Made by a program: the position numbers and the translations under genes. From Paenibacillus dendritiformis (lineage in GTDB: Bacteria > Bacillota > Bacilli > Paenibacillales > Paenibacillaceae): DNA of 64,000 nt. This document shows positions 1 to 64,000 of the stretch, piece by piece. Location of the stretch: NCBI RefSeq assembly GCF_945605565.1, contig NZ_OX216966.1, positions 4,022,001-4,086,000 on the forward strand. The letters are read 5' to 3'. The notes beneath the pieces were generated by a model. It was not told where the DNA came from. It did no database searches and worked only from the letters and a program-made list of their open reading frames with translations. Numbering within the stretch: position 1 is the stretch's first letter; every line of letters starts with the position of its first letter.

Positions 1-1057
1 GTCCTTGGTCGCCTTGAGGTCCTTGGTCACCTTGCGGTCCTTGGTCACCTTGTGGCCCTTGGTCGCCTTGAGGTCCTTGGTCGCCTTGTGGCCCTTGGTC
101 GCCTTGTGGCCCTTGGTCGCCTTGAGGTCCTTGGTCACCCTGAGGTCCTTGGTCGCCTTGAGGTCCTTGGTCACCTTGAGGTCCTTGTTCGCCTTGCGGT
201 CCTTGGTCACCTTGAGGTCCTTGGTCGCCTTGTGGTCCTTGGTCGCCTTGAGGTCCTTGGTCGCCTTGTGGCCCTTGGTCGCCTTGTGGCCCTTGGTCGC
301 CTTGTGGTCCTTGTTCGCCTTGCGGTCCTTGGTCACCTTGTGGCCCTTGGTCGCCTTGTGGTCCTTGTTCGCCTTGCGGTCCTTGGTCACCTTGTGGCCC
401 TTGGTCGCCTTGAGGTCCTTGTTCGCCTTGAGGTCCTTGGTCGCCTTGAGGTCCTTGGTCGCCTTGTGGCCCTTGGTCGCCTTGAGGTCCTTGGTCGCCT
501 TGAGGTCCTTGTTCGCCTTGCGGTCCTTGGTCACCTTGAGGCCCTTGGTCGCCTTGTGGCCCTTGGTCGCCTTGAGGTCCTTGGTCGCCTTGTGGTCCTT
601 GGTCACCTTGAGGTCCTTGTTCGCCTTGCGGTCCTTGGTCACCTTGAGGCCCTTGGTCGCCTTGAGGTCCTTGGTCGCCTTGCGGTCCTTGGTCGCCTTG
701 TGGCCCTTGGTCGCCTTGAGGTCCTTGGTCGCCTTGTGGTCCTTGGTCGCCTTGAGGTCCTTGGTCACCTTGTGGCCCTTGGTCGCCTTGAGGTCCTTGG
801 TCGCCTTGAGGTCCTTGGTCGCCTTGTGGCCCTTGGTCGCCTTGTGGCCCTTGGTCGCCTTGAGGTCCTTGGTCGCCCTGAGGTCCTTGAGCGCCTTGTG
901 GCCCTTGAACGCCTTGTGGCCCTTGGTCGCCTTGTGGCCCTTGGTCGCCTTGAGGTCCTTGGTCGCCCTGAGGTCCTTGAGCGCCTTGTGGCCCTTGAAC
1001 GCCTTGAACGCCTTGAGGTCCTTGAGGTCCTTGAGGTCCTTGAGGTCCTTGAGGTCC
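1..1057. repeat. 9-nt tandem coding repeat of the collagen region
   Basis: The stretch consists of 9-nt units (CCTTGGTCG, CCTTGAGGT and variants on the plus strand), often paired into 18-nt units. Every frame stays open because the period is a multiple of three. On the minus strand it encodes Gly-X-Gln triplets. Length variation by slippage is to be expected, and an assembler could have collapsed it. Confidence 0.95.
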
Positions 1058-1480
1058 AACTCCTCCATCTGTCCGTGTAGCCTCCCAATGATTCAAAATG
1101 GGATCGGCTACTACTCTAACCACTCCGGCGTTGGGTACAAGAAATACCCTCATACTGTCACCCGGATTGAAATTCATTTGAGCGGTGAAGTTTACTGTGA
1201 AAGGAAAATCAGGTTTATCCGTATTTCGGATAAATAACCTTCCGGAGTTGTTAGGTCCTTCCAATACGAGTGCAACGAATTCCACTTGAGGGTTCGCCAC
1301 AAGCAAAAGGCTGACGCTTATCGTATACACGCCACCCTCGCTGGCGACGAAGGTAGAAGTCGCTGGGTTGTACTCGCCGTTCAAATCATACTCAACGGTT
1401 TGAAAGAATAAATTGAACGGTCCTGGGTTTAAAATAATTTGATCTGCACTCGCACGAGCTCTAAATGCGGATTCGGCCAA
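1..1480 (-). CDS. Collagen-like surface protein with N-terminal globular domain (3' end outside window)
   Basis: Read on the minus strand, a TTG start at 1480 lies 8 nt after the ribosome site GGAGGTG. About 130 residues follow that look like a beta-rich TNF/C1q-like jelly roll (hydrophobic alternating strands such as [16 protein letters not shown] and [15 protein letters not shown]). From about 1057 to the window edge the frame is unbroken Gly-X-Gln triplets, with Pro, Asp, Glu, Val or Ala in X. Such proteins (the BclA group is the known example) form collagen triple helices on spores or cell surfaces. Here the globular part precedes the collagen part, the reverse of BclA. Gln in every Y position is unusual. 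The neighbouring sugar-modifying genes suggest glycosylation. The stop codon is not in the window. The collagen reading is certain; the fold of the N-terminal domain is inferred. Confidence 0.88.
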
Positions 1481-1661
1481 CTTGATGTCACCTCCGTATT
1501 CTGATGCAGCTCCACTCCCAAAAAACTTCAGATAGTGAAGCCTTTAATATAGTATGTGGTAATGCGCGGCGAGCCTCGGCTCTTGCAGAGGTGAAATCGT
1601 ATATTGTGAAATGGCCGAAAAAAGCTTTTTTTAACCAGAAAAGTACGCCGGCACGAAGGGA

Positions 1662-1933
1662 GCAGCTTTGGGAGAGCGCTCGGTCACAATGTCTGCAGAA
1701 GCATCTGCACAAAGAAGCCCGGAGAGGAAATCGTGCTGTTCCTCGACGGAGACATGGTCACTTTCGACGGGGAGCTGATTCCGTTCATCCAGTCAGTTGA
1801 GCAAGGGATGGACGTTGCCTTGAACCGACATTCCGGAGTAACAAACCGCAAGGATGCGCCCGGCTATGCGCCGATATCATTCACGCGCATCAGGGGCTTT
1901 TACCTATCGGGAAAGGGGCTGTTGCTTCCCTGA
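1662..1933 (+). pseudogene. Glycosyltransferase fragment
   Basis: A plus-strand frame reads GRALGHNV, then PGEEIVLFLDGDMV, then ELIPFIQSVEQGMDVALNRHSG. This is the DxD-containing core of a GT2-type glycosyltransferase (LDGDM is the metal-binding region). There is no start region, and the frame degenerates after about 65 codons. It is a decayed remnant beside the intact glycan cluster. The rest of 1481-2029 shows no other gene. Confidence 0.6.
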
Positions 1934-2029
1934 AGCAACCAAGATTTCCGATCGTTCACCCGCAAAAAAAGCCGTCTCCCAAGCGGCAGCCGGCTCTTTA
2001 CTTTTAATCGGAATTGGGGGACAGTCTAT

Positions 2030-2770
2030 TCATGGTGCAGGAACAGTCTGCTTGGTCCCGATATACAGCGTATCTTTCTCGGACAAACCGTACAGGTGTG
2101 CTTCCTTGACACCGTATTTTTCCGCCAAATTAAATAAAACGACATGAAACCCGGCCGCTTCCAATCGGCCAACGAATCCTTTACGATTATAAATGCGTAC
2201 ATGATCGTCTTGGCCGAAGTGTTCTTTTCTTGCCTGCGGCGAGGTCACCGCCGGGTCCTCTAGAATCTCCTCGAAGTTTAAAGCGATCGGCACTTGCAGA
2301 ATGCTCCAGCCGTTCGGTTTCAATACGCGGTAGATTTCTCCCATTGCTTTGTGATCTTCGATAACATGTTCCAGTACATGGCTGCAAATAACAGCATCGA
2401 ATGTTTCGTCAGCGTAAGGCATAGCCGTTAAGTCCACCCGTTCCATTTCCGAATCCTGAGGCATTAAATCGCCGCATATATAGGAAATGTTCGGATATCC
2501 TTTTAACCATTCTCTTAAATTTCTCTCGGGTGCAATGTGCAGTAATTTTTGCGGCCTTACGAGCAAATCCGTTTCCCTTTCGATATAGAATTTATACAAC
2601 CTTTCCCTGTCGAAAGAGGAGCACACGGGACACATGGCGGTCAGCTTGTTCCACATTTCATACTGGCACTTGGGAAAATCGTAAATATCCGGCCACGGGT
2701 GAAACCGTACAATCGTATTATTGCAATAAGGACAATAGTAAGGACCCTGATGTTTGAGATGGTCAACCAA
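2030..2770 (-). CDS. Class I SAM-dependent methyltransferase with N-terminal Cys pairs
   Basis: The chosen start is TTG at 2770, 8 nt after AGGAAAGGAG, giving 246 residues. Two CxxC pairs near the N-terminus (CPYC, CPVC) could hold a zinc ion. The methyltransferase fold follows, with a degenerate SAM site (LLHIAPERNL), ICGDLMP, the acidic VDLTAMPY segment, DAVICSHVLEHV and YRVLKPNGW. Methyltransferases of this sort in glycan clusters usually modify a sugar or a glycosylated product. It follows the NeuD-like acyltransferase by 16 nt and probably shares its transcript. The acceptor cannot be told from sequence. Confidence 0.82.
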   Translation of the reverse strand: MVDHLKHQGPYYCPYCNNTIVRFHPWPDIYDFPKCQYEMWNKLTAMCPVCSSFDRERLYKFYIERETDLLVRPQKLLHIAPERNLREWLKGYPNISYICGDLMPQDSEMERVDLTAMPYADETFDAVICSHVLEHVIEDHKAMGEIYRVLKPNGWSILQVPIALNFEEILEDPAVTSPQARKEHFGQDDHVRIYNRKGFVGRLEAAGFHVVLFNLAEKYGVKEAHLYGLSEKDTLYIGTKQTVPAP

Positions 2771-2786
2771 TGATTTTTCTCCTTTC

Positions 2787-3428
2787 CTAATTCTTATCAA
2801 GCCGTTTTTTGATGACGGCTGGCACCCCCGCAGCCATAGTAAAGTCAGGGATATCGCCTTTGACAAAGGCTCCGCCGCCAATCATAGACCAGCAGCCGAT
2901 GCGGCATTTCTCCCGAACCGAGGAGCCGATGCCGATGTAGGCTCCTTCGCCTACGGCTACATTACCTGCCAGATTCACACCCGGGGCGATGGTGACATAA
3001 TCGTCAATGACCGTATCATGACTGATGTTGGCGCTTCGATTGATGATCACATGGCATCCGATCCGGATATTATCGGTAAGGATGGCCCCTTCGCAGATCA
3101 TGCTGCCTTGCCCCACGATATTTCTCCTCGACACACGGACACGCGGATGGATTAGCGGGTCTGCGATGCGGAATCCCGACCGGATGGTATCGTAAGCGAA
3201 CCGCTTCTTTAATGCCGGGGCTCCGACCCCGGCACAAACGATCTCGATCTCATGCCGCATCGCTTCAATATCATCAAGCGTTCCCAATACGGGAACTCCA
3301 TTCACCAGTTGACCTTTCATTTCAGGCCGTTCGTCCAGGAACCCCAGCACCTGCACTCCCATCTCTTCGCAAAGCCAGTTGACCTCGCGGGCGTGTCCGC
3401 CCGATCCCCAGATGATGATCTTTCTCAT
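2787..3428 (-). CDS. NeuD/PglD-type sugar O/N-acyltransferase
   Basis: The protein has 213 residues. The N-terminal Rossmann-like half begins MRKIIIWGSGGHAREV, the sugar-nucleotide binding signature of the NeuD/PglD family. The C-terminal half carries left-handed beta-helix hexapeptides (IGCHVIINRSANISHDTVIDD, with the catalytic His in SHD) and ends in VPAVIKKRL. Members transfer acetyl or other acyl groups from CoA to an amino-sugar nucleotide. It overlaps the stop of the aminotransferase gene by 4 nt. That is the expected order for making an N-acylated amino sugar. Confidence 0.88.
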   Translation of the reverse strand: MRKIIIWGSGGHAREVNWLCEEMGVQVLGFLDERPEMKGQLVNGVPVLGTLDDIEAMRHEIEIVCAGVGAPALKKRFAYDTIRSGFRIADPLIHPRVRVSRRNIVGQGSMICEGAILTDNIRIGCHVIINRSANISHDTVIDDYVTIAPGVNLAGNVAVGEGAYIGIGSSVREKCRIGCWSMIGGGAFVKGDIPDFTMAAGVPAVIKKRLDKN

Positions 3429-4564
3429 ATGGCATTCCCCTCGGTAATGCTTCCAAGCACCTTCACAATCCGCCCAACGGTGGCCTCATTCATTTCCTCC
3501 CAGAGAGGCAGACTGATAATACGGTCTGCAATCCGTTCCGTCACCTGAAGATCGGAATGGGGGTAGCTTTGAAACTGCTTCTGCTGATGGCATGCGGGGG
3601 AGAAGTAAGTCCGGGCTTCAATCGAATGGGAGGCTAACCGCCGGATGACTTCCCGGTTGCCGGGAGGGTCCGGGCTCAGCATAGAGAAAAATTGCAGGGG
3701 CACCCGGCCTTGCATCTTTTGGACAGACCATCCCCGCTGCATTAGATCCTGTTGCTGCAGTTCACGATGATAATAGCCAATGATCGTTTTTCTTCTCTCC
3801 TGTACTGCCTGGAACCCTTCAAGAGTGGCTAAGGCGATAGCGGCGGTATATTCCGATATTTTGCTGTTTAAGCCTAACAATACGGATTCCCTGGAGCTGG
3901 AGAAGCCGAAGTTGCCGGCCCGGCGGATTCGCTGAATGAGATCCTGGTCCGCGCTATACACCAGCCCGCCTTCTCCGACGCCAAACGTTTTGGTCGCGTG
4001 AAAGCTGAACACCACGGCTCCGCCGAAGCCTTTGCCGAATTGTGCGGCATCCTCCGGAACGGTCGTTCCAAAGCTGGCAGCCGCATCGATGACGACTGGA
4101 ATTCCTTCCTTTAGCAGTTTATCGTATATGGATAAATCGATAGCCGAACCGAAAGTGGCGTAAGGGACGATGACCGCGATCTGCTCGCCCAGCCGCTCAA
4201 CCGTTTCCACCACTTGTGCTCTGTTCATTTGCCAATCATCCGGTTCAATATCCAGGAAATATGGCTCAAGCCCGCACCACTCGGCGGCAAGAGGGGTCGC
4301 TGCAAAAGTAAAGCTGGGCATCACCGCATATTTGCCCCGGGGCCGCTTGCTTTGCGAAATCGCCAGTATCAGCCCGAGAGTAGCGTTATGCACCGTCACG
4401 GCTGCGCCGATGCCGCCGAACATTTGGGCAATCACGCGCGTTTCAAACAGATGATTTAAGGGTCCGTAATTGGAGTAAATCCGGCTTGCTTCTATTTTTT
4501 CAAAATAAGAAAGCAACCGCTCCTTTTTGACTAAATTCGGTCGCAAGAACGGAATTTCATACAT
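3425..4564 (-). CDS. DegT/DnrJ/EryC1 PLP sugar aminotransferase
   Basis: I start at the ATG at 4564 after GAGGGTG (379 residues); a TTG at 4603 is also possible. The family features are MPSFTFAATP, VVIDAAASFG (the Asp binding the pyridoxal nitrogen) and the Schiff-base lysine in SFHATKTFGVGEGG. These enzymes transaminate keto-sugar nucleotides (for example to viosamine or perosamine) in the cytoplasm. With the adjacent NeuD-like enzyme it makes an acylated amino sugar for a surface glycan. The exact sugar is not deducible. Confidence 0.88.
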   Translation of the reverse strand: MYEIPFLRPNLVKKERLLSYFEKIEASRIYSNYGPLNHLFETRVIAQMFGGIGAAVTVHNATLGLILAISQSKRPRGKYAVMPSFTFAATPLAAEWCGLEPYFLDIEPDDWQMNRAQVVETVERLGEQIAVIVPYATFGSAIDLSIYDKLLKEGIPVVIDAAASFGTTVPEDAAQFGKGFGGAVVFSFHATKTFGVGEGGLVYSADQDLIQRIRRAGNFGFSSSRESVLLGLNSKISEYTAAIALATLEGFQAVQERRKTIIGYYHRELQQQDLMQRGWSVQKMQGRVPLQFFSMLSPDPPGNREVIRRLASHSIEARTYFSPACHQQKQFQSYPHSDLQVTERIADRIISLPLWEEMNEATVGRIVKVLGSITEGNAI

Positions 4565-4684
4565 GAGGCACCCTCTTCTCACTGGAATCCTTTTTCCAAT
4601 CAATGTGTGTACCTTAGAGTATGAACCCCATGAACGGGGGGGGAACGGCGAATACCTTACCTGGCTCTCCGATTTTCACAGTCC

Positions 4685-5551
4685 TCATTCTACTGTATTC
4701 AAGATCGTATCGATCCGCTGAATGTCTTCTGCAAATTGCGGATATCCCTGCACGCGTACGCGGTAAGCAAGAAGAGCGGTTTTGTACAGCTCCTCCGTTT
4801 CCAGAAAGCCCTCCTCTCTGGAGGCGATCGTTATATCAAGCCATTCGCTGAACGCTTTAAAACCAAGCGCGTTGTTGTTTTGGCTGGCATGTAATCGAAA
4901 ATAGCTGAGCGCTTCCGGAATATAAACCGCTTTTCCTTTGGACAAGAGAGATAACCAGGCAGCCATATCGTTGATCAGCGAGTATTGCTTCCCGCGGTAT
5001 ACTCCGAACCGTTCGGTAAGGTCCGCTTTTTTAAACAATACGGTCGTCGGTTCGCCGATCATATTTAAGCATCGGGTTAATGCGATGTTCCCCAGCGTTT
5101 TTCCATCCATCACTCTTGTCTCTTCGTAGAGTCTGACCGTTGCGGCGATAGGCGGAAGAAAGCTCCCCGATTCATTAATGGTTTGCCGGTAGGACGTGAC
5201 TAGCGTGATGTTTTCGAATTCGTTAAAAAAGTAAAGCATTTTGGAGATCTTTTCTTTATGAAATACGTCGTCATCCATCAAGTAATTGATATATTCCCCC
5301 GAGGCCAGGTCGAAGCATTTGTGCCAGTTTTCAAGAAAAAGGTTTTTCTCGTTTTTATGGTATTTAATCTGGGGATAAGACGGCAGATAAGCTGCTTCCA
5401 GCATTTGTTGCACTTCGTTATTGGAGCTGTCGTCACAAATGACGATTTCGATATTCGGGTAGGTTTGTTCAAGTACGCTGTCGATGGCGATTTTTAGCGT
5501 ATGGGGCCGGTTATAAGCGGGAATCACGACACTAACCAACGGATGTGCCAA
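4685..5551 (-). CDS. GT2 family glycosyltransferase
   Basis: The TTG start at 5551 follows AAGGTGGAG, giving 288 residues. The upstream open frame to 5767 lacks a ribosome site. The GT-A fold shows as VSVVIPAYNRPHTLKIAIDS, NIEIVICDDSS and the metal-binding YLMDDDVF. There are no membrane segments, so it probably acts at the cytoplasmic face. It is divergent from the next glycosyltransferase, leaving about 220 nt for two promoters. The role in decorating surface protein or polysaccharide is inferred from position. Confidence 0.85.
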   Translation of the reverse strand: MAHPLVSVVIPAYNRPHTLKIAIDSVLEQTYPNIEIVICDDSSNNEVQQMLEAAYLPSYPQIKYHKNEKNLFLENWHKCFDLASGEYINYLMDDDVFHKEKISKMLYFFNEFENITLVTSYRQTINESGSFLPPIAATVRLYEETRVMDGKTLGNIALTRCLNMIGEPTTVLFKKADLTERFGVYRGKQYSLINDMAAWLSLLSKGKAVYIPEALSYFRLHASQNNNALGFKAFSEWLDITIASREEGFLETEELYKTALLAYRVRVQGYPQFAEDIQRIDTILNTVE

Positions 5552-5770
5552 GATAACTCCACCTTTCTTAAAAATGAGTTGTATCCCTCTTTGTACGATC
5601 GGATTTCTACCTCTCAGACTATTCGGTCTCAAGCGAATTGTGCGTTCATATAAGGCTTTTGGGTGGACAAATAGGAGAGCAGCGGAATACACTGCGTATG
5701 TGAAAGAAGAGAATGGTTCGTCACTTGGCTCCAGTTTTGCGTTCGACATTTGAGAAAGGGGAATCAACTC

Positions 5771-7300
5771 TTGTCATCGGACTTCATTCCTTTATTGACG
5801 GTTCATCTGTTTTTGACAGACAAGATTTCGAAGGATAAATTGAAAGAACCGATCTTGGAGTTGGAAGAAAACCACATCACCGTGAAAATGTATGGACCTG
5901 ATGATCCATTAGTCGATGCCGGCCCCCGGAAACCGCGTGTCTATGTGTCCATAGGAGATGAATGGGAACCTTTTGCAACCCTAAGATCGCTGCCTATTCA
6001 GGAAAAAAAACGTTGGCTGCACTTCCATTCGCCGGACGAACTCGAATCGCATAAATTGTTTTATTGCTGGATCAGAGCAACGGATCCTCTCCCTGAAAAC
6101 AAAGCCGTTCCTCCTACCCGTTTTTCTTCCGAGACGCCTCTCATATCCGTGTTCACGGCCAGCTACAGGTCAAAAGAAAGAATTCAACGTCCTTATCGAT
6201 CGCTTTTAAATCAAACTTACCCCAACTGGGAATGGGTCATTGTGGACGATTCCGGAGATAACGAGGAGACGTACAAGAATGACTTGCTTCCTTTGAAAGA
6301 CCCTCGCGTGCGCAGATATCGCCAGGATTCCCGCAATGGCTATATTGGGGCGCTCAAAAGGTATGCCGCAGGCCTTTGTACAGGGGAAATCTTAGTTGAG
6401 GTGGATCATGACGACGACCTGATGCCCGATTGCCTGGAGAAGATCGTCCGGGCATTTCAGCAAAATCCCGAATGCGGATTTGTTTACGGGGATTGCACCG
6501 AGGTGTACGCAGAGAACCTTCATGCGCATTGGTACGGCTGGGATTGCGGTTTTGGATACAGCGTATTTTATCGGGTGTGGCTGCGTGAAATGAACCGTTG
6601 GCAAAATGCGCACAGGCATACGACGATCAACGGCAATACCGTACGCCACTTGGTCGGGTTGCCGAATCATCCCCGCGCATGGTCTCGGGATTGTTATCAT
6701 CTGGTCGGGGGTCATCGCGATGAGTTGCTGGTGGCCGACGATTACGACATGCTGATTCGGACGTTTCTTTGTTCCAAGTTTGCGGCCGTTCCTGATTTAC
6801 TCTATATCCAGTATCGGAACGAAAGAGGAAACAACACCACGTTTCTAAGAAATAAGCAGATTCAGATCTTGGTCAGAGAACTGGAACGGGTTTACCACGA
6901 TAGAATTCATTCGAGGCTGACCGAGCTGGAGCTGCCGGAGCATCTGCCGTACAGCCGTATATGGGAGACCTCCGTACACGATCCCGCCCGTAAAACGGCT
7001 CATGTCATTCATGAAGACACTTCCCGAGCTTCGATATTGTTCCCGATTCCTTATTCTCATCCGGAAACGGAGCATACTCAATTAAGAAAGACCTTCCAAA
7101 GGGGGATGGAGTCGGGCTTTAAGAACACCGAGGTTATCGTTGTGGGCCGTATCCCCAAGGAAGTGGAGTTTTTCGCTTCCCAAGCGCCTGCGGGGGCGAT
7201 CCGCTGGTGGCCGATGGAGCCGGACGATTCCTTGGAGACTTGCATCCAGTATGCGAAGTATTGTGCATCCTGTAAAGAGAAAGTGGTTGTGATGCCTTAA
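5771..7300 (+). CDS. GT2 family glycosyltransferase, long form
   Basis: The start is TTG at 5771 after AAAGGGG (509 residues). An in-frame TTG at 5750 lacks a clear ribosome site. About 110 N-terminal residues without a recognised domain precede the GT-A domain, which shows LISVFTASYRSKERIQRPYR, WEWVIVDDSGD and VEVDHDDDLMPD (metal-binding DDD). After it come TTINGNTVRHLVGLPNHPRA and a tail of roughly 150 residues. It is probably part of the glycosylation set opposite it. Confidence 0.83.
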   Translation: MSSDFIPLLTVHLFLTDKISKDKLKEPILELEENHITVKMYGPDDPLVDAGPRKPRVYVSIGDEWEPFATLRSLPIQEKKRWLHFHSPDELESHKLFYCWIRATDPLPENKAVPPTRFSSETPLISVFTASYRSKERIQRPYRSLLNQTYPNWEWVIVDDSGDNEETYKNDLLPLKDPRVRRYRQDSRNGYIGALKRYAAGLCTGEILVEVDHDDDLMPDCLEKIVRAFQQNPECGFVYGDCTEVYAENLHAHWYGWDCGFGYSVFYRVWLREMNRWQNAHRHTTINGNTVRHLVGLPNHPRAWSRDCYHLVGGHRDELLVADDYDMLIRTFLCSKFAAVPDLLYIQYRNERGNNTTFLRNKQIQILVRELERVYHDRIHSRLTELELPEHLPYSRIWETSVHDPARKTAHVIHEDTSRASILFPIPYSHPETEHTQLRKTFQRGMESGFKNTEVIVVGRIPKEVEFFASQAPAGAIRWWPMEPDDSLETCIQYAKYCASCKEKVVVMP

Positions 7301-7386
7301 AAGACCGGGCGAACGAGACAGGAGATCGACGACCATTTTCGAAATGCGTATCATGCCAGCGGAAAACCCCTGCGTTACTAATGAAG

Positions 7387-7500
7387 CACACCCCTTAGAA
7401 TGGACATTGGATAAAACCCGTGGTTAATCCGATGATTTCTAAGGGGTGCATTTTGATGGCGAGAAAAGGTCAGAAAATAAGGCAAGATTTAAAAAAGTAG
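7387..7500 (+). mobile_element. IS3-family left-end remnant
   Basis: The arms ACCCCTTAGAA (7390-7400) and TTCTAAGGGGT (7437-7447) form an inverted repeat. It is followed by ATG at 7456 and 14 codons (MARKGQKIRQDLKK), which look like the start of an IS3-group OrfA, then a stop. The same hairpin recurs at 29717-29779. Only the end of the element survives. Confidence 0.6.
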
Positions 7501-7603
7501 AAAGATACATTGAATGAGACAAATACCATCGCTCGACTTTGAAATTTAAATTTTGTTACATAAATCATTTAAATCTATAGTAGAAGGACGGTGCACAGAG
7601 AGA

Positions 7604-8698
7604 TTGCAAACCAAAGAAAATATTTTGACTTATAACGAAGTTGTTTCAATCAGCAATACCTATTTACTTGCAGTAGTATCGGAATTGTTCGGATTAGAAG
7701 GATATGAAATTCAGCGGATTCCGGCACATGACGGAGGGCGGAATGTCGTATATACCTGTGAGAAAGAGGGCGCCGACGCAAAAATACTCAGAATCGCCTT
7801 CTTACCTGACAGAAGCCGGAAAGATTTTCTGGCCGAAGTTGAGTATATCAGGTATTTATTCGAGCATGGCGGAAGTGTCTCGGATGTAGTCAGTTCCCGG
7901 AAGGGGAATCTGCTGGAAGAGATCACTCATAATAATCACACCTTTTTTGTCTGCCTGTTTGTAAAGGCCAAGGGAAAAATGCTGGTGGAAAATCATTATC
8001 GGTACCGGGAAGGAGTTCCTATTACCGAATATTATTATAACTGCGGTAAAGCCCTGGGGAAACTGCACCAGATATCAAAAGGGTATACTCCTGTCCATCG
8101 CCGGTATAGTTTTTTTGATAAATACAATGCCGAATATATCGATAAACTGATTCCCGACTCTTTATCTCTGCTTAAGAAGAAGCTGGCAGATCTTCTTAAC
8201 ACCTTAGAAGAATTGGACAGAAACCGTGAGACTTACGGTATGATCCATTTTGATTATAACGATGGGAATTATTCGATAGATTTTGATACCGGGCAACTAA
8301 CTGTATATGATTTCGATAATTCATGTTTCGGTTGGTATATGTATGACCTGGCAGACCTCTGGAGAGGCGGGGTGGGCTGGACACGATTTGAACCCGACGC
8401 TGGTAAACGTAAAACGTTTATGGATGCTTATTTTAAAACCGTTCTCGCGGGTTACAGATCCGAGACTAATCTCGAAGATTCGATGTTGGATCAGTTGCCT
8501 TTATTTATTCAGGTATGTGTCATGGAAAATATCGTTGCCTCCTTCGAGGATATGCAGAACAGCGGTGAAGAGCCCGAGTGTGATGAGGAGCTGTCGTATC
8601 TTATAATATGCATGGAAGACGATATCCCGTATTATGGATTTTTCCATGAAATTTTCTCTTGTGAAGAGCCTTTTGAATACGAGCAACGAAATAGGTAG
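7604..8698 (+). CDS. Aminoglycoside phosphotransferase (APH) family kinase
   Basis: The kinase fold of the APH/choline-kinase superfamily is clear. It has a nucleotide-binding beta sheet (NVVYTCEKEG), the catalytic loop MIHFDYNDGNY (HxDxxxxN) and the metal-binding YDFDNS. The start is uncertain: a TTG at 7604 lies downstream of an AAGGACGG stretch, and the frame stays open to a TTG at 7553. From 7604 the protein has 364 residues. The family phosphorylates aminoglycosides, choline, homoserine or other hydroxyl substrates, and the sequence does not say which. It stands alone between an IS3 remnant and a rifampin-resistance gene. Confidence 0.8.
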   Translation: MQTKENILTYNEVVSISNTYLLAVVSELFGLEGYEIQRIPAHDGGRNVVYTCEKEGADAKILRIAFLPDRSRKDFLAEVEYIRYLFEHGGSVSDVVSSRKGNLLEEITHNNHTFFVCLFVKAKGKMLVENHYRYREGVPITEYYYNCGKALGKLHQISKGYTPVHRRYSFFDKYNAEYIDKLIPDSLSLLKKKLADLLNTLEELDRNRETYGMIHFDYNDGNYSIDFDTGQLTVYDFDNSCFGWYMYDLADLWRGGVGWTRFEPDAGKRKTFMDAYFKTVLAGYRSETNLEDSMLDQLPLFIQVCVMENIVASFEDMQNSGEEPECDEELSYLIICMEDDIPYYGFFHEIFSCEEPFEYEQRNR

Positions 8699-8700
8699 TC

Positions 8701-8907
8701 TTAGGCCAACACAATCTTTAGCGTAGTCAAGTAGGTGTCTAGCAACATCGGGCCGATCAAGTAACGCTCGTACCCGCGATACTTCGCGGCCAGCTCATTC
8801 GGATGGCCTAGTTCAAGCAGTACGCTTTCGACATCCTCTTTAGATGCTTGGCCAGCTGGTATGTGTTCTTTCAGCATATCTTCAATCAGGCTTGCAGACT
8901 CATTCTT
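8701..8907 (-). pseudogene. HAAS-domain membrane protein fragment
   Basis: The minus strand reads LIEDMLKEHIPAGQASKEDV, then LLELGHPNELAAKYRGYERY, then LIGPMLLDTYLTTLKIVLA and a stop. This is the conserved N-terminal helical segment of HAAS/DUF1700-type proteins that pair with PadR regulators. An in-frame TAG replaces the start and nothing follows the segment, so it is a remnant. Confidence 0.6.
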
Positions 8908-8918
8908 CTAATGAAATC

Positions 8919-8955
8919 AAAGAAGAACCTGGATAGTTTTATCTGGTTCTTCTTT
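8919..8955 (+). promoter_or_regulatory. Hairpin in front of the rifampin phosphotransferase gene, possible attenuator
   Basis: An exact 11-bp stem (AAAGAAGAACC with GGTTCTTCTTT) closes a 15-nt loop that can pair further (GATA with TATC). The descending arm is T-rich. It lies 61 nt before the start of the rifampin phosphotransferase gene, and no gene upstream would need it as a terminator, so conditional termination is plausible. Rifampin phosphotransferase genes elsewhere are drug-inducible. Confidence 0.55.
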
Positions 8956-9004
8956 ATTGCATATAAACATACATATCAAATGTTTGTCTCAATTATATGG
9001 TTAG

Positions 9005-11605
<2,601 letters not shown>

Positions 11606-11673
11606 TGACTGAATACGTCAAGTAAGAGCCTTTGTCATAATGGACGGCATTACATGCAATCTGTGAAATATGA

Positions 11674-11713
11674 AGAGAGCAACACGTAGCGACAGGCACT
11701 CGTGTTGCTCTCT
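11674..11713 (+). terminator. Terminator-like hairpin after rph
   Basis: A perfect 13-bp stem (AGAGAGCAACACG with CGTGTTGCTCTCT) and 14-nt loop lie 69 nt after the rph stop. No T-run follows, so termination may be weak. Confidence 0.55.
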
Positions 11714-11784
11714 GTTCTAAGCACCAGGCTTCTTAACGACAAGGACCCAAACTTCAATTTCGAACATGCGGTTTTTTTATTTGA

Positions 11785-11882
11785 TGTCATCACCTTCTTG
11801 TCATTTTCATTTAACAAGAAGGTGATGACATTTCCGTTTTTGACAAGAACTTGATTCCTTTGCCGTAAAGGACAAGAACATG
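11785..11882. repeat. Palindrome plus GACAAGAAC repeats (dispersed family, copy 1)
   Basis: An exact 16-bp inverted repeat (TGTCATCACCTTCTTG at 11785-11800 with its complement at 11815-11830) is followed by two GACAAGAAC copies at 11842 and 11870. The second reads GGACAAGAACATG. Spacers resemble those at 37.0 kb (GCCGTAAAG here, ACCGTAAT there), and the copies share a downstream CCGATTAG. Confidence 0.7.
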
Positions 11883-12299
11883 ATGCCAATGCCGATTAGC
11901 CCGATGATATTTTGATCGGTCTTCCAGCGTCATGACCCACTTAGAGAATTCCGATGGTGACATGCTCTTTAGGCTACCATGCATTCTGCGGTTGTTGTAG
12001 AAATCCATATAACGATCAAGTGCTTCATAGGCCTCATCAAGTGTCATAAATTCCCTCAGGCTGAACAGATCACATTCGAGTAAGCTATGAAATGGCTCAA
12101 TGTACGCGTTCATATTCGGGCTGCGCGGCGGGATGCGTTCATGGACGATCTCCAGGCTCTCGCACGTATCACCAAACAGCTTGCTGACAAACTGAGGCCC
12201 GTTGTCGGTGCGGATGGTAGGTAAGTCATCGCCGGGATTCAGACGTTCTTGCGGCGCACGGCATAGTGGTTCACATGAATCCCTTTCTTCTCGCTCATA
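11811..12299 (-). pseudogene. IS3-family transposase OrfB fragment
   Basis: The minus strand carries the second half of the DDE catalytic core: IRTDNGPQFVSKLFGDTCES, then RSPNMNAYIEPFHSLL (catalytic Glu) and DFYNNRRMHGSL. Homology starts without an N-terminus at about 12299. The C-terminus runs into the GACAAGAAC repeat region, which supplies an out-of-family tail. Confidence 0.8.
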
Positions 12300-12385
12300 T
12301 CCTCACCTCAATGAGATCAGGGTTACATCTGAAATTCAGTATTGTTATTTTGTCGATCACTTCATTTTTTTCGTTTTGTAGCGAT

Positions 12386-12430
12386 TTTACAACTTCTTTA
12401 CAACTCGACCTTACTTCTTATATATCCAAT
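12386..12430 (+). promoter_or_regulatory. Tandem 11-bp boxes and promoter-like block, shared with 17453-17495
   Basis: TTTACAACTTC is immediately followed by TTTACAACTCG, then by CCTTACTTCTTATATAT. An almost parallel block at 17453 reads TTTACAAATTC, ATTACAACTCC, ATCTTACTTATCATATAG. Direct repeats with an 11-bp period just before a promoter are typical of OmpR-type regulators, one of which is encoded at 14429. Confidence 0.5.
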
Positions 12431-12625
12431 TAGTATATTAACGATGGGTCGATTGCTTGCCGATCATGATCAGTCTTATTAATAGGGACATAGAGTGACA
12501 TTTTGTTTACATGTTGATCAAACTTTTGCGACATCTGCCAGCTATAGCGGAATAAGCAGAATAACCGCCATTTGCAAGGAATTGTAGAACACCTATAAAA
12601 TAACCATTTTGAGGAGGAATGCTAA

Positions 12626-13978
12626 TTGTCAGTCAGTATCAGGCTGCCGGACGAGTCCGGCAGTGAAAATAAAACAGAATCAACCGCCAAGCATGTAGCG
12701 GATTCCAAAAACAACGGACTGAAAAACAATGCGGTTTTAGGCGAATCAAACCAGATGTTCGTAGATGTACCGGCTCCGCTTCAGGACGGGGAGCAAGTTG
12801 GCGTCGCCAACCGGGATTCTGCCGAAATAAGGAACGCACGAGCTAATTCGCGGGGGGCGGGGCGCCTCGTGGGACTTGATGCAACGCGGGGGTTAGCGGT
12901 CATAGGGATGTATTTGCAGCACTTCGGATCGAACGAAACAATTTCTGCGATCGTTTCCGGGAACACAACGCTGCTGTTCGTGCTCTGTGGCGGCATCTCC
13001 TACTCTATCATGGCACGACGCATGATGGATCAAGGAGCAGAGTCGACTACATTCCGGGCGAGAATGCTTGCCCGTGCAGTGTTCGTCGATCTTATCGGGT
13101 ATCTCCTCATCCTGCTAAATACTCCGTACGGGGTGATCCTGCCCGCCTATGCGGCAATGTTCGTACTGGCGTTGGTGCTGGTTCATCGTTCGATCCGGGT
13201 ACTCGTTACGACAGCAGTCGCTTTGACCGTGGTGGCCCCGCCGCTGATGATTCTTGGGATGAGTGTCCTAGGGGGAGGGGACGTCCTAAGTGATATTGCG
13301 GGCGGTCCGATGTCCGCGCTCGCGATCGCACCCGCTTTCGTCGCCGGTATGGCGATCGGGCGCCTTGACCTCACCAAGGTGCGTACCGCACTCTCACTCG
13401 CGGGCGGTGGCGGTCTCACGCTCGCCGTGGGTAAGATGCTGAGCGCTTTCGTTATTCCCGGGCTGAGCCGTTCCTTCGATGCGTGGCTCATTGGCCTTCA
13501 AGGCACGGTAAGTGCCGTGCCGACCATGCCGGAGCCGAATGCAATCTGGCCGCTCAACACGGAACCGCCGCTGTGGAACATGCTTCTCTGGACATCTCCG
13601 CACAGTGCGTCGACGTTCCAGACGCTGATTGGGCTGGGGGGCTCATTCCTCGTGCTTGGACTCGTATGTCTCGTACCGAAGAAGAACTCTGTAGTGTTAC
13701 TGCCTTTCGCGGCAGTCGGACGCGTGGCCTTGACGATGTATGCGGTTCAATTCGTCGTGATTTGGTCTCTCGAACTGGCGGGGATAGAATATGGTCTTGG
13801 AGGGATTCCATACGGTGATTTTCTCGTTGCGGCCGCAACGCTGGTGACAGGGTGGTTGATCGCGCGGCTCCCTTTCGGTCCTATCGAGTCATTGATGAGA
13901 CACTTCGACCGCGCGTTCAGCGCCTCCCGAACATCACCGTACTCGAGTAAGCGTTCCTCCTCGACGACGGCTTTCTGA
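12626..13978 (+). CDS. Multi-pass membrane protein, DUF418/DUF1624-like
   Basis: The TTG start at 12626 follows GAGGAGG by 8 nt, giving 450 residues. A polar N-terminal stretch of about 85 residues precedes RLVGLDATRGLAVIGMYLQH, the entry motif of the DUF418/heparan-acetyltransferase-like family, then about ten hydrophobic segments. The tail is Ser/Arg-rich. The G+C content and codon use are higher than in the genes around it and recall actinobacterial homologues, so acquisition by transfer is likely. The function is unknown. The promoter block shared with the LCP gene suggests control by the nearby two-component system. Confidence 0.7.
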   Translation: MSVSIRLPDESGSENKTESTAKHVADSKNNGLKNNAVLGESNQMFVDVPAPLQDGEQVGVANRDSAEIRNARANSRGAGRLVGLDATRGLAVIGMYLQHFGSNETISAIVSGNTTLLFVLCGGISYSIMARRMMDQGAESTTFRARMLARAVFVDLIGYLLILLNTPYGVILPAYAAMFVLALVLVHRSIRVLVTTAVALTVVAPPLMILGMSVLGGGDVLSDIAGGPMSALAIAPAFVAGMAIGRLDLTKVRTALSLAGGGGLTLAVGKMLSAFVIPGLSRSFDAWLIGLQGTVSAVPTMPEPNAIWPLNTEPPLWNMLLWTSPHSASTFQTLIGLGGSFLVLGLVCLVPKKNSVVLLPFAAVGRVALTMYAVQFVVIWSLELAGIEYGLGGIPYGDFLVAAATLVTGWLIARLPFGPIESLMRHFDRAFSASRTSPYSSKRSSSTTAF

Positions 13979-14118
13979 CCTTCTTGCTTTCGTCTTACGG
14001 GGAGGAGTTCCGAGATATAGCTTGGTACCTGACGGATGAGTATTTCGGGATCAGCACTATAATCGCCAACATCTTAACGAAAACGTACGCTAAGCAAGTT
14101 TTTTAGCAGCGAACTATG

Positions 14119-14159
14119 ACCCGAGAGATGGACACTTAAAAAAGAGCCCTCTCTCGGGT
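14119..14159 (+). terminator. Hairpin terminator
   Basis: The stem ACCCGAGAGA pairs with TCTCTCGGGT and is followed by TCTTT. It could end transcription from the DUF418-like gene. Confidence 0.5.
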
Positions 14160-14172
14160 TCTTTGCGTTTAC

Positions 14173-14250
14173 AAAAGCATAGACGAACTTCGTGCCCGCA
14201 TTAATGAATACATTCACTTTTACAACACCGAGCGATATCAGTGGACATGA
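14173..14250 (+). pseudogene. IS3-family transposase C-terminal fragment
   Basis: The plus frame reads SIDELRARINEYIHFYNTER, a hallmark C-terminal segment of IS3-family OrfB, and stops after 25 codons. Nothing else of the element remains nearby. Confidence 0.6.
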
Positions 14251-14373
14251 AGTTCAACGTTGAAGTTGATCGGCTTACTATTTTCTACCTATCAGGTGTT
14301 GACTTTTCAGTGGTAGTAGCAGCGTTAATAGGGTTGTGCTTTAGATAAGTCATGGAACCACCTATAAAACGTT

Positions 14374-14401
14374 CTGTACTTATCGTGTATAATTAGTACA
14401 G
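14374..14401 (+). promoter_or_regulatory. Promoter with palindromic operator before the response regulator gene
   Basis: A TATAAT box at 14388-14393 sits inside the inverted repeat CTGTACT/AGTACAG, 28 nt before the regulator start at 14429. A repressor or autoregulator could bind there. Confidence 0.5.
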
Positions 14402-14428
14402 ATTTTCAAGTAAGGAGAGCTCTAAAAG

Positions 14429-15085
14429 ATGAAAAGGAGAATTTTAATCGTCGAAGATGATGTTAACATAGCCAATATCATTAAAATGAATCTAAACCTC
14501 GTCAACTATGCAACGACCGAGGTACATGACGGATTAGCGGCGTTGGAAGCAGTAAAGCGAGAGAAGTTTGATCTTATCCTGCTGGACATCATGATTCCGA
14601 AGCTGGACGGCTTTGCTTTAATGGAAAAAATTCAGCCTTGCCGCATACCGGTTATCTTCCTCACCGCGAAAAGCTCTGTGTACGATAAAGTGAACGGACT
14701 CAAGCTGGGGGCAGACGACTACATGGTCAAGCCCTTTGAAGCGATCGAGCTTTTAGCGCGGATCGAAACGGTGTTACGTAGATCCGGCAAAGAAGAGACC
14801 ATGATGGAGTATCGAAACGTGCAAGTCACCCTGGACAAACGAGAGGTAACCCTCGATGGCGAGCCTGTTGAATTGACACCAAAAGAATACGATTTGCTTG
14901 TCGTACTGCTAAAAAACAAGAATATCGCACTTTCCCGAGAGCAGTTACTCAATAGAGTATGGGGCGACGTCTATTACGGTGAGACAAGAACGGTTGATAT
15001 GCATATCAAATCGCTGCGTAAAAAGCTTCAGCTAAAGGACCATATTAAGACCATTTACAAAATCGGTTACCGGCTGGAGGATTAA
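14429..15085 (+). CDS. OmpR-family response regulator
   Basis: The 218-residue protein has a receiver domain (acidic EDD at 9-11, phospho-acceptor Asp53 in LLLDIMIP, Lys in YMVKPF) and a winged-helix domain (VELTPKEYDLL, RTVDMHIKSLRKKL, IYKIGYRLE). Phosphorylation by the kinase encoded 3 nt downstream should switch DNA binding at direct repeats. The ATG follows AAGGAGAG. The gene context is cell-envelope functions (LCP, OafA, VanZ), so the cue may be envelope stress. Tandem boxes at 12386 and 17453 are candidate targets. Confidence 0.9.
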   Translation: MKRRILIVEDDVNIANIIKMNLNLVNYATTEVHDGLAALEAVKREKFDLILLDIMIPKLDGFALMEKIQPCRIPVIFLTAKSSVYDKVNGLKLGADDYMVKPFEAIELLARIETVLRRSGKEETMMEYRNVQVTLDKREVTLDGEPVELTPKEYDLLVVLLKNKNIALSREQLLNRVWGDVYYGETRTVDMHIKSLRKKLQLKDHIKTIYKIGYRLED

Positions 15086-15088
15086 TCG

Positions 15089-16522
15089 ATGAAGCTTTGG
15101 CAAAAAATTTATTTGTTTACGATTCTGACCTTCGTTCTTGTCTTTAATGCGGCTTCCATCATGGTCATTGAGCAAAATCATAGCAAAATGCTGAACCAGG
15201 AAATCACTAGTACATTGAGTCAGAACATGAACATTCATTCTAGCGTTGATGCGATCGTTCCGGTCTTCGGCATCTTTGATTCCATTGATTACGAGAAAGC
15301 CGTATTAACGAACATCGCCAAAGAATTTGTGGAGAAGAAAAGCGATGACCAACGCATTTATTTGCAAATATTGAACGATAGCAAAGAGGAGATTTTCAAC
15401 AATGCAGACTTCATGATGCCGATACATCGCGAGGAATTGGACAAGCTGGCTACGGATGAAATCAAATATATTTTGCGGGATATCAACAAGCGTACGATAT
15501 TGTTTACAACAAATGTTACGGATATTAATCATAAAAGCTACGTGTTCACCTATATGAAAGACATTACTTTCTTGTACCGGGAGCGTGCGGACCAGTACCG
15601 TTTTTTCGTTGGAGTAGATTTGATCACATGTTTAATCTATATGCTTGTTATGTTTTTCGTAAGTAAAGGGCTAACGAATCCAATCAATCGCCTCAACCGA
15701 ACGGCTCAAGTCATTGCGAAGGGCGGCTTTTCGGAACGTGTTCATCTGAAATCGAAGGATGAAATAGGTATCCTGGCACGTAATTTCAACGATATGGCTT
15801 CGGTTGTTGAAAAAAAAATCAATGAACTGGAGCGGCACAATCAAGAGAAACAAAGGTTCATCAACAATCTTACCCATGAACTAAAAACACCTCTGACGTC
15901 GATTATCGGATATGCGAACTTCCTAAGAATCACCAAATATAATGAAGAGCAGTTTCTAGACGGGTTGGATGTTATTTACTCCGAAGGGAAGCGTCTGGAG
16001 TCGCTTTCAATGAAGCTGATGGACTTGATTTTGCTTCAGGAGGACCATTATCAGATGGAAGAGTATGATCTGAGGACTATCATCACAGAGATCCAACCAA
16101 CTTTAGAGATGAAAGCCAAGGAGAAACAAGTTACGATTGTCATTGACTGCAAAGAGGGTAGGTTGCTGCTGGAAAAGGATTTGATAAAAATCATGATCTT
16201 CAATCTGGTAAACAATGCCCTCAAGGCATCTGCCGCAGGGCAAAGCATTACGCTCCGTACTCACTGGCGCGGAAGCCGTTACGTTCTTGAAGTAATCGAC
16301 CAAGGCATCGGTATTCCCAAGGAGCATCAAGACAAAATTTTCGAACCGTTCTACATGGTGGATAAAGCTAGAACGAGAGCCAACAATGGAGCTGGCTTAG
16401 GCCTTTCGATATGTCAGAGCGTGGCAAGCATACATCATGCCGTCATTGAAGTGAGTAGTGAAGAGAATCAGGGCACGACGATCGGGGTCATCTTCGATCA
16501 GAGAGAGCGAAAGGTGAGATGA
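15089..16522 (+). CDS. Sensor histidine kinase with HAMP domain
   Basis: The protein has 477 residues: membrane segment about 5-27, an extracellular region of about 145 residues, a second segment about 172-192, then HAMP. The HisKA box NLTHELKTPLTSIIGY places phospho-acceptor His263, followed by HATPase boxes NLVNNALKAS and VIDQGIGIPKEHQDKIFEPF and GAGLGLSIC. It partners the regulator immediately upstream. The extracytoplasmic sensor domain is not recognisable, so the stimulus is unknown. Confidence 0.9.
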   Translation: MKLWQKIYLFTILTFVLVFNAASIMVIEQNHSKMLNQEITSTLSQNMNIHSSVDAIVPVFGIFDSIDYEKAVLTNIAKEFVEKKSDDQRIYLQILNDSKEEIFNNADFMMPIHREELDKLATDEIKYILRDINKRTILFTTNVTDINHKSYVFTYMKDITFLYRERADQYRFFVGVDLITCLIYMLVMFFVSKGLTNPINRLNRTAQVIAKGGFSERVHLKSKDEIGILARNFNDMASVVEKKINELERHNQEKQRFINNLTHELKTPLTSIIGYANFLRITKYNEEQFLDGLDVIYSEGKRLESLSMKLMDLILLQEDHYQMEEYDLRTIITEIQPTLEMKAKEKQVTIVIDCKEGRLLLEKDLIKIMIFNLVNNALKASAAGQSITLRTHWRGSRYVLEVIDQGIGIPKEHQDKIFEPFYMVDKARTRANNGAGLGLSICQSVASIHHAVIEVSSEENQGTTIGVIFDQRERKVR

Positions 16523-16526
16523 TACA

Positions 16527-17288
16527 ATGAACAAGCTCAGCATCCTTATTGTATCCGCAGCCTTCATGATCTTGACAACGGGATGTGTGGGATTCTACGA
16601 CACAGTCGAAAAAGACATTGTTATGGTTAAAAAAGTAAGCAAAAATAAAATAAGCAATGAAGTAAAATACGAAGAGGTGCTATCTCAAGATACCGCAAAG
16701 ACACTAAGCTTGAATGCAGTCAACAAATATTTCGATACACAGCTATCGAGAGACGATGTCCAAATCGAGTTGATGGAGATAGATCAAAAAAATTTGAAAG
16801 GTCTAGTAGAACATGGCATCAACCAGCGGCTGTCTCAGCAGGAGAGGGAGGATTTCGAAACAGAGCTGGAGAAAACTCCTGGTGGCCTATTTTATTTGAC
16901 ATTAACTGTTTCTTCCAAACGCAATGAAGTATATAATATCGTCCTTAATGCAAGAAACGGCGATGTGCTTAATATCTATAAACTGAATCTTGACCGTAAT
17001 AAAAGTATAGATGGAAGTAGATTCATTGAACAAATAATAAAAACTGCAAATAAATTTATTCAAGAAAAGGAGAATTATAACTTGTCTGATCTGACTATGG
17101 ATTTTCGAACAATCCTCTCGGATACGGCAGAAGTGTATTATTGGAGTAAAAATAACCAATTAAAATATCATGTCATTGTTCATTTAGAAGAAATGCAGGT
17201 GATTGGATTTAACAAGGATATCCTGGCGATGCTCAAATATTATACAGGGTTGACAAACTACCAATACTGGCAAGATTACAGAAACTAG
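16527..17288 (+). CDS. Predicted lipoprotein linked to the two-component system
   Basis: The 253-residue protein starts with a short basic tip and a hydrophobic stretch ending in the lipobox LTTGC (Cys about residue 19), so it should be lipidated on the outer membrane face. No family is recognised in the mature part. It begins 5 nt after the kinase stop and ends at a strong terminator, so it belongs to the same operon. It may be an accessory sensor for the kinase (inference from position only). Confidence 0.7.
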   Translation: MNKLSILIVSAAFMILTTGCVGFYDTVEKDIVMVKKVSKNKISNEVKYEEVLSQDTAKTLSLNAVNKYFDTQLSRDDVQIELMEIDQKNLKGLVEHGINQRLSQQEREDFETELEKTPGGLFYLTLTVSSKRNEVYNIVLNARNGDVLNIYKLNLDRNKSIDGSRFIEQIIKTANKFIQEKENYNLSDLTMDFRTILSDTAEVYYWSKNNQLKYHVIVHLEEMQVIGFNKDILAMLKYYTGLTNYQYWQDYRN

Positions 17289-17321
17289 ACTAGTTGCTCA
17301 AAAGCAACTGGTCTTTTTTTT
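17288..17321 (+). terminator. Rho-independent terminator of the two-component operon
   Basis: GACTAGTTGCT pairs with AGCAACTGGTC around a CAAA-type loop and is followed by eight T residues. It overlaps the last base of the lipoprotein gene. Confidence 0.85.
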
Positions 17322-17452
17322 ACGCTGTCCTGACAGTGTTACCATTAAAAGATTCCCTCAATCTTCATTCGCACTCTCATGGCAAGTTGCCCATAGATAC
17401 AAACGTCACTTTCCTTCAAGCTAGCCTACTGGTACTCGAGAAAATTCGACAA

Positions 17453-17495
17453 TTTACAAATTCATTACAACTCCATCTTACTTATCATATAGTTA
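17453..17495 (+). promoter_or_regulatory. Tandem 11-bp boxes before the LCP gene
   Basis: TTTACAAATTC and ATTACAACTCC lie head to tail, then ATCTTACTTATCATATAG. The block aligns over about 40 nt with 12386-12430. It lies about 150 nt before the LCP gene, consistent with one regulator controlling both genes. Confidence 0.5.
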
Positions 17496-17624
17496 CATTT
17501 TATGCTTATGTTAAGCCATTAACAATGTTTAGCGTTGGGAGGGGGCGTCAGAGGGGCTCGTCAATGGAATTTTGCTCCTAAAACGTTTAACACCCTCTAA
17601 AGGAAAATGATTAGGAGGAGCAAC

Positions 17625-18659
17625 ATGATTGGGATTGGAAAAGGAAATCAAAATAATCGAGCTAAAAAAAAGAAGGTATGGATGTACGCTTCGATCAGCA
17701 TTGGCGTTTTATTACTGTGCATCGCCTGCCTTTTTACCTATCAGGCCATTGGGGCCTTCAATGCACTCGATAGTTTGGATAAACCGAAGGACACGGTACC
17801 GATTGGCCAGTATAAGGAAGATGAGTCAATGAAACCCGTCAAATGGGAAGGCACTGAACGAGTCAACATCCTGCTGATGGGTGGTGACAATCGAGGGTTA
17901 AAGGAGAACGAGAAGGCTCGCTCCGACTCTATGTTACTTGCAACTTTTGATCCTGTCACGAAAAAAGCGCATCTGCTGTCCATTCTGCGTGATACCTACG
18001 TCAGGATTGAAGGCCATGGCGAAGGACGAATCAACACGGCCCTTGCACTAGGCGGACCGAACCTTGCGATGAAAACGATTGGTGATTTGTTAGGCCTTGA
18101 CATTCAATACTACGTCTATACTGATTTCGAAGGATTTAAATCACTTATTGATGCGATCGACGGCATCGATTTCTATGTTGAGAAAGACATGACCTATACC
18201 GATAAAGCCGATGGGAACCGGTACGATATTCACTTGAAAAAGGGACAGCAAAAGTTGGATGGCGATAAAGCGTTGCAATACGTGCGTTTTCGTCATGACG
18301 CAATGAGCGACTTCACCCGCACCGAACGGCAGCGCAACCTGCTTTCGGCCGTAGCCGATAAGTTGAAGTCCGGTTGGAATCTCGTAAGGATGAAGCAAAT
18401 ATTAGAAAGCGTGGCGCCTTACATCAAGACAAACTTGGACATCTCCGACATGTTGAAACTGGCTGCGCTCGGTGCGGAGAGCCACATGGCCGGATCCGCG
18501 CAAATTCCACCGATGGATCTGCTCGTCGGCAAGTCAGTGAGGGGCGCCTCTGTTCTGGGCGTGAAAAACAACGAGAAGCTTCGTGACTATGTGCAGGAAG
18601 TGCTGTTGAAAGACGACGAGGGCAGCGTAAACACCGGCGGCAGTAGTGATAGGAAATAA
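17625..18659 (+). CDS. LytR-CpsA-Psr (LCP) family wall-polymer ligase
   Basis: I start at the ATG at 17625 after AGGAGGAG (344 residues); the ATG at 17607 has no ribosome site. A basic N-terminus and one membrane anchor (about 18-42) precede the LCP domain: VNILLMGGDNR, ARSDSMLLATFDP, LLSILRDTYV, GRINTALALGG and YVRFRH followed by TRTERQRN. These carry the Arg and Asp residues that bind the polyprenyl pyrophosphate headgroup. LCP enzymes attach teichoic acids or capsule to peptidoglycan on the outer face. The Gly/Ser-rich tail is short. Confidence 0.9.
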   Translation: MIGIGKGNQNNRAKKKKVWMYASISIGVLLLCIACLFTYQAIGAFNALDSLDKPKDTVPIGQYKEDESMKPVKWEGTERVNILLMGGDNRGLKENEKARSDSMLLATFDPVTKKAHLLSILRDTYVRIEGHGEGRINTALALGGPNLAMKTIGDLLGLDIQYYVYTDFEGFKSLIDAIDGIDFYVEKDMTYTDKADGNRYDIHLKKGQQKLDGDKALQYVRFRHDAMSDFTRTERQRNLLSAVADKLKSGWNLVRMKQILESVAPYIKTNLDISDMLKLAALGAESHMAGSAQIPPMDLLVGKSVRGASVLGVKNNEKLRDYVQEVLLKDDEGSVNTGGSSDRK

Positions 18660-18755
18660 GCGATATGTGGATGAGATTTTGTCAATGTATCCGGGGAATG
18701 CCTCGTCCCACCAACCATATAAAAAACTACTTTAGTAAAAGGGAGGGGAAGTGAA

Positions 18756-20600
18756 ATGTCATTAACGATGGGTAGGTTGGATAAGCTTCATTCGAACAGG
18801 CATCTTGATGTTATGAAAGACAAACGACGCTATATGCCGGGACTGGATGGACTCCGGGCTTTAGCCGTTCTCGCTGTAATTGCTTATCATTTTAACTGGG
18901 GCGTGGCCTCGGGGGGATTATTGGGAGTAGGTGTCTTCTTTGTACTCTCAGGCTACCTCATAACGGATTTGCTGATGGAAGAGCGTAAGAGGAAGGGTCG
19001 AATCAACATGAAACAGTTCTGGTTGAGGCGCATGCGCAGACTGTTGCCGGCCATGCTACTTATGCTGTGCATTCTAACCGTCTATCTTACGATTGTTGAT
19101 CCAGGAAGGCTGTCTTCGATTCGCGGGGATATTTGGTCATCGTTAACATATACGAACAATTGGTATTTAATTTACCATAATGTATCCTACTTTGAAAGCT
19201 TTGGTCCCCCTTCACCTATCGGACATCTTTGGTCGCTCGCTGTGGAGGAACAATTTTACTTGATATGGCCGTTTCTTCTCATGATCGTGATTTCTACTTT
19301 TGCCCCAACGCGCGGCAAACTTTTTTTGCTAATTCTTGCGGGAGCAGCCGTTTCGTTTGCATTGATGGTATTTTTGTATGAGCCAGGCACAGACCCGAGC
19401 CGAGTTTATTACGGAACGGATACAAGGGCTTTTGGGCTGTTGATTGGAGCAGCACTTGCAATCATATATCCAAGCCACAAATTTTCTGAACCATTTTCGC
19501 GAAAGGGAAACGCTTGGGTTAACATTTTTGGCGTTGTCGGTCTCTGCATCGTGATGTATATGTTGACAAAGACCGGGAAATACGATGAATCATTATACCG
19601 CGGCGGTATGGTCGTCCTCTCCGCAGCATCTGCATTGGTCATTGCGGCTGCGGCGAGTCCGTTCAGCGCAGTAGGCAAACTGCTTGCCTGGAAACCCCTT
19701 CGCTGGATCGGAGTCCGATCTTATGGCATATATTTGTTGCATTATCCGATTATTGTCTTAACGGGACCTGCAGATCCAAACGTGAGTCCGAATCTTCTTC
19801 TCCAGCTAGCCCAACTAATGATAACTGTTGTATTAGCCGCGCTGTCCTATAGATTTGTAGAGGAGCCCATTCGGAACGGGAAGACAAACCCATTAAGGAA
19901 AGAGGTTAGATATATGAAAAAATCAAAACCGATCAAACATTTGTTTATGCTGTTTTCCGTCGTTATGATCATCTTCATTTGTGTAGCTTGTGCAAGGGCA
20001 GGAAGCGAAAATTCCATCGAAAATTCGAAACAAACTGAATCGGCACCATTGAATAATTCAAAATCGATGTCACTTAATGCCGACTCGCAAGTCACAAAGT
20101 CAACAACCAAGGATGAGAAGCCCTCTAAGTCATCCGTAGAAGTTACAGCAATTGGTGACTCCGTGTTGGTCGGAGTAGCGCCTTATCTGAAAGAACTAAT
20201 ACCCGACATTGACATAGATGGTAAGGTAAGTCGGCAAATGTCTGAAGCGAAGGATGTCGTGGCACAACTCGATTCGAAAGAGAAGTTAGGAAAGATTGTC
20301 ATTATTGAGCTTGGCACGAATGGGCCATTTTCTTCCGAAAAACTCGAAGAACTACTCAATACAATCGGTGAGAATAGGCAAATCTATCTCGTTAACTCCC
20401 GTGTGCCGCGAGACTGGCAGGATTCAGTAAACGAATCATTGGCCAAAGCGGCCGAGGAGCGTTCCAATGTCACATTGATCGACTGGCACTCGCTTAGCGC
20501 AGACAAATCTGAATGGTTTGCGGAGGACGGCGTTCACCCGCAACCGGAAGGAGCTAAAGCATACGCTTCGCTTATTGCTAAGTCAATTCAGTCCAAATAG
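18756..20600 (+). CDS. OafA/YrhL-type acyltransferase with SGNH domain
   Basis: The ATG follows GGGAGGGGAAG, giving 614 residues. The first about 380 residues form an acyltransferase-3 domain (YMPGLDGLRALAVLAVIAYH, GVGVFFVLSGYLIT, SLAVEEQFYLIWP) with about ten membrane helices. A further membrane segment and a Ser/Lys-rich linker lead to an extracytoplasmic SGNH hydrolase-like domain with IGDSVLVG, ELGTNGP and DGVHPQPEGAKAYA. Such proteins acetylate peptidoglycan or wall polysaccharides (OatA of Gram-positives confers lysozyme resistance). It sits directly after the LCP gene. Confidence 0.9.
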   Translation: MSLTMGRLDKLHSNRHLDVMKDKRRYMPGLDGLRALAVLAVIAYHFNWGVASGGLLGVGVFFVLSGYLITDLLMEERKRKGRINMKQFWLRRMRRLLPAMLLMLCILTVYLTIVDPGRLSSIRGDIWSSLTYTNNWYLIYHNVSYFESFGPPSPIGHLWSLAVEEQFYLIWPFLLMIVISTFAPTRGKLFLLILAGAAVSFALMVFLYEPGTDPSRVYYGTDTRAFGLLIGAALAIIYPSHKFSEPFSRKGNAWVNIFGVVGLCIVMYMLTKTGKYDESLYRGGMVVLSAASALVIAAAASPFSAVGKLLAWKPLRWIGVRSYGIYLLHYPIIVLTGPADPNVSPNLLLQLAQLMITVVLAALSYRFVEEPIRNGKTNPLRKEVRYMKKSKPIKHLFMLFSVVMIIFICVACARAGSENSIENSKQTESAPLNNSKSMSLNADSQVTKSTTKDEKPSKSSVEVTAIGDSVLVGVAPYLKELIPDIDIDGKVSRQMSEAKDVVAQLDSKEKLGKIVIIELGTNGPFSSEKLEELLNTIGENRQIYLVNSRVPRDWQDSVNESLAKAAEERSNVTLIDWHSLSADKSEWFAEDGVHPQPEGAKAYASLIAKSIQSK

Positions 20601-20666
20601 CATGAAATTGTTATACCACAATATTCCTGTCACCGCGGAGCCCGTCAACATTTTAACGAAAATATT

Positions 20667-20706
20667 ACGCTAAGCCTTCGGATATGGCCGGCTTGGCGTT
20701 TTTTCT
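20667..20706 (+). terminator. Terminator after the acyltransferase gene
   Basis: ACGCTAAGCC pairs with GGCTTGGCGT (one G-T pair) and is followed by TTTTTC. The 5' flank (AACATTTTAACGAAAAT) resembles 14067-14095. Confidence 0.75.
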
Positions 20707-20797
20707 TCCGTTAATTTGAGACTTGTTGTAGCATTTGGATGGTTTTTACACATCATGGACTAATAATGAGTAGAAGATAGAAATGAGAGGATTTTTT

Positions 20798-21325
20798 ATG
20801 TTTGAAGGAAAAGTTCGTAAGGTTACCATCACCTTGCTAGCAGCTTATACCGTTGTGATTCTCTACTTCCTGTTCTTCGCCTTTGACAGAACAAGTCGTA
20901 TTCATAACCAAGAGTATTGGTATAACCTAATACCAAATGGGGTTCCTTTGTATTTTCCATTAGGTAGAGACTTTCAAAGTTGGTTTTTTAACTTTGCCAA
21001 CTTCGCAGCTTTTTTACCTTATGGGATTTTAATCCCGCTACTGTTTCCTTGCCGGTTTTTACGATTTATTATTCTATTTTGTGTGTCTATTTTTATGATT
21101 GAAATACTACAAATGATAACACATTTAGGAAGTTTTGATATTGATGATGTTTTCATTAATACATTAGGCGCTACGATCGGATTTTGCGCACAAAAACTAG
21201 TACCTCGTTCTAAAGATACAATAAAGGGTATGAGTAAAGTAGTCATAATAACGATCCTCCTTTCATTTGGTACAACCGTAATTGTTGAAGGAGTGAATAA
21301 TCTTTTTGAAATACATCAAAAATAG
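20798..21325 (+). CDS. VanZ-like membrane protein
   Basis: The ATG at 20798 after AGAGGA is preferred to the one at 20783, giving 175 residues. It has four to five hydrophobic helices, with the VanZ-family pattern FANFAAFLPYGILIPLLF and IEILQMITHLGSFDIDDVFINTLGA. VanZ of vancomycin operons gives low-level teicoplanin resistance; most family members have no known role. It is the last gene of the envelope block and may act on lipid-linked or wall polymers (inference). Confidence 0.82.
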   Translation: MFEGKVRKVTITLLAAYTVVILYFLFFAFDRTSRIHNQEYWYNLIPNGVPLYFPLGRDFQSWFFNFANFAAFLPYGILIPLLFPCRFLRFIILFCVSIFMIEILQMITHLGSFDIDDVFINTLGATIGFCAQKLVPRSKDTIKGMSKVVIITILLSFGTTVIVEGVNNLFEIHQK

Positions 21326-21339
21326 AAGAAGGCATAGAG

Positions 21340-21690
21340 ATAGGGCACTCCCAACATAGTTGGAGAAGTTGCCCCCCTCATTAGAGTAACTGTGACACAA
21401 AGTTACCATCTTGCTTGGAGGAGAGGCCAAAGTTACCCTCAATAGATTAATTTAGACCAAAATTAAAAGGGAAACTCAAAGTAAACTGGGCCGAGCGGCG
21501 CCGATCGTAATTAATTACGTAAAAGAATAGTTTAACGAGGAAGTCGAGAGAAGACGCCGGCTTATCGAGCAAAGTCGAAGGCTTAAAAGCAATGATGTCT
21601 TAATCGAAGAGTTAGTTGCAATGAAATAACTGGTATGTTAATATTGCGCTAACACTTATGATAGGAGTTGAAGAGGATAATGTAAAATTT
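21340..21690. other. Intergenic stretch, no recognised gene
   Basis: Only a short frame EEVERRRRLIEQSRRLKSND followed by VLIEELVAMK and a stop (about 21537-21629) stands out. It looks like the helical tail of a lost transposase-like gene but cannot be assigned. Confidence 0.3.
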
Positions 21691-21703
21691 CTTGCTTACG
21701 TTT

Positions 21704-21865
21704 AAAGAATAAAACAAGTTCTGTTTTGTTCTTTATTGGCAAGAAAGTTACCTTATTCTTTTCACTCAAAAAATATGTCCTTATCTGACTCTGCGTAGGG
21801 TTGGATTTGCTTTATTTTTTTTGAGCTGTAAGAAAGGTCAACTTTCTTGCAGCTCTTTTTTATTT
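21704..21865 (+). promoter_or_regulatory. Transcription attenuator of the ABC-F resistance gene
   Basis: A terminator stem (GAGCTGTAAGAAAG at 21823-21836 with CTTTCTTGCAGCTC at 21842-21855, one wobble) is followed by six T residues. Its descending arm AACTTTCTTGC (21840-21850) is exactly complementary to GCAAGAAAGTT at 21739-21749, giving a mutually exclusive antiterminator. An upstream hairpin (21704-21716 with 21722-21734) precedes it. This layout matches drug-induced ribosome-stalling attenuators of ABC-F genes such as vmlR. A 7-codon frame (ATG at 21775) and an ATG-TAA pair at 21680 are possible stalling sites. Confidence 0.8.
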
Positions 21866-21887
21866 GTGAACCAAGGAGGTTTTTGGA

Positions 21888-23372
21888 GTGTCATTGATCA
21901 AGGTAACTAACCTGACGTTTGCCTATGACGGCAGTTACGACAACATTTTTGAGCATGTAAGTTTACAAATCGATACCAACTGGAAATTGGGCTTTACGGG
22001 GAGGAACGGCCGGGGCAAGACGACGTTTCTCAATCTGCTGCTCGGCAAGTATGAGTACAGCGGAACGATTTCCTCTAACGTCAGCTTCGAGTATTTCCCG
22101 TTCCACGTCGAACACAAGGAAAATTATACATTCGATGTGGTAGCCGACATCTATCCCGACTATGAGCACTGGCAACTCATGCGCGAATTTTCGCTGCTGA
22201 AGTTATCAGAGGATGTGTTGTACCGGCCGTTCGACTCGTTGTCCAATGGAGAACAGACGAAGGTAATGCTGGCGGTCCTGTTTTTGAAGGAAAACAGCTT
22301 TTTGCTTATCGACGAGCCGACAAATCATCTGGATCTGCATGCTCGGAAGCTGGTAAGTGACTATTTGAACGACAAGAGCGGGTTTATATTGGTATCACAC
22401 GATCGGGCGTTTCTCGACAATTGTGTGGATCACATTATTTCGATCAATAAGACCAATATCGAAATCCAGAACGGAAATTTTTCAGACTGGTGGGAGAATA
22501 AACAAAGACAGGACCATTTCGAACGGGCCGAGAACGAAAAGCTGAGGAAGGACATTAAGAGGCTGTCCGAAGCGTCCAAGCGGACGAGCAACTGGTCGCA
22601 CGAAGTAGAAAAAACGAAAAACGGCACCCGTAACTCCGGCTCCAAGGTCGACAAAGGATACATCGGTCACAAGGCCGCCAAAATGATGAAACGATCCAAA
22701 TCGATCGAGCAAAGACAGCAATCCGCGATCGAGGAAAGATCCCAGCTTCTGAGAAACGTCGAGAGCTCGGAAAGCCTGAAAATAGCGCAGATGACTTATC
22801 ATAAACACCAATTGGTCGAGCTTGACCGCATTTCGATTCATTATGGAGAGAAGAACGTTTGCCGCGACATCAGCTTTACTGTCGAGCAAGGGGATCGCAT
22901 CGTGCTCTCCGGTCCGAACGGCTCAGGCAAATCCAGTTTGCTCAAACTGATTTGCGGCGAGGAGATTCCTCATTCAGGCGTGTTTCGAAAAGGGAGCCAG
23001 TTGAAAATTTCTTACGTTTCACAAGATACCTCGCAGTTGCGGGGCAATTTGTCGGAATTCGCCAGATCCAGCGAGATTGACGAAAGCTTATTCAAAGCGA
23101 TTTTGAGAAAACTCGATTTTTCGCGCTTGCAATTCGAAAAGGACATCGCTTCGTTTAGCGGCGGTCAGAAGAAGAAGGTTCTGATCGCGAAAAGCCTCTG
23201 TGAACGCGCTCATTTGCATGTTTGGGATGAACCGCTTAATTTTGTCGACGTCATTTCCAGGATGCAAATCGAAGAACTGCTGCTGGAGCATTCACCGACT
23301 ATCCTTTTTGTGGAGCACGACAGCGAGTTTTGTAAACATATCGCGACAAAAGTTGTGGAACTGAAAGTTTAA
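21888..23372 (+). CDS. ABC-F ribosomal protection protein, Lsa/Vga type
   Basis: The GTG start is 8 nt after AAGGAGG, giving 494 residues. Two ATP-binding cassettes lie in one chain without membrane segments. Cassette 1 has Walker A GRNGRGKTT, signature LSNGEQ and Walker B LLIDEPTNHLD. Cassette 2 has GPNGSGKSS, FSGGQKKK and WDEPLNFVD. The altered second Walker B region (PLN for PTN) and GRNGRGKT are typical of the Lsa group. A charged linker of about 90 residues joins them. These proteins enter the ribosome exit site and displace lincosamides, streptogramin A and pleuromutilins. The attenuator upstream and the cfr-type gene downstream support a resistance role. Confidence 0.88.
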   Translation: MSLIKVTNLTFAYDGSYDNIFEHVSLQIDTNWKLGFTGRNGRGKTTFLNLLLGKYEYSGTISSNVSFEYFPFHVEHKENYTFDVVADIYPDYEHWQLMREFSLLKLSEDVLYRPFDSLSNGEQTKVMLAVLFLKENSFLLIDEPTNHLDLHARKLVSDYLNDKSGFILVSHDRAFLDNCVDHIISINKTNIEIQNGNFSDWWENKQRQDHFERAENEKLRKDIKRLSEASKRTSNWSHEVEKTKNGTRNSGSKVDKGYIGHKAAKMMKRSKSIEQRQQSAIEERSQLLRNVESSESLKIAQMTYHKHQLVELDRISIHYGEKNVCRDISFTVEQGDRIVLSGPNGSGKSSLLKLICGEEIPHSGVFRKGSQLKISYVSQDTSQLRGNLSEFARSSEIDESLFKAILRKLDFSRLQFEKDIASFSGGQKKKVLIAKSLCERAHLHVWDEPLNFVDVISRMQIEELLLEHSPTILFVEHDSEFCKHIATKVVELKV

Positions 23373-23395
23373 CACACTCTAGGAGGATGAAAGCG

Positions 23396-23515
23396 ATGAT
23401 CATTGAGGTTGAGGTTGTAGATGATTATGTGAACCGGTTCCTTCCGGTTGACCCGGTTCACAAAAAAATAAATCTGTTGCCGGAGGTTTACCAATCTATC
23501 GACAGATGCACGTAG
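23396..23515 (+). CDS. Small ORF between the ABC-F and cfr-like genes
   Basis: A 39-codon frame (MIIEVEVVDDYVNRFLPVDP then VHKKINLLPEVYQSIDRCT) starts 9 nt after GGAGG. No family is recognised. It contains a perfect inverted repeat (GTGAACCGG at 23429 with CCGGTTCAC at 23453). It could be a leader peptide for the next gene or simply the worn end of a lost one. Confidence 0.4.
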   Translation: MIIEVEVVDDYVNRFLPVDPVHKKINLLPEVYQSIDRCT

Positions 23516-23572
23516 CGATTATGTCCGCAAACGCATCGTGTTTTTTCCTGCATAGTTGGTTAATGACGCATT

Positions 23573-23598
23573 AAAGCGCCGTTCGGCGGTTGCTTTTT
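23573..23598 (+). terminator. Hairpin before the cfr-like gene, terminator or attenuator
   Basis: AAAGCGCCG folds onto GGCGGTTGCTTT with one bulge and is followed by a run of six T residues. It lies 30 nt before the methyltransferase start, a position suited to conditional termination. Confidence 0.55.
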
Positions 23599-23627
23599 TG
23601 CATTTTCTCCGGCGGTAAGGAGAACAC

Positions 23628-24659
23628 ATGAAACCAACCTCGAAATATGAAACGATTGGGCAGATCTTGTCCGACTTCAAGCAGCCTGCGTACCGGTATG
23701 GGCAAATTATGGACGCTATTTTCAAACAAAAAATTGCTGAATACGAACGGATCACCATACTGCCTAAATTTTTGCGAGAAGAGCTGGCCCGGACGCTTGG
23801 TCCGTATGTCTCCAGCGTTATTCCGGTAAAGGAACTCACATCGCAGCAGGTCAGCAAGGTGCTGTTTGCCATCGGGGGTGGCGAACGCATAGAGGCCGTA
23901 CGACTTTCCTATAAACGGGGGTGGCAATCGTATTGTATTTCCACCCAGTGCGGCTGCGGGTTCGGGTGCCGCTTTTGCGCGACCGGTACCATCGGCCTGA
24001 AACGGAATTTGACCGCCGACGAAATTACCGACCAATTGCTTCACTTTCACGTGAACGGCCACGCCCTGGACAGCGTGTCCTTCATGGGCATGGGGGAGGC
24101 CCTCGCCAACCCGCACCTTTTCGATGCGCTGGCGATTTTGACCAACCCGCATCTTTTCAGTTTAGGACATCGAAGAATTACGGTTTCCACCATCGGCCTG
24201 TTGCCAGGAATCGATAGGTTGACGCGCGAGTTTCCACAGGTCAATCTAACCTTCTCGATGCATTCGCCGTTCGACGATCAACGGAGCGAACTGATGCCGA
24301 TCAATAAGCGGTTTCCGCTCCGCGACGTGCTGAATGCATTGGATCGCCATATCCGGCATACGGGAAGAAAGGTGTATATCGCGTATATTCTTCTTCGAGG
24401 GTTCAACGATTCGGCGGAGCATGCGAAAGCGGTTGCCGCCCTGTTGAGGGGAAGGGGAGCTTGGGAACATCTTTACCACGTGAACCTAATTCCCTACAAT
24501 TCGACAGAAGTGACGCCTCAAAGCTACTTGCCATCTGACCCCGAAAGGATCAAAATGTTCGTTCGGACGTTGAAAATAAATGGTGTGAACGTTACGGTCC
24601 GAACTCAATTCGGATCAGACATTAATGCGGCATGTGGTCAGCTATACCGAACTGAGTAG
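23628..24659 (+). CDS. cfr: Cfr-type 23S rRNA (adenine-C8) methyltransferase
   Basis: The 343-residue radical-SAM protein has the iron-sulfur triad Cys110-Cys114-Cys117 (CGFGCRFCATG). It also has the Cfr-like stretch TGTIGLKRNLTADEITDQLL, SFMGMGEALAN and the second catalytic cysteine at 336 (AACGQLY). Length and cysteine spacing match staphylococcal Cfr (349 residues). RlmN housekeeping enzymes differ after the cluster motif. Cfr methylates C8 of A2503 and gives combined resistance to phenicols, lincosamides, oxazolidinones, pleuromutilins and streptogramin A. It is close to the Cfr-like (Clb) enzymes of environmental Bacillales. Activity is inferred, not shown. Confidence 0.88.
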   Translation: MKPTSKYETIGQILSDFKQPAYRYGQIMDAIFKQKIAEYERITILPKFLREELARTLGPYVSSVIPVKELTSQQVSKVLFAIGGGERIEAVRLSYKRGWQSYCISTQCGCGFGCRFCATGTIGLKRNLTADEITDQLLHFHVNGHALDSVSFMGMGEALANPHLFDALAILTNPHLFSLGHRRITVSTIGLLPGIDRLTREFPQVNLTFSMHSPFDDQRSELMPINKRFPLRDVLNALDRHIRHTGRKVYIAYILLRGFNDSAEHAKAVAALLRGRGAWEHLYHVNLIPYNSTEVTPQSYLPSDPERIKMFVRTLKINGVNVTVRTQFGSDINAACGQLYRTE

Positions 24660-24686
24660 TCGACGTTTGAAATTTAACATACAATG

Positions 24687-24755
24687 CCTGCCGCAATGCA
24701 TTTGCGACAGGTAAGAGAAGCGGTTGCCGTGAAGAAGGCAGCCGTTTTCTGCTAT
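24687..24755 (+). terminator. Two hairpins after the cfr-like gene
   Basis: CCTGCCGCAA pairs with TTTGCGACAGG (one mismatch), and CGGTTGCC with GGCAGCCG followed by TTTTC. The second is the better terminator. The remaining 24760-25054 shows no gene. Confidence 0.5.
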
Positions 24756-25054
24756 GTTAAGAGGCGCAATAAGAAATTCATAACCCATATAGGAAAGTTG
24801 TTGTTCAAGGTATTATACGGGAACGAGCAGAAGAGCTTGTTAGTCAATCGATGTACCCTTTAAAAAGAGGTATCCTGAAGGGCCCTCAGCAGAACGATTT
24901 GAAGCTCGGCAAGGCATACGGTAACCTACGGGGCGATGGATTTCTGCGAACATACGTGCTATAATCGATCCGCCATCTTGATTGATTTTTCCTTAGATTT
25001 TAAGCAATGAAAAGGCTTGCCGATTTTCAAAACCATCATTTGGAGGAATGCAAT

Positions 25055-25519
25055 GTGGTAACGATTGCAGAGGTGTCTCAGGACTTAGAGAGATTTACAA
25101 TTTTTATTTCTAATTTAATCCCTTACTCTGATGATGTTCTATGCACACCAATAGTTGGTACATGGTCGATTCGGGACATTATTAGTCATATTATGGGTTG
25201 GGACAAAAACTTTAGTAAGACACTTAACCAGGTTATAAACAATGAAGAAGTAAAACTGGAAGAACATCACGATGTACAGGCCTTTAATGAAGCATCGGTT
25301 GCTTTCGGCAGAAAAATGAAACTGCAAGATTTACTACAGGAAGCAATTTCCCAACGCAAACAACTGACAGTAAAACTCAATATGGTGTCTGAATCAGCAT
25401 TCGTCAGACAATTCCATAATAGCGCGTATACGCTGGAAACTTTTTTGCAAGAAATGTTTATTAACCATGACAAGTATCACGAAGAACAAATAAGAAAATA
25501 TCTTCAAACGGTTCGATAA
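25055..25519 (+). CDS. DinB/ClbS-like four-helix protein
   Basis: The GTG start at 25055 follows GGAGG (154 residues). The frame is open to an ATG at 25007 but without a ribosome site. The pattern GTWSIRDIISHIMGWDKNF and a C-terminal HDKYHEEQIRKYL is that of the DinB/DfsB/ClbS superfamily, whose histidines bind a metal. Some members use bacillithiol for detoxification, and ClbS protects against colibactin. It stands alone with no operon partner. Confidence 0.78.
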   Translation: MVTIAEVSQDLERFTIFISNLIPYSDDVLCTPIVGTWSIRDIISHIMGWDKNFSKTLNQVINNEEVKLEEHHDVQAFNEASVAFGRKMKLQDLLQEAISQRKQLTVKLNMVSESAFVRQFHNSAYTLETFLQEMFINHDKYHEEQIRKYLQTVR

Positions 25520-25595
25520 AATAAGGTCAATCAGCGTCTTCTTCTTGGGCAGTTTTCTCGTGTTCCCGGCTGACAAAAGCATAAAGACATTACAT

Positions 25596-25622
25596 ACCGC
25601 GTAAATCGCGGTTTTTTATTTT
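25596..25622 (+). terminator. Rho-independent terminator
   Basis: ACCGCG pairs with CGCGGT over a TAAAT loop and is followed by TTTTTATTTTAT. Confidence 0.75.
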
Positions 25623-25813
25623 ATATCCCCAGGCGGGTATAATAACTTTGTTGGTTATTTGTTTTTACTGTTCTGTTGTTATCAAGCGGAATTTTTTCAC
25701 CAGTTCACGTTATTTGGAGCCTTGGGAAAAGAACTACTCCCTGATCATTACACACAATAATAGCCAAGTTCAGCAATTTCTATCCGGAATGATGTACAGC
25801 AGGTTGACTTTGA

Positions 25814-25945
25814 CTGCACATTGACCGACCTATAAAGGACAAGCGGATTGTTCTTCTTGGCGAAAACGCATCGCATGGGATAGGGGAGCGGTTTACTGGA
25901 AGCAACCCTGTCAGTACCATCGTCATAATTATCAAAGGAGGCAAA
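25814..25945 (+). pseudogene. Erythromycin-esterase-like N-terminal fragment
   Basis: The plus frame reads PIKDKRIVLLGENASHGIGE then RFTGSNPV. This matches the conserved LGE...HG start of the erythromycin esterase family (Glu and His of the active site), with one extra codon. The frame ends where the VOC gene begins. Confidence 0.5.
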
Positions 25946-25951
25946 AATAGT

Positions 25952-26335
25952 ATGAAAATCATTGTTACCAGTATATTCGTACAAAATCAAGACAAGGCAC
26001 TGGAGTTTTATTCAGAAAAACTGGGGTTTGTAAAAAAGGAGGACGTTCCAATGGGGAAATTTAGATGGATAACGCTTGTTTCTCCCGATGATCAAGAGGG
26101 TACCGAGCTTTTACTCGAACCGAATGACCATCCAGCCGCAAAGGAGTATCAAAAGAAGCTGTTTGCCGAAGGCATCCCAGTAACAATGTTTGGCGTTGCA
26201 GATATTCGCAAAGAGTACAAACGATTAATGGAAAAAGGCGTGAAGTTTACTATGGAACCGACAGAAATGGGCAAGGTCACAATAGCTGTCTTCGACGATA
26301 CATGCGGCAACCTAATTCAGATAGTGCAGAAGTAA
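25952..26335 (+). CDS. VOC (glyoxalase/bleomycin resistance) family protein
   Basis: The protein has 127 residues with the paired beta-alpha-beta-beta-beta modules of the VOC superfamily. It opens MKIIVTSIFVQNQDKALEFY, has LLEPNDHPAAKEYQ at mid-length, and its C-terminal strand is VAVFDDTCGNLIQIVQK-like. Some members bind bleomycin or fosfomycin, but many have unknown substrates and this one cannot be assigned. It is preceded by AAAGGAGG and has no operon partner. Confidence 0.8.
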   Translation: MKIIVTSIFVQNQDKALEFYSEKLGFVKKEDVPMGKFRWITLVSPDDQEGTELLLEPNDHPAAKEYQKKLFAEGIPVTMFGVADIRKEYKRLMEKGVKFTMEPTEMGKVTIAVFDDTCGNLIQIVQK

Positions 26336-26378
26336 CTTGATGACGAAGTTTGAAGCGCTGATTTTTGCGCTTCATGGA

Positions 26379-26807
26379 TTAGCCCAGCAGGATTGGGTAG
26401 AATGCGTTCGTGAAATGAGAGCCGTCTTCATCGTATTGAATCTTATGCTGCCGGAAAATGGGGGCAAGGTCGATGTAGTCTACTCCCTTCTCTATTGCCA
26501 TCTTCTGCAGGGCTGCGTTGAACGTTTCAATCTGCGGGTTCATGAACGCACCGACCGGCGATGCGGCATCTACCGGCGTAATCGACAGAACGTAGACGCG
26601 CGCCGCCGGCAGCAGTTCCCTTATACGATCGACCAGCCGGCTATATTGCTGTTTCTTTCCGTCATAGATTAATGCAGACTTTGCCTTAATCTTGTCACGG
26701 CCATGCTTCACATCTTTATTGGAGAAGTTCACTATGACCTTCAAGTTAGGACCGTACTCTGCGGATTGAACAAGCCAATCCGGTGTCAGTACCTTAAATG
26801 CCGTCAT
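26379..26807 (-). pseudogene. SGNH/GDSL hydrolase, 3' part
   Basis: The minus frame shows GPNLKVIVNFSNKDVKHGRD and RVYVLSITPVDA, then DYIDLAPIFRQ and DEDGSHFTNAFY. The last carries the Asp-x-x-His pair of SGNH esterases. The nucleophile-containing N-terminus (GDS) is missing, and the upstream sequence belongs to an unrelated fragment. Confidence 0.6.
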
Positions 26808-26821
26808 TTCCTGCGTTACGG

Positions 26822-27139
26822 CTTTGGCGTGGAACGGCGAGCAGACTTTGGGACTGCACTATCAATCGCTTCGATTGATCCGGAAGGCAATAAAATATAT
26901 AAAGACGGCGTAGATCTGCACTTAACAAAAATGGAATTTGAGCTTATGTGCTGTTTTGTCCGTCACAGAGGCCAGATTCTGTCACGTCGGCAACTGCTGG
27001 ACTTGGTGTGGGGACTCGATTATTTTTGCGATCCGATAACGGTGGATACCCATGTACGCAGCTGCGGGAGAAGGTGGGGGAAGATGTGATCAAAACGCAC
27101 CAGGGGCTTGGCTACAGCGTGGAGGCGGGCGATGAATAA
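26822..27139 (+). pseudogene. OmpR-type response regulator DNA-binding domain, frameshifted
   Basis: The frame reads HLTKMEFELMCCFVRHRGQI, then DPITVDTHVR. It then shifts by one nucleotide into LREKVGEDVIKTHQGLGYSV and EAGDE before a stop. The receiver domain is absent. The stop overlaps the start of the following kinase fragment, as in an intact two-component operon. Confidence 0.75.
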
Positions 27140-27485
27140 GCTGGGGCGCAAGCTGTTTATAAGCATCTTAGTCTCCGTCTTGCTCATTTTCGTCATGTTT
27201 ATGTTGCTGGCGAACCTGTTTATGCCGAAATACTATATTTACAAAACGAAAGAACAGCTCAGGGAAGCCATAAATACGATAAACGGGCTTCCGGAAGCGG
27301 GATGGATCGATGCAATCCCGCAGATTGAGCAACAATACCGCGTGACGATCGTGTATGGCGATTTGCAGAAACGAACGGATCGATATGGCTTTCGAGAAGC
27401 AGGGTGCCGAAATATTCTGCATATGAGCAACGGCCTTCCGGGAGAGATAACCGATGCATCCGACTGTGGGAGCCCTTTTACGTAG
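27132..27485 (+). pseudogene. Histidine kinase N-terminal fragment
   Basis: The ATG at 27132 overlaps the regulator stop. A membrane segment (FISILVSVLLIFVMFMLLAN) and part of the sensor region follow, then the frame breaks and no HisKA or ATPase domain remains. 27486-27650 has no other gene. Confidence 0.65.
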
Positions 27486-27653
27486 AGGAAAGCTCGCGGC
27501 ATAAAGAAATCAGGTGAAATAATAAAACCTGATACTGTGAAGGGAGCTTTTTCATCCTCAGAGGAAAAAGGAACATTTGCAGCTGAAATGCTGCAGATGG
27601 CCGTATTTAGGAGAACAAAAAACTCAAATAAAAAATAGGTCGTTTTTTACATT

Positions 27654-27695
27654 TATAAAATGTGACACATCGTATTGTCGAAGGACAAGAACATG
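27654..27695. repeat. TATAAAATGTG-ACACAT plus GGACAAGAACATG (dispersed family, copy 2)
   Basis: TATAAAATGTGACACATCG is followed by TATTGTCGAAGGACAAGAACATG-type sequence. The same order (TATAATGTG..CACAT, then TGTCG, then GGACAAGAAC) is seen at 36955-36997. Confidence 0.6.
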
Positions 27696-27788
27696 TATAG
27701 ATTATGATCCGCGTAATATTAAACCAGAATGGATATAAGCCGTTATCCAGATAAAGGGGCTAGAATAATGTAGGATGGAGGTGAGTAC

Positions 27789-28532
27789 ATGAGACATAAA
27801 TTCATCAATAGCAAAATGCTAAAAGGAAAGCCCTTGTCACAGGATCACGTCCTATCTCGTCACGTTCCGGAAACCCATTGGTATCATGCTGCGACTCTTA
27901 CCAAGATGCTCCAATCCTTCCCTGTATTATATATCAAACCCGATAAAGGTTCCTCAGGAACGGGGATTATCCGGGTCAAGAGGCTTAATAACTCCGAAAG
28001 TCTGGTCTCATTCAAGGCATCGTCCAAAAAGTACCCCAATACAAAAATCGCATCCGAAGTAGCAAAGAGAATGCACCGCGGAAAAAAGTACATTATCCAG
28101 CAAGGGATTCCACTAGCGACCTATCGAAAGAAACCTTTTGATCTGCGGATTGTGCTGCAGAAACCATCCAACCAGTGGTTGCTTACCTGGATGAGCGCCA
28201 AAGTCGCGCCTAGATCCAATTCCATCGTCACGAATGTGGCAAAAGGAGCTCGCGATGCAAAGATAATGGAAGTCCTTCGAGGAGCCGACCAACAGCTAAA
28301 CGTACCCACAGTTCTGAAAGAGTTAAGCGGTGTTTCCTACAAAATCGCACGTAAATTGGGTTCTCGTTTCCCCCTTCGAATCGTCGGATTGGATATGGGG
28401 ATCGACAAGAAAGGAAAGGTATGGTTTATCGAGGCTAACACGAGACCTAGCTTTCACGGATTAAACAAGTTCGATCCTGTGCAATACCGAAGATATCTTC
28501 TTGCAAAGAAGCAGACAGAAGCAAATAGCTGA
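27789..28532 (+). CDS. YheC/YheD-family ATP-grasp protein (spore coat associated)
   Basis: The ATG follows ATGGAGGTGAG, giving 247 residues. The ATP-grasp features are LYIKPDKGSSGTGIIRVKR (phosphate loop), YIIQQGIPLATYRKKPFDLR (adenine pocket and basic metal-site region) and VGLDMGIDKKGKVWFIEANT followed by RPS (metal ligands Glu, Asn). YheC and YheD of Bacillus are found with endospore coats. Ligase substrates are unknown. It is shorter than the two-domain members (about 360-450 residues), as it lacks their N-terminal domain. Confidence 0.82.
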   Translation: MRHKFINSKMLKGKPLSQDHVLSRHVPETHWYHAATLTKMLQSFPVLYIKPDKGSSGTGIIRVKRLNNSESLVSFKASSKKYPNTKIASEVAKRMHRGKKYIIQQGIPLATYRKKPFDLRIVLQKPSNQWLLTWMSAKVAPRSNSIVTNVAKGARDAKIMEVLRGADQQLNVPTVLKELSGVSYKIARKLGSRFPLRIVGLDMGIDKKGKVWFIEANTRPSFHGLNKFDPVQYRRYLLAKKQTEANS

Positions 28533-28833
28533 AAAGTTCGTGTAAAAATCAATCAAATTAAGACGTGTAACCTATTTCTGAATGAATTAGAAAGTGAGAC
28601 ACAATTTTCAAGATTGTGAGCATGGAGACATCGTTATTCTATGAGTTCCAACAACGGCTTTTGCACGATTGGAGTAATAAATAAGGCAAAGGATTCAACG
28701 TTGAAGAATGTTCACAAAATAGTTTAGGTTTATCTATTGTAAATAGCTAGTTAGAGGATAAACTAAAAGGGAGCATGCAATTTGAATCTACAGCGTGTGG
28801 AACAACAGTTTCATTCACGTTTAAAATGTAATA

Positions 28834-28928
28834 GAGGACTACAAAGGCGTAGTCTTACTAAAGCAAAGAGGCTTAAGGTTATAGCATTCCTACTTGATAG
28901 GAAGCGGTATAACTTTAGGCCTCTTTGT
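28834..28928 (+). other. Structured hairpin region, possible RNA element
   Basis: GGACTAC/GTAGTCT forms a small hairpin. It is followed by a 20-bp near-perfect stem (28864-28883 with 28908-28927) capped by a second stem TTCCTA/TAGGAA. Only one or two mismatches are present. No gene is recognised in 28533-29179. It might be a leader for the EutQ-like gene or the end of a mobile element. Confidence 0.4.
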
Positions 28929-29179
28929 GTTTATTCTCTGGTATGGGAAATGAGGACCTATCCAAATTTTATATCCAGAATATGGCGTCATCGTTTTCCG
29001 TTCCGCGTATTGTGATTACGGAGAAAGTAGTCATATAGCGTATTGAAATTTGTTTCATACCTCTTTTAGCCGAGAACAGAATCGATGTTCAAAAGTGTAT
29101 CACAGCTGTAATGGTGCTATGCTCATTGCAAGTAAAATGGTTCCAAAAAATTGCATCTAAGAACTAGAGGAGGATACCT

Positions 29180-29638
29180 ATGAGTATCGATAAAAAGATG
29201 ATTGAAGAGATGGTTCGTAAAATCATCATGGAAAAAGTAGGGGCTGATGCTATTGAACAGAACGTTCATAGAGGTCCTGGAGGGATTACTTCTGTTAAAG
29301 TGCCAAATATGAAAGTAACAGAAGAGGATCGTCTCGATACAGGCAACCCTAATGATATCGTCTATTGTAAAGATCTTTTTTCGCTAAAGGAAAGTCCAAG
29401 ACTTGGCTGCGGTATCATGGAGATGAAAGAAACAACCTTTGACTGGACACTTAACTATGATGAAATTGATTATGTGATTGAGGGACATCTGGATGTTATC
29501 ATTGATGGTACAAAGGTGTCAGCTGGTCCAGGAGAAGTGATCCTGATTCCAAAAGGAAGTAAGATTCAATTTTCTGTGCCAGAATATGCACGATTTATCT
29601 ATGTAACATATCCGGCTAACTGGGCAGAACAAGCGTAA
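29180..29638 (+). CDS. EutQ-like cupin protein, orphan copy
   Basis: The ATG follows AGAGGAGG, giving 152 residues. The C-terminal cupin matches EutQ: FDWTLNYDEIDYVIEGHLDV, GPGEVILIPKGSKIQFSVPE and a closing FIYVTYPANW. EutQ proteins have been linked to acetate kinase activity and microcompartment formation. No other microcompartment gene is close by; a longer EutQ is encoded at 62579. The N-terminal about 50 residues differ from that copy. Confidence 0.8.
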   Translation: MSIDKKMIEEMVRKIIMEKVGADAIEQNVHRGPGGITSVKVPNMKVTEEDRLDTGNPNDIVYCKDLFSLKESPRLGCGIMEMKETTFDWTLNYDEIDYVIEGHLDVIIDGTKVSAGPGEVILIPKGSKIQFSVPEYARFIYVTYPANWAEQA

Positions 29639-29716
29639 CATTCTAATTTCTACTCGCCGGAGGAAAAGCGGTTTATATTCGAGGATACGTATGAAGGGGA
29701 ACTGACAAACTTGAAG

Positions 29717-29779
29717 TGCACCCCTTAGAATAGACATTGGAAAAACCCCTGGTTAATCCGATGAATTCTAAGGGGTGCA
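29717..29779 (+). mobile_element. Solo IS3-family end (second copy of the 7.4-kb hairpin)
   Basis: Exact 15-bp inverted arms TGCACCCCTTAGAAT and ATTCTAAGGGGTGCA enclose 33 nt that match the 7.4-kb copy with few changes. The TG...CA ends are those of IS3-family repeats. A short ATGGCG frame follows and then diverges. Confidence 0.6.
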
Positions 29780-29887
29780 TTTTTTATGGCGTATTCATTT
29801 TTACAACAACAGAAGACCGCAACGAAAACGAAAGAAGCTGACGCCGGTTGAGTACCGACGCCAGCTTGCGGCTTGTTTTGTTTTATA

Positions 29888-29928
29888 GGACCAAGTTCTT
29901 GTCCCGAGCTGAGGACAAGAACTTGGTC
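29888..29928. repeat. Exact 17-bp inverted repeat of the GGACAAGAAC family (copy 3)
   Basis: GGACCAAGTTCTTGTCC and GGACAAGAACTTGGTCC are separated by CGAGCTGA. As at 37.0 and 48.4 kb, a hairpin and a TTTTGTTTTAT run lie just upstream. Confidence 0.8.
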
Positions 29929-29939
29929 CTTTTGCCGAG

Positions 29940-30540
29940 TTGATGAATGTCTAATCAAGAGCCTTATGCCGAGGCAAGCGATGCGGCATATACGCCTATC
30001 GATCCGCGGCCTCCAGAGAAGCGCAAGCATTATATGCTCCACCGTCAATAGTGGAGCATGGTTTGTGCTGACCCAAGCGCGGTACCACAAGGAGCTGTAG
30101 CAGCCGGCCCAGGTGCAGTGTGTTCGCCATCTGCAGCGAGGGCTGCAAGCGCATGTTAACGACTGGGCTGAAGGTGCCGCAGAGAGGCGGGACCTCACGC
30201 TATTGTAACTGCTTCTTGATCCCGCTTAACTTTTCGGTTTGGCTGCTTCGGATCGTGCCACAGGTGAAGCCGCAGGGTTACTGGATTGAGCTTGGGGAGA
30301 TCTAGGGCGTACTCGCAGATGCCTAAGGAATCCGCGCCTGTAGAGTCGGCGCCGGCTGGCGCGTAAGCTCCCGGCCTTCGCGGAGCGCGTGGGCGGGAGG
30401 ATGCTAAAGACGGGCACAAACATGCTGGTGCCGAACAAAACAAGTGGAGCGATACGTTGCTGTAACTGGTGAATCCGGCAGGCGGGCGCTATTTGATTCC
30501 AACCAAAGAAGTTCCTTCGTTTAATGGAGAGCCTTAAAAA
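29940..30540. other. GC-rich stretch without a recognisable gene
   Basis: Frames here are short and interrupted. One reads PYAEASDAAYTPIDPRPPEK before degenerating. The G+C content is clearly higher than in both flanks, so it is probably a foreign remnant next to the GGACAAGAAC palindrome. Confidence 0.4.
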
Positions 30541-30565
30541 AATTATTAAAATTTTTATAATAACC

Positions 30566-30600
30566 CTTTACATACTATAGGGGGGTAGGGTATATTGGTT
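30566..30600 (+). promoter_or_regulatory. Promoter with CsoR-like operator
   Basis: TTTACA (-35) and TATATT (-10) are separated by a spacer containing ACTATAGGGGGGTAGGGTATA-like sequence, the G-tract dyad bound by copper-sensing CsoR repressors. It would control the genes from 30629 on. Confidence 0.5.
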
Positions 30601-30628
30601 GTAAAATTAAGGAGGTGAGGCAATGTAG

Positions 30629-30715
30629 ATGATGTCAGAAAGTTTTAATGAAAATTGTTGTAATCCATCAATGCTGCTCATAAGACGGTACAAGAAAAAG
30701 CCACCATTCAGATAA
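30629..30715 (+). CDS. Small ORF under the CsoR-like promoter
   Basis: A 28-codon frame with a Cys-Cys pair (MMSESFNENCCNPSMLLIRR then YKKKPPFR) follows a ribosome site AAGGAGGTGAGG. An ATG-TAG pair sits between. It could be a metal-binding leader peptide or a worn regulator gene. No homologue is recognised. Confidence 0.35.
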   Translation: MMSESFNENCCNPSMLLIRRYKKKPPFR

Positions 30716-30750
30716 AGTAATAAGCCATATATTGAAAGGAATGAAAAATT

Positions 30751-32163
30751 ATGAGTTTAGAAGCTTTAAATGAACAAGTAAAAAGGGATCTTTCTTATCT
30801 TGCATTTGGGGGAGAGGACTGGGTATGCCCAACCTACCATCCTGAGGGGCATGTCTACGATGCCGTGATTATAGGAGGGGGCCAGTGTGGCTTAGGTGTG
30901 GCCTTTGGGCTTTTGCGTGAAAGAATATCTAATATCCTTGTCATCGACGAAAACGTTGAAGGATATGAAGGGCCATGGGTAACTTACGCTCGTATGATGA
31001 CATTGCGTACGGCTAAACATTTGATATCCATTGATCTTGGAGTTCCTTCTCTGACATTTCGCTCCTGGTGGGAAGCGCAATTTGGACCACAAAGTTGGGA
31101 GGACATCGATAAGATTCCACGGAACGATTGGATGAACTATTTACGTTGGTATCGAAAGGTTCTTAACTTACCTGTTGTTAATGAGGTAAAGGTGAAGCTT
31201 ATTGAGCCTGCAGGGGAAAATGTTTATCGACTGCATATGGAAGGAGCGGGAGCATCTTCTCATACATTGCTGGCCCGCAAGGTTATCTTAGCTACTGGTA
31301 TTCAAGGCGGAGGGGAATGGCACGTACCATCTATGATTTCCGAAACATTACCTCGTCACCTCTATGCACACACCTCAGAAGACATTGATTTTGAGACCCT
31401 TAAAGACAAGAAGGTGGCCATTTTAGGCGGTGGGGCCTCAGCTTTTGACAATGCCAATTTTGCATTATCTGAAGGCGTGGGTTCGGCTCATGTGTTTGTT
31501 CGCCGCACGGAGTTGCCGCGCATTAACCCACTTCGACAAATGGGGGTATCAGGTCTAATAGAACGTTTTCATGTTCTATCTGATGCTGATAAATATTCCG
31601 TTATAGCCCATTACTTTAAGCATCAACCTCCTACAAATGACACGTTTGCACGTGCAGCTTCACATCCAGGCTTTACATTACACTTAGGTGCACCATGGCT
31701 TGACGTACAGCATGAAGCTGAGAAGGCTATTGTCACTACTCCACAAGGTAATTTCACTTTTGACTTTCTAATCATTTCCACTGGTCTTATGACTGATCAT
31801 TCTTTACGTCCAGAGTTAAAGCTCTTCGAACGCCATATTGCACGTTGGGACGACTATTATCATGCACCTGCTGAGATCGCCAACCATAAGCTTGATGCGT
31901 ATCCTTACCTTGGCCCTGGCTTTACTTTCACATGCCGGGACAAAAAGGATACAAAGCTTCTTCATGGGCTTTTTGTTTTTAACTATTCAGCTATAGTTAG
32001 CTGTGGTATCTCAGCCTCTTCGCTCCCTGGAATGAGATATGGGATACCTAGACTCGTTTCAGCTATAGCAGACCAACTGTTCTCTGATAATCGGGAGGAG
32101 ATTCTGAAAAACTTCTATTCTTATGATGAAGCTGAATTCGTTGGAGAATGGACAATGACTTAG
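30751..32163 (+). CDS. FAD-dependent oxidoreductase (flavin monooxygenase-like)
   Basis: The protein has 470 residues. An N-terminal dinucleotide fold (YDAVIIGGGQCGLGVAFGLL) binds FAD. A second one (KKVAILGGGASAFDNANFAL) binds NAD(P)H. LIISTGLMTD is the usual late motif of flavin monooxygenases and related oxidoreductases. The substrate is unknown. The next gene, 34 nt downstream, encodes an EamA exporter, which suggests oxidation or detoxification coupled to export. A CsoR-like operator upstream hints at metal control (inference). Confidence 0.8.
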   Translation: MSLEALNEQVKRDLSYLAFGGEDWVCPTYHPEGHVYDAVIIGGGQCGLGVAFGLLRERISNILVIDENVEGYEGPWVTYARMMTLRTAKHLISIDLGVPSLTFRSWWEAQFGPQSWEDIDKIPRNDWMNYLRWYRKVLNLPVVNEVKVKLIEPAGENVYRLHMEGAGASSHTLLARKVILATGIQGGGEWHVPSMISETLPRHLYAHTSEDIDFETLKDKKVAILGGGASAFDNANFALSEGVGSAHVFVRRTELPRINPLRQMGVSGLIERFHVLSDADKYSVIAHYFKHQPPTNDTFARAASHPGFTLHLGAPWLDVQHEAEKAIVTTPQGNFTFDFLIISTGLMTDHSLRPELKLFERHIARWDDYYHAPAEIANHKLDAYPYLGPGFTFTCRDKKDTKLLHGLFVFNYSAIVSCGISASSLPGMRYGIPRLVSAIADQLFSDNREEILKNFYSYDEAEFVGEWTMT

Positions 32164-32197
32164 TTTCCTATTCAACTATTGAAGGGAGGATAGGCAA

Positions 32198-33127
32198 TTG
32201 GGGAAGGTCTTTACAAAATCGACATGTGCCTTACTATTATTAGTCTTTATTTGGGGTGGAAGTTGGCCAATCTATAAAATGGCTGTGCCTTATACGCCCC
32301 CGTTATTATTTGCAGGTATGCGTACAGTAATTGGGGGCCTTATCCTTGCAGCTCTCCTATATAAAATGAGGAACAGGATCAACTGGCGAGAAAATTGGTC
32401 TAAATATTGTATTTCAGCATTCTTTAATACGATTCTCTTTTTTGGGTTACAGACAGTAGGGCTTAGTTATTTGCCAGGAGGATTGTTTTCCGTGCTTGTC
32501 TATTTTCAGCCCGTTCTACTTGGATTGTTTGCTTGGATTTCGCTTGGAGAGTACATGTCGCTGTTTAAAATTATGGGTATGATTATCGGATTTATTGGAA
32601 TTGTAGTTGTCAGTGTGGACGGATTAACCGTTCATGTATCGAGCATTGGTGTTGTCTTAGGGTTGCTTGTGGCATTTAGCTGGGCACTTGGTGTGGTTTA
32701 TGTGAAAAAGGTGAGCAGCGAAGTAGATGCTTTCTGGATGGTGTCTTTGCAGTTTATAATTGGTGGAGTTATTCTAATAGGTACTGGAACCATTGTTGAA
32801 AACTGGTCAGCAATTGAATGGAATGGCAAGTACCTTCTTGGACTCGGATACGGCTCCACTTTCGGCATTCCACTGGCCTATATCATTTACTATAAACTTA
32901 TTAATGCTGGGGAGGCAAGCAAAGTCGGGACCTTCACGTTTCTTGTACCGATCATTGCCGTAATCATCAGTACGGTGTTTTTAGATGAACCGGTAACTTA
33001 CCGCCTTGTCGTAGGGCTGTTATTAGTAGTTGTAAGTATTTATTTCGTGAATTATCGCGGGAAAAAGGTGAATGCTTCATTATTCAATAGAGCGCAGGAA
33101 AAATGTAATACGAAAGATGTCGGATGA
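32198..33127 (+). CDS. EamA/DMT-family transporter
   Basis: The TTG start follows GGGAGGAT, giving 309 residues. Ten hydrophobic helices fall in two EamA repeats; the first opens LLLVFIWGGSWPIYKMAV and the second contains AFSWALGVVYVKKVSS. Members export amino acids, nucleotides or small organic compounds by proton exchange. It is in an operon with the flavin oxidoreductase. A GACAAGAAC sequence lies directly after the stop. Confidence 0.85.
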   Translation: MGKVFTKSTCALLLLVFIWGGSWPIYKMAVPYTPPLLFAGMRTVIGGLILAALLYKMRNRINWRENWSKYCISAFFNTILFFGLQTVGLSYLPGGLFSVLVYFQPVLLGLFAWISLGEYMSLFKIMGMIIGFIGIVVVSVDGLTVHVSSIGVVLGLLVAFSWALGVVYVKKVSSEVDAFWMVSLQFIIGGVILIGTGTIVENWSAIEWNGKYLLGLGYGSTFGIPLAYIIYYKLINAGEASKVGTFTFLVPIIAVIISTVFLDEPVTYRLVVGLLLVVVSIYFVNYRGKKVNASLFNRAQEKCNTKDVG

Positions 33128-33186
33128 CAAGAACGTATATGCTTAAAAGCCGCGTCATTTTCATTTGACAAGAAGTTGAATCATAT

Positions 33187-33557
33187 ATTCTGCCTGATCA
33201 TTCTGATCGACAGCGGCAATCGATTTTGACAGGCTACAACACCTTTATGTTTAATCTGAAAAAATGGTTGGGTACGAAGTTTAACGATGAAAAGCAGACT
33301 GCTCTTTCCGTGTACCTGCTTCCTAATCTTCCTTATGACAATAGAGATTTTAGTGTCCGTACAAAGGCCATTACTAATGCAAAAACCAAGCGAAAAGAAG
33401 ACACTTCAGCTGTAACTCCGTTATTGCCTGAAATAAGGGCAGAGGGGCATCTTAGATAATCAAGTGAGCCGGCTGCGTGAAGCTTACCGTACGGCCATTA
33501 TGAACGTTAGAGAGCAGCGATTGGCACTTTCAATAGAATTTCATTACGATGAATCAG
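33187..33557 (+). pseudogene. Internal fragment of a Tn554-type tnpB
   Basis: This segment matches 50430-50801 of the intact tnpB almost base for base: about ten substitutions and a 2-nt deletion near 33456 that breaks the frame, counted by eye. It encodes GYNTFMFNLKKWLGTKFNDE and onward. Both ends are abrupt. It is debris of a close relative of the transposon at 48.5 kb. Confidence 0.92.
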
Positions 33558-33590
33558 TTACAATGTTAAGGAATTTCCCATATTAAAAAG

Positions 33591-33624
33591 CCTAATTTCT
33601 CAACATTTGTATTGAGAAATTAGG
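33591..33624. terminator. Bidirectional terminator-like hairpin
   Basis: A perfect 13-bp stem (CCTAATTTCTCAA with TTGAGAAATTAGG) is followed by TTCTTTTC on the plus strand and preceded by AAAAAG, so it works in both directions. It suits the convergent serine hydrolase gene on the minus strand. Confidence 0.75.
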
Positions 33625-33687
33625 TTCTTTTCGTTATTCCGTTAAAGCGCCCTTTAATGGCATAACAACACATAATCCTCGATAAGA

Positions 33688-34614
33688 TTATAGTTTATCG
33701 ATTAATGTCTCCCATGTAAGTTCAAGAACACCTGTCATATTTTGTCGTTCATTTGAAATATATGTTATAACTGCATTTTTATCTGGCAACATTACAACAT
33801 ATTGACCATATAAACCATCCATACGATATGAATTAGAGCAAGAGTTCATCCATATTTGATAGCCGTATCCTTGATGATGGTCTGCCGTAGCAAAATAAGG
33901 AATAAAATCGTTGGTCTTTATTTGGACAGATGTTGCTTGTTCAATGTAACTTGAAGGAATCAGTTGCTTACCTTTCCAGACACCTTTATCGAGAATTAAT
34001 TGCCCGAATCTGGATAATTGTTCTGCTGTTAAATATAAACCTGAGAATCCCTGTGGAATTCCTTTTGAACATGTCTCCCATTTAGGTTTTGGTATGTCTA
34101 AATGTTTAAATATTCTTCTATCTAAGTATTCATCCAAGTTACTTCCTGTAGTAATACTTATGATTTTTGAAAGCATATAGGTTGCGGCATTGTTATATGT
34201 AAAATGAGTACCTGGTTTAAATACAATCGGTTCATCAAAGAATAATTGTGAAATATCCCATTCCTGACCACTACTCCAATCAGCCTTCATAACTGGGCAT
34301 TCTGCATGTCCAGTTCCCATGCAAAGCAAATCATGAATAGTCATCTCTTTTAGGTATTCATGATTTGGGTCATGTTGAATATCTGAGAAAAAATCTATAA
34401 CATGGTCATTAATTTTAAAGTAGCTCTCCCTAATGGCAATACCGACTGCCATTGATGTAAAGGTTTTGCTTACTGAATATAAAAGAGCAGGCCTTTCTTC
34501 TTCAAAATCATGTTTTGCAATTATATTTCCATTTTGCCTAACAATTACATTCAGAACATGAAGATTCTTACTATTTACAGATAAAATCAAATCATTCAAT
34601 AATTCATTATTCAT
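33688..34614 (-). CDS. Serine hydrolase of the class C beta-lactamase/PBP4* family
   Basis: The ATG at 34614 follows GGAGAGAG (308 residues). The active-site SxxK is in LLYSVSKTFTSMAVG and the Tyr-x-Asn motif is in TYNNAATYML. No signal peptide is visible, so it is probably cytoplasmic and perhaps an esterase or peptidase rather than a secreted lactamase. It is monocistronic, low in G+C, and lies between two pieces of Tn554-type transposon. Confidence 0.82.
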   Translation of the reverse strand: MNNELLNDLILSVNSKNLHVLNVIVRQNGNIIAKHDFEEERPALLYSVSKTFTSMAVGIAIRESYFKINDHVIDFFSDIQHDPNHEYLKEMTIHDLLCMGTGHAECPVMKADWSSGQEWDISQLFFDEPIVFKPGTHFTYNNAATYMLSKIISITTGSNLDEYLDRRIFKHLDIPKPKWETCSKGIPQGFSGLYLTAEQLSRFGQLILDKGVWKGKQLIPSSYIEQATSVQIKTNDFIPYFATADHHQGYGYQIWMNSCSNSYRMDGLYGQYVVMLPDKNAVITYISNERQNMTGVLELTWETLIDKL

Positions 34615-34919
34615 TGTAACTCTCTCCATTAAATATATATTTCTTAACAATCCTTAATTCGTATAATCCTACTAACTTGAGTAGTTTTAAATGTATGACA
34701 TATAAATTATAACATTAGTGATAACTTGTTTAAATGTAATGCTTCACAAACTTCATACCAATGTTATCAAAAATATTTTTGCTTGAGATATTAAATGGCC
34801 CTTTAATGGAATAAGGAACGATTATTGTTTCCCTTCCGACAGCTTTCTATATAATGAAGCCCTAGATATTCTTTAGTTATAAGTTTGATTGACAAAGCCT
34901 TGATTCGACTCTATATTCT

Positions 34920-34941
34920 CATATAATGTGTCACATTATAT
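34920..34941. repeat. TATATAATGTG-TCACATTATAT palindrome before a tnpA remnant
   Basis: This near-perfect palindrome contains a TATAAT box. Related sequences lie before the intact tnpA (48617-48641) and at 27654, 36887 and 54380. A hairpin followed by seven T residues (34944-34981) separates it from the tnpA remnant, as at 48.6 kb. Confidence 0.6.
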
Positions 34942-34987
34942 TGGCGCTTCCCGGTATTATCTTCGGGAGAGCCTTTTTTTATTGCCT

Positions 34988-35283
34988 ATGAATGGTGCAG
35001 TTAGGGGGAACTATGGGGAGCTGTTTCATCAATACTGTCCAGAAGAAGCAAGCAGTAAATACTCCCTAATTGTGTTCGATGATGAAAAAAAAAGGCTTTT
35101 ATACAGCTTACCGAATATTATCATCATCAAATCACAAGGATTGGTGAGAGTTCTGTTATTGCATATATCAATGTATTAGAGCCCTTTTTCTACTGGCTTA
35201 AGCATAAGAGCCAGTATCAAGGCAGAATAGTGGAGTGGAATGATGAACCAGAAGCTGTACAAGTGGCCGTAAGAGACAAGTAG
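34988..35283 (+). pseudogene. 5' fragment of a Tn554-type tnpA
   Basis: ELFHQYCPEEASSKYSLIVF parallels the N-terminus of the intact TnpA at 48687. After a frameshift it continues ESSVIAYINVLEPFFYWLKH and VEWNDEPEAVQVAVRD, then stops. The recombinase domain is gone. Base identity is lower than for the tnpB piece at 33.2 kb, so it derives from another element. Confidence 0.85.
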
Positions 35284-35340
35284 AATGGTTCCAGAATGTG
35301 GTATATTTGATGTAGTGATACTTTCTAAGTTGAGGTGCTT

Positions 35341-36666
35341 ATGAATCCTACGTTTAACACCTATATCCAATCTCTTGCCGGACGGGACGTGACCGTCATA
35401 GGGGCCGGCGTCAGCAACTCACCGCTGATCCGCATGCTGTGCTCAGCCGGGGCGCGCGTAATCGTACGCGACCGTAATCCAATCCTGCCACGGGATGAGT
35501 GGGACGAACTAGGCGTCGAGTTGCACCTAGGGGAAAGTTACCTAGATCGAGTTGGGGGCGATATAGTGTTTCGCACTCCAGGCATACGTCCAGACCATCC
35601 GGCGTTGGACTCGGCCCGCGCCGGCGGCAGCCGTGTGACCAGTGAGATGGAGGAGTTCTTCGCGTTGTGTCCCTGTCCCATTTTCGGTGTGACCGGTTCG
35701 GACGGTAAGACCACAACAACGTCACTGATCGCAGATATGCTGGGTAATGGGGGACATACGGTGCATCTGGGCGGTAACATTGGCACACCACTTCTGGCAC
35801 ACGTGGGAGAAATGTCGCCGCTGGACACGTGCGTGGTCGAGCTGTCCAGCTTCCAGTTGATGGACATGACGTGTTCTCCCCATGTAGCGGTGATTACCAA
35901 TATCTCTCCCAATCACCTCGACTGGCACCGCGACATGGATGAATATACCGCCGCGAAGCGCCGCCTGTTGAATTTTCAGAATGATGACGATCTTGCCGTT
36001 CTCAACGGTGATAATCCGGTGACCGCCTCACTGCGTGGGCGAGGGCGGACCAAGTATTTCGGAGGTCACACGATCCGCGATGGCGTGATCGACGGTCTAG
36101 TCCCAATCAATGACATTCGTTTGCCGGGGTGGTATAACGTGGAAAATGTCATGGCTGCCGTGGCCGCTATGCAGGGGATTGTGCCGGACGAGGCAATCCT
36201 AGAGACGGTTCGTACTTTCGTTGGCGTGGAGCACCGAAATCAGTGGGTTGCAACTGTGGCCGGCGTGCATTATTATAACAATTCCATCGGTTCCAGCCCC
36301 GCCCGTACCGTCTCCACACTGCATGCTCACGTGGGCCGAGTATTGCTGATCGCCGGCGGACGAGATAAGAGGGTACCGTTTGACGAGATGGCCAGGCTGC
36401 TGCCCGATCATGTCAAGGTTTTGCTGTTGATCGGCGAAGCAGCCAGTCAAATCGAGATTGAGGCGCGCAAAGTGCCGAATTGCCCACATATTATCCGCTG
36501 TGAAGGCTTGGCTGAGGCAGTGGAGCAAGCGCACAAGTTGGCCGTACCGGGTGACACTGTGCTGTTGAGCCCTGCCTGCACTGCATTTGACCAATACCGA
36601 AACTTTGAAGAGCGTGGGCATCACTTTGTAGAATTAGTCAGGCAACTGTCAGTGGAAAAAGATTGA
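35341..36666 (+). CDS. murD: MurD-type UDP-MurNAc-L-Ala:D-Glu ligase, stray copy
   Basis: The ATG at 35341 follows TTGAGGTG, giving 441 residues, the full family length. The domains are an N-terminal Rossmann fold (RDVTVIGAGVSNSPLIRML), a P-loop GVTGSDGKTTTTSLIADML, the metal Glu in VVELSSFQL and a C-terminal domain with VEHRNQWVATVAG. The family's Asn-Asp-Ser motif reads YYNNSIGSSPAR here, so the Asp is Asn. G+C is higher than in the neighbours. MurD normally sits in the division/wall cluster. A lone copy in an accessory region suggests a wall-antibiotic bypass or immunity role (inference). Confidence 0.85.
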   Translation: MNPTFNTYIQSLAGRDVTVIGAGVSNSPLIRMLCSAGARVIVRDRNPILPRDEWDELGVELHLGESYLDRVGGDIVFRTPGIRPDHPALDSARAGGSRVTSEMEEFFALCPCPIFGVTGSDGKTTTTSLIADMLGNGGHTVHLGGNIGTPLLAHVGEMSPLDTCVVELSSFQLMDMTCSPHVAVITNISPNHLDWHRDMDEYTAAKRRLLNFQNDDDLAVLNGDNPVTASLRGRGRTKYFGGHTIRDGVIDGLVPINDIRLPGWYNVENVMAAVAAMQGIVPDEAILETVRTFVGVEHRNQWVATVAGVHYYNNSIGSSPARTVSTLHAHVGRVLLIAGGRDKRVPFDEMARLLPDHVKVLLLIGEAASQIEIEARKVPNCPHIIRCEGLAEAVEQAHKLAVPGDTVLLSPACTAFDQYRNFEERGHHFVELVRQLSVEKD

Positions 36667-36782
36667 AAAATGTTTAATGTTTCATGAAGAACGTAATAAA
36701 TTCTTCGGTACCGCGTGAATAGCATGGACGTATCGTGCAGATTAGCTCTATTAACTGCCAGACTATGATAATCGGGTAAGGC

Positions 36783-36809
36783 AAGATAACGAATAAACGA
36801 TAGCTTATT
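36783..36809. repeat. ACGGG-loop palindrome, copy 1 (degenerate)
   Basis: AAGATAACGAATAAACGATAGCTTATT shape: flanking AAG/CTT arms with TAACG and CGATAGCTT kept. It lies 117 nt after the murD stop and is followed by a hairpin AGCCG/CGGCT with a T-run. Confidence 0.5.
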
Positions 36810-36886
36810 ATGAATACCGTATCAGCCGATCACATCGAGCGGCTGCTTTTTCATTGGAAGTGCTTTAAGCTAAAGCAAAAAAAACT

Positions 36887-36908
36887 TATATAATGTGACA
36901 CATCATAA
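36887..36908. repeat. TATATAATGTGACACATCATA motif
   Basis: The sequence is closely related to those at 27654, 34920 and 48617. A second copy (CATATAATGTGGCCACAT) follows at 36955 and leads into the GGACAAGAAC cluster. Confidence 0.6.
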
Positions 36909-36980
36909 AAGATCATAAAAGAAGGGGTAATTGATTAAGCAGGGAAAAACAACACATATAATGTGGCCACATCTGTCGGG

Positions 36981-37103
36981 GGACAAGAACATAGTCCCAT
37001 TGAAAGTCGCTAATTTAGCGGTTTTTTTGTTTTATCGGTACAAGTTCTTGTCCCGAGTCGAGGACAAGAACTTGTACCGATTACCGTAATGGACAAGAAC
37101 ATG
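36981..37103. repeat. GGACAAGAAC cluster with exact 19-bp inverted repeat (copy 4)
   Basis: GGACAAGAACATAGTCC (36981) is followed by a hairpin GTCGCTAATTTAGCGG and TTTTTTGTTTTAT. Then TCGGTACAAGTTCTTGTCC (37035-37053) and its exact complement (37062-37080) lie around CGAGTCGA, and a further GGACAAGAACATG is at 37091. The 48.4-kb copy has the same order. Confidence 0.85.
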
Positions 37104-37153
37104 AGCCGATTACCGATTAGATAAGTATCTAACTATGTTTCCATGCAATCTCA

Positions 37154-37179
37154 TTAAGCTAACGGGCAGGATACTTTAA
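37154..37179. repeat. ACGGG-loop palindrome, copy 2
   Basis: TTAAGCTAACGGGCAGGATA then CTTTAA: outer arms TTAA/TTAA with inner TA/TA around ACGGGCAG. Confidence 0.6.
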
Positions 37180-37282
37180 GATCATGCGAGGTGAACCGTA
37201 TCACAAGTAGATCAAATTTTTAGGCTCGGGGCGTCAAGTTTGGGGGCGGGTAAAGAAAAAGCCCCAACCAATCAAGCAGTAC

Positions 37283-37315
37283 TTCTATGCGATCGATCGA
37301 ACACAAATACTAAGT
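37283..37315. repeat. 33-bp dispersed repeat (pair with 43938-43970)
   Basis: TTCTATGCGATCGATCGA followed by ACACAAATACTAAGT. The copy at 43938 differs at two positions only. Both precede methyltransferase-like or VOC debris. The function is unknown. Confidence 0.75.
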
Positions 37316-37419
37316 CCTATCTCCTTATGCGCGTGGCCCACCGGACGGTAACTGTAAATGGAGTACTATTCGATTTACAGATCACGATATTGGAGGGACT
37401 TGTAGACTGTTGTCGAGGT

Positions 37420-37739
37420 TGAGGCCGTGGCCGAAATCCGTTTGCGCTACCGAAGGCTATCGACCGAATTTGACCGTCGCCAAGGAACGTTTGGAGCATC
37501 TAGGTGTGACTGTCCTTTCTATGGAAGATGATGAGCATCTTCCTTTTGAGACCAGCCAGTTCAATCTGGTGCTGAACAAGTACGAAGCTTATTCGCCGCG
37601 GGAGGTTCGGCAGGTGATCATCGATGGCGGCTACATCCTCACTCAACAATCGGGAGGCACTGATTGTCACGAGATCAACGAGCGATTCGGCGTGCCGTTA
37701 AATAGTGAATTTGCGTACTGGTGGCTCGTGACCGTCTGA
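37420..37739 (+). pseudogene. SAM-dependent methyltransferase fragment
   Basis: The frame shows CATEGYRPNLTVAKERLEHL, LPFETSQFNLVLNKYEAYSP and GGYILTQQSGGTDCHEINER. These are the middle parts of a class I methyltransferase. The N-terminal SAM loop and the last domain are missing. Confidence 0.65.
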
Positions 37740-37787
37740 AGGTGACATACTCTGGCGTTCTTAGGAGTGGGCGAATTCGCACAACTA

Positions 37788-37975
37788 AATTGGACGAGGT
37801 TATTAGTACTCATTTATCTGAATCTGTCGTACTATGTACAGATTACTGGCGGGCTTTCAGCTGATATGCAAGAAAAAGTAATTAGATTTAAGTCCGACGG
37901 GAAACAGCGTGTAAAGGTGTGTACCATATTCAGAATGTCAACAACTACCACAGCCGTGGAAAAACTCCTATCAAC
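37788..37975 (+). pseudogene. IS1595-family transposase fragment
   Basis: Across two frameshifts the sequence reads VVLCTDYWRAF, then EKVIRFKSDGKQRVK, then GVYHIQNVNNYHSR. The block Asp...HIQNVNNYHSR is diagnostic of IS1595/ISXO2-like DDE transposases. The rest of the element is gone. Confidence 0.75.
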
Positions 37976-37977
37976 CT

Positions 37978-38141
37978 ATTCTGAGAATAGGTACCAGAAA
38001 ATGTGGCAGTCTTTATTAACTTGCTATGAGTAATTTGGAAAATATTCAACAGCTGTGTCAGAAAGTCTCGGATATAAGTATCCAGATTACGATGGAGCCA
38101 TTACTAAGTATACGGATCATGTTTATACTTCATTAAAATGA
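37978..38141 (+). pseudogene. Aminoglycoside 6-adenylyltransferase (ANT(6)) C-terminal fragment
   Basis: ENRYQKMWQSLLTCYE, an in-frame TAA, then FGKYSTAVSESLGYKYPDYD and TKYTDHVY follow the C-terminal helix pattern of ANT(6) enzymes. TTA to TAA is the simplest cause of the stop. The catalytic N-terminal domain is absent. Confidence 0.55.
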
Positions 38142-38142
38142 A

Positions 38143-38463
38143 CTATGTAAATGACCGCCTTTTTGTGGGCGGTTTTCTTTTGAAACAAAAATCAACAACA
38201 AGTTTTAACATAGCTCTTTGAATAAAGGCATCTACTTCTTCTCTGCTTTCAGCGCCAATGGAAATTATTACTTCTGCGCTATGGGAAGCATCTGCGGTTT
38301 TCGAACCTCTGAATTTCTCAAGCGCCGCATCCGGGAACAGCAGAATGGCAAGTTTGGCTCTCTCGTTACCAACGCTCACTGCATGGAATCGAATCTCATT
38401 GAAAAAAGCAGTTGACCTCTCAACATCTTTGACCAGCAGGTTAATCCAAATCTCATGTGACAT
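38143..38463 (-). pseudogene. VOC-family protein, broken C-terminus
   Basis: The ATG at 38463 lies 8 nt after GGAGG. WINLLVKDVERSTAFF, AILLFPDAALEKF and EVIISIGAESREEVDAFIQR match YaeR/PhnB-like VOC proteins. After residue about 90 the sequence turns basic and unrelated, so the second module is lost. Confidence 0.65.
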
Positions 38464-38542
38464 GGCAGTAGCCTCCTGGAATATATTTTCAACCATTCCT
38501 ACTATACTTTACTTCTGGCAGCAGAAGTGATTCTTATAAAGG

Positions 38543-38588
38543 AAACCGCAAGGTATGACATTCCTGTCATACATCCTGCGGTTTCTTT
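38543..38588. terminator. Terminator-like hairpin
   Basis: AAACCGCA and TGCGGTTT enclose an inner stem TATGACA/TGTCATA; TCTTT follows. Confidence 0.7.
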
Positions 38589-38743
38589 AGTAAATTTATT
38601 TACTTACCTGCTCCAGGATCTTTCTGTCAAAGTATCGATCTGGCCAAGAATGGATTTCGCATCAAAGAAGAAGTTACGTTTTATGTTTTGGAGCAGAATT
38701 GGGAAAATCCAGAGGATTAACAGGATACGATAGAGGAATAAAA

Positions 38744-38782
38744 CAGCAGCAGCCTAGGACCTTAATTCCAGGGCTGCTGCTG
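38744..38782. terminator. GC-rich hairpin
   Basis: CAGCAGCAGCC pairs with GGGCTGCTGCTG over a 16-nt loop. It follows a short frame GFRIKEEVTFYVLEQNWENP ending at 38719 that could not be assigned. The 38790-38980 stretch holds no gene. Confidence 0.55.
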
Positions 38783-38992
38783 CGTCTTCGTCAACATGAT
38801 TGTTTTGTGTCATTGACATGGAACCGATGTTTGAACTCTTGCATCATTAATACGCAAGCAGACACGCCCAATTGACTGAGAGTTTCCCTCCTTTGCCACC
38901 TGAAAATTCACTCGAATTATACTCGACATTTGATTTCGATTAAAACAAACCGATTACTCGGTATGTTTTCAAGGGGGTTTTGAGCATGGCTC

Positions 38993-39022
38993 TTGACATA
39001 GTTATATTATAACTAGTAATAT
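38993..39022 (+). promoter_or_regulatory. PadR promoter with palindromic operator
   Basis: TTGACA (38993) and TAATAT (39017) are spaced by 18 nt. The spacer holds the perfect palindrome AGTTATATTATAACT. Transcription would begin at about 39029, so translation of the PadR gene may be leaderless. A frame MALDIVIL with its own ribosome site AAGGGGG begins at 38985. Confidence 0.6.
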
Positions 39023-39023
39023 T

Positions 39024-39650
39024 ATGACTATGAGAAAACTAATAAAAACACAACGTTCCCCACTAGCCATGGCCGTACTCGCACTTCTTGCAGAAGAACC
39101 CATGCACCCGTACCGAATACAGCAGCTCATCAAAGAAAGAGGAAAGGATCAAATAATTAACGTTCGCCAGCGTACGAGTATTTACCAAACCATTGAGCGT
39201 CTACTGCGGGACGGACAGATTTCTGTTAAAGAAACGTTGCGGGAAACCGGAAAACCAGATCGAACTGTCTATGAAGCAACTAAGGAAGGAAGAGAAATAT
39301 TAATAGAATGGCTTCGTGAGGTGCTATCTACACCAATACAGGAGTTTCCTAATTTCCCAGTTGCAATATCGTATATCAGTATATTGTCACCGCAAGATGC
39401 CCTAGAGAAACTCGAGCAAAGGTTAGATGTATTAGAAAAAACAATACATCAGATCGATAATAATCTCCAAACCTACAAGAGTATCATTCCAAGACTGTTT
39501 ATGCTGGAATCTGAATATCAAAAGGCGGTATTAGCAGCAGAATTGGAATGGGTTCGTTCTGCCAGCGAGGATATCAGGAATGGCTCCCTCTTCTGGAACG
39601 ATGAGTGGCTCCGTGATATTTCGGAGCGACTGACCAGCAAAGAGGAGTAA
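39024..39650 (+). CDS. PadR-family transcriptional regulator
   Basis: The protein has 208 residues (206 from the ATG at 39030, which better fits the promoter). The winged helix is SPLAMAVLALLAEEPMHPYR, QRTSIYQTIERLLRDGQI and RTVYEATKEGREILIEWLRE. A C-terminal coiled-coil dimerisation part follows. PadR proteins repress efflux or detoxification genes until a ligand binds. The palindrome in its own promoter and the MFS/glycosyltransferase genes downstream make it the likely local repressor. Confidence 0.88.
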   Translation: MTMRKLIKTQRSPLAMAVLALLAEEPMHPYRIQQLIKERGKDQIINVRQRTSIYQTIERLLRDGQISVKETLRETGKPDRTVYEATKEGREILIEWLREVLSTPIQEFPNFPVAISYISILSPQDALEKLEQRLDVLEKTIHQIDNNLQTYKSIIPRLFMLESEYQKAVLAAELEWVRSASEDIRNGSLFWNDEWLRDISERLTSKEE

Positions 39651-39690
39651 TTTTCAAAAAATGAAGAGAATTATTAAGGAGGAGTTTCGC

Positions 39691-40194
39691 ATGATAAACA
39701 AAGATGTAACAGCAAAGGAATGGATTTAACCAAAAGCGACTTGAAAAATTCTGATCTTCAAGCAACAGACCTAATACGGAAAGTTTGACTATAGTAATCT
39801 GAAAGCAACTGATTTTAGTCAATCTGATTTAACAGGGTGTTCCTTTAAATGCAGTAACTTGGAGGACGCTGTATTTGATGGTGCCAATTTGAATGAGGCT
39901 ATATTCGATAAATCCGACTTGAGGGGAGCAAGCTTTAAAGAATGCACGTTAGACAACGCTAAGATATGGATGTGCAATGTATCCGGCATAAGTTTTGATA
40001 ACTTGACGTTGAAAGGTGCTAAATTTGATTATTCCGACTTAAAAGACGCATCTTTCCGAAATGCCTTTTTAATCAATGTATCATTCAAATCGGAACTAAA
40101 AAAAGTGATTTTTGATGGTGCAACGATGGAAAAAGTGACGTATGCGATACTAAAAGGAAATAAAGCAAACCTTGATCATGTAAAGGTCATATAA
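39691..40194 (+). pseudogene. Pentapeptide-repeat protein, frameshifted
   Basis: The start MINKDVTAKE has a ribosome site (AAGGAGG). Frame changes near 39715 and 39780 interrupt MDLTKSDLKNSDLQATDL. From about 39783 the repeats run clean: DYSNLKATDFSQSDLTGCSF, then AFDGANLNEAIF-like units to a stop at 40194. Each unit fits A(D/N)LXX. Qnr and McbG proteins of this fold protect gyrase, but this relative need not. A TTG at 39859 could restart a short product. Confidence 0.75.
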
Positions 40195-40220
40195 CAAGCC
40201 TACTTCGGAGGAGCACTATC

Positions 40221-41762
40221 GTGAAACGAAAAAAGAGTAACTTAGGCATCGTCATTGCAGGACTTTTACTTGGTATTTTAATGGGGTCAATGGATAACAC
40301 CATAGTCGCAACTGCTATGGGCACTATCGTCGGTGAGCTTGGAGGGTTAGACAAATTTGTTTGGGTTACATCGGCCTATATGATTGCTGAATTGGCCGGC
40401 GTACCGATATTCGGCAAGCTGTCAGATATGTATGGTCGCAAAAGATTTTTCGTTTTTGGTCTTTTAGTATTTATGATAGGTTCGGCTTTGTGCGGGACAG
40501 CGGGTTCCATAACGGAACTGGCGCTATACCGCGCTATTCAAGGTATCGGCGCAGGAGCCATCATTCCAATCGCTTTTACAATCATGCTTGACGTTGTTCC
40601 GTTTGAATCGCGCGGCAAATTTGGTGGCATCTTTGGTTCCATTTTCGGTTTATCGAGCATATTTGGACCGCTGCTCGGCGCGTACATTACCGACCATATC
40701 AAATGGCAATGGATATTCTACATTAACCTGCCTGTAGGCGTACTGGCGGTTTTAATGATTGTGCTTTTTTACAAAGAATCGCACGAGCATTCGAAGCAAC
40801 CAATCGATTGGGTTGGTGCGTTTACACTTATTGGTGCAGTCGTCTGCCTGATATTCACGCTGGAGCTTGGGGGCAAACAGTATGCATGGGACTCCGCTGC
40901 TATTTTGGGACTATTCGCCGGGTTTATCCTGTTAGCGATTGCGTTTCTTATTACCGAGGCAAAGGTAAAGGAACCAATAATTTCGTACAGCTTGTTCAAA
41001 AACCGTTTGTATACAACAAGCATCCTAATTTCCTTATTTAGCAGTGCAGCGTTCATCGTCGCTTCAGTATACATGCCAATTTTTATTCAAGGTGTTTTTG
41101 GGGGGAAAGCAACGGATTCCGGACTTGTGCTGCTCCCTATGATGCTTGCCTCTGTCGTGACTGCAATGATTGGCGGTTTTGTGATAACTAAAGTACCGTA
41201 TAGAAATGTTATGATTTCAACTTTGCTTGTGTTAGTCGCCGGTGTTGTGCTTGCATCGACCCTTAAGAGTGATTCGACACGATGGTTAATTACATTAAGC
41301 ATGATTTTAATTGGATCGGGTATCGGATCGTCGTTTTCTGTGCTTGGCAATGCTGTCATTCACGGAGTAGTGGCGAGACAACGGGGAACTGCGAACTCCA
41401 CACTTACATTTATTCGTTCGCTTGGCATGACTATCGGAATAACGACGTTCGGCATTATTCAAAGCCAGCTGTTTTCGAATAAATTGGCGAATTATCTTCA
41501 ATCCATGGGTGATAAAGATCCACGATTGCCAAAAGGTCTTGACATGAAAGACCCGCATATACTGCTTTCACCGGAAGCGCGTGAACACATTCCGCACGAA
41601 ATTTTGGACCAAATTAAGAACATGCTTTCCGACTCGATTACGCATACGTTCGCATGGGCGATTATTCCCGCTGCTCTTGCATTTTTCATCTCCTTTTATA
41701 TGGGACGATCGAAGCTTGATGCGTCTGCAAATGCGGATGAAGAATATGTTGCAGGATATTAA
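40221..41762 (+). CDS. MFS multidrug exporter, DHA2 (EmrB/QacA) type
   Basis: The GTG start follows CGGAGGAG, giving 513 residues and 14 predicted membrane helices. Motif D1 is LGILMGSMDNTIVATAMGTI, motif A is GKLSDMYGRKRFF, and the antiporter motif C is in GSIFGLSSIFGPLLGAYITD. The long loop before the last helix carries LSPEAREHIPHEILDQIKNM. This family expels drugs and cationic dyes by proton antiport. It sits between a PadR regulator and a macrolide-type glycosyltransferase. Confidence 0.9.
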   Translation: MKRKKSNLGIVIAGLLLGILMGSMDNTIVATAMGTIVGELGGLDKFVWVTSAYMIAELAGVPIFGKLSDMYGRKRFFVFGLLVFMIGSALCGTAGSITELALYRAIQGIGAGAIIPIAFTIMLDVVPFESRGKFGGIFGSIFGLSSIFGPLLGAYITDHIKWQWIFYINLPVGVLAVLMIVLFYKESHEHSKQPIDWVGAFTLIGAVVCLIFTLELGGKQYAWDSAAILGLFAGFILLAIAFLITEAKVKEPIISYSLFKNRLYTTSILISLFSSAAFIVASVYMPIFIQGVFGGKATDSGLVLLPMMLASVVTAMIGGFVITKVPYRNVMISTLLVLVAGVVLASTLKSDSTRWLITLSMILIGSGIGSSFSVLGNAVIHGVVARQRGTANSTLTFIRSLGMTIGITTFGIIQSQLFSNKLANYLQSMGDKDPRLPKGLDMKDPHILLSPEAREHIPHEILDQIKNMLSDSITHTFAWAIIPAALAFFISFYMGRSKLDASANADEEYVAGY

Positions 41763-41846
41763 GGAGTTTTGCAAAATGAACTGCATACCCGCTGCAGTCA
41801 AAATTAAATATTGTCTAAAATGACTCAAATAGGAGGTCGTAAAGCA

Positions 41847-43118
41847 ATGGCAAAATTTTTAATCAGTACGATGCCTGCTACTGGACATGTAAATCCAATC
41901 CTGACAACTGCAACGAAAATGGTTGAAGAAGGGCATCAAGTAGTATGGCATTCAGGACCGGCAATGGAAGAGAAAATAAAAGCCACCGGAGCAAGTTTTG
42001 TTCCATTCAAGCATACGCCCGATATTATCGAAAGTGCGGTAGATAAACAGGAAAAGGGCCTTGCTGCAGCAAATGCTGCTGTGACAAGCTTATTCGTCGA
42101 CCCCATGCTTGGCCAGATGAAAGATTATCAGGAGATTATAAAAGACTTCCCTGCAGATGTATTAATTGTTGACATGTGTAGTCTGGGAGCTTACCTTTTT
42201 CATGAAAAAGGAGGTCCGGTTTGGGCAAGCATAGGAATGATTCCTTTGAGAACCGAAGAAAGCGCCATGCATGGATCTGGAAAACCTCCCGCTAAAAGTG
42301 CTCTTGGAAGGCTTAACAATCGTATAATAAATTGGATCGGGACACACGTTATGTTAAAAGATGTTACTAAAAAAATGATTAACGATCTTAGAAGTATAAA
42401 AGGGCCTGACATCCCTAAAGGTAAAACCGCTTTTGATTGTCTTATGTCTCCATTCTTGCATCTACATGGCACAACAGCAGCATTTGAATATCCATATAAG
42501 GAACTCCCATCTCAACTTCACTATGTTGGACCTATGCTACCTCCAATGCCCACAGACTTCATACCTCCCAAATGGTGGTCAGAGCTTAGCTCAGGCAAGC
42601 CTGTCGTTCATGTAACTCAAGGGACGGTTGCTACGGATGTTGAAGAACTGACACTGCCGACAATTAGGGCAATGGCGGATGAGAATGTACTTGTTGTCGT
42701 TACTACGCCAAATCCAGAAAAACTGGGGAACGTACCGGGCAATGTACGTGTAGAGCGCATGATCCCACATTCTATCCTGCTTCCCTATGTTGATGTTATG
42801 GTTACTAATGGTGGATTTAATGGTGTCAAGGTCGCACTATCCCATGGCGTTCCTCTTGTGGCGGCAGGGATTCTATCCGATCAACCCGAAGTGTGTGGTC
42901 GTATTGAATACTTCGGTGCAGGGGTTAATCTTAAAACCAGTACCCCAAGCAGTTCTCAATTAAAGGAAGCTATATTAAAGGTACTAAAAGAGCCAGCTTA
43001 TCGTAGCAAAGCAAAAGTCATTCAGTCAGATTTTGCTTCCCATGATAGTGCAATGGAAGCGGTACGATTGCTTGAACGTCTAGCGAAAACAAAAAAGGCT
43101 GTTCTTCGGGAAGCTTAA
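41847..43118 (+). CDS. MGT/UGT-type glycosyltransferase
   Basis: The ATG at 41847 follows TAGGAGG (423 residues). The GT-B fold shows FLISTMPATGHVNPILTTAT at the N-terminus and HSILLPYVDVMVTNGGFNGV, then LSHGVPLVAAGILSDQPEVC, in the sugar-nucleotide domain. It resembles macrolide glycosyltransferases and YjiC-like enzymes that inactivate macrolides or flavonoids. With the MFS exporter 85 nt upstream it forms a drug-modifying and expelling pair. Confidence 0.87.
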   Translation: MAKFLISTMPATGHVNPILTTATKMVEEGHQVVWHSGPAMEEKIKATGASFVPFKHTPDIIESAVDKQEKGLAAANAAVTSLFVDPMLGQMKDYQEIIKDFPADVLIVDMCSLGAYLFHEKGGPVWASIGMIPLRTEESAMHGSGKPPAKSALGRLNNRIINWIGTHVMLKDVTKKMINDLRSIKGPDIPKGKTAFDCLMSPFLHLHGTTAAFEYPYKELPSQLHYVGPMLPPMPTDFIPPKWWSELSSGKPVVHVTQGTVATDVEELTLPTIRAMADENVLVVVTTPNPEKLGNVPGNVRVERMIPHSILLPYVDVMVTNGGFNGVKVALSHGVPLVAAGILSDQPEVCGRIEYFGAGVNLKTSTPSSSQLKEAILKVLKEPAYRSKAKVIQSDFASHDSAMEAVRLLERLAKTKKAVLREA

Positions 43119-43194
43119 TAATATTGTTTAGTCAATAATAGCCTCTACAGAAAAAATAAATCAGGTGGTATTAAATGGAGATTCGCCAACACGA

Positions 43195-43689
43195 TAGACT
43201 GCGCCCACACAGACCGTGTACTGCAGCATGTCGCCAGACCAGGAGAAGTACTGGCTGAAATCCACCGGGTGCTTCGCCCTGGGGGGAGAATTGTCCTCGC
43301 TGAGCCGGATTGGGATACGCTAATTATTGACTATCCCGACCTCTTGGTAGCGCGAGCCTATACTCGTTTTGTAACAGACATCGTCGTACAGAATGCTTGC
43401 ATCGGGCGTCAACTTGCCGGGATGGCGAAGCGTTCTGGCTTCGATGTTGCGAAGGTGATACCCGTCACGACCGTATTCGAGGACGTCTCCGAGGCGGATA
43501 AAATTTTTGGTATCTACCGTGTGACGGAACGTGCTGTTGCTGCAGGGTACATGGAAGCCGATGTGGCCCGAATGTGGAGAGATCTATAGAAGATTGCGTC
43601 AAGATACCGAAGGACTGATACGCAAGGAAGAAGCTGAGCAAGCTGCGATAGTATATCTCGATTCGGTATACGATAGCGTGCGTAAATGA
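43195..43689 (+). pseudogene. SAM-dependent methyltransferase, 3' part
   Basis: DCAHTDRVLQHVARPGEVLA, EIHRVLRPGGRIVLAEPDWD and FGIYRVTERAVAAGYMEADV represent the second half of a UbiE-like methyltransferase. A one-nucleotide shift at about 43589 leads to a tail ending at 43689. The SAM-binding start is missing. Confidence 0.7.
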
Positions 43690-43824
43690 TATCTGGTTGC
43701 TAAGACCTATTGGAATGCTTCCTGATGGACCAAATCAAGATAGAGTTTTATTTTTAAAACATTTGAAGGAATAGTTTCTTTTTTATCTATCAGGTGCTAG
43801 AGGTCACGAATGTATAATCATTAC

Positions 43825-43911
43825 ACAAATAACTGAAATTGCCGAAGGCGGAGTGTATGCTTCGTTTGAGGACTAGGAAGGTAATATCGTCAATATTGTT
43901 GGAGACAGGTA
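43825..43911 (+). pseudogene. VOC-family C-terminal fragment
   Basis: QITEIAEGGVYASFED, a TAG, then EGNIVNIVGDR is the closing strand of a VOC protein. Only 29 codons remain; the 5' flank to 43690 is too decayed to assign. Confidence 0.5.
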
Positions 43912-43937
43912 GTGACTGTATGAAATGAGAGGAGTAT

Positions 43938-43970
43938 TTCTATGCGATCGATCGAGCACGAATACTAAGT
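43938..43970. repeat. 33-bp dispersed repeat (pair with 37283-37315)
   Basis: TTCTATGCGATCGATCGA, then GCACGAATACTAAGT; two differences from the other copy. Confidence 0.75.
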
Positions 43971-44049
43971 TGGAGAAAAAGGATTGACCAGGAAAGATTT
44001 TCTCGGTGAGGCTGGGGTCTATCGAATGAAGTTTTAGTTTATTGGTCGC

Positions 44050-44073
44050 TAAGCTAACGGGCAGTTTAGCTAA
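44050..44073. repeat. ACGGG-loop palindrome, copy 3
   Basis: TAAGCTAACGGGCAGTTTAG then CTAA: arms AGCTAA/TTAGCT around CGGGCAG. Confidence 0.6.
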
Positions 44074-44139
44074 TGTTAAGAAATTGCAAAAATACTTAAA
44101 CGTCCTTTTAAGTTTATATGGGGGCCTTAGAATAATCCT

Positions 44140-44945
44140 TCAGTATTGTGTTTTGATTTTCTCGGTCAAAGTATTGATAATTCTAATAAGTTCCGAATCC
44201 TGAAGAATTAACTTCATTATTTTATCATGTGTATGAATTATTGTAGTATGATCACGTCCTCCAAATGCTTCCCCAATTTTCGGTAATGAGGAATCTGTGA
44301 GTTCTCTGGAGAGGTACATTGCAACCTGTCTCGGTATGGCCACTGCTTTTGTTCGCTTGCGCTCCTTCAATACTTCAGGTCGCAACCCATAATATTCTGC
44401 TACATATTGCTGGATCTTAGGAATTGTCACAACTTGTGGGGGACAGGAGAGAATAATATCTTTTAAAGCATCTACTGCTAATTCAACGCTAATTTCCTGG
44501 CTAACTAGAGTAGAAAATGCAACAACACGAATGAGAGCACCTTCTAACTCACGAACATTTGAGTTGATATTGCTTGCAATGTATACCATTGCTTCATAGG
44601 GAATATGAATCATTCTCTGCCTGAGCTTTTTTTAACAAAATTGCAATTCTCGTTTCAAGATCTGGAGGCTGAATATCTGTTAATAGACCCCATTCGAAGC
44701 GTGATCGTAATCTTTCTTCTAATGTTTGAATTTCTTTAGGCTTCCTATCACTTGAGATAATAATAGCTTTGCCTTCCTCTAAAAGAGAATTAAATGTGTG
44801 GAAGAACTCTTCTTGCGTTTGTTCTTTACCAGCAATGAATTGAATGTCATCAACCAATAGAACATCAATAATTCGATACTTACTTCGAAAAGCTTCACCG
44901 CGGTTATTCATAATCGCATTGATAAATTCATTAGTCGCTCATCAT
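44140..44945 (-). pseudogene. dnaA: Truncated and frameshifted dnaA
   Basis: The minus strand begins inside the AAA+ domain ([16 protein letters not shown]). It continues [20 protein letters not shown] (Walker B), [10 protein letters not shown] and [20 protein letters not shown], then shifts frame near 44605. The remainder runs to the C-terminal DnaA-box binding domain SRELTDSSLPKIGEAFGGRD with HTTIIHTHDKI. Walker A and the N-terminal domain are absent. No recN/gyr-type origin neighbours or DnaA-box cluster is seen. It is a stray remnant, not the replication origin locus. Confidence 0.85.
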
Positions 44946-45077
44946 CAAGGACGATCCGTATGAGAAGCGCAACGTAGCGGAAAGCGGAAATGCGTTTCTG
45001 TGATGTTGAAGTCGTTCCCCATTTATAACTCGATTTGCATGCCGCCGGCTGACAAACAAATCCGTTTGTGTTGTCAC

Positions 45078-45093
45078 GTGACTATAAAGTCAC
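45078..45093. promoter_or_regulatory. GTGACT-ATAA-AGTCAC dyad
   Basis: A perfect 6-bp dyad within a promoter-like stretch (TTGTCACG ... TTAAAAT) resembles MerR-type operators. No intact gene lies downstream. Confidence 0.35.
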
Positions 45094-45168
45094 CTTAAAA
45101 TGTGTTACCGTACAGTACCGGTGTCAAGCGGCTCAAATCATTTTTGTTAGATCACCCGAGAAGACGGT

Positions 45169-45325
45169 GTGACGTTCGGCCGACCCAGGCAAGGAATTGA
45201 TGAAAAGTTTATGCGAGCTTATCAGGAAGGGAGGCCGAATAACGGCAACGGAGGCCATGCGGCAGAGTGGCATGACAAAACCGACTTTTTACCGGCGCAA
45301 TATAAGTTTCAAAAATCCCAATGTT
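45169..45325 (+). pseudogene. Serine recombinase (resolvase) C-terminal HTH fragment
   Basis: VTFGRPRQGIDEKFMRAYQE shifts frame into RITATEAMRQSGMTKPTFYR. This is the helix-turn-helix tail of a resolvase/invertase. The catalytic domain is missing. Confidence 0.7.
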
Positions 45326-45414
45326 CCATTTACAAAAATATATTCGGAACTTTGTCATTTGAGAGAATGGAGGGTTTATCGGTCTAATGTGGAATAATTC
45401 CATATTGAGGGCGG

Positions 45415-45443
45415 ATTAACATAACGGGTAGTTTACTTCAATC
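45415..45443. repeat. ACGGG-loop palindrome, copy 4
   Basis: GATTAACATAACGGGTAGTT then TACTTCAATC: GATT/AATC outer arms and a kept AACGGG loop. Confidence 0.45.
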
Positions 45444-45488
45444 CGCAAGTTTTATTTAGAACAATTTGATAAATGATCGGAAGTGACT

Positions 45489-45772
45489 AATGAACATTCG
45501 TATGTTGAATGACTCTGATGCCCAAGTGTATAGAGAAGTAAGGTTGCGTGCATTGAAAAAATGACCCCGATGCATTCGGATCAACGTATGAGCAAGAAGA
45601 AACTAAACCACTGGGGCACATTATAGAAAGGATACACCATACAAAAGATCAATTTACATTGGGATGTTTTGACGACAGTAACAAATTAGTTGGCATTGTC
45701 AATTTTTCACGTGAAAACAGGCTTAAGACGGCACATAAAGGAAACATTTACGGTATGTACGTAGAGCTGCCC
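45489..45772 (+). pseudogene. GNAT acetyltransferase fragment, frameshifted
   Basis: MNIRMLNDSDAQVYREVRLR, a frameshift, then FGSTYEQEETKPLGHIIERI and GCFDDSNKLVGIVNFSRENR, then YGMYV. This is the start of a GNAT protein, cut before the acetyl-CoA loop. 45773-46020 is GC-rich and unassigned. Confidence 0.7.
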
Positions 45773-46039
45773 CCGATCGGCGCTTCCGGATCCGCTCGTT
45801 CTGCCGTCGCGCAGCGTGGACCTGACTTGCGGCCACCACCTCAACTAGGTGATTCGATCGCTCTCTAGATCCGGCCGTTTCGTTCGCTGCGCTGGCCGGC
45901 GTGAGACGGCCATAGTCGCCGTTCTCTCCATGACATATTGTCGGATCATATCGTGGAATGGTCTTTGGCTCATAACGGTCCGGCTAAACGTGAAAAGGAT
46001 CAATAACAATTTAGATAGGACGAGAATTGCAATGAATTG

Positions 46040-46069
46040 TTAAGCTCTAACGGGAAACAGTAGATTTAA
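46040..46069. repeat. ACGGG-loop palindrome, copy 5
   Basis: TTAAGCTCTAACGGGAAACA then GTAGATTTAA: TTAA outer arms, loop ACGGGAAAC. Confidence 0.55.
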
Positions 46070-46101
46070 GTAATCAATGAGACGAAGAGGGGGAAACCGA
46101 A

Positions 46102-46557
46102 ATGAAGACGATCAAGTGCATGATGGACCACCTGTACTGGGCGGACGGATGCATCTTGGACGCGTTTTAAGGAGAGTGAGACGAAGAACAAGGACCTTCT
46201 GAAGCTGGTTCGGCACCTAGCAGTCGCGGAACGAGTCTGGCTGTCCCGATTGCAGAGCAAAAGCAGCGCGCAATATTCGTTGTGGGAGGAAGCGGAAGAC
46301 CTGACGGCGATCCGGACGATGTTCGAAGAAAACGTCGAGCAATATCGCGTCTATATCGAAGGACTCGAGGAATCCGAGTTGGACGAGATGATCGACTATG
46401 CGAACCAGAGCGGGGTTCCGTTCCGAACGTCCGTCCGGGACATCCTGTTGCAGGTCCTCTTACATGGGCAATATCATCGGGGACGATCAACCGGGCACTT
46501 CGGATCGAATCGGCAGAGCCTGTCCAAGTCGATTACATCACGTTCGCGAGGCTTTAA
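46102..46557 (+). pseudogene. DinB-family protein with two frameshifts
   Basis: MKTIKCMMDHLYWADGCILD has a GAGGGGG ribosome site and then shifts frame at about 46168. It continues LLKLVRHLAVAERVWLSRLQ, EESELDEMIDYANQSGVPFR and LLQVLLHGQYHRG, and shifts again before RALRIESAEPVQVDYITFAR. The metal-binding His (DHLYW, HLAVAE, HGQYHRG) are all present. Recent decay, or sequencing error, should be considered. Confidence 0.8.
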
Positions 46558-46597
46558 TGGGGCCTAATAATCACCATTACTCGGAATGGGATTGGCA

Positions 46598-46624
46598 TTG
46601 AACTAACGGGAAACGATAGTTCAA
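46598..46624. repeat. ACGGG-loop palindrome, copy 6 (best formed)
   Basis: Exact 8-bp arms TTGAACTA and TAGTTCAA surround ACGGGAAACGA. A GGCTGCC-type terminator follows directly. Confidence 0.75.
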
Positions 46625-46632
46625 TGAAAAAA

Positions 46633-46654
46633 AGGGCTGCCGAGTGGCAGCTCT
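46633..46654 (+). terminator. Terminator-like hairpin
   Basis: AGGGCTGCC pairs with GGCAGCTCT (one G-T pair) and is followed by ATTTC. It is placed after palindrome copy 6, as also seen after copy 8. Confidence 0.6.
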
Positions 46655-46717
46655 ATTTCCCGCTAACGGTTAATATAGTCGATAAGTAGGGATATCAACG
46701 GGAGGAATCTCCTCGTT

Positions 46718-46742
46718 GCGCTAACGGGCAGGGTAGTTGAAC
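46718..46742. repeat. ACGGG-loop palindrome, copy 7
   Basis: GCGCTAACGGGCAGGGTAGT then TGAAC. A hairpin AACGGGAGG/CCTCGTT lies just before it. Confidence 0.5.
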
Positions 46743-46935
46743 ATAACTGTGAATGATGTTCATTGTCTAAAAACGCATCCTTAATATCACAATTATGAGA
46801 CTCTATACTTTTGAGTTATAATCCAATTGTATTTCGGTATAATATGATTGTTTAAAATACTGTTTGACTGGTGATTGAACATTTGATAAGATGGCGTAAT
46901 ACCCTTTTCAGGGTCATAATTTAGGGGTGATATCC

Positions 46936-47727
46936 ATGCCTTTACAAATGCATGAAGATTTTATTAACCTAGCCAAAGAAAAACTTCGTGAGGACTATCG
47001 TTTACTTGGACTTCTTGCAGGGGGTTCCATGATTACAGGTTTTATGGATGAGTACAGCGACTTGGATTTAATTGTTGTATACGATGCCAGATACCGAGAA
47101 GAGATAATGGATTACCGCATTCAAATTGCAGAGAAACTAGGAAGTTTATTGTCTGCCTTTACAGGTGAACATGTGGGAGAGCCACGATTAATTATTTGCT
47201 TGTATGGAGCGCCGCCATTACACGTTGATTTAAAGTTTGTTACTGTTCAAGAACTTGAACAAAGGGTTGAGAATCCAATTATCCTTTGGGAGAGAGGCGC
47301 AGAAATAAGTGAATTAATTCAAAGAACATCACCGAGCTATCTATACTCTAGTCCCCAATGGATCGAGGATCGATTTTGGGTATGGGTGCATTATGGTGCG
47401 ACAAAACTGGGAAGAGGAGAATTATTCGAGTTAATCGATCACCTTACCTATATGCGAAGCTCAGCGCTTGGACCACTGTTTCTTATCAAAAACGGTGAAC
47501 TTCCAACAGGAGTAAGAAGACTCGAAAAATATGTGAGCGAAGAACTTGAAGAACTAAAGGAAACTGTTCCAAACCATAGTACAGAGAGTTGTTACCACGC
47601 TTTACAAATGACCATTCGGCTATATCAACAACTTCGTCAACATGTAGGGAATATCGAATATAAAAAAGAGGCGGAACAAGTTTCAGTTGCTTACCTTGAA
47701 GCTGTTTACTCCTCTTTAGATAAATAG
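46936..47727 (+). CDS. Nucleotidyltransferase-domain protein (antibiotic NTase-like)
   Basis: The ATG at 46936 follows AGGGGTG (263 residues). The GSMITGFMDEYSDLDLIVVY motif is the GS...D-x-D metal site of the pol-beta nucleotidyltransferase fold, and HVDLKFVTV gives the third acidic residue. The helical C-terminal half resembles those of lincosamide/aminoglycoside nucleotidyltransferases. The substrate is unassigned. It is intact, monocistronic, and followed by palindrome copy 8 and a strong terminator. Confidence 0.82.
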   Translation: MPLQMHEDFINLAKEKLREDYRLLGLLAGGSMITGFMDEYSDLDLIVVYDARYREEIMDYRIQIAEKLGSLLSAFTGEHVGEPRLIICLYGAPPLHVDLKFVTVQELEQRVENPIILWERGAEISELIQRTSPSYLYSSPQWIEDRFWVWVHYGATKLGRGELFELIDHLTYMRSSALGPLFLIKNGELPTGVRRLEKYVSEELEELKETVPNHSTESCYHALQMTIRLYQQLRQHVGNIEYKKEAEQVSVAYLEAVYSSLDK

Positions 47728-47786
47728 ACAAATCATTTTGTTAAAAAGCGACGGTAATCGCATTAAAAATATGAAATATAAGTAAT

Positions 47787-47813
47787 TCAAGTAACGGGAC
47801 ACGATAGCTTAAA
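47787..47813. repeat. ACGGG-loop palindrome, copy 8
   Basis: TTCAAGTAACGGGACACGAT then AGCTTAA; it runs straight into the terminator at 47811. Confidence 0.55.
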
Positions 47814-47849
47814 ACGCGGCTGCCGGCATATATCGGCAGCCGCGTTTTA
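47811..47849. terminator. Strong bidirectional terminator
   Basis: AAAACGCGGCTGCCG and CGGCAGCCGCGTTTT are exact inverted arms of 15 bp with GCATATAT between them. Confidence 0.85.
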
Positions 47850-47871
47850 CCCAAAGTTGAGGGACGATTAT

Positions 47872-48363
47872 ATGAATCAACAGCTGATTAAGTTCAAGAT
47901 TGACAATGTATCTTTTGAACTTCAGGATCAGCACGATTTCACATGGCTTCAATCTATTGGTAATGTTTTTTGTGTGTTTGATCAGCAAAATTCTGGTAAC
48001 ATTAGTTTCGGAATCGAAAAGAACGGTAAAAAGCTATTTGTTAAATACGCGGGTTGTAGACCATTGGAGTTTTCCGGAAACCCTAGAGATGCAATTTCTA
48101 GGTTAAAGGTTGCCGTGCCGGTGTATAAGACATTAGAACGTCCGAATCTCATTAGACTTATTGATCATTTTGAAACGAAAGATGGGTATGCTGCTATATT
48201 TGAATGGTTTAATGGCGAATGCCTGCATTCACATTGGTTGTTTGCCGATCCACCAAAACATACTCATCCTGAATCGCCTTTCTACAGATTCAAACAGTTA
48301 TCCATAGAGAAAAGGTTGCAGTCAAATCAGTATGCAGAAGAAATGGGTAAATCTAAATCATAA
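47872..48363 (+). pseudogene. Serine/threonine protein kinase-like gene, 3' truncated
   Basis: The ATG lies 5 nt after a GAGGGACG ribosome site. An atypical kinase N-lobe is seen: FCVFDQQNSGNISFGIEKNG, KLFVKYAG (ATP-site Lys) and PNLIRLIDHFETKDGYAAIF with EWFNGECLHSH. The catalytic HxDxxxxN loop never appears. After residue about 155 the frame turns into a short tail and stops just before the GGACAAGAAC cluster of the transposon. Truncation by that insertion is the simplest reading. Confidence 0.7.
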
Positions 48364-48396
48364 AAAGAGGGTGAAGATAAAACGAAAATTGTCGAG

Positions 48397-48491
48397 GGAC
48401 AAGAACATGGTCCCATTGAAGTCGCTATTTTAGCGACTTTTTTATTTTATCGGTACAAGTTCTTGTCCTTTAACGGTACATGTTCTTGTCC
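48397..48491. repeat. GGACAAGAAC cluster next to the tnp genes (copy 5)
   Basis: GGACAAGAACATGGTCC (48397) is followed by a terminator (GTCGCTA/TAGCGAC plus TTTTTTATTTTAT). Then come CGGTACAAGTTCTTGTCC (48451) and ACGGTACATGTTCTTGTCC (48473). The order equals that at 36981, but here the inverted partner is a second direct copy. Confidence 0.85.
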
Positions 48492-48542
48492 TCCGACAAC
48501 ATCATATAAAAACCCTTGATATGCAAGGGATATTGTCTCATC

Positions 48543-48563
48543 ATAGACATATGTACAAAATAC
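48543..48563. repeat. Left copy of exact 21-bp direct repeat (candidate element boundary)
   Basis: ATAGACATATGTACAAAATA plus C; the identical 21 bp occurs at 54434-54454 in the same orientation. The two copies bracket tnpA-tnpB-tnpC, a T-box and a nucleotidyltransferase gene (about 5.9 kb). Confidence 0.65.
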
Positions 48564-48616
48564 TATATAATATTAATTTCTAAGTTCTGTTGACGAGTCT
48601 ATGTTTCTGCTGTATT

Positions 48617-48680
48617 TTCATATAGTGTTACACATCATATGTGGACATCCGTTTCATTGAAACGGAAATGTCCTTTTTTT
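48617..48680 (+). promoter_or_regulatory. tnpA promoter motif and terminator-type hairpin
   Basis: TTCATATAGTGTTACACATC contains a -10-like box. It is followed by GGACATCCGTTTC pairing with GAAACGGAAATGTCC and seven T residues, ending 7 nt before the tnpA start codon. A hairpin in this place could damp read-through into the recombinase genes. The same arrangement precedes the tnpA remnant at 34988. Confidence 0.6.
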
Positions 48681-48686
48681 GTGTAA

Positions 48687-50063
48687 ATGAAGGTGGAGGT
48701 TGTGGAGGAAATGGCTTCGTTTTTTCATGCATATTGTCCTGAAGGAGTGAACAGTAAATACCGTCTCATTGTTTTTGACGATAAGAAGGAAGCGTTCATT
48801 CCTCTTACAGAGTTTTATCACGATCAGGTCAACAGAATCAGTGAGAGTTCCGTAATCGCATATTTAAACACCTTAGAACCATTCTTTTTTTGGTTAAAGT
48901 ACAAAAGTTACTACAAGGCCAGAAAGGTCTCTTGGAATGATGATCCAGAGGCTGTTAAGGAAGCGGTAAGGCAATATTTAATAGAACAGATGCATTGTAA
49001 GATTCGTGGCAGAGACGGGCATGAAGGCGTGTACTTAACGAGTAAAAGCTCCAAAACTGTTCAACTGTTTCTGTCCGCTATAAAAGGTTTTTATAAGACC
49101 ATGATTCGCTTAAAGAAGTATACACAGGCCAATCCACTTATCGATTTAGAATATAAAGATAGTGTTTCTGAACAACCAGGGGAAAGGGGGAACAGACCAA
49201 GGATGCCAAAAGAGGCAGGTACCGAGGAACCGCTATCTTTCAGAAAGCAAACGGATTCTTATTTTAAGATCATCAATGAAGAATGGGTACCTGAGATCAT
49301 TGGGGATTGGGATCTGCCATACCGCATTTATCAGGCTGGGGACACTCAGGGATGGCGGTTAAGGGATGAAGTAATAACCCGGTTTATGTTTGAAACAGGG
49401 GCGAGAATATCTGAGATATTAGAACTTACCGTTGGAGATTACAGAAAACGATCGGATATCCATGAACTAGCCGCTACCAATAAAGGCAGCTTTAAGCGAC
49501 GAATCAAGTTCATTCGGATATCCCCTGAAACATTAAAGTTATTAATAAAATACGTGAACTCAGAGCGACGTCATTTCGCAAGCACACAAGTAAAATTCAA
49601 CGACTTGCCTGATGGCGAACCATTATTTTTATCAACCAGGGGTACTCCATACACATACTCAGCTTTTTATTCAAATTGGTCTACCATCACCAAAAATGCC
49701 GGGATCAAACTAAATCCACATAAAGCAAGGCATTGGTTTGTGACTTCCATGTTGCGCGGCATTTATGAGCAATCTGAAACAGCTGCCCAAATCGAAGACA
49801 AGAAGAAGCAGCTTATTGAATATATGAAATGGCGAGACCCAGAGACATTAAGCGTGTATGAGCATTATTACGATGAACAGAAATTCCGAGATTTACATGA
49901 GAAGCTTCAGGAGAGCTACATGCAACGCGAGAAAGAGTACTTCAAATCAGCTAAGCAGCGCTCAGTGGTCAAAACACCTGAAATACTTACGGCTTTTGAG
50001 CTTAAGAGCTCCGAGGAGAAACAAGACTGGTTAAATGAATTTTTTGAAGGGATGGAACCGTAG
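48687..50063 (+). CDS. tnpA: Tyrosine recombinase TnpA of a Tn554-type transposon
   Basis: The protein has 458 residues. The ATG at 48687 lacks a clear ribosome site; an ATG at 48711 (MASFF) follows GGAGGAA very closely. An N-terminal SAM-like core-binding domain is followed by the catalytic domain: FMFETGARISEILEL (first Arg), a Lys-containing hairpin, HKARHWFVTSML (His-x-x-Arg-type block) and YEHYYDE (nucleophilic Tyr). With TnpB and TnpC it forms the three-gene module that moves Tn554-like elements site-specifically. Its stop overlaps the tnpB start (TAGTG). Confidence 0.88.
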   Translation: MKVEVVEEMASFFHAYCPEGVNSKYRLIVFDDKKEAFIPLTEFYHDQVNRISESSVIAYLNTLEPFFFWLKYKSYYKARKVSWNDDPEAVKEAVRQYLIEQMHCKIRGRDGHEGVYLTSKSSKTVQLFLSAIKGFYKTMIRLKKYTQANPLIDLEYKDSVSEQPGERGNRPRMPKEAGTEEPLSFRKQTDSYFKIINEEWVPEIIGDWDLPYRIYQAGDTQGWRLRDEVITRFMFETGARISEILELTVGDYRKRSDIHELAATNKGSFKRRIKFIRISPETLKLLIKYVNSERRHFASTQVKFNDLPDGEPLFLSTRGTPYTYSAFYSNWSTITKNAGIKLNPHKARHWFVTSMLRGIYEQSETAAQIEDKKKQLIEYMKWRDPETLSVYEHYYDEQKFRDLHEKLQESYMQREKEYFKSAKQRSVVKTPEILTAFELKSSEEKQDWLNEFFEGMEP

Positions 50064-52192
50064 TGTCTACAGCAGTGCAATTACAAGAGGAAATCCAAGA
50101 CAAAACCTGGGGAGCCCTTCTTAGCGGTAAAATATCGGAGGAACTGTTACTTTTGTCTGATCCAAACGGAGATTACTACTGGGATAAAGTTGAGGAGAAA
50201 AATATCAAATATTTTGTTCGGCAATGTGCAGCTCATCCGTGGGCAAACCATTTTGCATTAGCGCTTATATGTTTGTCCGACCGAAATTTAACACCACAAT
50301 CGATTATGAATATTACGAGTTCTCTGAATGCTCGATTTCGGGATTTATTCGATCATTTTAAGCTGTCGGCCATGGGGGAGTTTTTGCCAACACACATAGA
50401 ACAGTACGTAACAGGTCAAATTCTGCCTGATCATTCTGATCGACAGCGGCAATCGATTTTGACAGGCTACAACACCTTTATGTTTAATCTGAAAAAATGG
50501 TTGGGTACGAAGTTTAACGATGAAAAGCAGACTGCTCTTTCCGCGTATCTGCTTCCTAATCTTCCTTATGATAATAGAGATTTTAGTGTTCGTACAAAGG
50601 CCATTACTAATGCAAAAACCAAGCGAAAAGAAGACACTTCGGCTGTAACACCTTTATTGCCTGAAATAAGGGCAGAGGGGCATCTTAGATGGAATCAAGT
50701 GAGCCGGCTGCGTGAAGCCTACCGTAAGGCCATTATGAACGTTAGAGAGCAGCGATTGGCACTTCCAATAGAATTTCATTACGATGAATCAGAATATGTA
50801 GGTGAACGATGGCATTTTATTCTTAGAGATCTTAAAGGCTTTGGCCAGTCCCAGGGTGAGAATAAGCGTTACAGAGATTTTAAAGACGAGGACTGTATTC
50901 TTGAATTTGTTAAAGCGGAAAAGTTAGAGGACGGGTCTGAAGGTGAGGGGCCGTGGTTTTTAGAGCTTCTAAGGCTAAGGTTGCTGGGTAACTGGGCCCC
51001 TGATCAAGTCTCGGATGAACGCAGAGAAGCAATAGTTGATTATCTTAATAATTGGGGATACGAGATAGAAGAAGGCGGGAAAATACCCTCTCCATTTTCT
51101 ACTCGAAACCCCGGAGTACTGGTTCAAGGATTTGACGTAACACGAACTGCCAAGATTACGAATAAGCTTCTAATTAACATCGAGCCAATCTATGTGGCAT
51201 GTACGTTCGCAAGATTTGCACTCGACATTATAACATCATCTGGTGCCAGAATTAATGAACTTCTGCAAATTAGTTATGATAAAGAATGCTGTGTGGTGAC
51301 GGTAGATAAAAGTGTTAGTCCGCCAAGAAAAAACTACATTTTCCGATTGATCCCTAAAGGCAGGGAAGAACCAGAGAACTATTATTTGCCAGAAGAAGTC
51401 TTTAGGTTTATGTCTGAAATTCTGAAAATGCTCAAGGAATCCTATAGTTCCGATTCCATTCCAGAGGTCGAGTATGATGTTGATAGCAGAAAACATCTAT
51501 TGCCACCGAAGAGATATATTTTTCAGTACCAATCGAGACACGTTAACGTTATAACACTTAATGCGATCCTTCGTTTTCTTTTGCATGGTATTGTGATTCA
51601 ATCTGCAGAAGGCAATCAAGTTGTTTTGAAAGCTCATCTGTTGAGACATGCATTTGCTACACATGCGGTTCAAACGGAAAAAATACCGGTCGACATTGTG
51701 AAAACGCTGCTCCATCAAAAGGACATTGAGGTGACTTCATACTATTCTGCACCCACAGCTCAACAGGTTTCCGAATCAATAAACTCGCTTCACGAAAACT
51801 GGATTTCATATGTCGATATCCAAAAGGGGATTCTTAGGGGACCGGAAGAGCTTAAAGAGATTTATGAAGATTACCGCGAAAAGGTAGGAACCATGTCAAA
51901 GGTAGTGGGAGGTATATGTACTATTGACTCTGTATGCCCGACTAAAATGGCTTGTGTCGGATGTGGAGCAAAAGTTCCGCGTCCGGAATTTAAAGACGAA
52001 ATAGCTGCCTTTTATAATTGGGCGGAGGAGAGTGAAAAACGATTTGAGCAGTTGGGTCTACTCCTTGAAGCAAAGAAAATGAAGATCGCAAAAAATAGAG
52101 CTAAAAATGAACTTAAGGAAATACAACTGATAGAGAAATCTCAAAGGGATGAGACATATGCGCCGGAAATCCGTATCACCTCAAACAACTGA
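50063..52192 (+). CDS. tnpB: Tyrosine recombinase TnpB of a Tn554-type transposon
   Basis: The GTG start overlaps the tnpA stop by one base, giving 709 residues (Tn554 TnpB has about 630). The catalytic domain contains ITSSGARINELLQISYD (Arg), LLRHAFATHAVQ (His-x-x-Arg variant), LLHQKDIEVTSYYSAP (His and Tyr). The C-terminal Cys cluster in CTIDSVCPTKMACVGCGAK should bind zinc. A 371-bp part of the gene is present again at 33187 in near-identical form. It works as a pair with TnpA. Confidence 0.9.
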   Translation: MSTAVQLQEEIQDKTWGALLSGKISEELLLLSDPNGDYYWDKVEEKNIKYFVRQCAAHPWANHFALALICLSDRNLTPQSIMNITSSLNARFRDLFDHFKLSAMGEFLPTHIEQYVTGQILPDHSDRQRQSILTGYNTFMFNLKKWLGTKFNDEKQTALSAYLLPNLPYDNRDFSVRTKAITNAKTKRKEDTSAVTPLLPEIRAEGHLRWNQVSRLREAYRKAIMNVREQRLALPIEFHYDESEYVGERWHFILRDLKGFGQSQGENKRYRDFKDEDCILEFVKAEKLEDGSEGEGPWFLELLRLRLLGNWAPDQVSDERREAIVDYLNNWGYEIEEGGKIPSPFSTRNPGVLVQGFDVTRTAKITNKLLINIEPIYVACTFARFALDIITSSGARINELLQISYDKECCVVTVDKSVSPPRKNYIFRLIPKGREEPENYYLPEEVFRFMSEILKMLKESYSSDSIPEVEYDVDSRKHLLPPKRYIFQYQSRHVNVITLNAILRFLLHGIVIQSAEGNQVVLKAHLLRHAFATHAVQTEKIPVDIVKTLLHQKDIEVTSYYSAPTAQQVSESINSLHENWISYVDIQKGILRGPEELKEIYEDYREKVGTMSKVVGGICTIDSVCPTKMACVGCGAKVPRPEFKDEIAAFYNWAEESEKRFEQLGLLLEAKKMKIAKNRAKNELKEIQLIEKSQRDETYAPEIRITSNN

Positions 52193-52634
52193 ACTGGAAT
52201 GGCTTCAAGCATCTTACGACAAGAAGAAGAACCGTTCACTTGAGCTTGGTGTAAAAGCGATTGATACGCTTATTAAAGAGGGTAAAACGGTTTCTTACCG
52301 AACTGTTTCGGACAAATCAAAGGTTATTGATCCAGAAGGAATAGGTATCCATCAAAACACAATTCGTAAGAACCAAGAACTTCATAATCATTTTCTTCAG
52401 TATAGAACAACCAAGGTTTATAATCCACGCAAAAGGTCATCTAAGCCCTTAGATAATGATCTGGATGCTTTCAGGCACATAAAACAGGATCGCGACATAG
52501 ATCGAGTCAGACAGCGTTATATGCAGTTAACAAAGCCAGAATTGGTTGATCTACTGATTCGGATGGAACAGTATATTGCATATCAGAATCAGCATTGGCT
52601 GAAAAGTGAATTTGAGAAGTTTATCAACGAATGA
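52149..52634 (+). CDS. tnpC: TnpC accessory protein of a Tn554-type transposon
   Basis: The protein has 161 residues and overlaps the tnpB end by 44 nt (ATG at 52149 or 52158). GKTVSYRTVSDKSKVIDPEG, GIHQNTIRKNQELH and LVDLLIRMEQYIAYQNQHWL are typical of TnpC-like proteins that influence orientation and efficiency of Tn554 transposition. A diverged relative is encoded at 54556-54981. Gene order and overlaps match the Tn554 module. Confidence 0.87.
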   Translation: MRHMRRKSVSPQTTELEWLQASYDKKKNRSLELGVKAIDTLIKEGKTVSYRTVSDKSKVIDPEGIGIHQNTIRKNQELHNHFLQYRTTKVYNPRKRSSKPLDNDLDAFRHIKQDRDIDRVRQRYMQLTKPELVDLLIRMEQYIAYQNQHWLKSEFEKFINE

Positions 52635-52722
52635 ATCCTATCTCTTTAACAAACAATAACCTTCAAAGAAAAGGGCAGATTAACTAATTCTTCCCTTTTA
52701 AGAATTTAACATAAATGTTAAT

Positions 52723-53045
52723 TGACGGAGCAATTTGAGTGTGATAGCATAGGTTTAACTTAAAACGAAAAGGCTATGATGAGAAATAGTAGGTATTAGG
52801 GATCTCACAGAGAGAAGATGGTTGGTGCGAATCTTCATTGATCTAATACTGAAGCAGTCTCGGAGCTGTGAACCGAACAGAGGAATCTTAGTAGGCTTCA
52901 ACGGAGTTCCACCGTTATTCAGGAAACAATATCGGAGATATCCCGTATTGATAGAGTGCAGAGAAATCTGAAATTAGGTGGTAACACGGACATAATAGTT
53001 CGCCCTAAGTTGACAAGGAAATATGTCAGCTTAGGGCTTTTTTGT
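52723..53045 (+). promoter_or_regulatory. T-box riboswitch leader
   Basis: TTGACG and TAGCAT spaced by 17 nt form the promoter. A Stem I follows with AGTAGGTATTAG / CTAATACTGAAG, the AGAGAG bulge and GGTTGGTGCGAATC. The T-box core is TTAGGTGGTAACACGGA, and the terminator GCCCTAAG ... CTTAGGGC ends in TTTTTTGTTTTA. T-boxes bind uncharged tRNA through a specifier codon; AGC (Ser) after TGA in Stem I is a candidate but unsure. Only a broken GNAT gene follows, so the leader has lost its natural gene or now drives the nucleotidyltransferase gene. Confidence 0.88.
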
Positions 53046-53158
53046 TTTATTTCTTCTTGCATGAATATTTGTAATTTTCCAAAAATAATTAATAATTGAT
53101 GGGGGAGTTCTTTTGAAAAATTGAATTTCTGTGAGGGCGTGGGGTAGGAGATCAACTT

Positions 53159-53296
53159 ATGCGAGAAGCTAAGTTAGTAGCGACGTCGATGGGGCATAGT
53201 TCAATCTATCTCTTCACGCATACAGCTCAATTTTATTATGAGATTGTCGGCACTGTTGAGCCACCAAATGTGCGCTATTCATCGGTAAACAAATAA
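53159..53296 (+). pseudogene. GNAT acetyltransferase C-terminal fragment
   Basis: LVATSMGHSSIYLFTHTAQF and YYEIVGTVEPP are the closing part of a GNAT domain (QFYYE). It starts 114 nt after the T-box terminator, where its lost N-terminal part would lie. Confidence 0.65.
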
Positions 53297-53405
53297 AATG
53301 ATTCTTGAAGTCTGACGACCCTTTCCCTACGGTCACATAAGCCTATCGGTCTCGTGAATACCAGGACGTTAGCCGAAAGAAGTTCTAAATTTAGGAGGAG
53401 TCTAT

Positions 53406-54176
53406 ATGATATTAGAAAAAGTTATAAATAGAATTGTAATACAAAGTGAATATAAGGATTTTGTTGATAAGTATATAGATAGTATACTTACCGAATTTAA
53501 AGGTAAGATTCATAGCATTTATATGTGTGGCTCGATTCCAAAAGGAACTGCTATACCTTTTAAGTCAGATGCAGACTTTACTATTGTATGTGTAAATCCC
53601 AAAGATATTGATTACGAAAGATTGTCAAATATTAAAGGCAGGCTTTTGGAGGAATATCCAATATTAACTAAGATTGATACGATAATTTGCTCGATTGACG
53701 ATGTATTAAGTAAACCAAATGAGTGGGGTTTTTGGGTTAAGATAATTTGTGTTTGCGTATATGGTCATGACGTTGGTGAAAAAGTACCACCGATAATTAT
53801 TTCTCCCGAGTTCATTTTAGACTTAAATACAGAGACCAAGGAGGAAGTAGATCGTGTACATAGAGGTTTACTTTCTAATGCTAGTGATAACTCATTGAAA
53901 ACTAGATATATTAAAGGTTACTCTAAGAGATTAATTCGTGCATTATACTCTTTGGTTTTAGAAGATACAGGTGTATGGCAAGATGACATTATTATGATGA
54001 AAAATGCCATATTAAATTATTGTGAGATTGACTCCGCTTTAGTTGATTATCTGTATGCTTGTTACTTGGATAGTAATGTACTTGTTGAAGAGTTTCTGGG
54101 AATTGCAGATGAAGTGTATTGTTATTTTGAGAACGCCTTAAATGCAATGGCTGCTTCCAGAACTTCCTTCGGCTAA
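53406..54176 (+). CDS. Nucleotidyltransferase-domain protein, transposon passenger
   Basis: The ATG follows TTAGGAGGAG, giving 256 residues. CGSIPKGTAIPFKSDADFTI is the glycine-serine and Asp-x-Asp metal site of the nucleotidyltransferase fold. A helical C-terminal half follows with SKRLIRALYSLVLEDTGVW. It is A+T-rich, unlike the chromosome around it. Tn554 carries an ANT(9) spectinomycin gene in the comparable place, so an antibiotic-modifying role is reasonable. The sequence is not ANT(9) and the substrate is open. Confidence 0.78.
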   Translation: MILEKVINRIVIQSEYKDFVDKYIDSILTEFKGKIHSIYMCGSIPKGTAIPFKSDADFTIVCVNPKDIDYERLSNIKGRLLEEYPILTKIDTIICSIDDVLSKPNEWGFWVKIICVCVYGHDVGEKVPPIIISPEFILDLNTETKEEVDRVHRGLLSNASDNSLKTRYIKGYSKRLIRALYSLVLEDTGVWQDDIIMMKNAILNYCEIDSALVDYLYACYLDSNVLVEEFLGIADEVYCYFENALNAMAASRTSFG

Positions 54177-54271
54177 CACCATATTGACGCTCCGGGTCAC
54201 ACTGAGAAGCGAGTGACCACATCCAGCCCCTAAGTCCGTCGGGACATCAAAAAAATAATTGTAAGAAGACA

Positions 54272-54306
54272 GGCAGCTGGTCACAGAAAATGATCAGCTG
54301 CCTTTG
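54272..54306 (+). terminator. Terminator after the nucleotidyltransferase gene
   Basis: GGCAGCTGGTCA pairs with TGATCAGCTGCC (one mismatch), followed by TTTGTC. Confidence 0.7.
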
Positions 54307-54433
54307 TCAGCTAACCGCATCAAGTTAAGGTTAGTGGGATACAGGAACTTATAAAAAAACAGAGTGAAAATAGAGCTATATAATGTATGACACTAAACTA
54401 AGATAGAGTATTAACAAGGGCTTTTCATGATTT

Positions 54434-54454
54434 ATAGACATATGTACAAAATAC
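54434..54454. repeat. Right copy of exact 21-bp direct repeat
   Basis: Identical to 48543-48563. TATATAATGTATGACAC-type sequence lies at 54380, related to the motif before tnpA. Confidence 0.65.
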
Positions 54455-54555
54455 GGGTTTTGTGAAACAGACAGTCCGAAAAATGCCGGAGACATTGACC
54501 ACGATTAATTCTTTACCTTTTACTCGCATTTATTGCTTAGATAATAACTTCTACA

Positions 54556-54981
54556 TTAATTAATATTAATGCTGCTTTCAAACTGTTTAATTAGCCACTC
54601 TTGATTGTTTTTGGCAATATATTGTTCTGCATGAATTAACATTTCAATAAGCTCTGACTTTGAATAATTCCTATATTTTCTCGTACGTTTAAGTTCGATT
54701 TTTGCTTTCTTTTTTAATGGACTTTTTGAATTAAAATGTAATAAATCATACGAATGCAATTCTGGATTAGATTTTACAGTATTTGGGCGGATGCCTTTTC
54801 CATCAATATCTAATTCTTTTGATTTTGCCGAAATACTTCTATAAGATACCCTTTCGCCATTCTGTATCAAACTATCAATGGCGAACTTCATCGGATCCTG
54901 GACTTCGGAGTCTTCATCTTTACTGGGAGGTCGGCCTGAAATAAAGCAAACTGTGGCAGCAATTTTTCGATGCTCCCCCAC
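54556..54981 (-). pseudogene. TnpC-like gene of a second, opposite-facing element
   Basis: On the minus strand ERVSYRSISAKSKELDIDGK, GIRPNTVKSNPELHSY and SELIEMLIHAEQYIAKNNQE align with TnpC at 52149. The first about 30 residues are unlike TnpC. An overlapping frame 54888-55166 (FNKDSLSKIFDQIPELQLEE) that should hold the tnpB end is not recognisable as such. It is the left-over of another Tn554-like element. Confidence 0.75.
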
Positions 54982-55169
54982 CTGGACTTAGCATTCTCCT
55001 TATATAAGGATACGAGCTGCTCTTCAAGTTGGAGCTCGGGAATTTGATCGAAAATTTTTGATAATGAGTCTTTATTAAATTCACAACTTTCCCCTCCACT
55101 AAATAATAACTTGCATCTTGTGTATTGATATCCCCTATTAATAGCAAAAAATGGACTATAAAACATAAA

Positions 55170-55203
55170 GAACTCCCGCGGTACAGTTGTTCACGGGAGT
55201 TCG
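55170..55203 (-). terminator. Terminator of the DMT/small-protein operon
   Basis: On the minus strand GAACTCCCG pairs with CGGGAGTTC, followed by TTTATGTTTT. A second hairpin (55215-55235, AACCCGGCC/GGCCGGGTT) lies inside the end of the small gene. Confidence 0.75.
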
Positions 55204-55222
55204 TCTTCAATCTGAACCCGGC

Positions 55223-55537
55223 CTAAGGCCGGGTTGTATGAGATTGTTCTTCGTTTTGCGTCCACTTTTTAGGCAAATATTTATTGATCGTATGGATTCC
55301 CTCATTGTTGATTGCATAGTACATACATAATTCCCCGTTAGCATCCAGCTCGTAATGGACCTCGTCAATCAGTCCGTTTGCCTGCAAGGACAGCATATGA
55401 TCCAGAAAGTTTGCTCTTGTAAATTGACGTTCTCCACCGTATTCGCTTTTCAAAGCGTCCATTGCATCATCAATATTTGCTTGCTGCACAGTGGACATGA
55501 AAAGCAGCACCCGGGAGCGAATCGGCAACAATGGCAT
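55223..55537 (-). CDS. Small protein coupled to the DMT transporter, wHTH-like
   Basis: The protein has 104 residues; ATG at 55537, with its ribosome site GGAGG inside the last codons of the transporter gene. FLDHMLSLQANGLIDEVHYE and MYYAINNEGIHTINKYLPKK suggest a winged-helix-like or PadR-like fold, but no family is certain. Translational coupling points to joint function with the transporter. Confidence 0.6.
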   Translation of the reverse strand: MPLLPIRSRVLLFMSTVQQANIDDAMDALKSEYGGERQFTRANFLDHMLSLQANGLIDEVHYELDANGELCMYYAINNEGIHTINKYLPKKWTQNEEQSHTTRP

Positions 55538-55541
55538 TTGC

Positions 55542-56540
55542 TTACGCCTCCTTCTTTTTGAACAGATCCATTGGATTCATCGAAACTAAAAGCGCTCCAA
55601 TTGTAATAATAACTGCGCCGGCAATTATTGTAGGAGTCAACGAACTACCGAGGAAGATAGCGGCAAAGACAACCCCCCACAGTACATAGGTAATGTTGAG
55701 CGACATTCCGACAGCAACGCCAACCATACTATTGGCCATATACCATGTCAGGAAAGAGATTGCCGTAAACAGGGCCGCAGCCGCAATAATGAGCATAGGC
55801 GACACGGAGCCAAGTACGGAAGTAAAGAGATCTGTCGCGCTGAAGATAGGTATCAGAACAGCAATATATACGAGTCCGGAAACGCCCTCGCGAATGGTAA
55901 TGGCGATATTGGAATCAAGCATAGACATCCCGAAAGTAGCAAATACGCCTTCCAATCCCCAGCCAAGTGCGGCCACCAGAGCAAAAATAATGCCTAGTGT
56001 GAAATTATCCACTCCGCCTTCAGGCTTGACATAAGAAATGAGCGCCGCTCCGATAACACAGATGAACATGCCGACGGCCACCCGTTTATCAATCTTCTGC
56101 TTCAGGAACATTCGCGCGAAAATAGCACCAAACATAGGACAAAGCGCCGAAATAGGAATAGCCGCCGCTCCAGCCATATCAATTCCAACCAGATAGGCCC
56201 CGTTGGCGATTGGACCGCCAAACACCGCGGCAATTGCGACCATCAACCCCGGTATGGTTACCAGACTGCGGCCGATTTCTTTGATCATCCCTTTCTTGAA
56301 GTTCCAGATCAAAAGCCAGATTGCCGCCAAAGCATCATTGATCGCCGATGCCACTATAGGCGCCGCAAACGCTCCTACGACCCCCAGAAAAGGCTCTCTC
56401 ACCATAGCCAGGGCAACAACAGTACTGTAAAGGCCGAACGTTAACCCGGAAATCAGTCCGTAAGCGATTCCATTTCTTCGGAAACGACTGTTCATCTTTT
56501 GTTTCAGCATGCCGGCCGAAGCCACTGCTTCCTTCATCAT
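55542..56540 (-). CDS. DMT (EamA) superfamily transporter of the microcompartment locus
   Basis: The ATG at 56540 follows AGAGGTG (332 residues); the frame is open upstream but without a start signal. Ten membrane helices in two repeats include GLISGLTFGLYSTVVALAM and ISALCPMFGAIFARMFLKQK. It lies next to the PocR-type two-component genes, in the place where a substrate permease is expected. No EutH is seen in the window. Uptake of the microcompartment substrate is inferred. Confidence 0.8.
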   Translation of the reverse strand: MMKEAVASAGMLKQKMNSRFRRNGIAYGLISGLTFGLYSTVVALAMVREPFLGVVGAFAAPIVASAINDALAAIWLLIWNFKKGMIKEIGRSLVTIPGLMVAIAAVFGGPIANGAYLVGIDMAGAAAIPISALCPMFGAIFARMFLKQKIDKRVAVGMFICVIGAALISYVKPEGGVDNFTLGIIFALVAALGWGLEGVFATFGMSMLDSNIAITIREGVSGLVYIAVLIPIFSATDLFTSVLGSVSPMLIIAAAALFTAISFLTWYMANSMVGVAVGMSLNITYVLWGVVFAAIFLGSSLTPTIIAGAVIITIGALLVSMNPMDLFKKKEA

Positions 56541-56705
56541 CCATACACCTCTGTTAAGTAGATTTGTCTTCGTAGATGTATCTTCATTGTATAGCAAAGC
56601 GGCCATTGCGCCTGTTACTAACCGTACCTCTTGTTGGACTTCCTGAATCACTTTTTTCTCCAATCTGGTACTATTCGTACTTTTAGGACGACATCGAAAA
56701 ATAAA

Positions 56706-56742
56706 AAAACTCCCACCCAACACTTCGTCGGGGGAAGTTTCC
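56706..56742 (-). terminator. Terminator of the kinase/regulator operon
   Basis: On the minus strand AACTTCCCCCGAC folds with GTTGGGTGGGAGTT, followed by seven T residues. Confidence 0.75.
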
Positions 56743-56768
56743 TTGATTCTGTCTATAGAGCGTTTTTT

Positions 56769-57524
56769 TTAAACTCGAGCCAGAACGCTTTTTTTGTATT
56801 CCTTCGGCGTCATATTCATTTGCTTGTAGAATACCCGGTTGAAATAAGACGGATCGGTAAAGCCGCATTCTGTAGAGATGCGATAGGCGGGATACCCGGT
56901 AGTCTCAAGAAGCTTGCAGGCATGTGCAATCTTGAGCTTGTTCACATAATCCGTATAAGTAACGCCGAGCTCCCTTTTGAATATGCGGCTAAAATATTGG
57001 GCATTCATGTACACATGACTCGCCACCATTTGCAGGGTCAGCTTATCTTTGTAATTTTGCTGAATATAATCGATGGCTTCTTGAATAAAGCGCTGACATT
57101 CTTGAGCCGATTCGATCTGATAAGTTTCGGTTGCACCATTTTCTTCGGATTGAGCGGCCTTCTCCAGCCCCTTACGAATCATTTGCCGCAATTTTTCCGG
57201 CTTGACCGGCTTAAGCAGATATTCGTGTACCTGCAGACTGATTGCCGCCTGTGCAGAGGAGAAATCCGAGCTGGCGGACAAAATCGTCACGCAGGCGTTA
57301 GGGAGAAAGCGGCGAATTTCCTGTAACGAGGATATTCCATCCATTTCAGGCAGCATGATATCCATAAAAATAATATCCGGCCGATATTGCTTGGCGAGCT
57401 TAATCGCTTGCATACCGGTATCGCAAATAAGAAGCTTATCTTCAGCACCTAGCATTTCCTGCGCGATGGATTGAAGAAATTCCTGTTCTATCGGTTCATC
57501 TTCAACAAACATAACTATGCTCAT
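56769..57524 (-). CDS. YesN-type response regulator (receiver plus AraC HTH)
   Basis: I prefer the ATG at 57524 after GAGGTGATG (251 residues). The receiver domain has Glu8/Asp9 and phospho-acceptor Asp55 in IIFMDIMLPEMDG; the Lys is in YLLKPVKPEKL. The C-terminal double helix-turn-helix is AraC-type (VASHVYMNAQYFSRIFKREL and ISTECGFTDPSYFNRVFYKQ). It follows the kinase gene with a close junction and should activate the microcompartment operon on substrate sensing. Confidence 0.9.
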   Translation of the reverse strand: MSIVMFVEDEPIEQEFLQSIAQEMLGAEDKLLICDTGMQAIKLAKQYRPDIIFMDIMLPEMDGISSLQEIRRFLPNACVTILSASSDFSSAQAAISLQVHEYLLKPVKPEKLRQMIRKGLEKAAQSEENGATETYQIESAQECQRFIQEAIDYIQQNYKDKLTLQMVASHVYMNAQYFSRIFKRELGVTYTDYVNKLKIAHACKLLETTGYPAYRISTECGFTDPSYFNRVFYKQMNMTPKEYKKSVLARV

Positions 57525-57531
57525 TGCATCA

Positions 57532-58710
57532 TCACCTCGCATTTGGTTGGGTGGGGATGCGGATGTTAATCGTGCTCCCGCTGTAATCAGATTTCACGAT
57601 CGATAACCCATACTCTTCTCCGAAATAACGCTTCAAACGGCTATCGGTACTCCGGAAACCCACGCCGATCTTGCTGTCCGGCTGATGAATGAGCTTTAGT
57701 ACCTCCGGCGAGAACCCGTTGCCATTGTCGATAACAGAAATGGTGATATCATTTTTGTACTTTTCGGCAATCAGACGAACGGTTCCTCCATCCCGCTTAG
57801 GGGTAATTCCATGAATTACTGCATTTTCCACAATAGGCTGAATCACCATATTCGGAATGCGATAAGCCTTTAATTCATTAGGAACAATGATTTCATACTG
57901 TAGACGGTTCTTGAAACGCGCTTTTTGTATATACAAATACTTCTCAATGTTATCCATTTCAGATGCGATGGTATGAAGCTGATTATCCTGCTTCACATTG
58001 TATCGCAGTAAATCGGACAGGCAATAGATCAATTCCTCCGTCGTATGGGAGTGTTCGAAATAGGCGATGCGGGCAATGGAATTCAACGTATTGAACAGGA
58101 AATGCGGATTGATGACGAGAGACATATTTTTGGCTTCTAAGTCAATCACTTTCTTCTCTAGTATTTCCTTTTCCGCAGACAGACGATTGATAATCCCTGT
58201 GTTGTCCTGCTCGCTTTCAGCGATGTCGAGCGCAATATTCCTTGCGATATGATGGCAAAGCTGCTCGTGAATATCTGTTTGATCCTTGTCAATGGTTGGA
58301 AAAGCCGATATCGCCTTCGCGACAAACTCCAAATCCAGCCCCTTCATTTCGGCCAATTCCGCCGTGTTAATCAGATACTTCTGAAATTCCCTCTCCTGGG
58401 AATACGCTTGCATCCCCGATATGAAGCCAACAACCTCATCTTTGACTATAATGGGCAGCAAAATATTCTCCATGCCGTAACAGCAAACGAACCGCCCCTG
58501 TTCGCCTGAAGTAAAGCGCTTCAAATAATCCGCGCAAGGCCGCGTAGGATTCTCCCAACAAATATGCCTGCAGAAATCAGGGGATGGATTGAACTCCAGC
58601 AACACGTCCCCATTGTTATCGTGCAGCAGCAGCGAGAACTTGGATAGAGACAGGATGCCGCTGTATCGTGCGTATACTTTGGTTGCGATCGGACTATTGG
58701 TTTTCAGCAT
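57532..58710 (-). CDS. PocR-domain histidine kinase (LytS/YehU type)
   Basis: The ATG at 58710 lies after AAAGGGTG (392 residues). The N-terminal about 160 residues form a PocR sensory domain: FCRHICWENPTRPCADYLKR, RFVCCYGMENILLPIIVKDE and VVGFISGMQ. A coiled coil (EKEILEKKVIDLEAKNMSL) follows, then the His-kinase box INPHFLFNTLNSIARI and the ATPase part QPIVENAVIHGITPK, VIDNGNGF. No membrane segment is seen, so it senses a cytoplasmic ligand; PocR domains are known from propanediol and related microcompartment regulators. Confidence 0.88.
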   Translation of the reverse strand: MLKTNSPIATKVYARYSGILSLSKFSLLLHDNNGDVLLEFNPSPDFCRHICWENPTRPCADYLKRFTSGEQGRFVCCYGMENILLPIIVKDEVVGFISGMQAYSQEREFQKYLINTAELAEMKGLDLEFVAKAISAFPTIDKDQTDIHEQLCHHIARNIALDIAESEQDNTGIINRLSAEKEILEKKVIDLEAKNMSLVINPHFLFNTLNSIARIAYFEHSHTTEELIYCLSDLLRYNVKQDNQLHTIASEMDNIEKYLYIQKARFKNRLQYEIIVPNELKAYRIPNMVIQPIVENAVIHGITPKRDGGTVRLIAEKYKNDITISVIDNGNGFSPEVLKLIHQPDSKIGVGFRSTDSRLKRYFGEEYGLSIVKSDYSGSTINIRIPTQPNAR

Positions 58711-58899
58711 AATCTCGTTGCACCCTTTCACCGAAAATGAACGGGAAAATAGATGTTTCATGCTAAATTTTTCACAATATATCATCTCTATTATAGCAAT
58801 TTTCAACCTGTTTGGAAATAGTACATCCCTCCTCCTCAAAACCCTATTTAGAGAAATGCACCACGACTACAACCGGGATCTCGCAGACAAAAATAAACA

Positions 58900-58931
58900 G
58901 GCCAGAACCCGTTTTACCGGGTTTTGGCCTT
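58900..58931 (-). terminator. Terminator of the microcompartment operon
   Basis: On the minus strand GGCCAAAACCCG pairs with CGGGTTCTGGCC (one mismatch), followed by TGTTTATTTTTG. Confidence 0.85.
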
Positions 58932-58951
58932 GTGCAAAGCATCGAAATAAA

Positions 58952-59233
58952 TTATTGCTTACCAGCGGGAAGAATGTGTTCCACTTCACTGTGAGGACGA
59001 GGAATCACATGTACGGATATCAGTTCCCCTACGCGCTGTGCGGCTGCGGCACCAGCGTCCGTTGCCGCTTTCACCGCACCTACATCGCCACGTACCATTA
59101 CGGTAACAAGGCCGCCGCCTACCATCTCTTTGCCAATCAGGGTGACATTGGCCGCTTTGACCATTGCATCTGCTGCTTCGATAGAACCTACCAAACCTTT
59201 TGTTTCAATTAAACCCAATGCTTCCGATTTCAT
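58952..59233 (-). CDS. BMC-H shell protein, EutM/PduA-like
   Basis: The single BMC domain has 93 residues: [40 protein letters not shown] and [17 protein letters not shown]. Six copies form a hexamer, the main facet tile, with a pore at its centre. It is nearly identical to the next gene upstream, from which it was probably duplicated. It is the last gene of the operon. Confidence 0.95.
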
Positions 59234-59328
59234 GTTACATTCCTCCTAAAAGTTTTGTAAGATTATAGCGCTAGCTTACCGAACAAAACTTGCTTCGGAA
59301 GCATAGGCTTATTTTATAGCTTTTTTAA

Positions 59329-59610
59329 TTATTCCTTAGCAGCCGGAAGGATGATCTCCACTTCGCTGTGGGGACGAGGAATCACATGTACCGACACGAG
59401 TTCCCCTACATTCTTCGCGGCCGCGGCGCCAGCATCCGTTGCCGCCTTCACAGCACCTACATCGCCTCGTACCATCACGGTAACAAGGCCGCCGCCTGCC
59501 ATCTCTTTGCCAATCAAGGTGACATTGGCCGCTTTGACCATAGCGTCCGCTGCTTCGATAGAACCGACCAGTCCTTTTGTTTCAACCAAACCAAGAGCTT
59601 CCGATCTCAT
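59329..59610 (-). CDS. BMC-H shell protein, EutM/PduA-like (second copy)
   Basis: The ATG at 59610 is at a good distance from AGGAGG (93 residues); the ATG at 59616 is too close to it. Sequence and motifs match the 58952 protein except for about a dozen substitutions, several in the C-terminal tail. Two hexamer types may mix in facets and tune pore charge. Confidence 0.95.
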
Positions 59611-59622
59611 GTTCATTTCCTC

Positions 59623-60270
59623 CTAGCGATTTTTTATGATTGTGACAACAGACGCCGATGTGAGATCCATCGCGTTAGCCTCTTCAACGTCGATATGACA
59701 GTCGAGAGCGGCGTCACTGCTAACTCGGATTGCGACCTGATTGTACCCTCCGCCCCGGAGACCATCAAATTGAATACTGACCATTTCTCCGTTGGTTACG
59801 CCAAAGTAAAGGGCATCATCAGGCGTCATATGAATGTGGCGCTGTGCAACCATCAAGCCGCTGGTAATATATACGCTTCCCTTAGGCCCGACCAACGTGA
59901 TGCCCGGTGTGCCTTCAAGCTCCCCGGATAAGCGCACTGGAGCTTTCACGCCCAGCTTAAAACAGTCTCCCCGCATAATTTCTACCTGGCTCTGTCTCCG
60001 CACTGGGCCGAGAACACGCACTTTTTCGATGGCCCCCTTGGGACCGCAGACCGTAACGGTCTCATTACATGCATACTGACCAGGTTGGGACAAATCACGC
60101 ATTTTGGATAGCGTATATCCGGCTCCGAAGAGCGTCTCCACATCAGCCTGAGAAAGATGCACATGGCGGTTTGAAATCCCTAAAGGGATGGAGCGAGTCT
60201 CCTTTTCCGCCTTGCCAGCACCGGATACAACCTCCATTAACAAGGAAAGCACTTGCTCATAGTTCCCCAT
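59623..60270 (-). CDS. pduL: PduL-type phosphotransacylase
   Basis: The protein has 215 residues with two copies of the PTAC domain, each with a His-x-His metal site: ISNRHVHLSQADVETLFG and VAQRHIHMTPDDALYFG. It converts acyl-CoA and phosphate into acyl-phosphate, recycling CoA inside the shell. The ATG overlaps the dehydrogenase stop (TGATG), so translation is coupled. The N-terminal amphipathic segment (NYEQVLSLLMEVVSG) looks like an encapsulation peptide. Confidence 0.92.
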   Translation of the reverse strand: MGNYEQVLSLLMEVVSGAGKAEKETRSIPLGISNRHVHLSQADVETLFGAGYTLSKMRDLSQPGQYACNETVTVCGPKGAIEKVRVLGPVRRQSQVEIMRGDCFKLGVKAPVRLSGELEGTPGITLVGPKGSVYITSGLMVAQRHIHMTPDDALYFGVTNGEMVSIQFDGLRGGGYNQVAIRVSSDAALDCHIDVEEANAMDLTSASVVTIIKNR

Positions 60271-61742
60271 CAGCTGTCACCGCTTTTCTGCAAAATAGAC
60301 ATCAGCTCATCGACCAGATTCAACAGCAGCGCATCCTCCTGTTGCTTCGGCGGTTGTAGAGAGGAAACAGAATAAGGGCTTTGTGCCGTACAGTCCTTAA
60401 TGCCATAAGCCACACGCTTGATATTAATCAAGTGCTGTGGTCCCACATTATCTGAAGTGGCGCTGCCGCCCCAGGTTCCACATCCCAAAGTGAAGGCCGG
60501 AGCAAGCCCAGTGCTTGCGCCCACGCCGCCCTGAGTGGAACCTGTATTTACCAAAATGCGGAATACAGGCTTTTGCGCAAATTCCATGACCATATCGTGA
60601 TTCTGTGTATGGATGGAGAAGCTATGGCCTATTCCTCCATTACGCAGCAGCTGGACACTTAGATCACAAGCCTCACGCCAGTCCTGTACAGTGTAAAATG
60701 CCAATACAGTAGTAAGCTTTTCATAGGACAGCGGGAATTTCTCTCCCACGCCCTGCTGTTCGCCCAACAGCACCTTGACCCCTGCTGGAATTTGAATGCC
60801 GGCCGCTTCTGCAATCACCTGAGGCGAACGTCCCACCAGTCTTGAATTCATGGCATGGCCTTTTACAAACAGCTTGGACGCGACTTTGGCAGTTTCCTCC
60901 TGATTCATAAAGTAACCGCCCTGACGCTCAAACTCCGCGATCACCTGAGGACGGATGCATTCCTCTACGATAACCGCCTGTTCAGAGGCGCAGATTGTAC
61001 CATAATCGAAGGTTTTGCTGGCAATGATATTTGCTACTGCCTTTGGAATATCAGCGGTGCGCTCAATATAGGCCGGTACATTGCCCGGTCCTACCCCCAG
61101 CGCCGGCTTGCCCGCACTGTAGGCGGATTTCACCATCGCCGAGCCGCCTGTGGCGATAATCATGGCGATTTCATCGCACTTCATCAGTTCCTGCGTCGCT
61201 GGCATAGAAGGCTTGGTAACGCAGCCAATGATTCCTTCGGGAGCCCCTGCCTCGACAGCGGCTGCGTGCATGAGTTCTGCGGCCCGCATGATGGATTTCT
61301 TAGCCGAAGGATGCGGCGAAAAGATGATTCCATTACGAGCCTTTATCGCAATGATCGATTTGAAAATCGTAGTGGATGTCGGATTGGTCGATGGAATAAT
61401 GCCCATGAGCAGTCCAACAGGCTCGGCAATCTCTATTAATTGATTTGTCTTATCCTCGCGGATAACCCCAATCGTTTTCGTATCCCGAATGGATTCATAC
61501 AGCTCCGTGGAAGCCAGACGGTTTTTGAAGATTTTATCCTCAATCTTGCCAAATCCGGTTTCCTCCACGGCCAGCGCAGCCAGTTCCGCGGCATTGACCT
61601 CCGCTGTCCGCACCATGTTTTGTACAATTTTGTCAATCTGTTCAGCATTGTACCCTGCAAGGATATCGGTGGCGGCTTTTCCTGCACGGGCCAATTCCCG
61701 CGTTTCCTGAATCGATTGCAAGTCATAATCAAAATTTTCCAA
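60270..61742 (-). CDS. CoA-acylating aldehyde dehydrogenase, EutE/PduP-like
   Basis: The TTG start follows GAGGGGG (490 residues). The Rossmann part contains GLLMGIIPSTNPTSTTIFKS and IATGGSAMVKSAYSAGKPAL. The catalytic Cys is in FDYGTICASEQ. The enzyme turns acetaldehyde or propionaldehyde into the acyl-CoA with NAD. The N-terminal helix (DYDLQSIQETRELARAGKAA) may target it to the shell. EutE and PduP cannot be separated by eye, so the aldehyde length stays open. Confidence 0.92.
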   Translation of the reverse strand: MENFDYDLQSIQETRELARAGKAATDILAGYNAEQIDKIVQNMVRTAEVNAAELAALAVEETGFGKIEDKIFKNRLASTELYESIRDTKTIGVIREDKTNQLIEIAEPVGLLMGIIPSTNPTSTTIFKSIIAIKARNGIIFSPHPSAKKSIMRAAELMHAAAVEAGAPEGIIGCVTKPSMPATQELMKCDEIAMIIATGGSAMVKSAYSAGKPALGVGPGNVPAYIERTADIPKAVANIIASKTFDYGTICASEQAVIVEECIRPQVIAEFERQGGYFMNQEETAKVASKLFVKGHAMNSRLVGRSPQVIAEAAGIQIPAGVKVLLGEQQGVGEKFPLSYEKLTTVLAFYTVQDWREACDLSVQLLRNGGIGHSFSIHTQNHDMVMEFAQKPVFRILVNTGSTQGGVGASTGLAPAFTLGCGTWGGSATSDNVGPQHLINIKRVAYGIKDCTAQSPYSVSSLQPPKQQEDALLLNLVDELMSILQKSGDS

Positions 61743-61769
61743 ATGAAATATCCCCCTCTCGAATCCTGC

Positions 61770-62564
61770 TTACTGTTGATAATAATGCCGGAACCGCTTG
61801 AGCAGTTTCACCTTGTTGGCCTTGGAAATGGTCGTCATGCTCATCCCATACGCAGGACCGCACTCTCTGGCCAGTCGGCGCAGCTTCACGGCTGTCATCG
61901 ATTCCAGTTGCTCCATTGCTTTGTCAAGCCCGGCTTCCTTTACCAGCACGTCAATCTGGTGTTTGAATGGACTGTCCAGCACTGCCTGGTCTCCATCTGC
62001 CGGATTTTCATTGTCCGTTTCCGGACTGGCGTCTTCAGACGCAAGATCCTGAGCGGGATCGGCCGCCAGTACAGGGAAGCCTTCTTCACCACCGCTATTG
62101 ATTGAGACATCGGGCAGCGTGTTCAATGGAATATCGAGAGCCGTATCCAATGGAACATCAGACGCTGCATCCGGTTCCGGAGTCTGCTTCGTCGTTTGCT
62201 CGGGCATCTGCTCCGCAAACTGTTCTGCTGCCTGATTATGCTGCACTGGCAGCGCCGGCTCGTCCTTCTCCTTGGCAAGGTTCGAAACGCTGCGCCGGCC
62301 GATGAGGCTCTCAATGTCGTTGTGGGGTCTTGGAATGACATGCTGGCTGACCAGCACATCACTGCCCAATTGTTGCGCCGCGGAGGCCCCTGCTTCCACG
62401 GATGCTTGAACAGCGCCGACATCGCCGGTAATCGCGATCGTCACTAGCCCGCCGCCCACATTGCACTTTTCTATCAGTTCTACCTGAGCTGATTTGAGCA
62501 TGATGTCCAGACATTCAATCGCCGGAAGAAGACCCCGCGTTTCAATTAATCCAAGCGCCTGCAT
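61770..62564 (-). CDS. BMC-domain protein with long acidic linker and C-terminal domain, EutK/PduK-like
   Basis: The ATG follows AGGAGGTG (264 residues). Residues 1-90 are a BMC domain (LGLIETRGLLPAIECLDIML, ISQHVIPRPHND-type end). A linker of about 110 residues rich in Glu, Asp, Pro and Ala comes next. The C-terminal about 50 residues (VKLRRLARECGPAYGMSMTT and SKANKVKLLKRFRHYYQ) are basic and helical, comparable to the nucleic-acid-binding-like tail of EutK. It is a minor shell or adaptor component. Confidence 0.85.
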   Translation of the reverse strand: MQALGLIETRGLLPAIECLDIMLKSAQVELIEKCNVGGGLVTIAITGDVGAVQASVEAGASAAQQLGSDVLVSQHVIPRPHNDIESLIGRRSVSNLAKEKDEPALPVQHNQAAEQFAEQMPEQTTKQTPEPDAASDVPLDTALDIPLNTLPDVSINSGGEEGFPVLAADPAQDLASEDASPETDNENPADGDQAVLDSPFKHQIDVLVKEAGLDKAMEQLESMTAVKLRRLARECGPAYGMSMTTISKANKVKLLKRFRHYYQQ

Positions 62565-62578
62565 GCTGTCACCTCCTG

Positions 62579-63235
62579 TTACTGCAGCTTCCGATCAGGC
62601 TCGCCCGCCGGATACGTCATATAAAACATCCTCGCGCAGGCCGACGATCCCTTGGTCGCTTTCACCCCTTTGGGGATGAAGAGCACATCCCCCTCATGGG
62701 CGGTGAACGTTCTCTCGTTCAAAGTGACATCAAGCGTGCCTTCCAACACGATATAAGTTTCTTCGCGGGCCGTCACCTGCGAGAAGCTATCGTGATCGAC
62801 AGTCAGAAATCCTGCGCTCATGGAACAATCCGGCTTCCCGATTACCTCTTGACGATATACCTTGGCACCAGATGTTCCCGTTTCGCAAGCTTCCATTTTT
62901 ACTGTCCGGCCCCGCACAAGTTTCAAGCCAGTCGGATCCGTTTCCGCCTGATAAGGTGGCTCAAGAGCCGTTCCCAACAGCTTTTCAACCAGTCCTTTTT
63001 CCGATAACAACTTGAAAAATTTAAAAATGGCATTCATGTCGAGATCATCCTGAGTTTCGCAGCCTGTGGCCTCGGAACTCAAAGTCCCACATGGCTCATG
63101 GGTAAACTCCATCCCCAGCTCCCTTGCCTTATCTCGGGCCGCCGGTGTCACAATCGTGTTACTGTCAATGCAGCACCGCTTCTGTCCGGAAGCCACCCAT
63201 TCCTCCACATCCGCAGCGCATATCAGTTTTTTCAC
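62579..63235 (-). CDS. eutQ: EutQ-like cupin protein
   Basis: I start at the GTG at 63235 after AAGGGGCGAG (218 residues). The N-terminal KKLICAADVEEWVASGQKRC and IVTPAARDKARELGMEF correspond to the EutQ leader region. The C-terminal cupin holds REETYIVLEGTLDVTLNERT and HEGDVLFIPKGVKATKG. EutQ is needed for anaerobic ethanolamine use and has acetate kinase activity in Salmonella. An orphan, shorter relative lies at 29180. Confidence 0.87.
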   Translation of the reverse strand: MKKLICAADVEEWVASGQKRCCIDSNTIVTPAARDKARELGMEFTHEPCGTLSSEATGCETQDDLDMNAIFKFFKLLSEKGLVEKLLGTALEPPYQAETDPTGLKLVRGRTVKMEACETGTSGAKVYRQEVIGKPDCSMSAGFLTVDHDSFSQVTAREETYIVLEGTLDVTLNERTFTAHEGDVLFIPKGVKATKGSSACARMFYMTYPAGEPDRKLQ

Positions 63236-63278
63236 AGTTCTCGCCCCTTCTCGCTGCATTCGATTTCTGTTCGAATAT

Positions 63279-63542
63279 TTATTCGAACACGCAGTCTGCG
63301 TCAATGATGCCGACGACGGCGGCATCCACAGGAACATCGTCTGTATGCAGCATTTTGCGGGCCGAAGAGCCGGTGCAGACAATCACTCGATCGCCTATTC
63401 CAGCGCCGATCGTATCGACTACAATCAAGCGGCGCCCGTCGTCGCTTCCACCAATCACCTCGGCCAGCATCAGTTTCATTCCCACAAGGGAATCTGCTTT
63501 ACGGGTAGACCAGATATTGTGAATCAATTCAGCCGCAATCAT
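63279..63542 (-). CDS. eutN: BMC-P vertex protein, EutN/PduN-like
   Basis: The 87-residue protein has the OB-like pentamer fold: GMKLMLAEVIGGSDDGRRLI, VVDTIGAGIGDRVIVCTGSS and the closing DAAVVGIIDAD. Five copies cap the vertices of the shell. Its first codons overlap the end of the EutS-like gene by 14 nt. Confidence 0.93.
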   Translation of the reverse strand: MIAAELIHNIWSTRKADSLVGMKLMLAEVIGGSDDGRRLIVVDTIGAGIGDRVIVCTGSSARKMLHTDDVPVDAAVVGIIDADCVFE

Positions 63543-63849
63543 AGCAGTCCTTCCTCCCCGCTTTTCCGCTCCTCCGCTTAATCTCGGCGATGGCGTCCTC
63601 TACGGAAGCGGTGTCACCGAAAATGGCGAGAAGAATCATGTTCTGCGGGCAGCTGCCGCGAATATCCTCCACTGTTACGCCCACCACTTTTTCAGCTACA
63701 TCAGCAGCCCATACCATATCAATCAGCCTTCCCTGCACCAGTCCGACTGCGTCGCATTGGGGAACTTCCCGACTGCTGGGCGCTCCTCTGCGACGCAGCA
63801 AAATGTCCAGCGTCCCCTTGGAAGGAGATTTAATAATCCGAAATTCCAC
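63529..63849 (-). CDS. BMC-H shell protein, EutS/PduU-like
   Basis: The GTG start follows GGAGG by 8 nt (106 residues). RIIKSPSKGTLDILLRRRGA at the N-terminus and DAVGLVQGRLIDMVWAADVA, ILLAIFGDTASVEDAIAEIK later fit the circularly permuted BMC fold of EutS/PduU. The order EutJ-EutS-EutN supports this. The C-terminus is Cys-containing (KDCYDCG), which is not usual. Confidence 0.78.
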   Translation of the reverse strand: MEFRIIKSPSKGTLDILLRRRGAPSSREVPQCDAVGLVQGRLIDMVWAADVAEKVVGVTVEDIRGSCPQNMILLAIFGDTASVEDAIAEIKRRSGKAGRKDCYDCG

Positions 63850-64000
63850 TCACATCGCCTCCTGTGTACAATTCAGAGCAATGCCCAGCGGTGTGATAAA
63901 CAGGGGGTTGCTAGGCTTATAGGTAGCAATGCCGGTCTTTTGCTCCATGATCGTCTCCATCCCGGACAGGCAGCAGGTGCCCCCTACCAAGTACAATTCC
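63850..64000 (-). CDS. eutJ: EutJ-like actin/Hsp70-fold protein (5' part outside window)
   Basis: The minus frame runs from the window edge: ELYLVGGTCCLSGMETIMEQ, KTGIATYKPSNPLFITPLGI and ALNC, then a stop at 63850. The glycine motif YLVGGT and the NPLFITPLGIALNC end are those of EutJ, the presumed chaperone of microcompartment enzymes. Confidence 0.88.
   Translation of the reverse strand, partial: ELYLVGGTCCLSGMETIMEQKTGIATYKPSNPLFITPLGIALNCTQEAM

Follow-up and report, generated by a model that had tools for sequence, protein, structure and literature searches.

Repeat copies and genes in the Paenibacillus dendritiformis window

The window, a stretch of 64,000 nucleotides of Paenibacillus dendritiformis, contains eight copies of one site of 28-30 bp with imperfect inverted arms (ATTNAACTAAC / GATAGTTNAAT), all on the + strand and lying among a murD-like gene, dnaA-like fragments, a GNAT gene piece, a DinB-like gene and a nucleotidyltransferase gene (Table 1). 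All eight repeats listed in an initial annotation of this DNA were located within a few bases of where it had placed them, together with the terminator-like hairpins that it had reported after copies 1, 6 and 8. Seven were found independently by a profile built from 191 strict sites at 38 loci in other genomes, with the window left out; they score 10.6-36.3, and their TAAC starts are at 37160, 44055, 45422, 46048, 46604, 46722 and 47792. The minus-strand reading of the palindrome at 47792 scores 12.7; otherwise the 64 kb hold no further match at 12 or above and, after merging of matches up to 20 bp apart, the profile finds nothing beyond the known copies at 9 or above. Shuffling of the 64 kb gave 0-3 matches per shuffle at a score of at least 10 (20 shuffles) and none at 19 or more (five shuffles). 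The statement that the repeat occurs nowhere else holds within the window; the same genome, however, carries at least two lone A-type copies, G000:C1:546938 and 6541784.

Table 1. Sites, hairpins and genes of the window array (positions within the window)
Feature	Position	Strand	Basis or remark
Copy 1, degenerate A-type, 3' of murD-like gene	36780..36809	+	below profile threshold
Terminator-like hairpin after copy 1	36823..36845	+	folding
Copy 2, B-type (GGGCAG centre)	37153..37180	+	profile 32.7
Copy 3, B-type	44048..44075	+	profile 26.7
dnaA-like fragments between copies 3 and 4	44140..44911	-	named from reading of frames
Copy 4, B-type, 5' border of GNAT gene piece	45415..45442	+	profile 19.7
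Copy 5, A-type with arm insertion, 5' border of DinB gene	46041..46069	+	profile 10.6
DinB-like gene, frame apparently disrupted	46070..46596	+	site-bordered unit in other genomes
Copy 6, A-type, perfect palindromic arms	46597..46625	+	profile 36.3
Terminator-like hairpin between copies 6 (A) and 7 (B)	46633..46654	+	folding
Copy 7, B-type	46715..46742	+	profile 34.8
Nucleotidyltransferase gene (Adenyl_transf / NTP_transf_2)	46927..47727	+	most complete B-gene-A unit of the window
Copy 8, A-type	47785..47813	+	profile 27.9
Terminator-like hairpin after copy 8	47810..47849	+	folding

The sites are of two types, A with the centre GGGTAC or GGGAAAC and B with the centre GGGCAG; the conserved core consists of TAACGGG plus the two arms, which contain the boxes RTTNARC and GTTNAAY (outer arm GTTNAAT). 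According to the profiles, the arm-spacer-arm geometry is 11-6-11 in B and in the short A type, and 11-7-11 in the long A type. The repeat had been described as a palindrome around a kept ACGGG loop: the inverted arms are indeed present, but conservation extends to TAACGGG and the arms, there are two types, and copy 6 is the only one that folds well as a palindrome, with a z of -7.4 that also covers the following hairpin. Rather than a palindrome, the arms are more fittingly viewed as putative imperfect inverted protein-binding arms, and ACGGG makes a better spacer of a dif-like site than loop of a hairpin. The idea of a simple hairpin or RNA element was rejected, as most window copies fold weakly, covariation is weak across the eight copies and Rfam gave no match; the scan of positions 33000-52000 returned three matches up to E 1, all below the gathering score and none at a copy. 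The pattern originally proposed, TTNAANTA...ACGGG with one mismatch, is unspecific, since it has 74 matches in its own genome versus 90 for the reversed control.

Degeneracy is seen in copies 1 and 5, and some arm bases are missing from copy 4. Copy 1, which at 36787 reads TAACGAATAAACGATAG, is supported by its place downstream of murD and ahead of a terminator-like hairpin; across 35322-36642 the murD segment shares 86% identity with part of another array, L090, where a site follows 135 bp past the segment end, the window copy lying about 150 bp past it. Other parts of the window also have counterparts in arrays elsewhere: 43970-44061 is 89% identical to L219 5474-5565, both ending at a site (copy 3 in the window), the dnaA-like region 44248-44935 is 96% identical to L067 3051-3736, and 45415-45767 is 97.7% identical to L219 7649-8000, both beginning 12 bp before the site reference point.

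Site-bordered arrays in related genomes

The strict site pattern, CTAACGGGNAN{3,4}TAGTT, has 922 matches in 180 of 295 family genomes, the reversed pattern giving 0-4 per genome; a loose pattern reaches 224 matches in one genome vs 21 in the control. In Paenibacillus and relatives, the site borders single genes in long arrays of the order B-gene-A-terminator hairpin-B, nearly all on one strand, and site orientation is uniform over tens of kb. Close site pairs (n=173) read A then B in 151 instances and B then A in none, with a spacing of 68-72 bp in 104; the pair interior folds at -8 kcal/mol or below in 150/171 vs 33/168 control 40-mers. The dominant ORF is on the site strand in 365 of 406 inter-site intervals. 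Cassette content includes GNAT, NUDIX, Cass2, DinB, APH-like and nucleotidyltransferase genes and, among 70 cassette ORFs scanned, DnaA domains in one and an 'integron-associated effector binding protein' domain in two. The arrays sit on large, chromosome-sized contigs of Bacillota (G137, G145, G219).

Comparison between genomes, at loci picked for site density or recombinase and with match ends and genomes that are mutually non-independent, found a site no more than 50 bp away for 138 of 450 ends of cross-genome matches, against an average of 5.4% and at most 10.2% in the rotated control. When intergenic ends at 95% identity or more are taken alone, 15 of 24 are within 25 bp of a site, 2.4 being expected, and single-base breaks of homology map inside TAACGGG. 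Whole genes are common to different genera from B centre to A centre or from B centre to B centre, with differing flanks; a segment of 1,532 bp, 99.4% identical between two genera, has a B site at one end and an A site at the other. Breakpoint pairs mostly join like type with like (A with B in 4/52), and all four ends lie at sites in only 9 of 117 cross-genome matches. The DinB gene has a DNA match in 88/295 family genomes; a site precedes it at the identical offset (-19) in 9 of 30 loci, window included, and in 10 of the 30 DinB is 90-94% identical but no site can be detected up to 1.5 kb away.

The initial annotation had suggested an integron-like array of gene-plus-hairpin units or an unrecognised recombination site, and this idea gains support from sites that stand between single genes, nearly always in one orientation, and at which homology breaks. 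Two observations would have spoken against it, copies scattered at random and copies always with the same neighbours; instead, the copies occupy non-random positions, and shared segments have different neighbours from one genome to another.

A Xer-type tyrosine recombinase within the arrays

A Xer-type tyrosine recombinase of about 280 aa is encoded in 43 of the 295 family genomes (E ≤ 1e-38); across nine copies, the tyrosine recombinase residues R, K, H-x-x-R, H and Y do not vary. It scores 185.5 bits for XerC, 184 for XerD and 89.6 for the integron integrase (cut-off 265). Its residues 15-187 align to positions 10-181 of the integron integrase profile, the C-terminal piece of a relative aligns to 240-302, and about 20 recombinase residues stand where the profile has about 59; the missing stretch is presumably the IntI insert.

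In the 40 loci fetched for the recombinase, its gene sits among same-strand sites: 345 sites are on its strand and 8 on the opposite one (34 genomes), and a larger set of 80 named loci, partly repeating the same genomes, gave 649 and 13. An upstream site, usually of A type, is found at near-constant distance in 29 of 35 copies with an N-terminus, 63-78 bp before the first query residue or about 84-99 bp before the aligned ATG (the query starts seven residues ahead of the ATG). A B-like site often follows about 50 bp past the gene end, 46-56 bp after the last codon in 23 of 43 copies with a C-terminus. At the threshold used, the upstream site is absent in 6/35 copies and the downstream site in 20/43; the B-like end of the integrase unit is CTAAAGGG, not CTAACGGG, in 17 of 30 loci. 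Outside A-left and B-right, the sequence differs between copies of the integrase module.

Sites are present in 40/43 genomes with the recombinase vs 140/252 without it (mean 9.1 vs 2.1 sites), the strict site being absent in three of the 43. Several site-rich genomes give no recombinase at E ≤ 1e-38 (G246 with 27 matches, G177 with 22, G065 with 20, G239 and G152 with 18 each), so that there the enzyme may have disappeared, have diverged, come from another source or be a different one. P. dendritiformis gives no match at this threshold; the earlier remark that an integrase is missing is right for this genome, but relatives carry the recombinase inside many of their arrays. Because the family recombinase is lacking and some of its genes are decayed, the window array is likely an old, integrase-less one, no longer served from its own genome.

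Two further ideas were rejected. The first was carriage of the recombinase on plasmids or phages: at E ≤ 1e-40, all matches were relatives of less than 60% identity, present in 9 of 72,556 records for plasmids and in 3 of 50,697 for phages. The second was a recombinase of 363 aa beside a G294 array, which occurs in 10/295 genomes and has a TAACGG(G/A)-type site near it in 2 of 15 loci, one poor match uncounted.

Proposed mechanism and relation to known systems

As judged from sequence, sites A and B border genes that are quite probably moved as cassettes by the Xer-type tyrosine recombinase encoded in many arrays of relatives, which would cut and rejoin DNA at TAACGGG. The enzyme would bind the arms, and strand exchange in the spacer would pair sites of one type, A with A or B with B; a B x B exchange would carry the gene plus A plus the hairpin, separate exchanges at B and A would carry the gene alone, and the hairpin would insulate transcription between neighbouring cassettes. 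The whole is best read as a putative system of gene cassettes in which dif-like sites are served by a dedicated Xer-like integrase, convergent with integrons and with the dif modules of Acinetobacter. We lean slightly towards a wider proposal, that the integron evolved a second time, independently: on chromosomes of Bacillota, a Xer-derived integrase that is also a mobile unit of the array would capture genes and shuffle them between paired double-stranded dif-like A/B sites framing a terminator, the choice of B x B vs A x A deciding whether the terminator is carried or left.

A mobile terminator or MITE, also considered in the initial annotation, would make A-hairpin-B a short non-autonomous derivative of A-integrase-hairpin-B that inserts 3' of immobile genes. 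The short unit does look like a shortened integrase module, having the same kind of ends and a near-constant length, and the flanks of the module vary between its copies; yet this idea is insufficient, and unlikely as the whole account, because entire genes are shared between genera from site centre to site centre with different flanks, and one orientation is kept over tens of kb. It is rather improbable that the host XerC/XerD act on the sites, with the array recombinase a mere passenger. The 11-6-11 geometry and the outer arm GTTNAAT resemble the XerD arm TTATGTTAAAT of pdif sites (PMC13141974), and the array recombinase is absent at the cut-off from many site-bearing genomes; on the other hand, its near-constant spacing and common orientation with a site, the higher site numbers that go with its presence and the direct, not alternating, site orientation speak against this reading.

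A true integron, in which an IntI-family integrase acts on folded single-stranded attC sites, would account for arrays of single orientation and for cassette-like genes, that for the effector binding protein included, and the boxes of the sites resemble RYYYAAC and GTTRRRY. This reading is nonetheless very improbable, given the scores of the recombinase, an A-left:B-right stem in only 44 of 173 minimum-energy folds (RNA energies), and an A-left/B-right pairing without covariation (the variable base has a z of -0.7); for want of covariation, pairing of A with B in the manner of attC is unlikely, though the sites may still fold in the cell. Equally little weight can be given to the Tn554-like recombinases beside the window array (48687-52634) as enzymes of the sites. 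The trio includes two other tyrosine recombinases directly downstream of the array (48687-52189), the second just under the Pfam cut-off; it lies 0.9 kb from copy 8, sites are found in 15 of 17 TnpA genomes with slightly higher numbers (p 0.03), and a repeat block from upstream of it turns up again immediately ahead of B sites elsewhere, in other genomes. However, it occurs in only 17/295 genomes and in none of 38 array loci examined elsewhere, and was rejected as the site enzyme.

Integrons are the textbook gene-capture platform. If the cassette system proposed here is real, its large scale in Paenibacillus-type bacteria would show that this solution has evolved on more than one occasion, here out of Xer/dif, and it could be tested whether such a system requires folding of its site, a terminator or just two types of spacer. 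Array genes (APH-like, GNAT, nucleotidyltransferase, Nudix and others) are common to genera at up to 99% identity, and cassette arrays might be the reason for the single-gene islands and contig breaks of these genomes. Among the literature listed for Paenibacillus repeats, integrons, cassettes, MITEs and dif modules, with subscription papers and preprints outside the scope, no description of the system appeared, and the motif string gave nothing relevant by title among the matches listed. According to PMC9024848, integrons are very rare in Firmicutes, where IntegronFinder 2.0 found one complete integron, in Limnochorda pilosa, plus a few CALIN.

Among known systems, a MITE or mobile terminator with an autonomous partner is similar in that A-hairpin-B shares its kind of ends with the integrase-bearing unit; unlike there, the genes between the units are shared too and the breaks fall in the sites. 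The pdif modules of Acinetobacter plasmids have 28 bp sites of 11-6-11 with a similar outer arm, and genes that form modules between sites, with exchange centred on the site. Their sites must alternate in orientation and are acted on by XerC/XerD on plasmids (PMC13141974), whereas here 345 of 353 sites are on the recombinase strand, direct and not alternating, two spacer types alternate with a terminator-like hairpin between A and B, and the recombinase lies in the array, on chromosome-sized contigs of Bacillota. Like integrons, the arrays consist of genes that are mostly single and share one orientation, and they end in a composite site that contains a hairpin. Also in common are a tyrosine recombinase with an attI-like site beside its gene (29/35 copies), cassette-bounded sharing between genera, and a similar cassette content (GNAT, NUDIX, Cass2, DinB, APH-like). 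They differ in that folding of the sites lends attC-type hairpins no support, the recombinase falls short of the IntI cut-off and is Xer-like, its gene is found within the array, on the strand of the array and pointing along it, not away, and each half of the composite site is a full dif-like core.

Sites and array units

The initial annotation had placed eight copies of an imperfect palindrome in the window and none elsewhere in it. Checking of the sequence confirmed the eight copies as real, and over the 64 kb a profile score of at least 12 was otherwise reached only by the minus-strand read of the copy-8 palindrome; the pattern as first written is not specific on its own, giving 74 matches in the window's own genome vs. 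90 in the reversed control. Alignment of the window copies revealed imperfect inverted arms around a centre, TAACGGG, which is kept in seven of eight and reads TAACGAA in copy 1. A profile trained on 191 sites from loci of other genomes (L056-L093), with the window left out, recovered 7/8 copies, and 20 shuffled windows yielded 0-3 profile matches each at a score of at least 10.

A set of 183 sites, 95 of type A and 88 of type B, gave a core made up of ATTNA(A/G)CTAAC, then GGGTAC or GGGAAAC (type A) or GGGCAG (type B), then (G/T)(A/T)TAGTTNAAT; conservation drops outside it. The geometry is 11-6-11, which is that of dif-like sites, and 11-7-11 in the long A type. A stricter pattern, CTAACGGGNAN{3,4}TAGTT, occurs 922 times and is present in 180 of the family's 295 genomes (control matches, 0-4 per genome). 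At the order level it was found in 197/296 genomes, mainly of families f1 and f6, plus the sole f2 genome; the single matches in f7 did not exceed the control, and none were found in the few genomes sampled from f3-f5 and f8-f11. The highest counts (84 with the strict pattern, 224 with the looser one, looser control 21) belong to G294, a fragmented assembly with local duplications, whose contig 51 carries at least 29 matches within 49.8 kb, these 29 all on one strand.

The arrays were surveyed in 79 loci from 41 genomes, 1.386 Mb in all with 796 sites at score 9, chosen for many sites or for the recombinase. Among 173 close pairs, 45-130 bp apart, 151 run from A to B and none from B to A, the remaining 22 being A-A or partly untyped; the stretch within the pair folds at -8 kcal/mol or lower in 150/171 cases, vs. 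33/168 random 40-mers. Neighbouring sites that are further apart, by 200-3000 bp (median 809 bp), delimit 483 intervals; 406 of these have a dominant ORF, which shares the strand of the sites in 365. The bounding types of these 406 are B to A in 184, A to A in 77, A to B in 49 and B to B in 46. The usual unit is thus B - gene - A - hairpin - B, with a site lacking or scoring too low in many places. Window copies 5-8 display this unit (DinB, A, hairpin, B, nucleotidyltransferase, A, hairpin). Judging from its form, the hairpin between A and B is a putative terminator.

Pfam analysis of 70 cassette proteins, taken from a shuffled list of 277, gave, among the first 25 of 82 families, APH-like kinases (four), Nudix, GNAT and cupin (three each), GyrI-like, Cass2, pentapeptide, DinB and HD (two each), and other families once each, DnaA included; four anti-phage defence models were matched, each by one or two proteins. 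The one ORF of the 70 with DnaA domains is probably L090:13188-14540, in another array (76% DNA match); the window array also contains dnaA-like fragments.

Features of the window
Feature	Position	Strand	Remarks
Collagen-like gene	1-1480	-	long GPQGDQ-type repeats, other frames open too
Sites, centre GGGAAAC / GGGACAC	copies 5, 6, 8, degenerate 1
Sites, centre GGGCAG / GGGTAG	copies 2, 3, 7, 4
Decayed pieces of the trio	33163-33557, 34988-35290, 54559-54981	-
GGACAAGAAC-type repeat block	36974-37170, 48390-48498		before tnpA
Direct repeat	37275-37315, 43930-43970		41 bp, 90% identical, with TTCTATGCGATCGATCGA
Match to L219	43970-44061		terminates at a site in both
dnaA-like fragments	44140-44911	-	within array; 96% identical to DNA of genome G025
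Match to L219	45415-45767		97.7% identical; same start point within site in both
DinB gene	46058-46570
Tn554-like trio	48687-52634	+	operon, two tyrosine recombinases and small third protein
Leader-like sequence	~52760-53030	+	ends in AGGTGGTAACACGG and terminator-like stretch
Nucleotidyltransferase gene	53365-54249		behind the trio, without sites

The recombinase of the arrays

Two candidates, of 363 aa and ~280 aa, emerged when array loci were scanned for signatures of tyrosine recombinases; the former is rare and mostly without nearby sites. The ~280 aa recombinase is present in 43/295 genomes (query, the C-terminal 148 residues). In named genomes 188 stretches were found, and the best 80 of these are mostly from Paenibacillus, with others from Brevibacillus, Cohnella and Bacillus sp. 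and one from a Bacilli MAG. In 29/35 copies an A-type site lies ~84-99 bp upstream of the aligned ATG, with a conserved leader between; at the threshold used, the upstream site is absent in 6/35 and the downstream site in 20/43. The stop codon is followed in 17/30 loci by a GC-rich stretch and then by CTAAAGGG, a B-like left half that continues into variable sequence. The resulting integrase module, A - int - hairpin - B, has the same kind of ends as the short composite A - hairpin - B, so the latter may be its shortened form.

Sites near the recombinase lie on its strand in 345 cases vs. 8 opposite (40 loci, 34 genomes), 34 of the 40 loci having none opposite, and in 649 vs. 13 in 80 named loci, partly from the same genomes. 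Sites occur in 40/43 genomes with the recombinase (mean 9.1) and in 140/252 genomes without it (mean 2.1). Many site-bearing genomes lack it at E<=1e-38, among them the site-rich G246, G177, G065, G239 and G152; the window's own genome has sites (two strict matches) but no recombinase at this E-value. Position, strand and co-occurrence suggest that the recombinase would act on the A and B sites. Against this reading stand the site-bearing genomes without the recombinase, the copies that lack a flanking site, and the tendency of genomes with the Tn554-like TnpA, an unlikely candidate for the enzyme, to have sites as well (15/17).

The catalytic residues R138, K162/K165, H229, R232, H255 and Y264 are all conserved in nine copies of the recombinase. 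Family models group it with XerC (185 bits), XerD (184) and XerA (181), each below the model's own cut-off; the integron integrase model gave 89.6 bits, well below its cut-off of 265. In sequence, the proteins of solved structure nearest to it are XerD and a XerC-like protein, and its C-terminus matches IntI4. Relatives with ~50% identity are encoded on Bacillaceae and Planococcaceae plasmids (L307, plasmid NZ_CP011009.1; L308, NZ_CP146247.1), one of which has a second recombinase gene nearby.

Shared segments and breakpoints

Locus-vs-locus comparison of the 79 loci, with recombinase regions excluded, retained 117 between-genome matches (at least 75% identity and 200 bp); some of these loci, the window excluded, had also served to train the profile. 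Match ends fell within 50 bp of a site in 138/450 cases (31%); rotating the sites 200 times gave 5.4% on average and never more than 10.2%. Since sites lie between genes, the test was redone with intergenic ends alone: within 25 bp of a site were 34/71 ends of matches with at least 90% identity (expected 7.1) and 15/24 with at least 95% (expected 2.4), the ends being not fully independent. All four ends lie within 90 bp of a site in 9/117 matches. The clearest shared segment, 1,532 bp with 99.4% identity, is found in two genomes of different genera, G025 and G137; identity starts inside a B site and stops inside an A site, and the flanks are unrelated. A second shared cassette of ~580 bp (G025, G259 and G207) starts at a B centre, takes in the gene and stops at the following B centre.

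On average across 52 pairs of sites at breakpoints, some of which are noisy singly, each arm goes with the neighbour on its own side, left or right, which places the break within TAACGGG. Of these pairs, picked by nearest site, 43 are A-A or B-B, 4 A-B, and 5 include an untyped site; A thus probably exchanges with A and B with B.

In the window, two segments are shared with a locus of Bacillus sp. FJAT-28004 (L219), both bordered by sites. The DinB gene has DNA matches in 88/295 genomes; of 30 loci fetched, a site lies at exactly -19 in nine, the window among them, and at +43 or +44 in seven; ten show none inside 1.5 kb, so that the same gene exists both with and without sites. The nucleotidyltransferase gene behind the trio is 97% identical to a gene of Paenibacillus sp. 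H1-7 (L231) and PL91 (L266), which is flanked there by cassette sites, at 66 bp on the upstream and 76-77 bp on the downstream side.

Neighbouring elements and known systems

The operon directly downstream of the window array, for which models gave only Phage_integrase, resembles the tnpA-tnpB-tnpC order of Tn554. Its remnants lie on both sides of the array, the first two genes on one and the third on the other. A GGACAAGAAC-type block, found twice in the window, is also present immediately before B sites in G145, G246 and G295 arrays (L057, L058, L060, L074); the composite site may be a target of Tn554-like elements or may carry them along. The sequence after the trio looks like a T-box leader; no aminoacyl-tRNA synthetase gene was recognised after it within the stretch read. 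The 41 bp direct repeats flank a block of efflux pump and glycosyltransferase genes.

Genes sit between units of the A - hairpin - B type and the borders of sharing fall in sites; from this and from the module ends, the arrays are read as a cassette system that has dif-like sites and an Xer-type integrase of its own. The A and B arms do not covary, and A-left pairs with B-right in just 44/173 folded composites, so a single-strand mechanism like that of attC is unsupported. A title-level survey of literature on Paenibacillus with repeats, integrons, cassettes, MITEs or dif modules contained no description of this site system. IntegronFinder 2.0 reports one complete integron in Firmicutes (PMC9024848), and an integron review names Firmicutes among the phyla with integrons. 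The mechanism nearest to the A/B-site arrays is that of the Acinetobacter dif modules (PMC13141974).
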